A program made the position numbers and the translations under genes. Below are positions 1 to 42,529 of a stretch of 42,529 nt of DNA, piece after piece. Origin of the DNA: Undibacterium sp. (GTDB lineage: Bacteria; Pseudomonadota; Gammaproteobacteria; Burkholderiales; Burkholderiaceae_D). Location of the stretch: contig JANYFV010000013.1 of assembly GCA_025359635.1 (NCBI GenBank), forward strand, positions 1 to 42,529, in the 5' to 3' direction. The stretch's first letter is position 1, and each line of letters begins with the position of its first letter. A model generated the notes under the pieces. It did not search any database, was not told the DNA's origin, and saw only the letters and a list, made by a program, of their open reading frames with translations.

Positions 1-36
1 TCATCAACGCCCTTATATCAAATTGGGAGAGAAGAA

Positions 37-2625
37 TTGAAAAAGAAATCAAGCGAAATTAAAGTCGCGTCCAGCAAAGATATTTTCGTAAAAAATGCGA
101 TTCAAGTTGCCGTAGTTTTGTTATCGACTGGCAGTATCGCGTATGCACAAGATGCAGCACCAGCGGTTACTTCGACAGGTGAGATTCAGGTAGTGACAGT
201 GACATCAACCGGTACACGCGGTAAGCAACGTACAGCAACTGATACGCCAGTGCCTATCGATATTATGTCAGCCTCCGAATTGACCAAAACTGCACAAGTG
301 TCGCTGGATAAGGCCTTACAATATCGCGTGCCGTCTTTCAGTACAGTTCAGACTCCGGTAAATGATGCGACTTCTTTGTTGGATCCTTACGAAATCCGCA
401 ATATGGGCCCTAGCCGCGCCTTAATTTTGATCAACGGCAAACGTAAAAATGCCAGCTCCCTGGTCTACACACAAACCTCACCAGGTCGTGGCGAGAGCGG
501 TGCAGATATTTCCGCCATTCCACAAGATGCGATTAAGCGCATTGAAATCTTGCGCGATGGCGCCTCAGCACAATACGGTTCAGATGCGATTGCCGGTGTC
601 GTGAATATCATTCTAAAGGATGATGCTGAGGGTACTTCCATCACAGGAAGAACTGGTCGCACAGCCAAAGGCGATGGTAAATCAAACTCGATCAGTCTCA
701 ACCATGGTCTCGCCTTAGGCGATCGTGGCTTCGTCAATTTTACGATTGATTTATCACATAATGAATTAGCCAATCGCCCTGGTATTCTCAGTGCAGCAGA
801 CGAAGCAGGTTATTGGGGCGCTGATTTAGCGCAGGTTACGGCCTTTTTAGCGAAAAAACCTGACGGCGGCAATATCAACGGATCTCCTGATACCAAGGCG
901 TCGAAATTCCTGGTCAATTCCCGTTATGAAGTGGCCGATGGCGTTAACGTCTATGCCAATGCTGCATACGTAGATAAAAAAGTAGATAGTTTCGCCAACT
1001 ATCGCGTTCCGTATTGGAAAACTGAAGCAGATACTCATGGCTTGTTCAACCATGATGGAATTTATGACGGTTACGTTCCAGGTTTTTTGGGTAGCCTGAA
1101 AGATTACAATGCCACGATTGGTACAAAATTTGAGGTCGCCGGCTGGGCCTCAGATATTAGCTTGACCCTTGGTGGAAATCAGCAACGCTACACAGTAACC
1201 AATTCAATCAACTTCGCTATGGCGGATGAGTATGCGGCTGCTGTCGCTGCACACACAACACCATTGCCACCGCAATCACCGCACCGTTTCGATGCTGGTG
1301 GAACTGATTTTAGTCACACCGTTTGGAATGCCGATTTCTCCAAAGAGCTGAGTCAAGGTATCAATGCCTATTTTGGTAGTGAGATACGTTCTGAGAAATA
1401 CACAATTGTTGCTGGCGATGCTGCCTCGTCTTACGGTGCCGGCGCAAACTCTTATGCCGGTAACTCACCAAAGGATGCAGGTACTTTTACACGTTCTAAC
1501 TTCGGTATTTATGGCGGTGCAAGTTTTGACGTGACGAAAAAGCTGGTTGTTGATGTGACTGGCCGTGAAGAAAAGTACAGTGATTTCGGCAATGCGTTTG
1601 TTGGAAAAATCGCCAGCAAATACAGCCTCGAAGATAATTTGACTCTGCGTGCCTCTGCATCCACAGGTTTTAGAGCGCCTTCACTACACCAAATTTACAC
1701 ACAAAAGAAGGAATACTCTTTCTCAGGCAATACAATTCAAGTCGCTGGCTTAGCTAGTAACATATCCGCTGAAGTTGATGCTTTGGGAATTCCTCGCCTG
1801 AAAGCGGAAAAGTCGACCAACTTTACCTTGGGCCTCGGCTTTAAGATGGATCGTGATACCAGCATGACTCTTGATTACTACAATATTGCACTCAAAGACC
1901 GCATCATTTTGAGTGAATCAATTGGTCCAGGTAGCACCGCTGAATCAAAGGTTTTAAATGATATCCTGTTAGCAAAGGGCATTGTCAGCTTGAAGTTCTT
2001 CTCGAACGCCATTGATAGCAAGACGTCAGGTTTAGACTATGTGTTCAACCATAAAAATATGGATGTCGCAGGCGGGAAATTAGCTTTTAATGTCGCTGGA
2101 AACTACGTACTGCAAAATGAACGTACTGGTGTCGTGCATAACGTAGCTTCTATCGCAGCTGCGGGTCAATCGGTGTTCGGCCCTACTCAAGATGCGCTGA
2201 TGTTTACGTCTCGTCCGAAATTCAAGACGATTATTGGTATGGATCTGGACTACCAAGATATCAATTTTTCTGTGAATAACACAGTATTTGGCCCGACGAA
2301 ATTCAGAAATGCTGATATCGATCAAAACCTGTCTGTCGTATTTAAAACCAAGACACTCACCGACTTCGGGATTAATTATCAACTCACGAAGAACATGACT
2401 CTGGCGTTTAATATCAACAATATGTTTGATGTCACTCCATCATGGCATTTCGAGGCTGTAGCGGATGTCGCCAAAGGGCAGGCAATTTTGAATGACCCAG
2501 CGAAAACGCACGAGCAATGGCAAGCCGCTACCTTTGATGGTCGTTACCCTATGGTGACGTACGACGGTTCGCATTTCAGCCAGTTAGGCCGTACTTACAA
2601 TCTGTCATTGAACTATCGCTTCTAA
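37..2625 (+). CDS. TonB-dependent outer-membrane receptor (TTG start)
   Basis: 862 aa; signal peptide ending SIAYAQ; plug motifs (RALILINGKRKN, IKRIEILRDGASAQYGSDAIAGVVNIILK); C-terminal NLSLNYRF beta-strand with terminal F; RBS-like gggagagaag upstream of TTG. Confidence 0.93.
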   Translation: MKKKSSEIKVASSKDIFVKNAIQVAVVLLSTGSIAYAQDAAPAVTSTGEIQVVTVTSTGTRGKQRTATDTPVPIDIMSASELTKTAQVSLDKALQYRVPSFSTVQTPVNDATSLLDPYEIRNMGPSRALILINGKRKNASSLVYTQTSPGRGESGADISAIPQDAIKRIEILRDGASAQYGSDAIAGVVNIILKDDAEGTSITGRTGRTAKGDGKSNSISLNHGLALGDRGFVNFTIDLSHNELANRPGILSAADEAGYWGADLAQVTAFLAKKPDGGNINGSPDTKASKFLVNSRYEVADGVNVYANAAYVDKKVDSFANYRVPYWKTEADTHGLFNHDGIYDGYVPGFLGSLKDYNATIGTKFEVAGWASDISLTLGGNQQRYTVTNSINFAMADEYAAAVAAHTTPLPPQSPHRFDAGGTDFSHTVWNADFSKELSQGINAYFGSEIRSEKYTIVAGDAASSYGAGANSYAGNSPKDAGTFTRSNFGIYGGASFDVTKKLVVDVTGREEKYSDFGNAFVGKIASKYSLEDNLTLRASASTGFRAPSLHQIYTQKKEYSFSGNTIQVAGLASNISAEVDALGIPRLKAEKSTNFTLGLGFKMDRDTSMTLDYYNIALKDRIILSESIGPGSTAESKVLNDILLAKGIVSLKFFSNAIDSKTSGLDYVFNHKNMDVAGGKLAFNVAGNYVLQNERTGVVHNVASIAAAGQSVFGPTQDALMFTSRPKFKTIIGMDLDYQDINFSVNNTVFGPTKFRNADIDQNLSVVFKTKTLTDFGINYQLTKNMTLAFNINNMFDVTPSWHFEAVADVAKGQAILNDPAKTHEQWQAATFDGRYPMVTYDGSHFSQLGRTYNLSLNYRF

Positions 2626-2652
2626 TTGCATGTTTTAAAATGCTGTTGAAGT

Positions 2653-2682
2653 AAAAAGACCGCTCGGTGAGCGGTCTTTTTT
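2653..2682 (+). terminator. Rho-independent terminator after TonB receptor
   Basis: aaaaagaccgctcggtgagcggtctttttt: perfect stem GACCGCTC/GAGCGGTC (short loop) plus T-run. Confidence 0.9.
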
Positions 2683-2745
2683 ATGCTTCTACGGTTCTAG
2701 TCATCCTATTTCTGATTAAACCGAGCTTCGGAGCCTACCTTGTTT

Positions 2746-2853
2746 GTCGTTCCCGCGCAGGCGGGAATCCAGTAGCCCTTCTCGTGCGGAGCTCGCTTAT
2801 TTTGATGCTATGCGTAATTACCATGATGGATTTCCGCCTTCGCGGGAATGACG
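2746..2853. repeat. dRS3-like palindromic repeat element (inverted pair)
   Basis: GTCGTTCCCGCGCAGGCGGGAATCCAG ... ATGGATTTCCGCCTTCGCGGGAATGACG; ends are imperfect inverted repeats of each other and each end is itself palindromic. Confidence 0.8.
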
Positions 2854-2914
2854 TCGACGGATATGCTGAACCCCGTATTTATTTAAAAGAATTTCAAAAA
2901 ATCATCCCATCAAC

Positions 2915-3739
2915 TCAATTCTGATCACCAAATTCATCACCCAGTTCCTTGCCTCGATGCGCGGCCGCTTTTATCGCCTTGACGATCGCGGACTGAATAC
3001 CACTTTCCTCCATGCTACATAAAGCCGCGTACGTCGTACCGCCTTTGGACGTGACCCGTTCACGCAATAATGAGACCGGTTCAGTTGAACGCAGTGCCAG
3101 TTGCGCTGCCCCATTGAAGGTGGCGATAGCAAGTTGCGTACCTTGCTCCGGATTCAAGCCTAGTTCAATTGCCGCTCGTTGCATGGCTTCGATAAAATAA
3201 AATACATAGGCAGGGCCGCTACCGGATACCGCGGTGACCGCATCGATCAGACTTTCATCTTCCAGCCAAACTGTGCTGCCCACTGCCTGCATGATATCTT
3301 GCGCCGCTTGCCTTTGGCTTTGATCTACTCCGTGCATAGCTACCAAACCAGTGATACCAAGACCGATCAAAGCTGGGGTATTCGGCATGGTTCTGACGAT
3401 TTTATCGTAACCATCTAGCCAGCGCGAAATATCGGCTGCACGGATGCCAGCAGCAATCGAGAGTAGTAATTGACCGGACAGAAATGGTGCCAACGCCGCA
3501 ATCACATCGCGCATTTGCTGCGGCTTGACCGAGAGAATAATCACATCCATCTGCGTCAACGTAGAGTCAATACTCAGAGCGGTACTGACGCCAAATTGGC
3601 GTTCCATTCTAGTCAGTGCATCTTGATTCGAGTCGATCACGTGGATGTTGGCAGGAATCGTGAGTTTTTCAATCAAGCCACCGATCAGAGCGCTGGCCAT
3701 ATTGCCTCCACCGATAAATCCTATTTTTAGTTTAGTCAT
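2915..3739 (-). CDS. proC: pyrroline-5-carboxylate reductase
   Basis: MTKLKIGFIGGGNMASALIGG Rossmann start, VRTMPNTPALIGLGITGL, DAVTAVSGSGPAYVFYFIEAM, VTSKGGTTYAAL signature. Confidence 0.96.
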   Translation of the reverse strand: MTKLKIGFIGGGNMASALIGGLIEKLTIPANIHVIDSNQDALTRMERQFGVSTALSIDSTLTQMDVIILSVKPQQMRDVIAALAPFLSGQLLLSIAAGIRAADISRWLDGYDKIVRTMPNTPALIGLGITGLVAMHGVDQSQRQAAQDIMQAVGSTVWLEDESLIDAVTAVSGSGPAYVFYFIEAMQRAAIELGLNPEQGTQLAIATFNGAAQLALRSTEPVSLLRERVTSKGGTTYAALCSMEESGIQSAIVKAIKAAAHRGKELGDEFGDQN

Positions 3740-4454
3740 AGTTCCTTTTTCCAAAAATCGCACTACCAATGCGCACAATTGTACTTCCCTCGCTGATTGC
3801 TGCCGTCATGTCAGCACTCATTCCCATCGATAAAGTATCGAGAGTGATCCCTTGCTCTTCTATTTGTTGCTGAATTTGTTGCTGTAATTCGCGCAATTGC
3901 CTGAAGGCGTTTCTTTGTTCGACCGGATCATCGCTTACAGCTGGCACCGCCATCAAACCACGCAATCGCAGCCCCTTGAAATTGACAATGCGCTTTGCCA
4001 ACGCTACCGTTTCGTCTGGCGAAACTCCGCTCTTGCTTGCTTCGCGACTGATGTTCACCTGAAGGCAAATATTGAGCGGAGGCAATGCCGCTGGGCGTTG
4101 CTCCGATAAGCGTTGGGCGATTTTTTCTCTATCGACAGAATGCACCCAGCTAAAATTTTCCGCAATCTGACGTGTCTTATTACTTTGTATGGGACCGATA
4201 AAGTGCCATTCCAAAATATTTTCTGGCAACAATGTCCTCACCGCCAGCATTTTATCTAGGGCTTCCTGAAGATAGTTTTCACCAAAACTACGCTGACCGA
4301 CCTGTGCCGCCTCAACCACCGCCGCCGCCGGAAAAGTCTTGGAAACCGCCAGCAGGCAAATTTGTTGCGGATCTCGCCCGGCTTTTTGCGCTGCGGCGGC
4401 TAAATCAGCACGCACGACTTGCAAGTTATTCGATATTAAGGACATAATCAACAA
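3732..4454 (-). CDS. YggS/PLPBP family pyridoxal-phosphate homeostasis protein
   Basis: LLAVSKTFPAAAVVEAAQVGQRSFGENYLQEALDK, WHFIGPIQSNKTR, LSMGMSADMTAAISEGSTIVRIGSAIFG; start may be 4445 (MSLISNN). Confidence 0.95.
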   Translation of the reverse strand: MLIMSLISNNLQVVRADLAAAAQKAGRDPQQICLLAVSKTFPAAAVVEAAQVGQRSFGENYLQEALDKMLAVRTLLPENILEWHFIGPIQSNKTRQIAENFSWVHSVDREKIAQRLSEQRPAALPPLNICLQVNISREASKSGVSPDETVALAKRIVNFKGLRLRGLMAVPAVSDDPVEQRNAFRQLRELQQQIQQQIEEQGITLDTLSMGMSADMTAAISEGSTIVRIGSAIFGKRNYD

Positions 4455-4491
4455 TCTCAGCGCCTATACTATTACTTCATCGGAATTATAA

Positions 4492-5535
4492 ATGGACATT
4501 TCAGAATTATTGGCATTTTCGGTCAAGAATAACGCCTCAGATCTTCACTTATCCTCAGGTTTGCCTCCCATGATACGTGTACATGGCGATGTCCGGCGTA
4601 TCAACTTACCGGCATTGGAGCATAAAGATGTCCATGGACTGATTTATGACATCATGAATGACTCACAGCGCAAGACCTATGAAGAAAATCTGGAATGCGA
4701 TTTCTCGTTCTCTATTCCTGGCCTGGCACGTTTCCGCGTCAACGCATTTAATCAGGAACGCGGTGCAGCGGCGGTTATGCGGACGATTCCTTCAAAGATT
4801 CTGTCATTAGAACAATTGAACGCGCCGAAAAGCTTCGCCGAGTTTGCACTGAAGGTACGCGGCCTGGTGCTGGTCACAGGACCAACCGGCTCAGGCAAAT
4901 CGACCACGTTGGCGGCGATGGTGAATCATGTCAATGAGCATGAATATGGTCATATCCTGACGGTGGAAGACCCGATTGAATTCGTCCACGAATCCAAAAA
5001 ATGCTTGATCAATCAACGTGAAGTCGGGCCACATACGCACTCTTTCAATAACGCTTTGCGCTCGGCGCTACGTGAAGATCCTGACGTCATTCTAGTCGGT
5101 GAGTTGCGCGATCTGGAAACCATCCGCTTGGCACTCTCTGCTGCAGAAACTGGTCACTTGGTATTTGGTACCTTACATACCTCCTCGGCTGCAAAAACCA
5201 TTGATCGTATTGTCGATGTCTTCCCCGCAGAAGAAAAAGAAATGGTGCGATCGATGTTATCGGAATCATTGCAAGCCGTTATCTCGCAAACTCTGCTCAA
5301 AACCAAAGACGGTTCCGGGCGCGTTGCCGCTCATGAAATTATGGTAGGAACACCAGCTATCCGTAACTTGATACGTGAATCAAAGATTGCACAGATGTAT
5401 TCTGCGATCCAGACCGGAAGTAACGTCGGTATGCAAACTCTTGATCAAAATCTGGCTGACTTGGTTCGCCGCAATGTTATTTCTGCCGGTACTGCGCGCG
5501 CTTCAGCAAAAATACCAGAAAACTTTCCTGGCTAA
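4492..5535 (+). CDS. pilT: type IV pilus twitching motility ATPase PilT
   Basis: Walker A GPTGSGKSTT, EDPIEFVHESKKCLINQREVG, HLVFGTLHTSSAAKTIDRIVDVFP; 347 aa. Confidence 0.96.
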   Translation: MDISELLAFSVKNNASDLHLSSGLPPMIRVHGDVRRINLPALEHKDVHGLIYDIMNDSQRKTYEENLECDFSFSIPGLARFRVNAFNQERGAAAVMRTIPSKILSLEQLNAPKSFAEFALKVRGLVLVTGPTGSGKSTTLAAMVNHVNEHEYGHILTVEDPIEFVHESKKCLINQREVGPHTHSFNNALRSALREDPDVILVGELRDLETIRLALSAAETGHLVFGTLHTSSAAKTIDRIVDVFPAEEKEMVRSMLSESLQAVISQTLLKTKDGSGRVAAHEIMVGTPAIRNLIRESKIAQMYSAIQTGSNVGMQTLDQNLADLVRRNVISAGTARASAKIPENFPG

Positions 5536-5581
5536 CTAAACCAAGCCTGTTAGAAAAAATAGCACCCACTAGGAAATCAAA

Positions 5582-6718
5582 ATGGAACGCGATCAAGCCA
5601 CCAAATTCATGAATGACTTGCTACGGCTGATGCTGAGCAAAAATGGTTCTGACTTATTTATCACATCAGATTTTCCCCCTGCATTTAAGATAGACGGCAA
5701 GGTAACGCCAGTATCAAATCAACCGCTGTCAGCAGCGCATACCATCGATCTGGCACGCGCCATCATGAGCGATAAGCAGTCGGCAGAATTTGAGGCGACC
5801 AAAGAATGTAATTTTGCGATCAACCCTGGTGGCATGGGGCGCTTCCGGGTTTCTGCGTTTATGCAACAAGGTAAAGTTGGTATGGTTATGCGTACCATTA
5901 CCACGGCGATTCCAAAATTTGAAGAACTAGGCTTGCCGGAACAATTAAAAGACGTCGCCATGACTAAGCGCGGTCTTGTCATTATGGTCGGCGCGACAGG
6001 TTCGGGGAAATCGACCTCGCTCGCGGCGATGATAGGCTATCGCAACGCCAACAGCTACGGTCACATTATTACCATTGAAGACCCGATTGAATACGTACAC
6101 CCGCATGGCAATTGCATTATCACCCAACGTGAAGTAGGACTTGATACGGCAGATTGGGGTGTCGCACTGAAGAACACGCTGCGCCAAGCGCCGGACGTGA
6201 TCCAGATTGGCGAAATCCGTGAACGTGAGACCATGGATTTTGCCATTGCCTTTGCAGAAACCGGCCATCTTTGCCTGGCAACCTTGCATGCCAATAGCGC
6301 CAACCAGGCGCTTGACCGTATGATTAACTTCTTCCCGGAAGAACGCCGCCCGCAACTGTTGATGGATTTATCCCTGAATTTGAAAGGCATTATTTCACAA
6401 CGCCTACTCCCTGTTAAAGGAAAAAAAGGCCGCGTCGCAGCGATAGAAATCCTCTTGAATTCACCTTTGATCTCCGATTTAATTTTTAAGGGCGATGTGC
6501 ATGAAATCAAAGAGATCATGAAAAAATCTCGTGAACTGGGCATGCAAACTTTTGACCAGGCGCTATTTGATCTGCACGAAGCCGATATGATTACTTACGA
6601 AGACGCCTTACGAAATGCCGACTCAGTCAACGAGCTACGCCTTGCGATTAAATTGCGCGGCAAAGAGGCGAAAGGACGCGATCTCAATGCCGGCACTGGT
6701 CATATGGGCTTGGTGTAA
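5582..6718 (+). CDS. pilU: PilT/PilU-family type IV pilus ATPase (PilU)
   Basis: GATGSGKSTSLAAMI, EDPIEYVHPHGNCIITQREVGLDT, LATLHANSANQALDRMINFFPEE; directly downstream of pilT. Confidence 0.94.
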   Translation: MERDQATKFMNDLLRLMLSKNGSDLFITSDFPPAFKIDGKVTPVSNQPLSAAHTIDLARAIMSDKQSAEFEATKECNFAINPGGMGRFRVSAFMQQGKVGMVMRTITTAIPKFEELGLPEQLKDVAMTKRGLVIMVGATGSGKSTSLAAMIGYRNANSYGHIITIEDPIEYVHPHGNCIITQREVGLDTADWGVALKNTLRQAPDVIQIGEIRERETMDFAIAFAETGHLCLATLHANSANQALDRMINFFPEERRPQLLMDLSLNLKGIISQRLLPVKGKKGRVAAIEILLNSPLISDLIFKGDVHEIKEIMKKSRELGMQTFDQALFDLHEADMITYEDALRNADSVNELRLAIKLRGKEAKGRDLNAGTGHMGLV

Positions 6719-6801
6719 TTTGCAGAAAAACTAAGTCTATGTTCTAATTTGCGCCCCTGTTGTAAACCAGTTGCGACAGGCTAGACGATTCGAGGCTTAA
6801 A

Positions 6802-7575
6802 ATTCATTCCACTCTGTTATCCATCCTATTCGCCACCGCAATTGCTGGCGTTTTAAGCATTACCTCTGCGGCAATTTTTTCTTTTTCCTTGCTTTCAAAA
6901 ATGGTCGAGCGCATGGTCAGCCTGTCGGTTGGTATTATGCTGTCAACCGCACTGTTAAACGCTTTGCCTGAAGCGTTTGAATCAAGCGCCGACCCACGAT
7001 CCTTGTTTGCTTGTTTGCTTGGCGGCTTGCTGAGTTTTTTTTTGTTGGAAAAATTCGCGATCTTGCGCCACTCACATCACCATGAAGGCGATGGCCACCA
7101 CCACGAGCATGGGCATGATGCGCATGAAGCCGGCAAAGCCGGATGGATGATTTTAGTCGGGGATGGCTTGCACAATTTCACCGATGGCGTGTTAATCGCA
7201 GCGGCATTTCTGGCCAACCCAAAACTGGGACTAGTCACCGGCATCGCCATCATCGCCCATGAAATTCCACAAGAAATCGGTGATTTTATCGTTTTGCTCA
7301 ATGCCGGTTTTACCCGCACACGCGCCTATGTCTACAACCTGATTTGCAGCCTGATGGCAATGGTTGGCGGTGTTTTGGGTTACTTCATGCTGGAAGACGC
7401 GAAAAACCTTTTGCCTTTCGTGCTGGTATTCGCCTCTTCCGGATTCATCTACATTGCCTTGAGCGATTTAATGCCGCAAATGCAGCGCCGTGCGAGCCTG
7501 CGCGAAACCATTCCGCAAATTATTTTGGTCGCCATCGGTGTCAGCCTGGTGGTATTTATCATGCAGCATCGTTAG
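6802..7575 (+). CDS. ZIP family divalent metal transporter (start uncertain; TTG 6889 in the ORF track, reading frame open back to 6766)
   Basis: HHHEGDGHHHEHGHDAHE His-rich loop, GDGLHNFTDGVLIAAAF, IAHEIPQEIGDFIVLL; upstream in-frame residues IHSTLLSILFATAIAGVLSITSAAIFSFSLL look like TM1. Confidence 0.88.
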   Translation: MHSTLLSILFATAIAGVLSITSAAIFSFSLLSKMVERMVSLSVGIMLSTALLNALPEAFESSADPRSLFACLLGGLLSFFLLEKFAILRHSHHHEGDGHHHEHGHDAHEAGKAGWMILVGDGLHNFTDGVLIAAAFLANPKLGLVTGIAIIAHEIPQEIGDFIVLLNAGFTRTRAYVYNLICSLMAMVGGVLGYFMLEDAKNLLPFVLVFASSGFIYIALSDLMPQMQRRASLRETIPQIILVAIGVSLVVFIMQHR

Positions 7576-8432
7576 GCGTCTGCACCAGTTGCGATTGGTC
7601 GAGTCGGGTTAGCGCACCACTCGCTCCATGAACCCGGATATAAAGCCGCACCGCTCAAGCCAGCCACCTCCAGCGCCAATAAATTATGGCAAGCGGTGAC
7701 ACCAGAACCACATTGCATAATTGCCTTGCTGGCATCAGAGAAAATCGTCGACCATTCCTGATGCAATTGCTCTGCCGGTTTAAACCTGGAGTCTGTCTGT
7801 AAATTATCTTTGAAAAAGCGATTTTTTGCGCCAGGAATATGCCCGCCAACTGGGTCCATTGTTTCGTTCTCGCCGCGATAGCGATCTGCTGCGCGCGCAT
7901 CCACCACGGTAAAAACCTTGCTCAGTACATTGCCAAGAATATCGTCAACTGTCAACTGCTTGACTAAACTCTGTCTAATTTCTATCGTCCCGTGAGTTAC
8001 CGTTGGGGGCTTGGTTTCAAGAGTGAAACCAAGTTCTGTCCATGCAGGTACGCCACCATCGAGTACCGCTACTGCACTATGACCTATCCAGCGCAACATC
8101 CACCACAGCCTTGCGGCAAACATACCGCCATGGGCATCATAGGCAATGACCTGGGAAGTGTGATTGATGCCAAGTTCACGCAAATGCCGGATAAAATCCT
8201 CTTTGGATGGCAGGGGATGGCGCCCAGAAAAAGTGCCGTCTGCTGCATGCTTAGGCCCGGACAATTGCTGATCCAAATGGATAAAGCGCGCCCCCGGCAA
8301 GTGTCCGGCCTCGTATGCTTTTTGCCCCGCAGTGGAATCCATTAGATCGTGACGGCAATCGATAATCACGATGTGTGTCTGATCAATTTGTCTGGCCAAT
8401 TCCTGTGCCGATATCAGACTGGTAAACATCAA
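7572..8432 (-). CDS. sseA: two-domain rhodanese, 3-mercaptopyruvate/thiosulfate sulfurtransferase
   Basis: VIIDCRHDLMD, GHLPGARFIHLDQQLSGPK, VVDARAADRYRG, active-site loop QCGSGVTACHN. Confidence 0.92.
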   Translation of the reverse strand: MMFTSLISAQELARQIDQTHIVIIDCRHDLMDSTAGQKAYEAGHLPGARFIHLDQQLSGPKHAADGTFSGRHPLPSKEDFIRHLRELGINHTSQVIAYDAHGGMFAARLWWMLRWIGHSAVAVLDGGVPAWTELGFTLETKPPTVTHGTIEIRQSLVKQLTVDDILGNVLSKVFTVVDARAADRYRGENETMDPVGGHIPGAKNRFFKDNLQTDSRFKPAEQLHQEWSTIFSDASKAIMQCGSGVTACHNLLALEVAGLSGAALYPGSWSEWCANPTRPIATGADA

Positions 8433-8484
8433 TGCTCCTGTTCTCTTTTATAAATATCAAAGGGCGATTTTTAGTGACTTCGCT

Positions 8485-9408
8485 TCATTCAGAACCTATC
8501 GAATCCACATCAATTTTAGGTTGATTGTTTTTGGTGTTATAAAACGTCGCAATGACTCCACTACTGAGAATGACGACAATGCCCAGCCAGCTTAACCAAT
8601 GTAGCGTATCGCGCCAAATGACTATATCCCAAATACTCGAGAACACGATGCCTACGTATTGAAGATTGGCGGTCACCAAAGTATTACCAAGCCTGTATGC
8701 CCGGGTCATGGCAACTTGCGCACCTGCGGCAGTTAAACCTACCACCAACAATAATAGCAAACCTTGTGCATGATGTGGATGCCAGCTTGGCACATCCTGA
8801 TTTGCCATCGCGCCAGATATGACGGCACCCGATACGCCGGCGATGGCGCATATGGCAGAAAAATAAAATACTACGCGATATTCCGGTTCGCCCAGCAAGC
8901 CCATTTTTCGTACCTGAATATACGCCAAGGCGGCCAACATACCGGAAACCAAAGCAAAAACGCCACCGACCAACTGATCGGCATGTATCGATGGGCGCAA
9001 TAATAAAATCACCCCAATAAAGCCCAGTAAAATTGCAAACAATAAGCTCGGTTCAAGCCGTCTCTTATTGTGCCACCATGCACTCACGAACAAAATAACC
9101 GCAATCCAGATGGGCGACATGTAATTCAAGGTGACCGCCATCGCCAGGGGTAATTGCCCTATCGAATAAAACCACAGCCAGAGTGCAGCCACGCCCACTA
9201 CACCACGCCAAAGATGATCGCCGGCCATTCTGGTACGCAAGCTACCGCCCTGCCAAGTGACCATCAAATAAATGACCAGCATACCAATCAGACCGCGATA
9301 AGCGACGATCTCAGACGTGCTGTAATCGCTTGACGCCAACTTGACGCATACGCCCATGATAGAAAATAAAAAACTGGCGACCAGCATCCATAGGGATTGC
9401 ATATTCAT
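8485..9408 (-). CDS. DMT/EamA family transporter
   Basis: About 10 hydrophobic segments; VASFLFSIMGVCVKLASSDYSTSEIVAYRGLIGML; start at MNMQSLW preferred because the ORF-track start overlaps the neighbouring gene. Confidence 0.88.
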   Translation of the reverse strand: MNMQSLWMLVASFLFSIMGVCVKLASSDYSTSEIVAYRGLIGMLVIYLMVTWQGGSLRTRMAGDHLWRGVVGVAALWLWFYSIGQLPLAMAVTLNYMSPIWIAVILFVSAWWHNKRRLEPSLLFAILLGFIGVILLLRPSIHADQLVGGVFALVSGMLAALAYIQVRKMGLLGEPEYRVVFYFSAICAIAGVSGAVISGAMANQDVPSWHPHHAQGLLLLLVVGLTAAGAQVAMTRAYRLGNTLVTANLQYVGIVFSSIWDIVIWRDTLHWLSWLGIVVILSSGVIATFYNTKNNQPKIDVDSIGSE

Positions 9409-9422
9409 TATCCAAAAAAATA

Positions 9423-9443
9423 AGGGGAAGCTTTGCTTCCCCT
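9423..9443 (-). terminator. Rho-independent terminator after Rieske oxygenase
   Basis: AGGGGAAGC-TTT-GCTTCCCCT perfect 9-bp stem; on the minus strand followed by TTATTTTTTT. Confidence 0.85.
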
Positions 9444-9457
9444 CTTTATCAACGTAT

Positions 9458-10573
9458 TTAAAACGATATATTGCTTCGATACCACTCATGGAAATGTTGC
9501 ATGCCATCTTCCATCGGTGATTGATACGGGCCGACTTCATTGACGCCGCGCTCCATCAATATTTTGCGTCCGGCATCCATGCGAAATCCGATTTCATCAT
9601 CCTCGATACAGGTTTCCATGTAAGCAGCGCGCTCAGCTTCGATAAATTCGCGCTCAAATAAAACGATTTCTTCCGGGTAATAAAATTCGACCACATTTTT
9701 AGTCTTACCTGTATCGGTAGGCCACAAGGTCGACACTACCAATACATGCGGATACCACTCAACCATGATGTTTGGATACAGCGTTAACCAGATCGCACCA
9801 TATTTAGGCACATCGCCTTGGCGAAACTTCAACACCTGTTCTTGCCACAGACGATATTTATCCGAGCCAGATTTCAACAAGCCACTGTTCACGCCTACTG
9901 TTTGTACGCTGTAATCTGCACCGAATTCCCAGCGCAAATCGTCGCAAGTGACAAAGCTGCCTAAGCCCGGATGGAAGGGTTCAACATGATAGTCTTCGAG
10001 GTAGACTTCAATGAAGGTCTTCCAGTTGTAATCACACTCATGTACTTCGACGTGATCCAGCATATAGCCAGAAAAATCCAGATCTTTGGTGACGCTGAGC
10101 TGCGTCATTTTTTCCATGACGTTGTAGCCATTCTGCTCAAACAGCAAACCGTTCCAGTTTTGCAAAGGCGTCTGGGAAAGGTTCAAACAAGGCGTATCGG
10201 CGAAATGCGGCGCACCGATTAATTCGCCTTTTAAATCATAGGTCCAGCGGTGTAAGGGACAGACAATATTTTTTGCATTGCCGCGCCCAGTAGTGCCCGG
10301 ACCACCCAACATTAATGCCTGCCGATGCCGGCAGACATTCGACATCAGCTCGATACCATGCGCGTTACGCACGAGCATGCGCCCGCCATTTTCAGACGGA
10401 AGCGTCGCATAGTCACCAACATTAGGCACCATCAATTCGTGGCCGACATAGCGTGGGCCAGATTGAAACAGTTGCTTGATCTCGCGCTGCAATAACGCTT
10501 GATCAAAATATACGTGAACCGGAAGTTGCGCGTCAGAACGCGCGAGTGTAGACAAAGAAGCCAGATCGGACAT
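9458..10573 (-). CDS. aromatic ring-hydroxylating oxygenase alpha-subunit-like Rieske non-haem iron protein
   Basis: Rieske CRH-X(n)-CPLHRW; mononuclear Fe motif EDYHVEPFH; start MSDLASLSTL at 10573. Confidence 0.9.
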   Translation of the reverse strand: MSDLASLSTLARSDAQLPVHVYFDQALLQREIKQLFQSGPRYVGHELMVPNVGDYATLPSENGGRMLVRNAHGIELMSNVCRHRQALMLGGPGTTGRGNAKNIVCPLHRWTYDLKGELIGAPHFADTPCLNLSQTPLQNWNGLLFEQNGYNVMEKMTQLSVTKDLDFSGYMLDHVEVHECDYNWKTFIEVYLEDYHVEPFHPGLGSFVTCDDLRWEFGADYSVQTVGVNSGLLKSGSDKYRLWQEQVLKFRQGDVPKYGAIWLTLYPNIMVEWYPHVLVVSTLWPTDTGKTKNVVEFYYPEEIVLFEREFIEAERAAYMETCIEDDEIGFRMDAGRKILMERGVNEVGPYQSPMEDGMQHFHEWYRSNISF

Positions 10574-10826
10574 CCCCACCCCCCAAATTAATTTGCACCA
10601 ACCTCGGGTCTTAGCTATTAAGAGAAAGAATCCATAAAAACCTGTTTTCGACTGAAATACATACCTAGTCGAAAATTCAAAACGTAAAACACACGCGAAT
10701 GAAGAGGAAATTTTGGACAAGACCGAAGATTATACCCGAATCAGTCAAGATGAGTAATGAGTTCAATGTACTCGCTTTAAGGAATGAAAGTCTGAATAAG
10801 AATATAAAAATGTTTATTGAACTACT

Positions 10827-13061
10827 TTATGACACCGTTTCGGCCTTAGCTTCGACTTCATTTTCATCAAGTGCGGCCATCAGCGCACGATCCACTACTT
10901 TATCCAGAACCAGAATTTGCGCTTTTTTATCGCGGAAATTTTGCTCTAATTCTTCGGTAGAAACAGAGAAGGATTTCTCTTTTTGACTAGAGGTAAATAT
11001 ATACAGACTGCGCATGGGGCTAACCCAAGCCAACCTCACATTGTGCGTACTGCCGTCTTTTTTGGTAAATTGTAGCCAGACACCGCGCTCAAGATTGGCG
11101 ACTATATCGACAAAATCATCCGGTGCAATTTCAGTTTCAACACCTTGTTCGGCCAAGACACGCTTTTCGATTCTTCGCTCGGCAGCTTTTTGCGCAACTT
11201 CAACCGCCATTTCCAGTTGACGTTCTGGTGTTAAATCAAGCGGTGCGCGAACGATTGCTGCATGGCATTCAGCCAAATCGGCAAAGAATTGCATCCGATC
11301 AGCGTCTTCCCACTTGATTAAACTTAACCACTTGTTGAGGCGGGAAAGTACCACCGGTAAGCGGTTCACCATTTCCTGACGTTGCTCTAAAGTGATTTTT
11401 GGTTTTACGCTCCAAATTAATTCATCCATGGTCTTGATGGCGTCTGCAATCGCATGCGGCTTATCATCCTTGACGCTATACGCAAGCGTAAGGACTTTAA
11501 CCCAGCGATTTTCAAGAAAAGTTTCAACAAAAGCGGCAACTTCACCAGTACCTACGCGCAGTGCAACTTCGTTTGTGGCAGAAATATTGGCTTGTTTAAA
11601 TTTCTCTCTTTGCAAGGCACGAGTGATGGGTTCGGCAATTTCTGCCGCCCTTGCCGCTTCCTCTTTCTCCATGAAGGTTTCTAGTTCAGAAACAACTTCA
11701 TCAAATAAATCAATTTTTTGATCAAACTCTTGCTGAACGCGACTGACATTACGCTGCATAGTTTGAAAGATAGGATCTTCAGTACCTTTTTGCTGATCCC
11801 ACGAGGCACTATATTTAGACAACAAATCAATCAGGCGTCGAGCAGGATGGTTTTCTTGAAAGAAAAAATCCTTGTCCATCAATGCCGCTTTTAATACCGG
11901 CACTTGCAACAAGCCTATCAGCTCCTTAATTTTTGGCGGGATATCCTGATTATGAAAAACTGTATCAAATACCTTGGAAAGCAATTCAACCGTGTTTTTC
12001 TCTACGCCTCCGCTAGGCATTTCTGGCATGAGTTCGCGCATTTGCGACAAACGCATCGCTTCTTGCGCGCCCGACGCCATCTGGCGCATGGCCATATTTT
12101 TTTGCAAATCAGCTAAATACTGAAATAGCTTGGTGTCGACCACGTTGTAGGAGGCCTGGGCTTGTTGCGCGCCACCAGCTGCATACGGCGCATTGACATG
12201 CCCTTGCTGAGATCCGCCAGCTGAGTATCCTCCGGCATTGTTGCCTTGTTCATTCTCCGCATAAAAATGCTCACCCTCTTGCTGGGTAAAATATCTTTTT
12301 AGCTTTTTCGCGATTTCAGAATTTGTTAGTTCTGGTTTTCTTCCATCAACCGAACCAGCAGCGCTGCGCTTGACGCGATACGATTCTTGCAAGTCAGGCA
12401 AAATACCTCTTGCGACCAAGGTCTCATTTAGCGCTCGCAAGATAGGCGTGAGCTCAAACAAGATATCAGTGCGCAACAAAGGTAATATCAATTGGTGGGA
12501 TGCGGCATCGGTACTAAACTCACACCATGCTGCTTGCAAAGTATTTAAGAATACTTCTGGGCGGAAGGGATTTTGCGCAATGCTAAGGCTTTCACGATCT
12601 AACACTTTTCCCAAGCGCATATTCAGTGCTGCGAGCTCTTCCGCATTCGTTAGCTCTATTGCGCGGCTCACACGACCCAACGCTAGTTTTCGGTCCATTT
12701 CTTCATATGAAACCAAGGTCATCGCGATGTCGTCCTGAGTGGCCTTGGTGCTTACATCGGAACGTAAAACCTGGATCTCTTTACGGAAACTCGCTTCAAT
12801 TGCAGCTGAAGTCAGATAATAAAAGGCGTACGCATTATTTTTCAACAAGTGAGCAGCGGAGAAACTTAAACTCGCTTCCTTGGCATCACCCGATTGTTCA
12901 GATGCGGCAAACAAGGCATTCGACAAACGCGCTGAAAACGCATCTAACTGAGCGACACTTAAATGTGTCGCCTGTTGGATAAGCGCATGCCATACATCAC
13001 CAGTTGTAGCAGACAGTGGCGGAACAGGGCGACTCAAATTGTCGATAGGGTTTGAGGACAT
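10827..13061 (-). CDS. DUF1631 family protein
   Basis: 744 aa, mostly helical; C-terminal GVWLQFTKKDGSTHNVRLAWVSPMRSLYIFTSSQKEKSFSVSTEELEQNFRDKKAQIL resembles the C-terminal domain of DUF1631 proteins. Confidence 0.8.
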   Translation of the reverse strand: MSSNPIDNLSRPVPPLSATTGDVWHALIQQATHLSVAQLDAFSARLSNALFAASEQSGDAKEASLSFSAAHLLKNNAYAFYYLTSAAIEASFRKEIQVLRSDVSTKATQDDIAMTLVSYEEMDRKLALGRVSRAIELTNAEELAALNMRLGKVLDRESLSIAQNPFRPEVFLNTLQAAWCEFSTDAASHQLILPLLRTDILFELTPILRALNETLVARGILPDLQESYRVKRSAAGSVDGRKPELTNSEIAKKLKRYFTQQEGEHFYAENEQGNNAGGYSAGGSQQGHVNAPYAAGGAQQAQASYNVVDTKLFQYLADLQKNMAMRQMASGAQEAMRLSQMRELMPEMPSGGVEKNTVELLSKVFDTVFHNQDIPPKIKELIGLLQVPVLKAALMDKDFFFQENHPARRLIDLLSKYSASWDQQKGTEDPIFQTMQRNVSRVQQEFDQKIDLFDEVVSELETFMEKEEAARAAEIAEPITRALQREKFKQANISATNEVALRVGTGEVAAFVETFLENRWVKVLTLAYSVKDDKPHAIADAIKTMDELIWSVKPKITLEQRQEMVNRLPVVLSRLNKWLSLIKWEDADRMQFFADLAECHAAIVRAPLDLTPERQLEMAVEVAQKAAERRIEKRVLAEQGVETEIAPDDFVDIVANLERGVWLQFTKKDGSTHNVRLAWVSPMRSLYIFTSSQKEKSFSVSTEELEQNFRDKKAQILVLDKVVDRALMAALDENEVEAKAETVS

Positions 13062-13458
13062 GATTACACTTGATGCGTATTTTGTAACTTGTGGTTAAAT
13101 TTCAATAAAAAACAAAAAGTTTCCATCATTCAACACTTTAATACTTTTACCGCTTTTGCCAAAAGCAAAGAAATGTAAGCATTTGTAAAAATGTGAAATT
13201 GCAATTCTATTTCATTAACGTACACTGATTTATAACCACGTCGATTGCCATACTATATTCCACAAATTTCCACAAGGCAATGTTTTAGTCATGATTTTAG
13301 CCTATTTTTTAAGCATTTTTCCCAATCATTGTACGACTATTGATTGAAAGAGTCTTAGGACGCATCTCCATACACGATGTCCACACACGGCAATGGCTTT
13401 GCTCTAAAATGTTGGGTTAAATTTGTTTTCTATTTGCCTCAGGTCTGCTTCCTATTTT

Positions 13459-13713
13459 ATGTCAAAAAAATTGCCTACTTCCTCTCAACCCAGCTCATTT
13501 GAGGCCGCAATGGCTGAGTTATCTGAGCTCGTTTCCCAAATGGAAGCTGGCGAATTGCCATTAGAAGCTTCAGTAAGCGCCTATCAACGAGGCTCTGAAC
13601 TAATAAAATACTGTGCAGGGCAACTCGACAAAGTTGAACAACAGGTTAAAGTACTTGATGCTGGCTTACTTAAACCCTACTCGGATGACGGCAAGGACGA
13701 GGCACAAGCATGA
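13459..13713 (+). CDS. xseB: exodeoxyribonuclease VII small subunit
   Basis: SFEAAMAELSELVSQMEAGELPLEASVSAYQRGSELIKYCAGQLDKVEQQVKVL; ATGA overlap with ispA. Confidence 0.95.
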   Translation: MSKKLPTSSQPSSFEAAMAELSELVSQMEAGELPLEASVSAYQRGSELIKYCAGQLDKVEQQVKVLDAGLLKPYSDDGKDEAQA

Positions 13714-14597
13714 ACGGTCAGTTTCATGACTGGATGACATCTACGCTGGCAGACTTTGAAGTTAACTTAGCCAATCTTCTGCCAGGTATTACGACTACGC
13801 CCATGCATTTACACGAAGCGATGTGCTATGCGGCGCTGGATGGCGGCAAACGCGTGCGCCCTTTGCTAGTATTCGCCGCTGGTCGTCTGTTTGACGCACC
13901 CGCTGAATTATTGACCAGAGCGGCGGCGGCAGTAGAAATAATTCATGCCTACTCCTTGGTTCACGATGACATGCCCTGCATGGATGATGATGCTTTGCGC
14001 CGTGGCAAACCCACTGTTCATGTCAAATACAATGAAGCTACCGCCTTGCTGGTAGGTGATGCACTGCAAGCGCAGGCTTTTATCGTTTTGTCTGAAGGCG
14101 AAGCCAGTGCCGAGCGTAAATTACCCATGTTGCACACTTTAGCCAAAGCAGCTGGCTCGGTTGGTATGTGCGGTGGTCAGGCAATTGATCTTGCCAGCGT
14201 CGGTCAAGCCTTAAGCCTGGCTGAACTCGAACAAATGCATCGATTAAAAACAGGGGCGCTGTTAAACGCTTCGATTTTATTAGGTGCACTGAGCGGAAAA
14301 AAATTAAACGTTGCTGAAACAAATGCCCTCACCAACTATGCCAGCGCAATCGGTCTGGCGTTTCAAGTAGTTGACGATGTGCTTGATGCTACCGCAGACT
14401 CTGCTACATTAGGCAAAACGGCGGGCAAAGACGCGGCGGCCAACAAGCCTACTTATGTCTCGCTATTAGGCTTGGAAGCATCCAAATTATTGGCAGAAAA
14501 ATTACGCAACGATGCGCATGAAGCATTGTTGCCATTTGGTGAAAAAGCACAACATTTGCGCAATCTGGCAGATTTGATTGTGCAGCGGAAAGCGTAA
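13710..14597 (+). CDS. ispA: polyprenyl (farnesyl/geranyl) diphosphate synthase
   Basis: [35 protein letters not shown] (FARM), FQVVDDVLD (SARM). Confidence 0.96.
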
Positions 14598-14598
14598 T

Positions 14599-16467
14599 AT
14601 GGACTTACTCAACAACATTCACGATCCAGCCGATCTGCGCAAATTATCGCGCGCACAACTCGTGCCACTGGCCGATGAATTGCGCAATTTTGTGATTGAT
14701 TCTGTTTCAAAAACAGGTGGACATCTGTCTTCCAATTTGGGCACGGTAGAGCTCACGATTGCGCCACATTATGTGTTCAACACGCCGGAAGACAGACTCG
14801 TCTGGGATGTTGGCCATCAAACTTATCCACACAAAATTCTGACTGGCCGTCGTGAGCAGATGCACACGCTACGCCAACTCGATGGGATTGCCGGCTTTCC
14901 GCGCCGGGTTGAAAGCGACTACGACACTTTCGGTGTCGGGCACTCTTCAACTTCAATTTCCGCTGCATTAGGAATGGCACTGGCAGCAAAAACTAAAGGT
15001 GAGAGCCGCCACTCGGTTGCCATCATCGGCGATGGCTCAATGACCGCCGGGATGGTATTTGAAGCGATGAATAACGCCGGTGTGCACGACGACATCAACT
15101 TGCTGGTGGTATTAAACGATAACGACATGTCGATCTCACCGCCGGTCGGCATGCTCAATCGCCATCTGGCTCGCTTGATGTCCGGTAAGTTCTATGCGGC
15201 AGCGCGCAATGTCGGCAAATCGGTATTGCCGGGCCCGGTACTGGAGTTAGCCAAGCGTTTTGAAGAACATGCAAAAGGCATGATCGTTCCCGCAACCATG
15301 TTTGAAGAATTTGGCTTCAATTACATAGGCCCGATCGATGGTCACGATCTGGAGTCGCTGATCCCGACGCTGCAAAATATCAAAAATCTTAAAGGCCCGC
15401 AGTTTCTGCATGTGGTGACCAAAAAAGGCCAAGGTTACAAACTGGCCGAAGCTGATCCGATTTTGTATCACGGCCCAGGCAAGTTCAATCCGGCCGAGGG
15501 AATAAAGCCTTCCAGCACACCAAGCAAGCAGACTTACACGCAAGTGTTTGGCCACTGGCTATGCGATATGGCGGCGCAAGATGAACGTCTGATCGGTATC
15601 ACTCCAGCCATGCGCGAAGGTTCTGGCATGGTTGAGTTCGAACAAAAATTTCCTCAGCGTTATTACGATGTCGGCATCGCAGAACAACATTCCGTCACCT
15701 TCGCAGCCGGTATGGCATGTGAGGGATTGAAGCCCGTGGTCGCGATTTACTCGACCTTCTTGCAGCGCGCTTACGATCAGCTGATTCATGACGTCGCTTT
15801 GCAAAATCTCGATGTGACTTTTGCGCTGGACCGCGCTGGTCTGGTCGGTGCCGATGGCGCGACCCATGCCGGCAACTACGATATCGCTTACTTACGCTGC
15901 ATTCCCAATATGATCGTGATGGCCGCTTCTGACGAAAATGAATGCCGGCAGATGCTCACCACAGGTTACCACTACCCAGGCCCTGCGGCGATCCGCTACC
16001 CGCGTGGTGCCGGTGTAGGTGCTAGCGTGGAAAAAGAACTCGGCAGCCTGGTCATAGGCAAAGGCGAGATCAAACGTCAAGGAACTTCCGTCGCGATCTT
16101 AGCGTTTGGATCGATGGTGCAACCGGCGTCAAAAGCGGCAGAAAAACTCGATGCAACATTAGCAAATATGCGTTTCATCAAACCGCTCGATATCGAATTA
16201 GTAAAATCTCTGGCTGCATCGCACGATGTGCTGGTGACGGTAGAAGAAGGCTGCACTATGGGCGGCGCGGGCTCAGCAGTTGCAGAAGCGCTGGCCGAAG
16301 CAAACATCTGCAAACCATTGCTGATCTTAGGTTTGCCCGATAAGTTTGTCGATCACGGCGACCCGGGTTTATTGCTTGCGCAATGTGGTCTTGATGCGGC
16401 AGGGGTTGAAGCATCAATTCGCAAACGCTTTATCATGGAAAAACCAAAACTCGCTGCGAATCAATAG
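14599..16467 (+). CDS. dxs: 1-deoxy-D-xylulose-5-phosphate synthase
   Basis: [57 protein letters not shown]...[30 protein letters not shown]. Confidence 0.97.
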
Positions 16468-16483
16468 GAATTAGAGCGTAAAG

Positions 16484-17434
16484 ATGCCTACAAAGAATAC
16501 AAAATGCCAATTGAGTATGTTCGGTCATTTGACGAAATTCTCCGTTTTTTTGCTATTCACTTATCTGATAACGTTCTCGAACTCTGCCGTCTATGCAGAG
16601 ACGCGCGCAACAGCAGAACACATCCGTATTCAAGATTTGGAAAAAATCCATGATCCGATCGCGTCTTACATCGTAGAAATTTTAGCGCTCGCCATTAAAA
16701 AAAGCGGCGAAGCTTACGTAATCGAAAAATTGCCTGGGGAAACCATACCGCAAGCACGGCAAATTTTAGATATGTCACACAATCGCGGTCAACTTGATGT
16801 CATCTGGACTATGACAAGTGACCAACGAGAAAGTGAGATATTGCCAATTCGCATCCCCATCGATAAGGGCTTTTTTGGATGGCGCATTGCCTTTGTGAAT
16901 GGCGACCAACCGAAACTATTACAGTCCGTTAAAACCCAGGCTGATCTAGCTAAATTTAAAGCTGGGCAAGGTTATCTTTGGCCCGATACCGAGATTTTAA
17001 GAAGTAATGGCTTACCTGTCGTCACTGGCAGTGATGAAACTTTAGCGAATATGCTGACGGCAAAAAGATTCGATTATTTTCCACGCCCGATTATTGCAAT
17101 CTGGAATGAGCAGGAAAAACAAACAGCGTTTTCAAAATTAGCGATAGATAACACATTCGTACTACATTATCCGACTGCCTTCTATTTTTTTGTCGCTCCA
17201 AAACAAACAAAACTGGCGGCAGATCTGACACGAGGTTTAGAGCGCGCTGTTGCCGACGGTAGTTTTGATATCGTTTTTGATAAATATTTTCAGACGTATA
17301 TTCAACAAGCGGATATCAACAATCGCATTATTTTTGAACTCAACAATCCACTGATAAAACCAAATTCTTTACCGCTGAACCGCGAGAAATTTTGGTTTCA
17401 TCCTGATAGTAAAGACACTCGAATCAAGCACTGA
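16484..17434 (+). CDS. periplasmic solute-binding-protein-like protein (SBP_bac_3-type fold)
   Basis: Signal peptide ...FSNSAVYAE; LPGETIPQARQILDMSHNRGQLDVIWTMTSDQRESE, ERAVADGSFDIVFDKYF; no permease or ATPase adjacent. Confidence 0.72.
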   Translation: MPTKNTKCQLSMFGHLTKFSVFLLFTYLITFSNSAVYAETRATAEHIRIQDLEKIHDPIASYIVEILALAIKKSGEAYVIEKLPGETIPQARQILDMSHNRGQLDVIWTMTSDQRESEILPIRIPIDKGFFGWRIAFVNGDQPKLLQSVKTQADLAKFKAGQGYLWPDTEILRSNGLPVVTGSDETLANMLTAKRFDYFPRPIIAIWNEQEKQTAFSKLAIDNTFVLHYPTAFYFFVAPKQTKLAADLTRGLERAVADGSFDIVFDKYFQTYIQQADINNRIIFELNNPLIKPNSLPLNREKFWFHPDSKDTRIKH

Positions 17435-17496
17435 TAAAAATATTATCGAGTGTCAACAAAGAAAAAGAAAAGGAAAAAACTAGCTATGCGCAAAAA

Positions 17497-18048
17497 TCAA
17501 CGCTCGCGTTCTTTTTCCCACAATACATCACTGCCGCCAGCATAGCGATTCAACACGCGCGACAAGACAAATAACAGATCTGATAAGCGATTCATATACT
17601 GACGTGGCGCGTCATTAATCGCCTCACTTTTACCGACACTAACAATCACGCGCTCTGCCCGGCGGCAGACGGTGCGACACACGTTAGCGATCGCCGCAGC
17701 GCGTGAACCACCTGGCAGGATAAAATCTTTTAAGGGCGGCAAATCCGCATTGTAGTGCGCCAATAGCGCATCCAGGCGCTCAACCTGAGTCTCAGTAATC
17801 ATCGTATAACCCGGGATGCAAAGCTCGCCCCCCATATCGAAAAGGTCGTGTTGTATCGATATTAATTCATGCTTCATTTGCGCCGGTATATCTTCACACA
17901 ACAACACGCCAATTTGCGAATTGAGTTCATCCACATCGCCCATGGCATGCACACGTAAGGCGTCTTTATCGATGCGACTACCATCACCTAAGCCGGTTGT
18001 GCCTTTGTCGCCAGTGCGGGTGGCTATTTTTGAGAGTCGGTTGCCCAT
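17497..18048 (-). CDS. PduO-type ATP:cob(I)alamin adenosyltransferase
   Basis: ATRTGDKGTTGLGDGSRIDKDALRVHAMGDVDELNSQIG, FILPGGSRAAAIANVCRTVCRRAER, YMNRLSDLLFVLSRVLNR. Confidence 0.95.
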   Translation of the reverse strand: MGNRLSKIATRTGDKGTTGLGDGSRIDKDALRVHAMGDVDELNSQIGVLLCEDIPAQMKHELISIQHDLFDMGGELCIPGYTMITETQVERLDALLAHYNADLPPLKDFILPGGSRAAAIANVCRTVCRRAERVIVSVGKSEAINDAPRQYMNRLSDLLFVLSRVLNRYAGGSDVLWEKERER

Positions 18049-18178
18049 AATGTTGATCCGTAATAAGGAAGTAGCGAAGGATACGTGAAAATCTGTGTTG
18101 ATGCAGCAGAATAGAACACTAGAATACAACATCTTCTACCCAGTATAATTATCGCCATTCAACTAGATTATCAAGGCA

Positions 18179-19060
18179 ATGGCGACAAGACTCCCACCAG
18201 TACATGCGCTATCCGCTTTTGAAGCAGCGGCAAGGCACAACTCGTTCGCGCTCGCTGCAGAAGAACTGAGTATCACACCATCGGCGTTGTCGCATCGCAT
18301 CCGACTACTAGAAGAACATTTATGCGAACGCGTTTTTGCGCGTGAGGGTCGCGCAGTAACCCTGACGGAATTTGGCCACCGTTACTTAGATGTTGTGCGA
18401 CTTGCATTGCGCACACTGGCTGATTTCCCGCTACCCAACAAGGTCACGCAAAATACATTCCGCGTCAAAGTTACGCTGCCACCCACCTTCGCACGGTATA
18501 TGTTTATACCACGCTTGAAGGAATTTACTAATCAATATCCTGAAATAGAATTAGAACTGTTTTTATTCGTACCACTATACGATCTGAGTCTTTCTGAAAG
18601 CGATGTGGAAGTACGTTTTGGTGCCGGCGAATATCCGAATCTTATCACCAAAAAACTCTTCGTAGAACCAAGCTTTGCAGTTGCCAGCCCGAGTTATCTG
18701 AAGACAATTCAATCGATCAATCAAGCTGCAGATCTGCGCCACGCCAAGCTATTGCGTTCGGCATTGGAACCTTGGCAACCATGGTTTGAAGTAGCAGGAT
18801 TAGATTGGCCAGAACCTACATCCGGCCTACGTATTGATGACCTGGGTTTATTGCTGGAAGCGGTCAAACATGGTCACGGAGTTGGGTTGACGCGTCTGCA
18901 TTTCGCCCAGGAATTGATCAATAGTGGCGAAGTTGTACGCCTATTCGACACGCAACTGGCAACACCACCTCACGCCTATTACCTGGTTCATGAAGCACAA
19001 GCGATCACGCGCCCAGAAGTGCAATTATTTATTGACTGGATGCAGGAAACCTATCTATAG
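18179..19060 (+). CDS. LysR-family (GcvA-like) transcriptional regulator
   Basis: LPPVHALSAFEAAARHNSFALAAEELSITPSALSHRIRLLEEHL HTH; LysR substrate-binding domain. Confidence 0.93.
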   Translation: MATRLPPVHALSAFEAAARHNSFALAAEELSITPSALSHRIRLLEEHLCERVFAREGRAVTLTEFGHRYLDVVRLALRTLADFPLPNKVTQNTFRVKVTLPPTFARYMFIPRLKEFTNQYPEIELELFLFVPLYDLSLSESDVEVRFGAGEYPNLITKKLFVEPSFAVASPSYLKTIQSINQAADLRHAKLLRSALEPWQPWFEVAGLDWPEPTSGLRIDDLGLLLEAVKHGHGVGLTRLHFAQELINSGEVVRLFDTQLATPPHAYYLVHEAQAITRPEVQLFIDWMQETYL

Positions 19061-19318
19061 GATTTAAGCAAACCACCCTATTTTGCGCAACCTACAACAA
19101 CTAGCTTAGTTGCGGCAATTTTGCGTAAATCCAATCAAGTTGAGATTTGATGCTTACCCGGCTGTGCAAGCTATTTTTTCATTCCACTTCACGACATTTA
19201 CTCCCTTCACCAGTAACCAAAGGCAAAATGAGGACTCGCCTATCAATGCCGGAAGCAAAATAGCGGGGCGGGGCTGATCAGATTTGCGAATGCGGGGGCA
19301 AAAAGCGCAGAAAATACA

Positions 19319-19355
19319 GGAAAAATAGCGATATTTCAGACCTGCAGCGCTATTT
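19319..19355 (-). terminator. Terminator-like hairpin at the end of the 19354-20121 gene
   Basis: AAATAGCG ... CGCTATTT 8-bp stem, followed on the minus strand by a T-run. Confidence 0.5.
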
Positions 19356-20121
19356 ATTTATTGGGCGTTGCCCATTTTTGTTCTAATTTTCGGTATGTGC
19401 CGTCTGCACGGATGCTGACCAAACCCTGATCGAGCAGATTGGCATAGCGTTTGGAATCAGGCCATATTTTTGAAAAACTCACGTACAAATTATCTTCAAA
19501 AGCCACCCCAACCTGGCGAATTTTTCCTTTGAATTCGTCAGGGTAGGCAATTTGAAGATAATCAACGATACGAGTGTAAACAAGAGAAAATTCTGATCGT
19601 GCCATCAGCAATTTACGTAGGTTAGACAAATCAGAGGGTGCAACTTCACGCACAATTTTTTTATCGTTTTCAATTGCATCGCCATAGGTATATTCATGAG
19701 TGACGCCGACTGTCCTGCCACTTAAATCAGACACATTTGCCGACATCAATTGATTTTTACTCAAAGCATAAATGCCAATCGTCGCCCTAAAAAGCGGTTC
19801 ATGATGAAACAAAAAATCAGGCGTCAATGTAACGTCATTCAGACTATCAAAACAGCCCAATGCTCGCCCGGTTTTCGTCAACATTAAGCACCGCGAATAT
19901 GGCGCAGAAATAAACTCTACTTTAATGTTCACTTTTGCATACGCTGCCTGAATCACATCTACGGCAAAGCCACTAATTTTTCCATCTTTCAGCGCGGCAT
20001 AAGGATACCAATTATCTTCACTAACCAAGGTAATGGTTTCGGCATGCGCGAAAGACGTAAGGACGCAAGTTAACATGCATGACATAAATAAATTGACCAA
20101 ACCTACAACGTAAAAGTGCAT
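19354..20121 (-). CDS. transporter substrate-binding domain protein (SBP_bac_3)
   Basis: Signal peptide MHFYVVGLVNLFMSCMLTCVLTSFAHA; ETITLVSEDNWYPYAALKDGKISGFAVDVIQAAYAKVNIKVEFISAPYSRCL; the ORF track extends to 20241 but MHFYVV is the signal-peptide start. Confidence 0.82.
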   Translation of the reverse strand: MHFYVVGLVNLFMSCMLTCVLTSFAHAETITLVSEDNWYPYAALKDGKISGFAVDVIQAAYAKVNIKVEFISAPYSRCLMLTKTGRALGCFDSLNDVTLTPDFLFHHEPLFRATIGIYALSKNQLMSANVSDLSGRTVGVTHEYTYGDAIENDKKIVREVAPSDLSNLRKLLMARSEFSLVYTRIVDYLQIAYPDEFKGKIRQVGVAFEDNLYVSFSKIWPDSKRYANLLDQGLVSIRADGTYRKLEQKWATPNK

Positions 20122-20461
20122 AGTTCTCCGCGCATTGAAACGGGGCCAAAAAATATTTTGACCTGGTTGAAAATCGGCTAATTTTTTTGGTAGATTTTTC
20201 ATTTTACAAACAACGTAAATTAATCTGGCAATTCGTCTCATTCTTTGATAATTATTAAAAATACATCACGATCATGCTGGCATCGATTATATCCACAATG
20301 CGACAGGCCGTGAATTTGATTGATGCAAGAAGTTCAACAAAAATAAGCCAGATTAATCGAATTTTGTCTACCAACCACAAAACAACGACGCTCAGAGTCA
20401 GGTTTAAAGATAGCTGCAAAAAAACTTCACCGCATTGTTTCATTCACTTCTTAGTTATCGG

Positions 20462-20472
20462 TTGTCATACAA
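20462..20472. promoter_or_regulatory. possible FadR-type operator (TTGTCATACAA) upstream of gntR
   Basis: 11-bp near-palindrome about 60 bp upstream of the 20534 ATG; by-eye only. Confidence 0.3.
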
Positions 20473-20533
20473 GATACCTTTGCGATAAAATACACTAATT
20501 AGCTATTTTGACCCACCAGATAGATTCGCTACC

Positions 20534-21289
20534 ATGACAGAATTCACCACTCCCGCACAACCAGCGCCCTACAAGAAAAAATATCGCAACCTGACGCAAT
20601 GCGTTATCGAGCATATTACCAACAACATTCACGCTGGCGTGCTAAAACCTGGTGAAAAATTACCGACAGAATCTGAAATCATGGCGCTGCATGGTGTGAG
20701 CCGTACCGTCGTGCGTGAAGCTATTTCGCATTTACAGGCAGCAGCGCTGGTGCAAACCCGCCATGGTGTTGGTACGTTTGCTCTGGAGCCACCCGCCGCC
20801 AATCTTGGCATACACAATGAAGCGATTATCACCGTGCGTGATGTGCTGGCGATTCTGGAATTGCGCATCAGCCTTGAGACTGAGGCCGCATGGTTAGCAG
20901 CCTCGCGGCGCAGTGATGAACAGGTGGCTGAGATGGCTGCCGTGCTCAAGAAAATGCAGGCGGGATCGAGCCAGGAAGACGGCTCGGTCAATGCCGATGT
21001 GCAGTTTCATTTGCTGGTTGCGCAAGCCACCGGCAACCGTTATTTTGTTGAAATTTTGAGTCATCTCGGCACCACCATTATTCCACGCGCACGGCTAAAT
21101 ACCGCAAAACTGGCACATGACGACTCAGCAACCTACCTGGGACGGGTGAATCATGAGCACGAGGATATTTTTAATGCCATCTTGCGCAAAGATCCGGAAG
21201 CGGCGCGGGCAGCGATGCGTACGCACTTGAGCAATAGCCGTGAACGTCTGAAGCGTGCACAGGAATTAATTGAAGCGCAACAGACCTGA
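20534..21289 (+). CDS. FadR/GntR-family transcriptional regulator (FCD domain)
   Basis: GVLKPGEKLPTESEIMALHGVSRTVVREAISHLQAAALVQTRHGVGTFAL wHTH; FCD residues ELRISLETEAAWLAA, FHLLVAQATGNRYFVEIL, HEDIFNAILRKDPEAARAAMRTHL. Confidence 0.95.
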   Translation: MTEFTTPAQPAPYKKKYRNLTQCVIEHITNNIHAGVLKPGEKLPTESEIMALHGVSRTVVREAISHLQAAALVQTRHGVGTFALEPPAANLGIHNEAIITVRDVLAILELRISLETEAAWLAASRRSDEQVAEMAAVLKKMQAGSSQEDGSVNADVQFHLLVAQATGNRYFVEILSHLGTTIIPRARLNTAKLAHDDSATYLGRVNHEHEDIFNAILRKDPEAARAAMRTHLSNSRERLKRAQELIEAQQT

Positions 21290-21427
21290 ATTCGCTAGTC
21301 AGAGTTGCCTGACATCTGAAACTTGAAAAACACGAACCAGGGCATTCCCTTCGTTTTCGCCTCGTCCATGCGCTGCTCCCCGTAGGAAAATCTGATCTAA
21401 ATAAAAATATTCACTTGCACTAACTTA

Positions 21428-21459
21428 CTTTAAGTTGTACGATAACGTATAACTTAAAG
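21428..21459. promoter_or_regulatory. 32-bp near-perfect palindrome, candidate regulator operator upstream of kdgD
   Basis: CTTTAAGTTGTACGATAACGTATAACTTAAAG; 14 of 16 base pairs symmetric; about 62 bp upstream of the kdgD ATG. Confidence 0.65.
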
Positions 21460-21520
21460 ATGTAAGCTTATGTGCTTTTCTAATTCACTTTCTTTCCCAA
21501 CCTATTCCACTGGAGATACC

Positions 21521-22432
21521 ATGCATCCTCAAGAGCTAAAACAGATACTTTCGTCCGGATTATTATCCTTCCCTGTCACCGATTTCGATGCTGCCGGCAA
21601 TTTCAAGGCGGACACTTATGCAGATCGACTGGAATGGCTAGCGCCTTACGGTGCCAGCGCCCTGTTTGCGGCAGGTGGGACCGGCGAATTTTTCTCATTA
21701 ACGCCGAATGAATATACCGATGTCATTCAGGTTGCGGTAGACACTTGCCGTGGCAAAGTACCTATTCTGGCCGGTGCCGGTGGCCCTACCCGCACGGCAA
21801 TCGCACTGGCGCAAGATGCACAGCGCATCGGCGCGCAAGGCGTGTTGCTGTTGCCACACTATTTAACCGAAGCCAGCCAGGATGGTCTGGTGGCGCATGT
21901 AGAAGAAGTCTGTAAATCCATCGATATCGGCGTGATTGTGTATAACCGTGGCATCTGCCGCCTGACACCTGATTCATTGGAAAAACTCGCCGCACGTTGC
22001 CCGAACCTGATCGGCTTTAAAGACGGTATCGGCGATATCGAATTGATGGTATCAATCTGGCGTCGCATGGGTGATCGCTTTAGTTATCTAGGTGGTTTGC
22101 CTACTGCCGAAGTATACGCGGCGGCCTACAAGGCTATTGGCACACCGGTATATTCTTCAGCGGTGTTCAATTTTGTTCCTAAACTGGCGATGGATTTTTA
22201 TCACGCGGTAGCCAAGGACGATCATGTCACGATGAATCGCCTGCTCGACCAATTCTTCTTACCGTATCTGGAGATCCGCAATCGCAAGGCTGGTTACTCG
22301 GTCAGTATCGTCAAGGCGGGGGCTCGTCTGGTTGGGCATAGTGCTGGCCCTGTGCGTGCGCCATTGACAGATTTAACAGCAGAAGAAGATGATATGTTGC
22401 TCAAGTTAATTCTGGCACAAGGTCCGCAATAG
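21521..22432 (+). CDS. kdgD: 5-dehydro-4-deoxyglucarate dehydratase
   Basis: [72 protein letters not shown] (DHDPS-superfamily Tyr and Lys). Confidence 0.94.
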
Positions 22433-22502
22433 GCTTGTCAGCAGCGCCTAAAACAGCGGTTGAAACAATGACTGCAACAAGTAAAAAATAGAGGAATACG
22501 TA

Positions 22503-24083
22503 ATGCAAATTAACGGAAAAATGGTCATCGGCCAACAGACAATACTCGGCATGGCAGGTACCGTGCGCGCGATAGATCCATCCACCAATGCGGAGATAGA
22601 ACCGGCCTTCGGGTTGGCCAGCGAAGCAGAAGTACAGCAGGCATGTACATTGGCTGAAAGTGCCTTTGATACTTATCGCGAAACCACCTTGGAACAACGC
22701 GCCGCATTTCTGGAAACCATCGCAGATGGCATCATGGATTTAGGCACGACGCTGATCGACAGGGCGGCGCAGGAAACCGGCTTACCTCGCGCCAGACTCG
22801 AAGGCGAACGCGGTCGCACCATGAACCAACTACGCTTGTTTGCCAAAGTAGTCCGCGATGGCCGTTACTTGTCTGCCACACTCGATTCCGCCTTGCCGGA
22901 TCGTGCGCCTCCGCGACCCGATTTACGTTTACGCAAAATCGCCCTAGGACCGGTTGCGGTGTTTGGTGCGAGTAATTTCCCGCTGGCATTTTCAGTTGCC
23001 GGTGGCGATACCGCGTCTGCGCTGGCTGCTGGTTGCCCGGTCGTGGTCAAAGCACATAGTGCGCATCTGGGCACCTCAGAACTGGTTGCGCAGGTAATAC
23101 AGAAAGCAGTTGCCGCTTGTGGCTTGCCTGAAGGTGTGTTCTCGATGCTGATCGGTGATGGTCGCAATATTGGCCAAAGCCTGGTCAGTAACGCTGCGAT
23201 CAAAGCGGTAGGTTTTACCGGCTCACGCCAGGGTGGTGTTGCCTTGATGCGCACCGCGGCGCAGCGCCATGAACCTATTCCGGTATATGCAGAGATGAGT
23301 AGCATCAACCCGGTGTTCCTGCTACCTGGCGCACTAGCCAATAACGTCAGCACGCTGGCACTAGCCTATGTCGATTCGCTGACCATGGGGGCAGGTCAAT
23401 TCTGTACCAACCCTGGCCTGGTGCTAGCGCTACAAGGCAAACCGTTTCAAGATTTTGTCGATGCAGCGGCACATGCCCTGCACGCCAAAGCAGCGGCAAC
23501 AATGCTCACTCCTGGCATACATCAGGCCTATACATCGGGTGTGGCACGCTTGCATACCATCGAAGGCGTAGAAATAGTTGCCCAGGGCCAGGTTGGCACT
23601 TCCGGTTGTGCCGCGCAAGCGAGTCTGGCGCTATGCGACGCTAAAACATTTTTATCTACGCCAGCGCTGCAAGACGAAATTTTCGGCCCGTCGTCATTAT
23701 TGATCATGTGCAGCGACATCACGGAAATGCAACGCATTGCCGAGCTGATAGAAGGGCAATTGACTGTAACAGTTCACGCCACTGCTGCCGACCATGCATC
23801 GGCCAAAAGCCTGATGCCAATACTGGAAAGAAAAGCCGGTCGTATCTTGTTCAACGGTTTTCCGACTGGTGTAGAAGTGTCACATTCAATGGTGCATGGC
23901 GGCCCCTTCCCTGCCACGTCGGATAGCCGTAGCACCTCGGTTGGCGCATCAGCGATTGATCGTTTCGTGCGGCCAGTTTGCTATCAGGAAGTGCCCGCTG
24001 ATTTGTTGCCAGCGTGCTTATCCGATAGTAATCCGCTAGGTATTGCGCGCGTAGTTGACGGTGATTTGGTTTTGCCCCGGTAA
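22503..24083 (+). CDS. alpha-ketoglutaric semialdehyde dehydrogenase-type NADP aldehyde dehydrogenase
   Basis: VAVFGASNFPLAFSVAGGDTASALAAGCPVVVKAH, VGFTGSRQGG, catalytic MGAGQFCTNPGLVLA typical of the KGSADH branch; follows kdgD. Confidence 0.92.
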   Translation: MQINGKMVIGQQTILGMAGTVRAIDPSTNAEIEPAFGLASEAEVQQACTLAESAFDTYRETTLEQRAAFLETIADGIMDLGTTLIDRAAQETGLPRARLEGERGRTMNQLRLFAKVVRDGRYLSATLDSALPDRAPPRPDLRLRKIALGPVAVFGASNFPLAFSVAGGDTASALAAGCPVVVKAHSAHLGTSELVAQVIQKAVAACGLPEGVFSMLIGDGRNIGQSLVSNAAIKAVGFTGSRQGGVALMRTAAQRHEPIPVYAEMSSINPVFLLPGALANNVSTLALAYVDSLTMGAGQFCTNPGLVLALQGKPFQDFVDAAAHALHAKAAATMLTPGIHQAYTSGVARLHTIEGVEIVAQGQVGTSGCAAQASLALCDAKTFLSTPALQDEIFGPSSLLIMCSDITEMQRIAELIEGQLTVTVHATAADHASAKSLMPILERKAGRILFNGFPTGVEVSHSMVHGGPFPATSDSRSTSVGASAIDRFVRPVCYQEVPADLLPACLSDSNPLGIARVVDGDLVLPR

Positions 24084-24150
24084 GGACTTAATTCGCAAAT
24101 AGTAATTAGTAATTACCAATTAGTTCGCAGAAAAAATAGCTCAGCCCTTT

Positions 24151-24182
24151 CTCGGCATCCCCACGCAGGCGGGGATGCCGAG
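24151..24182. repeat. perfect inverted repeat, GC-rich hairpin related to the dRS3-like elements
   Basis: CTCGGCATCCCC-ACGCAGGC-GGGGATGCCGAG, 12-bp perfect arms, between ALDH and MFS genes. Confidence 0.85.
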
Positions 24183-24224
24183 ACCATGGCACAAATTAAA
24201 ATAAAAAAATACGGAGACACTCCC

Positions 24225-25604
24225 ATGTATCAACAAACCGTCGGCAAGTACAGATGGACCATCTGCGCCCTGCTGTTCTTTGCCACTACCATCAATTATC
24301 TTGACCGCCAGGTCTTAAGTTTACTGGCGCCAGACTTATCCAAAGAATTTGGCTGGACCAACAGTGACTACGCCAACATCACTGCCGCGTTTCAATTTGT
24401 GTACGCCATTTCCATGTTATTTGCTGGTCGCTTTATCGATAAAATCGGCACAAAAAAGGCCTTCATTCTGGCGATCACGATCTGGTCTATCGGCGCAATC
24501 ATGCATGCTTTTGCACTATCTCTAGGAACCGCAGCTTCGAACATTTTTACCTCTCTTGGCTTGGCGGCGGTACCGGTCTCGATTGCGGGTTTCATGATTT
24601 CACGCGCGGTGCTGGCGTTGGGCGAAGCAGGTAACTTCCCATCAGCGATCAAGGCAACTGCGGAATATTTTCCTAAAAGAGAACGTTCATTTGCAACCGG
24701 AATTTTTAATTCCGGTGCGAATATCGGCGCTGTACTTGCCCCCATGACCGTACCAATGATCGCCGCAGCCTGGGGTTGGCAGGCGACCTTTATTATCATC
24801 GGTGCTATCGGTTTTATCTGGATCGGATTCTGGATGATTTTCTATGACAAACCAGATCAACAAAAACGTCTATCTGCTACTGAACTGGCTTACATCAATG
24901 CGGACGAGACATTTGATGCCTCTCTCAGCAATGCAAGCATCGCTGACAGTGCAGAAAAAAAATTCTCCTGGTTTCAGCTATTAGGCTACCGTCAAACCTG
25001 GGCCTTCGCCTTCGGCAAATTTATGACTGATGGCGTCTGGTGGTTCTTCTTATTCTGGTTACCTAAATATCTGGCCGCGCAGTACGGGATGAAGACCACC
25101 GACTTCGTCTTCCCTTTGGCGGTGCTGTATAGCATGACCATGGTGGGTAGTATTGGTGGCGGCTGGTTCCCCACTTATTTCATCAACAAAGGTGACACCC
25201 CTTACGATGGCCGCATGAAAGCCATGCTGTTGATCGCGTTCATTCCTCTCGTCGTTTTATTGGCGCAACCATTTGGTTATATCAGCTTCTGGGTACCCGT
25301 CATTCTCATCGGCATCGGCACCTCGGCACATCAGGCCTGGTCGGCGAATATATTCACCACGGTATCGGATATGTTTCCGAAAAAATCGGTCGCCTCGGTA
25401 GTTGGTATTGGCGGCATGGCGGGCGGCCTGGGCGGTGTTTTGATCACAAAAATGGGGGGCTGGATTTTTGATTATTACGGTGCACTTGGCCAGCTTCATA
25501 CTGGTTACACCATCATGTTCGCCATCTGCGCCACAGCATACCTGGTTGCCTGGAGCGTAATGAAAACACTGGTACCAAAATACCAGGTCATTACTGATTT
25601 ATAG
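24225..25604 (+). CDS. MFS transporter, hexuronate (ExuT)-type anion:cation symporter
   Basis: FFATTINYLDRQVLSLLAPDLSKEFGWTNSDYANITAAFQFVYAISMLFAGRFIDKIGTKKAF; EAGNFPSAIKATAEYFPKRERSFATGIFNSGANIGAV. Confidence 0.92.
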   Translation: MYQQTVGKYRWTICALLFFATTINYLDRQVLSLLAPDLSKEFGWTNSDYANITAAFQFVYAISMLFAGRFIDKIGTKKAFILAITIWSIGAIMHAFALSLGTAASNIFTSLGLAAVPVSIAGFMISRAVLALGEAGNFPSAIKATAEYFPKRERSFATGIFNSGANIGAVLAPMTVPMIAAAWGWQATFIIIGAIGFIWIGFWMIFYDKPDQQKRLSATELAYINADETFDASLSNASIADSAEKKFSWFQLLGYRQTWAFAFGKFMTDGVWWFFLFWLPKYLAAQYGMKTTDFVFPLAVLYSMTMVGSIGGGWFPTYFINKGDTPYDGRMKAMLLIAFIPLVVLLAQPFGYISFWVPVILIGIGTSAHQAWSANIFTTVSDMFPKKSVASVVGIGGMAGGLGGVLITKMGGWIFDYYGALGQLHTGYTIMFAICATAYLVAWSVMKTLVPKYQVITDL

Positions 25605-25621
25605 ACGACAAGAACAAGATA

Positions 25622-26527
25622 ATGACGAGTATGGTGACGAATATAATAAGTACGGAACGTGTCAGCAACCTCAACTGCCTGGTGGGTGAAAGCCCGATAT
25701 GGTGTGCCGCACGGGGTGCATGGTTTTGGGTAGATATTCCGGCCAAAACCATCTGGCAGCTAGACGCCAGCTCAGGCACACTATGCAGCTGGCATACAAG
25801 TGAAATGGTCGCCTGTATCGCCCTCAAACAAGACGGTGATTTGATTGCCGGCATGGAGAGCGGCATCTTCAGTCTGCATTTGGGTGATCATAAAAATGCG
25901 CAAGAACAGCGCCTGGCTGCGCCAGAAAAACTGGTAGCAGGCATGCGTTTCAATGATGGTCGCTGTGATCGGCAGGGGCGCTTCTGGAGCGGCACCATGT
26001 TTATGGAGATGGCAGCTGCGCGCCCTGATGGTCACTTGTATCGTTACACCACTGAGCAAGGGATATCGCAGCCTTTTGTCTCGAACCTCATTGTACAAAA
26101 TGGCTTGAGCTGGTCACCCGATGGGCGCACCATGTACTTGTCTGATTCGCACGCGTCGCGTCAGTTAATCTGGTCTTTTGATTACGATATCGATTCCGGT
26201 ACGCCTTCCAACCAACGCGTCTTTGTCGATATGAATGCGCACCCAGGCAGACCAGATGGCGCGGCGGTTGATAGTGATGGCTGTTACTGGATATGTGGTA
26301 ATGACGGCGGCTGCATCCTGCGCTTTACACCCGAAGGAAAACTCGATAGCCGAATTAATCTCCCGATGGCAAAACCCTCGATGTGCAGCTTTGGTGGTGA
26401 TAAACTCGACACCTTATTGGTCACCTCAATCGCTGCTGGCAAGGCTGAAGGCGATCAGTGGGCCGGTGCAGTCGTAATGCTGCGACCTGGCGTAAAGGGC
26501 ATGCCGGAAACCGCTTTTTCTGCGTAA
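25622..26527 (+). CDS. SMP-30/gluconolactonase/LRE family lactonase
   Basis: LVGESPIWCAARGAWFWVDI, MRFNDGRCDRQGRFWSGTM, NGLSWSPDGRTMYLSDS, RPDGAAVDSDGCYWICGNDGGCILRFTPEG. Confidence 0.93.
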   Translation: MTSMVTNIISTERVSNLNCLVGESPIWCAARGAWFWVDIPAKTIWQLDASSGTLCSWHTSEMVACIALKQDGDLIAGMESGIFSLHLGDHKNAQEQRLAAPEKLVAGMRFNDGRCDRQGRFWSGTMFMEMAAARPDGHLYRYTTEQGISQPFVSNLIVQNGLSWSPDGRTMYLSDSHASRQLIWSFDYDIDSGTPSNQRVFVDMNAHPGRPDGAAVDSDGCYWICGNDGGCILRFTPEGKLDSRINLPMAKPSMCSFGGDKLDTLLVTSIAAGKAEGDQWAGAVVMLRPGVKGMPETAFSA

Positions 26528-26534
26528 GGCATCG

Positions 26535-28247
26535 ATGTCTTTTCGCTTATTTCATTACGGTATCGCTCTCGTTGCAAGTGCACTTTGTGCCTCTTGTGCA
26601 GTTTGTGTGAAACCCTCAACAGGCAGCAGCGATAAAGCGGCAGCACCGATCTCCCAGAGCCAAATGTGGGAGCCGGATTTAGGTAATGGCAAGTATCAAA
26701 ACCCCATCTTGCACGCCGACTATTCTGATCCTGATGTGATACGCGTAGGCAGCACTTACTACATGGTATCGTCGAGTTTCAACAGCTCTCCGGCACTGCC
26801 TTTAATGCAATCAAGTGACATGACTCACTGGAAGATTGTTGGACATGCACTACAGCGTCTGGTTCCAGCGGATGTCTTCGCTACACCCCAACACGGCAAA
26901 GGTGTCTGGGCACCGTGCCTGCGATTTCACGATGGCAAATTCTGGATTTTTTACCCTGATCCCGACTTCGGCATTTACGTTATCACGGCAAAAAACTTTT
27001 CTGGCCCCTGGAGCACACCGCATCTTCTGGCCGCTGGAAAAGGCTTGATCGACCCCACCCCACTTTGGGATGATGATGGCAAGGCGTGGTTACTGCATGC
27101 ATGGGCAAAAAGCCGCGCCGGATTCAATAATCAACTCACGCTAAAGCAAATGGCGTCCGACGCCAGTCACCTGCTCGATACCACTGGCAAGCTCGTCGTC
27201 GATGGCAATGCGTTGCCTGGTTACAGCACATTGGAAGGGCCAAAATTATATAAGCGCAATGGCTACTATTACATCTTCGCCCCGGCCGGTGGAGTAGAAA
27301 CCGGCTGGCAAAGCGTGTTCCGTTCAAAGAATATTACCGGCCCTTACGAAGACAAAATTGTATTGACGCAAGGTGCCAGCAACACCAACGGGCCACATCA
27401 AGGTGCTTGGGTGCAGACACCTGAAGGCACTGACTGGTTTTTCCATTTTCAAGATAAAAAAGCCTATGGGCGCGTCGTCCATCTGCAACCCATGCTATGG
27501 AAAAATGATTGGCCTGTCATCGGCACAATGAATGAAACAACCGGTATAGGTGAACCGGTAGCGCAATGGCACAAACCTATCAACATCAGTGACGCGCGTG
27601 AAAACCCGCCAACGTCAGATGATTTTTCATCGGATAAATTGGGACTACAGTGGCAATGGAACGCCAACTGGCAAGATAACTGGTATTCGCTGACTGCGCA
27701 TCCGGGCTATTTGCGTCTTTATACTCATACGCAAACGCAAGCAACAACAAATCTGTGGAATACACCGGCGATCCTGTTTCAGAAATTACCTGCCACTGAT
27801 TTTACAGTGGATACACAACTCAATTTTCAAGGTCATGAAGGCGATCGCGCAGGTCTCATACTGTACGGCATGAGCTATGCATGGATAGGCTTGGAAAAAC
27901 ACCAGGGGCAGACCTGGCTAGTACTTGTCACCTGCATGGACGCCGCTAAAGGTAACGACGAAAAAGTTGTAGAGCGTATCTCTCTGAATGGCAATTCTGC
28001 GCACCTCCGCCTGGTCATGAAACCACATGGTGTCAGTCAATTTTATTTCAGCCAGAATGGAAAAACATTCAGCGCCGCCGGCAAGGAATTTACAGCCGCA
28101 CCGGGACGCTGGGTTGGCGCAAAAATTGGCTTATTCAGCGTGAGTGGCGAGCACAGAGATAAAAATGAAAAAGATGAGAAAGATGAGAAAGATGAGAAAG
28201 ATGAAAAATCATACTCAGATTTTTCATCTTTCACTTTCTCCCACTAA
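26535..28247 (+). CDS. glycoside hydrolase family 43 protein with C-terminal beta-sandwich domain
   Basis: NPILHADYSDPDVIRVGSTYYMVSSSF, GLIDPTPLWDDDGKAWLLHA, YSTLEGPKLYKRNGYYYIFAPAGGV, DWFFHFQDKKAYGRVVHLQPM. Confidence 0.92.
   Translation: MSFRLFHYGIALVASALCASCAVCVKPSTGSSDKAAAPISQSQMWEPDLGNGKYQNPILHADYSDPDVIRVGSTYYMVSSSFNSSPALPLMQSSDMTHWKIVGHALQRLVPADVFATPQHGKGVWAPCLRFHDGKFWIFYPDPDFGIYVITAKNFSGPWSTPHLLAAGKGLIDPTPLWDDDGKAWLLHAWAKSRAGFNNQLTLKQMASDASHLLDTTGKLVVDGNALPGYSTLEGPKLYKRNGYYYIFAPAGGVETGWQSVFRSKNITGPYEDKIVLTQGASNTNGPHQGAWVQTPEGTDWFFHFQDKKAYGRVVHLQPMLWKNDWPVIGTMNETTGIGEPVAQWHKPINISDARENPPTSDDFSSDKLGLQWQWNANWQDNWYSLTAHPGYLRLYTHTQTQATTNLWNTPAILFQKLPATDFTVDTQLNFQGHEGDRAGLILYGMSYAWIGLEKHQGQTWLVLVTCMDAAKGNDEKVVERISLNGNSAHLRLVMKPHGVSQFYFSQNGKTFSAAGKEFTAAPGRWVGAKIGLFSVSGEHRDKNEKDEKDEKDEKDEKSYSDFSSFTFSH
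28160..28209 (+). repeat. 9-bp tandem repeat (AAAGATGAG)n encoding (KDE)n
   Basis: aaaaatgaaaaagatgagaaagatgagaaagatgagaaagatgaaaaatc inside the GH43 3' end; encodes KNEKDEKDEKDEKDEKS. Confidence 0.9.
28196..28232. terminator. 15-bp perfect inverted repeat at the convergent GH43/GH28 gene ends
   Basis: GAAAGATGAAAAATC-ATACTCA-GATTTTTCATCTTTC; lies within the last codons of GH43 and 43 bp past the end of the minus-strand GH28. Confidence 0.5.
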
Positions 28248-28274
28248 TTTTTAACGATTCAGTTCGCTCAAAGT

Positions 28275-30131
28275 TCAGACCGTAAAACTCTTGTTATAAA
28301 CCGTCCCGCCTATCGTGACATTGTTTAAACTCAAGCCCTGTACGTTATACAAAAACAGCGCTTGTTTTGTATTCACTGGCGTACCAAAATTGCAGTCACT
28401 AATGCTGACATTGCTGACTGGCAGCACCGCTGGCGCTGGCTCAGGTCCGTTGTAATTTGAAGCGACCGGTCCCAAAATAACGATCGCTTGATAACAGGAA
28501 AAGCGCCCGCCTTTTGCGGCGACATTGCCCACGGTTACATTTGAAATATGCACATTCGACACTTCTGGTGGCCGCGTTCTGACATTGTCGGCAAGTGGCG
28601 TGTAATCGCAATCAAAAGTGATCACTGCACCGGCGGCCGTGGCGACTGTCTTGGCACTGATCGGTGAGTTCGGTGGTGACGCGTAAAATGACGGGCTGGT
28701 CTGTACCCCGTTAGGGATCTGAATATTGCGCACGTAAAAATTTCTTAAATAACCACCACGGTTCATATTGGTTTTTAAACGTATCGCGGTATTGAGCGGA
28801 TTCGTGGCCCAGTTAATATTTTCGAACAAGAGATTTTGCGCGTAGACATTTTGTATTCCGCCCGCCATCTCACTACCCAAGGTAACAGCACCATGGCCAC
28901 TTTGCATGGTGCAATTCTGGATCACGATATTCTGTGATGGGCCATATTGCGTGTCGAGATCCTTGCCGGCTTTGATGGCAATGCAGTCATCACCAGAATC
29001 AAATGTACAGGCATCAACCAATACGTAATTACAGGCTTCCGGATCAAAGCCATCGCTGTTCGGGCCATGACTTTTGGCATACACATTCTTGATCATGATG
29101 TCACGGCAATTCACGGGATGATGCTGCCAAAATGGTGTATTCGTGACCTGGTAGCCCTGCAATAAAACTTTGTCGCAACTGATGAACTGTATCATCGGTG
29201 GACGCAGATAATGCCCCATGCCAAAGATGCGTTTCGCGAGCGGAACGCCTGCCTCAGATAATGCAGGAAGATAAGCTCCATCTGCGCGCCAGTGTTCGCC
29301 TGTACCTTGTATCAACGCTTGCTGCGCATCAGACAAACCAGGTGCGAGTGCGGTCAGCGATTTGGGGTTCAAGGAGTTCAGCGTATTTTCCGACATATTG
29401 CCTGCGACGAAATTGGGGCTGCTGCCCTGCGCTACTGAGTTGATGGTTTTATTCTTACCTTTCCAGGTCCACCAGCAATCCTGACTTCCGGTAAACGGTA
29501 CGCCGGCCTGGCCATTGAGAACGCTGGTCCAGTCGTCGCCGGTCAATGCAATATTACTTTGGCCGTAGGCGTACACCATCGGTGAAAAATTCAGGCAGTC
29601 ATTGCTTTGCCATCTGGAGATGACCAGCTTGCCGTTCGCACCGCAATCGACTGCACCGTATTTGGCATAATCTGCCGGGTCATTACTGAAATAAACCTGC
29701 GCACCGGCGTTCAAATGCACGTTAACGTTCGAGAGCAAAACGATGGGGCCAGCACAATACCAATTACCAGCAGGGATCACGACACGGCCGCCGCCAACCT
29801 GATGGCAAGCAAGGATCGCTTTGGCAATCGCGGCATAACAATCGGTGGCATCGCTCACAGGAGACTTCAGCGTCGCCTTCTCTTCATACGAGATCCACGC
29901 GGCGACTGTCGCTAGCTCACAAGATACAGCGCCAAACGCGGTAATCAAAAAACTCTCTTTGCGAAACACTAAAGGTTTTGCAAAACGATCAATGATGAGT
30001 TGTGCCTGATCCCAAGGATCTTTCGGTACCGTAGCTACCGCCTTGGAGATGCCGCTCGCCAAGGATATACCAGTGACAGACATCGCCTGCATGAATTTTC
30101 TGCGCTGCTGGGCAAATTTATTTTTGTTCAT
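28275..30131 (-). CDS. GH28 polygalacturonase-like glycoside hydrolase with Tat-type signal
   Basis: QQRRKFMQAMSVTGISLASG twin-Arg; GH28 motifs NSDGFDP, SGDDCIAIKAG, SGHGAVTLGSE, IRLKTN. Confidence 0.9.
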   Translation of the reverse strand: MNKNKFAQQRRKFMQAMSVTGISLASGISKAVATVPKDPWDQAQLIIDRFAKPLVFRKESFLITAFGAVSCELATVAAWISYEEKATLKSPVSDATDCYAAIAKAILACHQVGGGRVVIPAGNWYCAGPIVLLSNVNVHLNAGAQVYFSNDPADYAKYGAVDCGANGKLVISRWQSNDCLNFSPMVYAYGQSNIALTGDDWTSVLNGQAGVPFTGSQDCWWTWKGKNKTINSVAQGSSPNFVAGNMSENTLNSLNPKSLTALAPGLSDAQQALIQGTGEHWRADGAYLPALSEAGVPLAKRIFGMGHYLRPPMIQFISCDKVLLQGYQVTNTPFWQHHPVNCRDIMIKNVYAKSHGPNSDGFDPEACNYVLVDACTFDSGDDCIAIKAGKDLDTQYGPSQNIVIQNCTMQSGHGAVTLGSEMAGGIQNVYAQNLLFENINWATNPLNTAIRLKTNMNRGGYLRNFYVRNIQIPNGVQTSPSFYASPPNSPISAKTVATAAGAVITFDCDYTPLADNVRTRPPEVSNVHISNVTVGNVAAKGGRFSCYQAIVILGPVASNYNGPEPAPAVLPVSNVSISDCNFGTPVNTKQALFLYNVQGLSLNNVTIGGTVYNKSFTV

Positions 30132-30165
30132 CGCATTCTCAATTTCAATATTAATGTGATTTTCT

Positions 30166-32883
30166 TTATTCGTTGGTATTATTAAACTCAGCCAAAAACA
30201 CCTCGGCTGGCGACGGTTTGGCGCTATACCCCAATTGAGAAACCGGATCGATACCAACGTTTAACAGATTGCGCCAATAATCATTCGAGCTGTATTGCGC
30301 AGGGCGGTAAGGCAGCGTGCCGTTCTTATTCCAATCCGACCAAGGATGGGTTTTATGAATATGTGCACCGATAATTGAATTCAGAATCACGCTCTTGCCG
30401 ACTGTTTCCAGTACCGTCTTTGACACCGTGCCGACGGGTGCCGCATAGCCATCAACCAAGCCCAAGCTGCAAGAGTAGCCGGGCGTGTTCACTCTGCCAT
30501 AGGGCGTACATTTTTGCGTGTGAAACCATTGTCGCCCCAGATAAAATTGACCGGCCAGGGCATTCGCACTGCCATCATGGGTAAATTTGCAATGATTAAA
30601 CACAAAGCCGTATTTGCTCTGGTAATTGGTGTTGGGTGCAGTCACGTAAGAGGTCGATCGATCACCTAATGATTTGATCTCGCTCTGATAAAAATAGGCG
30701 GTAGTGTCACCAAAAATGAAATCGACATTTCCTTCGATATACGATTGATTAAAAAAACTGCGCACCGTCTTTGCAATCTCAGGGGACTTCAAATACAAGG
30801 TATCCTGAAAACCCAATACACGAACGTTCTCAAATTGCAGCTTGTCCGCACCATCGAGCATTAATGCCACAGCCTGATGGTGCACCACTACAGCCGGTGC
30901 CGTGCCTGCGGTAGCGCCGCAAGTGCTGTTGGGACATTCAGCGCCAGGCTCTACTTTTTCTTTGTTATAAGCGTTTTCAAACGTGATGTTTTTGGCTTGA
31001 AATCTATTGCTCTTTATCCAGGCGATGGCAGTGCCGCTAGTTCCGACCACGGGTCGATCTTTCAGTGAAGTAAACATCTCTTGAATGGCGTCATCAAGAC
31101 CGGAAAACTGTGCGCCGAATCTTGCTACATAAGCGCTGCCCAACAGTGCGGCATGCACGCTCGCTGAGATTCTGGTGTGGCTTGCATCCTTGTCGTTGGA
31201 ATACAGTGTGATGGGGATCTGTGTTGCCGGCACATACAGCAATTCACGATACACACCCGGTTTTAGCAATATGTAAATGCGCGCTTTGTGCTGCGCCTGA
31301 AGTGCTAAGGTTCTGCTTTCGATAACGGCCTGGTTAATCGCTGCCTGTACGCGATGAAACACCGTCTTGCCATTCTCCTGCGCAGCCGGATCGACGATAT
31401 AATCAACCGGAAGCGTGCTATTTTTTGCCAGGGCATCCTTCAAGGGGTCCCAGTGATCGGTAATTTCCTGACCGGCCTTACCGACAGTTTTCAGCACTTC
31501 AAGATAGTCATAGCGTTTGGCTTGATCTGCGCTCAATTGTGGTCGGCTATCTGGTGTCTGTGTGACAGGGAAAGGCACAAACTGATCGTCACAATGCACC
31601 GTCGCCACCCCAGAAAAATCAATGTTGGAATTCGCTTCTGATGAGGCCACAGCAGTCTTATCTTTGAGCAAATTCACATACTTGATTTGCTGCGCGGGCT
31701 GAGCGTCAAACAGCACATTCTGCAGTTGAATTTGCAAAGAATGCTGCGCGTCGTAGCCTTGCATAATCACCCGGCCAGGTGTCAGGCTATGCACCCGCGC
31801 TAGTGTGATTTTTTGATACTGCGGAATCAGCCTACCCTGTGCCTGCGGGTTGTAGCGGGTGTCGATATCAATCGGCTTACGTACATCGCGCAGACAGACA
31901 TTTTGATACAGCACATCCGTCACCAGGCCACCGCGCGAGACATCGCTCTTGATGCGCAAACCCGAGCTGCTGCCTTCCATACTCAAGCCATCCACCAGAA
32001 TATGGCGCACGCCGCCATTGGTCTCGCTGCCTATCGACATGCCGTGCCCGTTATAAAAATGATTTTGCAGGATAGAGATATTTTCGCTGGGGCCATTATT
32101 ACCGGCCTTGATGGCGATATTGTCGTCACCAGTGCGCAGATAGCTATGTGCAATCGTGATATTGCGTGAAGAAATGGGATCTATGCCATCGGTATTTCTG
32201 GCGTCAGTTGGTGTATCAAGACGCACACCCCAGGCAGTAAAACCATCTACCCGATTTAAGGTGACATGAAAATTTGCTGAGTTGCGCAAAGTAATACGGT
32301 ACAGAGTGATTTCTTTGGAACGGCTAATTTCAATCAGGCGCGGCACATTGTGTTCATTATTTTCTTTCTGAGCACGACGTGCCAGTTGCCACCATGATTC
32401 TGTTTTACCTGCAAGCAGCTGACCGCCCTGTCCATCAATCACGCCATCGCCCATGATACTGCTGCCTTGCGCATCGTCGATACTGATGAAAGGTTTACAG
32501 CCACGCCCGGCCACACCGTTGCTGCCACAAGTGTGCAAGCCTTTATCATACAAGGCCGCATCAGTACTGGCATACAAGGTGACACCGGAATTGATACGCA
32601 AACTGACGCCGCTTGGCAGCATTAGCGGGCCGGAGACGAAGGTGGTTTTTTCGTTATTGCTGGCTAGCTGCACCGCCTGACCGGCGCTACATTGATTGAA
32701 GGCCTGCTGTATGCGCGGCGCATCATCTACCCCTGGCTTTGCGGCATCACTCTGCGTAGCAATCAGCACCATGCAGACCGGCGGCAAAACTGGCTCAATG
32801 ACCTGACGGGTATCCTGCGCATGCACCTGTATGGCGCATGCACTTAGCAAAAAATACGTCAGGAGGCGTGAGGTAGACTTCAT
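30166..32883 (-). CDS. bifunctional GH28 polygalacturonase + CE8 pectin methylesterase fusion
   Basis: N-term signal peptide SACAIQVHAQ; GH28 motifs NTDGIDP, TGDDNIAIKAG, NGHGMSIGSE, LRIKSD; C-term CE8 motifs HQAVALMLDG, GFQDTLYLK, GNVDFIFGDTTAYF, YLGRQWF. Confidence 0.92.
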   Translation of the reverse strand: MKSTSRLLTYFLLSACAIQVHAQDTRQVIEPVLPPVCMVLIATQSDAAKPGVDDAPRIQQAFNQCSAGQAVQLASNNEKTTFVSGPLMLPSGVSLRINSGVTLYASTDAALYDKGLHTCGSNGVAGRGCKPFISIDDAQGSSIMGDGVIDGQGGQLLAGKTESWWQLARRAQKENNEHNVPRLIEISRSKEITLYRITLRNSANFHVTLNRVDGFTAWGVRLDTPTDARNTDGIDPISSRNITIAHSYLRTGDDNIAIKAGNNGPSENISILQNHFYNGHGMSIGSETNGGVRHILVDGLSMEGSSSGLRIKSDVSRGGLVTDVLYQNVCLRDVRKPIDIDTRYNPQAQGRLIPQYQKITLARVHSLTPGRVIMQGYDAQHSLQIQLQNVLFDAQPAQQIKYVNLLKDKTAVASSEANSNIDFSGVATVHCDDQFVPFPVTQTPDSRPQLSADQAKRYDYLEVLKTVGKAGQEITDHWDPLKDALAKNSTLPVDYIVDPAAQENGKTVFHRVQAAINQAVIESRTLALQAQHKARIYILLKPGVYRELLYVPATQIPITLYSNDKDASHTRISASVHAALLGSAYVARFGAQFSGLDDAIQEMFTSLKDRPVVGTSGTAIAWIKSNRFQAKNITFENAYNKEKVEPGAECPNSTCGATAGTAPAVVVHHQAVALMLDGADKLQFENVRVLGFQDTLYLKSPEIAKTVRSFFNQSYIEGNVDFIFGDTTAYFYQSEIKSLGDRSTSYVTAPNTNYQSKYGFVFNHCKFTHDGSANALAGQFYLGRQWFHTQKCTPYGRVNTPGYSCSLGLVDGYAAPVGTVSKTVLETVGKSVILNSIIGAHIHKTHPWSDWNKNGTLPYRPAQYSSNDYWRNLLNVGIDPVSQLGYSAKPSPAEVFLAEFNNTNE

Positions 32884-32952
32884 TTTGTGATCCTTGAGCG
32901 GCATGATGCGTTGTGTCTTTGGTCGGCTATGCAATGGTGCGCGTGGCGCAGC

Positions 32953-33759
32953 CTATTTATCGTTTTTAAAAAATGGCGTGATGGAGTTGAATGTTTGTTT
33001 CATTTCCTGCTCGACCATCCGGGAGAAAAATTCTGCCCCTTTGGCACCGAGATGGGTGCGGTCAAAATCAGTTTTTGCCGCGCCGGCAGGTTCGAGCTTA
33101 TTCACATCGATTTTAAGCGTGGCGATCACATTTTCCGGCGGCGCCATGGCCAGAGTATCTGCTTCGGCCTGCCCCATGGCCTGCACTGCTGCGTAACTGT
33201 CGGCGTTCAGATCGAGCAAGGCAAGCCGCTGTTCGATCGCCACTTTCCGGACCGCGTCTGCCCAGGCTGCAAGATTATTTTCCAGTGCTCCAGCATGAAA
33301 AGTCCTGCGTGTCAGCGGTGTCACCAGCACGGGTGTACCGCCCAGCTCCTTAACTTCGCTGGCATAGGTCGCCATATTCAGCGGGAACTCGGTGACCAGA
33401 TCGGTAGATCGCCCGGGTTTGCCCGGCTGATCGTTATGGCCAAATTGAATTAGCACATAGGTTGCGCTATAGCGACCGCCCGCACGCAATAAATTCTGTA
33501 CATTGCTCCACAAGCCTTCAGCACGAAAACTGCCTGAACTGCGCCCGCCTCGCGCCAAATTGATGCAACTGACATTCGCTTGAAAACGCTGACACAACGC
33601 GTCGCCGTACCCACTGCGCGGTGCCATGGTCGAATCGCCCACCAGAATGACGCGTATCGGCGCAGCGCTCACCAGACTGGGTGCTGTTTGCGCAACCGCA
33701 CTTGCTTGCACGCCAAACAAACTGGCAAGAAAAATCACTACGGAAAATCGAGAATTCAT
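32953..33759 (-). CDS. SGNH rhamnogalacturonan acetylesterase (CE12-type)
   Basis: RVILVGDSTMAPRSGYGDAL, CINLARGGRSSGSFRAEGLW, YVLIQFGHNDQPGKPGRSTDL, DRTHLGAKGAEFFSRMV. Confidence 0.93.
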   Translation of the reverse strand: MNSRFSVVIFLASLFGVQASAVAQTAPSLVSAAPIRVILVGDSTMAPRSGYGDALCQRFQANVSCINLARGGRSSGSFRAEGLWSNVQNLLRAGGRYSATYVLIQFGHNDQPGKPGRSTDLVTEFPLNMATYASEVKELGGTPVLVTPLTRRTFHAGALENNLAAWADAVRKVAIEQRLALLDLNADSYAAVQAMGQAEADTLAMAPPENVIATLKIDVNKLEPAGAAKTDFDRTHLGAKGAEFFSRMVEQEMKQTFNSITPFFKNDK

Positions 33760-33787
33760 ACTTTCGTCCTTGGCACGTAAACAAATT

Positions 33788-33817
33788 GCGTGCGCCAAAT
33801 CATGATCTGGCGCACGC
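33788..33817 (-). terminator. Strong hairpin between TonB receptor and CE12 gene
   Basis: GCGTGCGCCA-AATCATGATC-TGGCGCACGC, perfect 10-bp stem; AATTTGTTT follows on the minus strand. Confidence 0.65.
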
Positions 33818-33835
33818 AGATTTCGTGACAGAAGC

Positions 33836-36532
33836 TTAGAAGTTGTAAGTCAGACGGGTATTCACAGAACGTCCAATCGGGCTTGCTGCGCTGCTCAGGT
33901 AACCGTTATAGCCACTATGGTTAGTCACCGGAGGTTTTGCATCAAACAGATTGGCAATACCGACGGCTATCACGAAGTGATTGAAGCCTTTATAAGCTGT
34001 GGTTAAGTTAAACGACGAGTATGGTTTGATGTCGCGGAAATATTGCGCGGCAACCAGATTTTGATCGTGATAACCGGTGTTGTAGTTTTGCGTCAATTGG
34101 GCATTCCAGTCTGTTTTTGACCATGACAAAGCCAGGGTATGCTTCCAGCGGAAAGTAATAATCGGCAAGCTACTGGTGGTACCGTTGCTAGCCAGACCAA
34201 AACGGCCGATATTCGATGAGAAATCGCCGCCCTTTTCTAACTGATTATCAAATTGCGTCAGATACGTTCCATTCAGTTGCACATTAAAATCACCTGCATC
34301 CGTTTTTGGTAAGCGGTAGGCAAGGCCAACGTCGATACCGCTGGCTTTTTGACCGCCGAGATTCATCGTGATGTTTTTGATGTACAGCAATTTACCCGTG
34401 GCATCGCGAACAAATAAATCCGCATATTTTGCCGGATTCAAGAAGTACGCTTGTTCCGGTAAATTGGCTAACATATTGTCCATCGTAATCTTCCAGAAAT
34501 CAAAAGAGGCGGTCATATTCTTCATAGGCTCAATCACGACACCTAATGTTCCACCCTTTGATGTTTCTGGCGTCAAGGCTGCATTGCTGCCTGTTTGTCT
34601 CGGCAACTTCAAATTACACACCGTGGCTGAAACCAGACCTGGTAAGGCTTTGCCTGATCCGGCAACCGCAGGTGTCGCGCTTGGGCATTGCAATGGATCA
34701 TCCCATGCAGCACCAGTTGTTGCGTTGGCACCAGCGACACGATATCCATAGCGATCAAATAATGTCGGTGCGCGGAAACCGGTATTGACCGAACCTCGAA
34801 ACATTAATGCAGCAGTCGGTTGATAGCGGAAGCTCGCTTTAGGGTTAATCGTATTGCCGAAATCGCTGAAGTGATCGTCACGTACGGCGAGGTTAAAATT
34901 GAGCTGCTTGGTGGCTGGAATTTCCAACTCTGTATATAGTGCAGCAACGTTACGTGCTCCCTGACCATGCGATGGCACAGATGCAGCATAGGTCGCCAAA
35001 TAGCCCAGATCCGTCTTGGTATCTTCTGTCGTATCACGGTGATAATCTGCACCGATCGCAATACCCAATGGGCCTGCTGGCAATTGCATTAATTCTTTAT
35101 TCACGGTGAGTTCAAGTCCGGCAAAAGTACTTCTTGAAACACGCAGTATTTGTCCGTCCAAGCCGATACTCTTCAGGTAATCCAATCCAGCAGTGTCTTG
35201 CAAGCCAAATGGATTGAGTGTCCCATTACTGATACCAGTGAGCAGTTTGGCGCCGTCAACAGAACCAGAATCCAATGCACCAGTGCGATCACTTACGCCA
35301 TAGACAACTCCTGCTTTATAGTCCCAACCTGCCAGACTTCCCTCATCGCTCAGGCTAAAGCGCTGATTGATTTGTTCATCTTTAGTGATATATGGGCCAA
35401 GCTCAGCCACGCTCCATGTCACAAGCAAAGGTGCGCCTGTTACACCGGCAACAGTTGGTACGCCGCCGCTTTTTCCCGGATACCATTTACTGGTGGATGG
35501 CAGCAGTGCAGTAACCCCATTGGCAGCAAGACTAGTGGTGGGTACTTTGGTGCCAAAAATATGTTCTTGTCCGCGGGAATAATCAGCCGTGATGTAATGG
35601 TCGTCACTGATTTTTTTGCTCGCTTTTGCATAGAACGTAGTCTGATCATTCTCGTACAAAGCAGTGTTATAGGTCAGATTGTTAATGACACAGGTATTGT
35701 TCGCACCCTTTATTGAGTATGGCGCGGTACATCCAGTAGCGTAATAAGGGTTGGCCGCCTTGAAGGTTTTAACGCTTGGTATGGTGAAGTTTGCCGGGCT
35801 GGCGAAGCCGCCACTGGCCAGAGCAGGTGCACGACCTATGCTGGTTAATAACTCAGGAGAACTCAACTCTGCACGGTCTGAACCCAACAGACGACTTCTG
35901 CGGTGTGCGTCCATCGTTGCATAGACATTCCAGCCATCTTGTTGCAGATCACCGGCACCGACAATAAAACTCAGGCGCTGCTCATCGCCACCACCAGTTT
36001 TTCGCGGCTGTACTGTTTGTGCCGTAATTGAAGCCCCTTTGTAGTCACGTTTGGTAATGAAATTGACGACACCGCCAATCGCATCTGAACCGTAAATCGA
36101 CGATGCACCATCATTCAAAATCTCTACACGTGCAATCGCACTCATAGGAATAACATCCAGATTCGCGTAACCATCAGCGATTGCCTCGTTGGCCATACGA
36201 CGGCCATTGAGCAAGACCAAAGTACGATTCACACCCAAGCCGCGCAGATTAATATTGGTACCAGAACCAGCATTCGATGGTGCCAGTGAACTCGATTGCG
36301 GCAATGCCATCATCAGATCTGCCAGCGAAGTCATACCACGCTTTTCCAGATCTTCACCGGCAATGGCGGTGATCGGAAGTGACGCTTCACTAGCGAGCCG
36401 TTTAATCGACGAACCAGTAACTTCAATCCGCTGAACTTCTTGTGCCGACACTTGATTCATCATTGTGATCACAGCAAGTGTAATGCCTGACAACACCAGT
36501 TTTGGTGTATGGTATGTATTACTTTTTTTCAT
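33836..36532 (-). CDS. TonB-dependent receptor of the pectin locus
   Basis: 898 aa; signal MNQVSAQ; VQRIEVTGSSIKR, RGLGVNRTLVLLNGRRMANEA, VEILNDGASSIYGSDAIGGVVNFITKRDY; terminal NTRLTYNF. Confidence 0.94.
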   Translation of the reverse strand: MKKSNTYHTPKLVLSGITLAVITMMNQVSAQEVQRIEVTGSSIKRLASEASLPITAIAGEDLEKRGMTSLADLMMALPQSSSLAPSNAGSGTNINLRGLGVNRTLVLLNGRRMANEAIADGYANLDVIPMSAIARVEILNDGASSIYGSDAIGGVVNFITKRDYKGASITAQTVQPRKTGGGDEQRLSFIVGAGDLQQDGWNVYATMDAHRRSRLLGSDRAELSSPELLTSIGRAPALASGGFASPANFTIPSVKTFKAANPYYATGCTAPYSIKGANNTCVINNLTYNTALYENDQTTFYAKASKKISDDHYITADYSRGQEHIFGTKVPTTSLAANGVTALLPSTSKWYPGKSGGVPTVAGVTGAPLLVTWSVAELGPYITKDEQINQRFSLSDEGSLAGWDYKAGVVYGVSDRTGALDSGSVDGAKLLTGISNGTLNPFGLQDTAGLDYLKSIGLDGQILRVSRSTFAGLELTVNKELMQLPAGPLGIAIGADYHRDTTEDTKTDLGYLATYAASVPSHGQGARNVAALYTELEIPATKQLNFNLAVRDDHFSDFGNTINPKASFRYQPTAALMFRGSVNTGFRAPTLFDRYGYRVAGANATTGAAWDDPLQCPSATPAVAGSGKALPGLVSATVCNLKLPRQTGSNAALTPETSKGGTLGVVIEPMKNMTASFDFWKITMDNMLANLPEQAYFLNPAKYADLFVRDATGKLLYIKNITMNLGGQKASGIDVGLAYRLPKTDAGDFNVQLNGTYLTQFDNQLEKGGDFSSNIGRFGLASNGTTSSLPIITFRWKHTLALSWSKTDWNAQLTQNYNTGYHDQNLVAAQYFRDIKPYSSFNLTTAYKGFNHFVIAVGIANLFDAKPPVTNHSGYNGYLSSAASPIGRSVNTRLTYNF

Positions 36533-36709
36533 TTTCGTCTCCTACTAATTTATAATTAAATTCATGCCTTCTTCAAGAGCATGGAACACTAGTCGGAGCA
36601 CCTCGCGTACTCGTTGCCGCGACGACGAAGATAAGGCCAAACCTTACCGAGGTCGCAAACGGTCACTTTGCATCTACTATTTCAATCCAAATCGCAATTC
36701 AACTTCTAC

Positions 36710-37411
36710 TTAACCTCTTGAGAATGTACGTGTCACACGCTCCAGATGTGCCCGCATGGCACGTCTAGCTTCCGCCGGATCGTGTGCTGCAATCGCCTCT
36801 AAAATATTGCGGTGATCAGTGAGGGTTAGCTGACGTAATTCCTCGGTCTGAAAATGTTCTTTTAAGCGATTCCAGAGACGGCCACGTTGACTCCACAAAT
36901 ACTCAACGGTACCGACCAAAGCGCTATTCCCGGTGGCCCTTGCGATGGACATATGAAACTCGCGGTCAGCATGTTCGTTACTAGCATAATCTGCATGATG
37001 TTTTTCCATCTCCAGCACGGCTTTTAAGATGGCATCAATCGCACCGTCGGTGGCAACCCTGGCCGCGATCGCTGCAATTTCAGATTCGATCAGGCGACGT
37101 GCGGATAAGACTTCAAACGGCCCCGGCCCGACTTCAGGCAAATCGGTCTCGACATCTGCCTTCTCGCTAACATAGACACCCGAGCCGCCACGTACCTCAA
37201 CTACGCCGCCTAATTCCAGCGCCAGAATTGCCTCACGCAAAGAGGCCCGACTCACACCGAGCTTGGTTGCCAGATCGCGTTCTGAAGGAAGGCGCTCACC
37301 TGATAGGATTTTCTCATCACTGATCAGTGACTGAATTCGATCAGCCACTACCCGATACAACCTTGGTTCGGGTGAGATAGCGTCATGGAGTGTATTAATT
37401 TTTTTTATCAT
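36710..37411 (-). CDS. FadR/GntR-family transcriptional regulator (FCD domain)
   Basis: ILSGERLPSERDLATKLGVSRASLREAILALELGGVVEVRGGSGVYV; FCD REFHMSIARATGNSALVGTVEYL, HRNILEAIAAHDPAEARRAMRAHLERV. Confidence 0.95.
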   Translation of the reverse strand: MIKKINTLHDAISPEPRLYRVVADRIQSLISDEKILSGERLPSERDLATKLGVSRASLREAILALELGGVVEVRGGSGVYVSEKADVETDLPEVGPGPFEVLSARRLIESEIAAIAARVATDGAIDAILKAVLEMEKHHADYASNEHADREFHMSIARATGNSALVGTVEYLWSQRGRLWNRLKEHFQTEELRQLTLTDHRNILEAIAAHDPAEARRAMRAHLERVTRTFSRG

Positions 37412-37452
37412 AGTGCCAAGTAGTTTTAAGCAATGTGAGACAGATTTTTATT

Positions 37453-37504
37453 TGGTCAGGCCATTCTAATGTGGCCAGACCAATTTTGCAATGTGGACTA
37501 GCCA
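37453..37504. promoter_or_regulatory. Cluster of three TGG-N5-CCA candidate FadR-type operators
   Basis: TGGTCAGGCCA (37453-37463), TGGCCAGACCA (37472-37482), TGGACTAGCCA (37494-37504) in the regulator/garD divergent intergenic region. Confidence 0.7.
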
Positions 37505-37577
37505 AATATTTTTTTTAGTGGCATACTCGCCACAACACAGAGTTAAAAAACACGTTCACCACGCAAAGGACGAGAGC

Positions 37578-39146
37578 ATGAATGAGGTATCAACAGCTGC
37601 ATCAATGGCGAATTTACCTTTGTTTATTCGCATGCACGACAACGATAATGTCGCTATCGTAGTCAATGACGGCGGCCTGCCTGCAGGTGCCAGGTTTGCT
37701 AGCGGCCTGGTATTGCGCGAAGCCATACCGCAGGGACACAAAATCGCCTTGCGCGCTCTGGCTGAAGGTGAAGCTATCTTGCGCTACAACGTCACTATCG
37801 GACATGCGGTGCGTGACATCGCCGAAGGCAGCTGGATAGAAGAATCACTAGTACGCATGCCGCCAGCCAGAGACCTGAACAACCTACCTATCGCCACCCG
37901 CATAGCGGTCAGACCAGATCCTTTGGAGGGCTATACATTTCAGGGTTTCCGGAATGCCGATGGCAGCGTGGGCACGCGTAACATCCTTGCCATCACCACT
38001 ACCGTGCAGTGCGTGGCTGGCGTGGTCGAACATGCAGTCAAACGAATTAAGCAAGAGCTACTGCCGAATTTCCCGAATGTCGACGATGTGATCGGGCTAG
38101 AGCATACCTATGGCTGCGGTGTTGCAATCGATGCGCCGGGTGCCATGATACCGATACGCACGGTGCGCAATATCAGCCTCAATCCCAACTTCGGCGGACT
38201 AGCCATGGTGGTCAGTCTCGGTTGCGAAAAACTACAACCGGCACGCCTATTCCCCAAAGGATCGATTCCTATCCAGAATGGAGGTGACCCTGTGGTCGTG
38301 TGTTTACAGGATCAGGAGCACGTCGGCTTTGAATCGATGATCGCCTCGATTCTGAAAACTGCCGAACTGCAATTGGCTCAGTTAAATCAACGCCAGCGTG
38401 AAACTTGCCCGGCCTCAGAACTGGTGATCGGCGTACAGTGCGGCGGCAGCGATGCCTTCTCTGGTGTCACGGCCAACCCGGCGGTCGGTTTTGCCACTGA
38501 TTTGCTGGTGCGCGCTGGTGCTACCGTGATGTTTTCCGAAGTCACGGAAGTACGTGACGGCATCGATCAACTCACCTCACGCGCCGCCAATGCGGAGGTA
38601 GCCGAAGCGATGATACGCGAGATGGAGTGGTACGATAATTACCTCAAGCGTGGCGGGGTAGATCGCAGTGCCAACACCACGCCCGGCAATAAAAAAGGCG
38701 GTCTCTCAAACATCGTTGAAAAAGCCATGGGTTCGATCGTCAAATCGGGCAGCGGCACCATTACCGGTGTATTGGCACCGGGCGAAAAGCTTAGCCAAAA
38801 AGGACTGATCTACGCCGCCACACCGGCCAGTGACTTCATCTGCGGCACCTTGCAATTAGCGGCTGGCATGAATATGCATGTCTTTACAACCGGGCGCGGC
38901 ACACCTTACGGCCTGGCCGCTGTTCCGGTCATCAAGGTCGCTACCAGAAATGACCTAGCCAAGCGTTGGCACGATCTGATGGACATCAACGCCGGACGTA
39001 TCGCCAGCGGTGAAGCCAGCATTGATGACATAGGCTGGGAATTATTTCATCTGATGCTGGAAGTCGCCAGCGGCAAAAAAACCTGGGCTGAACACTGGAA
39101 ATTACACAATGCGCTGGTGCTATTTAACCCAGCGCCGATTACCTGA
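37578..39146 (+). CDS. garD: galactarate dehydratase (GarD/UxaA family)
   Basis: [29 protein letters not shown]-domain; [70 protein letters not shown]. Confidence 0.9.
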
Positions 39147-39217
39147 ATATTTGCGTCTATTTCGCTACTTAAATACACTTTATTCATTCATGCTCAAATT
39201 GATCAGCAGCCCATTAT

Positions 39218-39300
39218 CGTCATTCCCGCGTAGGCGGGAATCCAGTGTTACTACGAAGTACGTGCGTCCGCTCCGGATACCCGCCTGCGCGGGTATGACG
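39218..39300. repeat. dRS3-like palindromic repeat element (inverted pair)
   Basis: CGTCATTCCCGCGTAGGCGGGAATCCAG ... CCGGATACCCGCCTGCGCGGGTATGACG; same family as 2746-2853. Confidence 0.85.
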
Positions 39301-39382
39301 GAATTTATTTCCAGCTAAAACGTAACGATAATCGACCCTCTCGAAATAACATATTTTTCAAATTAGCCCAAACCACGACATC

Positions 39383-40204
39383 ATGACATCTACTACAACT
39401 GCCAAACCCTTCAAAAGAATTTTACTGACTGGCGCTGCCGGCGGTCTGGGAAAAATACTGCGCGAGCGCATTAGACCCTGGGCTGAGATTGTGCGCCTCA
39501 GCGATATCGGTGACATGGGAGACGCGCGCGAAGGGGAAGAAATTGTCCAATGCGATCTGGCCGATAAACCCGCTGTACTGGCGCTGATGGAAGGGGTCGA
39601 CGCCGTCTTGCACTTTGGTGGCATCTCTACCGAAAATAATTTCGAAGCGATTATGCAAGCGAATATTCTCGGCACCTACAATCTGTATGAAGCGGTACAC
39701 AAATGCCAGGTTAAGCGCGTGATTTTTGCCAGTTCCAATCACACCATGGGTTACTACCGCACGACTGATCTGGTCGATGCCGATATGCCAGCGCGGCCGG
39801 ATGGTATGTACGGTGTCAGCAAATGTTTTGGCGAAGATCTCTCGCGTTATTTCTATGACAGATTTGGTATCGAAACCGTTTGTATACGGATAGGATCAGC
39901 CTTTCCTGAGCCGATCAACAAACGCATGATGGTGACTTATTTCAGCTATGACGATCTGGTCGAACAGTTACGCTGCTCGCTGTTCGCGCCACGCGTCGGC
40001 CATACCATCGCCTTCGGCGTCTCGGACAATGAAGGCAAATGGTGGGACGACCGCAAGGCTGGCCATCTGGGATTTAAAGCCAAAGACAGTTCCACAAAAT
40101 TCGCCGGTAAATTTCCCGATAGCGCAGAGTATCCGGCCGCTGATGATGTCACCACTATCTTCCAGGGCGGCGGTTTTTTGCTCACCACACCGCAATACAA
40201 ATAA
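39383..40204 (+). CDS. udh: uronate dehydrogenase (NAD-dependent epimerase/dehydratase superfamily)
   Basis: KRILLTGAAGGLGKILRERI, VDAVLHFGGISTENNFEAIMQANILGTYNLYEA, FASSNHTMGYYRT, GMYGVSKCFGEDLSRYFYDRFGIETVCIRIGS. Confidence 0.93.
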   Translation: MTSTTTAKPFKRILLTGAAGGLGKILRERIRPWAEIVRLSDIGDMGDAREGEEIVQCDLADKPAVLALMEGVDAVLHFGGISTENNFEAIMQANILGTYNLYEAVHKCQVKRVIFASSNHTMGYYRTTDLVDADMPARPDGMYGVSKCFGEDLSRYFYDRFGIETVCIRIGSAFPEPINKRMMVTYFSYDDLVEQLRCSLFAPRVGHTIAFGVSDNEGKWWDDRKAGHLGFKAKDSSTKFAGKFPDSAEYPAADDVTTIFQGGGFLLTTPQYK

Positions 40205-40249
40205 GCCAGCAAAGATCCTCACACACAATTCAAATCGAACGAGACCCTC

Positions 40250-41656
40250 GTGAAAAAAAAATCTCAATTGCTAGTGGCTGTCGCCGCATTAACCTTGCTA
40301 TTCGGCGAAGCTCGTGGCGAGGGTACCTACCGCAACACAGACAATAAAAATCTGGCCGACCTGGGAGAAGGTAGTTACCCTGTACCATACAAGAAACCCG
40401 TGATAGCAGAAATTAGTGATGCCTTGCACCGCATCCGCAATTATCTTGAATCAGTGACGCCGACACGCGTTATTCTCAACTCGTCTCGCGAGCCAGTCAC
40501 TGACTTTAGCGAGCCAGTAGCCGATGCCATCTTCGAGCCGAGCAAAGGTGACTATGGCATCATGGTCTACGAAATGGGAGTGGTGCATTCTGGCTTACTC
40601 AAAGCCAGCGAAGTCACAGGTGACCAGCGTTTCAACCAGATGACCGCACGTCACTTACAATTTTTTTCCGACAAGATGCCATATTTCCGCGCTCAGGAAG
40701 AACAGTTTCACCTTGAACGCGGCAATAGCTTTTCGCGCTTCCTCGATCCACGTTCACTCGATGATGTCGGCTCTATGTGTGCGGCCCTGGTACGCGCCCG
40801 CTTCGCCAAAGTTGGCCCGGACATGCGCCAGATGATTACCACGTGTAGCAACTTCGTCTCGCAAAAACAATACCGCCTGACCGATGGCACCTTGGCACGC
40901 AAGCGCCCACAGGCATCATCCCTTTGGGCTGACGATATGTATATGGGCGTACCTGCTCTTGCTGAGATGGGCCACCTGACCGGCGACAAAATCTGGTTCG
41001 ATGACGCGGTCAAAAACGTACTGCAGATGTCCGCCTATATGTACAATCAGCAGCTGGGTCTGTACACCCATGGCTGGAACGCCAACAACCCGGACGCACC
41101 ACAGTTCTACTGGGGTCGTGCCAATGGCTGGGCTGTGCTAGCGATGAGCGACCTGCTCGATGTGCTGCCGAAAAATCATCCTGGCTATCCCAAAGTATTG
41201 GCACAACTGCGTGCCAGCCTGCACGGCATTGCGCAACTGCAGTCCGGTAGCGGCCTGTGGCACCAGATGCTGGATCGTAACGACTCGTATCTTGAAACAT
41301 CGGCCAGCGCCATCTTCGTTTATACAATTGCACACGCCGTCAATCAGGGTTGGATCAACGCGGCTACCTATGGTTCAATCGCGCAGGCCGGCTGGAACGG
41401 TCTTGCAACCCGTATCAACGCCAAAGGACAAGTGGAAGGTACCTGTGTAGGAACCACGTTTGCCAGCGATCAGGTTTACTACTACAACCGACCTGTCAGC
41501 GTCGATGCCTTACACGGCTATGGTCCGACCTTGCTAGCAGGTGCCGAGATGATCACGCTACTCAAAAACCCTGCGATCAGCATCGAATACAAAGTCCGCA
41601 CCTATCACTACATTCCATCCATCGGCGGTAAGACCGACTACAGCGAACACCATTAG
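40250..41656 (+). CDS. GH105 (GH88-like) unsaturated rhamnogalacturonyl/galacturonyl hydrolase
   Basis: GTG start; SLWADDMYMGVPALAEMGHLTGDKIWFDDAV, GLYTHGWNANNPDAPQFYWGRANGWAVLAMSDLLDVLP, GLWHQMLDRNDSYLETSASAIFVYTIAHAVNQGWI. Confidence 0.92.
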   Translation: MKKKSQLLVAVAALTLLFGEARGEGTYRNTDNKNLADLGEGSYPVPYKKPVIAEISDALHRIRNYLESVTPTRVILNSSREPVTDFSEPVADAIFEPSKGDYGIMVYEMGVVHSGLLKASEVTGDQRFNQMTARHLQFFSDKMPYFRAQEEQFHLERGNSFSRFLDPRSLDDVGSMCAALVRARFAKVGPDMRQMITTCSNFVSQKQYRLTDGTLARKRPQASSLWADDMYMGVPALAEMGHLTGDKIWFDDAVKNVLQMSAYMYNQQLGLYTHGWNANNPDAPQFYWGRANGWAVLAMSDLLDVLPKNHPGYPKVLAQLRASLHGIAQLQSGSGLWHQMLDRNDSYLETSASAIFVYTIAHAVNQGWINAATYGSIAQAGWNGLATRINAKGQVEGTCVGTTFASDQVYYYNRPVSVDALHGYGPTLLAGAEMITLLKNPAISIEYKVRTYHYIPSIGGKTDYSEHH

Positions 41657-41706
41657 CTAACTGACAGTCACACTTTTTTCGACCCGTATTTTTAAGTGAA
41701 TTTAAT

Positions 41707-42529
41707 ATGACGAACATAAAAATTTTATCCTTGCTACTGCTCGGCATTCTCGCCAACCCGCTAGCTCAGGCAACTGAAAAACTCTCGGTCACGGTCAGCC
41801 ATGACCTGGGCATTGCCCGACCATCGGAAACGATCACCGTTGCCTGGTCAGCGGTCAATCAAGCACTGCCGGGTGCATTGATACAAAAAATTGCAGTCAA
41901 AGATGCCAAAGGCAACGTGTTGCCATACCAGGTTACCAACGTCGCACCTTTATCGAAAGACCCGCATAATATCGGTGTTGCTTATGGTGAGCTGATCTTC
42001 CAATACAACTTCGCGGCCGGTGAAAAAACGGCTACTTTCAGTGTCGAGAAAATCGACACCGTGGCGCCACCATTCCCAACCACAGTAAGCGCCCGATTCG
42101 TACCTGAACGTCTCGACGACTTCGCCTGGGAAAACGACAAAATAGCGCATCGCACCTATGGACCAGCATTGGCAGCACCCGCCGCGCCCGGCAGCGGCAA
42201 AGAAGTCTTGATCACCAGCGGGCTCGACATCTGGTTCAAACGTGTACCTTATCCAATTGTGGACCGCTGGTATAACAAGGGACATGATCACTATCACAAA
42301 GACGAGGGTGAAGGCATGGACATGTACAACGTCAGCAAATCACGTGGTGCAGGAGGAACAGGTATTTGGAATGATGGAATTCTCTACGCCAGCAATAATT
42401 TCAGCAGCGCCAAAGTACTCGCCAATGGCCCGATACGTGCGGTCTTTGAGCTGAGCTACGATAGCTGGGATGCGGGTGGCATTCAGGTCAGCGAAGTCAA
42501 GCGGTTTACCGTCGACGCGGGTCACTATT
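41707..42529 (+). CDS. DUF4861-like secreted protein, truncated by window edge
   Basis: Open frame from ATG 41707 to the window end: MTNIKILSLLLLGILANPLAQATEKLSVTVSHDLGIARPSETITVAW... VSARFVPERLDDFAWENDKIAHRTYGPAL... GLDIWFKRVPYPIVDRWYNKGHDHYHKDEGEGMDMYNVSKSRGAGGTGIWNDG; absent from the ORF track because no stop is reached. Confidence 0.8.
   Translation, partial: MTNIKILSLLLLGILANPLAQATEKLSVTVSHDLGIARPSETITVAWSAVNQALPGALIQKIAVKDAKGNVLPYQVTNVAPLSKDPHNIGVAYGELIFQYNFAAGEKTATFSVEKIDTVAPPFPTTVSARFVPERLDDFAWENDKIAHRTYGPALAAPAAPGSGKEVLITSGLDIWFKRVPYPIVDRWYNKGHDHYHKDEGEGMDMYNVSKSRGAGGTGIWNDGILYASNNFSSAKVLANGPIRAVFELSYDSWDAGGIQVSEVKRFTVDAGHY

Follow-up and report, generated by a model that had tools for sequence, protein, structure and literature searches.

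The locus considered here raises two questions: whether a polygalacturonase and a pectin methylesterase are genuinely encoded as one protein on the minus strand of this Undibacterium contig, and what such a protein would contribute to pectin breakdown. "The window" denotes the entire stretch of DNA that was analysed (42,529 nucleotides). Within it, an ATG at 32883 opens a frame of 905 residues that continues without interruption to a stop at 30166, and we read its product, with a probability of roughly 0.82, as an exported pectinase with two domains, part of a pectin-utilisation cluster; its CE8 domain would demethylate and its GH28 domain would hydrolyse. An AAGGA motif resembling a ribosome-binding site lies just 5′ of this ATG, where the signal peptide begins, and an earlier start at TTG 32934 is a possible alternative. 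The fusion protein is the sole pectinesterase found in its own genome and is encoded by one of two GH28 genes there.

Table 1. Features of the fusion gene and its surroundings, in window coordinates
Feature	Position	Strand	Basis or remark
GH28-CE8 fusion gene	30166..32883	-	single uninterrupted frame, 905 aa
Sec signal peptide (predicted), residues 1-23	32815..32883	-	sequence by eye; cleavage expected near HA/QD
GH28 domain, PehA-like, residues 24-406	31666..32814	-	Pfam, PDB match, motifs, alignment, model
Interdomain linker, residues about 407-446	31546..31665	-	alignment of relatives
CE8 domain and C-terminal extension, YbhC/PemB-type, residues 447-905	30169..31545	-	Pfam, alignment, model
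Separate GH28 neighbour, Tat-like RRKF leader	28275..30131	-	nearest alpha-D-galacturonidase and PglA models; NSDG, GDD, GHG, RLK present
SGNH/GDSL esterase, weakly PaeY-like, candidate pectin acetylesterase	32953..33798	-	operon, directly upstream of fusion
TonB-dependent receptor, candidate oligogalacturonide importer	33836..36532	-	profile match, context
GntR/FCD regulator resembling UxuR/ExuR	36710..37411	-	profile match, context
Galactarate dehydratase	37491..39146	+	TIGR03248, above cut-off
NAD-dependent epimerase-family protein, candidate uronate dehydrogenase	39383..40204	+	family match; function inferred from context
GH88-family hydrolase, candidate unsaturated uronyl hydrolase	40250..41656	+	family match
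DHDPS-family protein, aldehyde dehydrogenase, MFS transporter, SMP-30 lactonase, GH43	21470..28247	+	rest of galacturonate oxidation and side-chain cluster

Domain architecture and active sites

From the N to the C terminus, the fusion protein consists of a signal peptide, a PehA-like GH28 domain, a variable linker and a CE8 domain of the YbhC/PemB type. The single frame and the two Pfam matches bear out an earlier reading of the sequence alone, which had placed both enzymes in one exported polypeptide; the domain boundary, which it put at residues ~440-500, falls slightly earlier, at about 407-446. In relatives, the stretch aligned to residues 401-446 ranges from 20 to 57 aa.

The first half matches the GH28 family (PF00295) at residues 65-404 with an E-value of 9.5e-57 and 193 bits against a gathering score of 22.9, and its PDB match is 1bhe (335 bits), the PehA endo-polygalacturonase of Erwinia (Pectobacterium) carotovora. 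The motifs NTDG, GDD, GHG and RIK occur at positions 230, 252, 279 and 310, structurally equivalent to those of the known enzyme, such that D232, D253, D254, H280, R310 and K312 correspond to D202, D223, D224, H251, R280 and K282 of 1bhe. An AlphaFold2 model of the fusion protein, built from 48 aligned sequences without a row that derived from a plasmid record, is strand-rich in both halves and less certain in the linker (mean pLDDT 88); at a pTM of 0.68, how the two domains sit relative to each other is not settled. In this model, the GH28 half is predicted to form the right-handed parallel beta-helix of its family, and a Foldseek comparison returns PehA at a TM-score of 0.96 by target length and 46% identity. 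PehA thus shares the fold and all six catalytic residues, and ends at the point where the linker of the fusion protein towards CE8 starts.

The second half matches the pectinesterase family (PF01095) at residues 667-786 (E 4.3e-23; 81.9 bits against a gathering score of 27), with QAVAL at 670, QDTL at 693, DFIFG at 721 and LGRQW at 782. In alignment with PemA (1qjv), Q670, Q693, D694, D721, R784 and W786 are all intact, which reproduces the PemA active site of two Asp, Arg and Gln/Trp. Foldseek places this half among pectin methylesterases, the rice weevil enzyme (4pmh) ranking first with a TM-score of 0.84; 4pmh and the YbhC/PemB-type proteins (3grh; NF007822, NF041901) share its CE8 fold, and E. 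coli YbhC (3grh) also shares its N-terminal segment. YbhC and PemB are the nearest named CE8 models, both scoring under their curated cut-offs (for the NCBIfam YbhC and PemB equivalogs, 214.9 of 436 and 140.5 of 700 bits, respectively), and so the substrate may be oligomeric instead of polymeric pectin.

Genomic context, export and proposed action

The fusion gene belongs to an operon encoding the TonB receptor, the SGNH esterase, the fusion protein and the Tat-type GH28, an arrangement kept in most relatives examined. In these genomes the GntR gene usually accompanies the operon, which often adjoins genes for galactarate dehydratase, aldehyde dehydrogenase, lactonase and GH43. Taken together, these genes look like a pectin-utilisation cluster that supplies oxidative galacturonate catabolism. 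Elsewhere in the window, an exported-looking protein that runs off the end (41707-42528) is probably a further member of the cluster, and a DUF1631 protein (10827-13061) lies outside it.

The signal peptide contains a lipobox-like LSAC ending at Cys16, and targeting to the outer membrane as a lipoprotein, as for PemB, was considered and dropped: because the cysteine occurs in just 5 of 56 aligned proteins, the fusion protein is unlikely to be a lipoprotein, while for the window's protein alone its own LSAC makes this possible. The protein would be located in the periplasm, or outside the cell through a type II system.

Because a single exported polypeptide carries GH28 and CE8, and neither lacks a catalytic residue, dual methylesterase and polygalacturonase activity in a single molecule is plausible. 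Following Sec export, the CE8 domain would take methyl esters off homogalacturonan or methylated oligomers, after which the demethylated stretch would be hydrolysed by the PehA-like GH28 domain, with the tether holding the two activities equimolar and co-located. Products would be imported via the TonB receptor, the SGNH esterase would deacetylate, the Tat-exported GH28 would trim ends, and monomers would pass into the oxidative galacturonate pathway encoded alongside. The order of action, and any benefit of tethering, is what we infer from this gene set.

Where the enzyme meets its substrate bears on this scheme. Conceivably, the protein is periplasmic and its substrate is not polymeric pectin outside the cell but short, imported methylated oligogalacturonides, on which CE8 and GH28 would act in sequence. 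PemB is an outer-membrane enzyme that prefers oligomers, and the similarity of the CE8 half to the PemB/YbhC types, together with the TonB receptor in the operon, favours such a location; however, the GH28 half is nearest to PehA, a secreted endo-polygalacturonase, and the genome possesses a gspD secretin of the type II system scoring above cut-off. This alternative has nearly an even chance of being correct.

Fused and unfused relatives

The full fusion is present in 64 of the 395 Oxalobacteraceae genomes searched, the window's own genome included (counted from the search table, 62 with one alignment and two with two pieces of a single frame). These fusions span at least five genera, the named relatives being mostly Undibacterium but also Rugamonas and Duganella, and share 49-83% identity; the rarity attributed to the fusion when the sequence was first read was thus overstated. 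Several relatives have open frames of 1130-1781 aa, which had suggested a triple fusion with an extra N-terminal domain. This reading was rejected: in L016, L017 and L044 the additional stretch is stop-free, out-of-frame sequence 5′ of the start, and the remaining long-frame relatives are taken, by extension, to be the same case.

In 18 genomes of the family, the CE8 part matches a gene without GH28, and where flanks were read this CE8-only gene usually takes the position that the fusion gene has elsewhere, following SGNH. As most of those examined have the operon with a CE8 gene that lacks GH28, the coupling is not essential, and the "tight coupling" proposed for the two activities is not borne out; the fusion is widely kept yet dispensable. 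The CE8-only locus L085 aligns with its closest fused relatives, L050 and L082, over the last stretch of the SGNH gene and some of the signal-peptide region, as expected from an in-frame removal or insertion of the GH28 module; between signal peptide and CE8 of the same operon, the module is absent from L085 (2100-2400) and present in frame in the other two. CE8-only proteins fall within groups of fused ones in the CE8 tree, which requires at least eight changes; the GH28 tree requires at least three. We read this as one main fusion followed by repeated GH28 loss, with the rooting uncertain, and repeated gain of the module is a possible alternative. Genus g6 has the pair unfused: a DUF11-repeat CE8 gene from a distant CE8 lineage stands beside a separate GH28 gene (L104, 2426-4795 and 4854-6707).

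A GH28-CE8 fusion also occurs on a conjugative plasmid of Rhizobium sp. AB2/73 (WP_209160125; L124, 14968-17268 in NZ_CP067074.1). It has the same domain order and 38-41% identity, and since a related GH28 is paired with an only distantly related CE8 half, it probably arose independently. The plasmid gene adjoins repC and transposase genes, with a VirE2-family gene about 12 kb off. In genome G815 (L064, 140-2958), GH28 and CE8 are encoded side by side in two genes, each of them related to one half of the Rhizobium protein, and among 398 genomes of the order to which G815 belongs no further case of the Rhizobium-type fusion was found.

These comparisons bear on whether the tether matters at all. 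The two domains could be independent enzymes whose fusion only secures co-expression, the tether bringing no kinetic benefit, as the variable linker, the repeated presence and absence of the GH28 module at one slot, and the separate, adjacent genes of g6 and G815 would suggest. Retention of the fusion across at least five genera, and its second, apparently independent appearance on the Rhizobium plasmid, argue against this idea, whose chances fall just short of even. At the other extreme, it is a speculative and rather unlikely proposal that on highly methylated pectin the tethered demethylate-and-cut enzyme does better than separate enzymes would, and that the GH28 module comes and goes at a single operon position whenever a species turns from methylated polymer to oligomers already cut, or back.

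Purifying selection clearly acts on both halves, judging by dN/dS against the closest relative of 0.088 (GH28) and 0.085 (CE8), rough values because synonymous sites are near saturation. As first claimed from the sequence, the catalytic motifs of both halves are kept: 55 fused Oxalobacteraceae proteins and the one Rhizobium fusion agree at all the catalytic residues tested, and a check for loss of these residues on alignment finds none. That one half is catalytically dead, with CE8 reduced for example to a binding module, as might be true of YbhC, is therefore very improbable; YbhC, which is structurally close, carries Asn in place of the acid/base Asp (QNTF for QDTL), but the fusion protein retains Asp694, and the six CE8 active-site residues are invariant in the fused family. 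The concern that an assembly error or missed stop had merged two genes can be set aside almost entirely, with only the 602-contig assembly in its favour, and against it the recurrence of the fusion across the family without internal stops, on single-contig assemblies as well (e.g. G177, G220, G339 and G361).

Relation to known pectinase fusions

PL1 and CE8 are both parallel beta-helices, and fusions of the two have been published, so the tandem of helices that the sequence-only reading took to be structurally unusual is not new. Multidomain CE8-PL1 and PL10-CE8 pectinases are described in ruminococci (PMC4081043); they likewise tether a methylesterase to a homogalacturonan depolymerase, but in place of a GH28 hydrolase they use a lyase as depolymerase, and those listed bear dockerin or CBM modules. 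No paper naming a GH28-CE8 fusion was found in the open-licence PMC literature, which is weak evidence of absence. Both enzymes joined here are well known, and the fusion is a modest variation on published esterase-depolymerase pectin fusions. Its interest lies in being a natural, conserved polygalacturonase-methylesterase fusion whose fused and unfused close relatives share one operon slot, thus offering a comparison for tethering in pectin breakdown, and in being a candidate single-protein pectinase. It also exposes an annotation gap: the one annotated record of such a fusion, that of Rhizobium, is named merely "pectinesterase family protein".

CE8 is joined to another pectin enzyme elsewhere too, namely in a two-domain CE12-CE8 esterase of Bacteroides xylanisolvens (PMC4769552) and in L058 (439-2658) and L075 (1605-3803), where an SGNH/GDSL esterase replaces GH28 at the CE8 N terminus (Pfam matches for both); in these the partner is an esterase and not GH28. 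The window's operon resembles the SGNH-CE8 fusions in that its SGNH gene adjoins CE8, and L059 and L060 probably carry the same SGNH-CE8 fusion.
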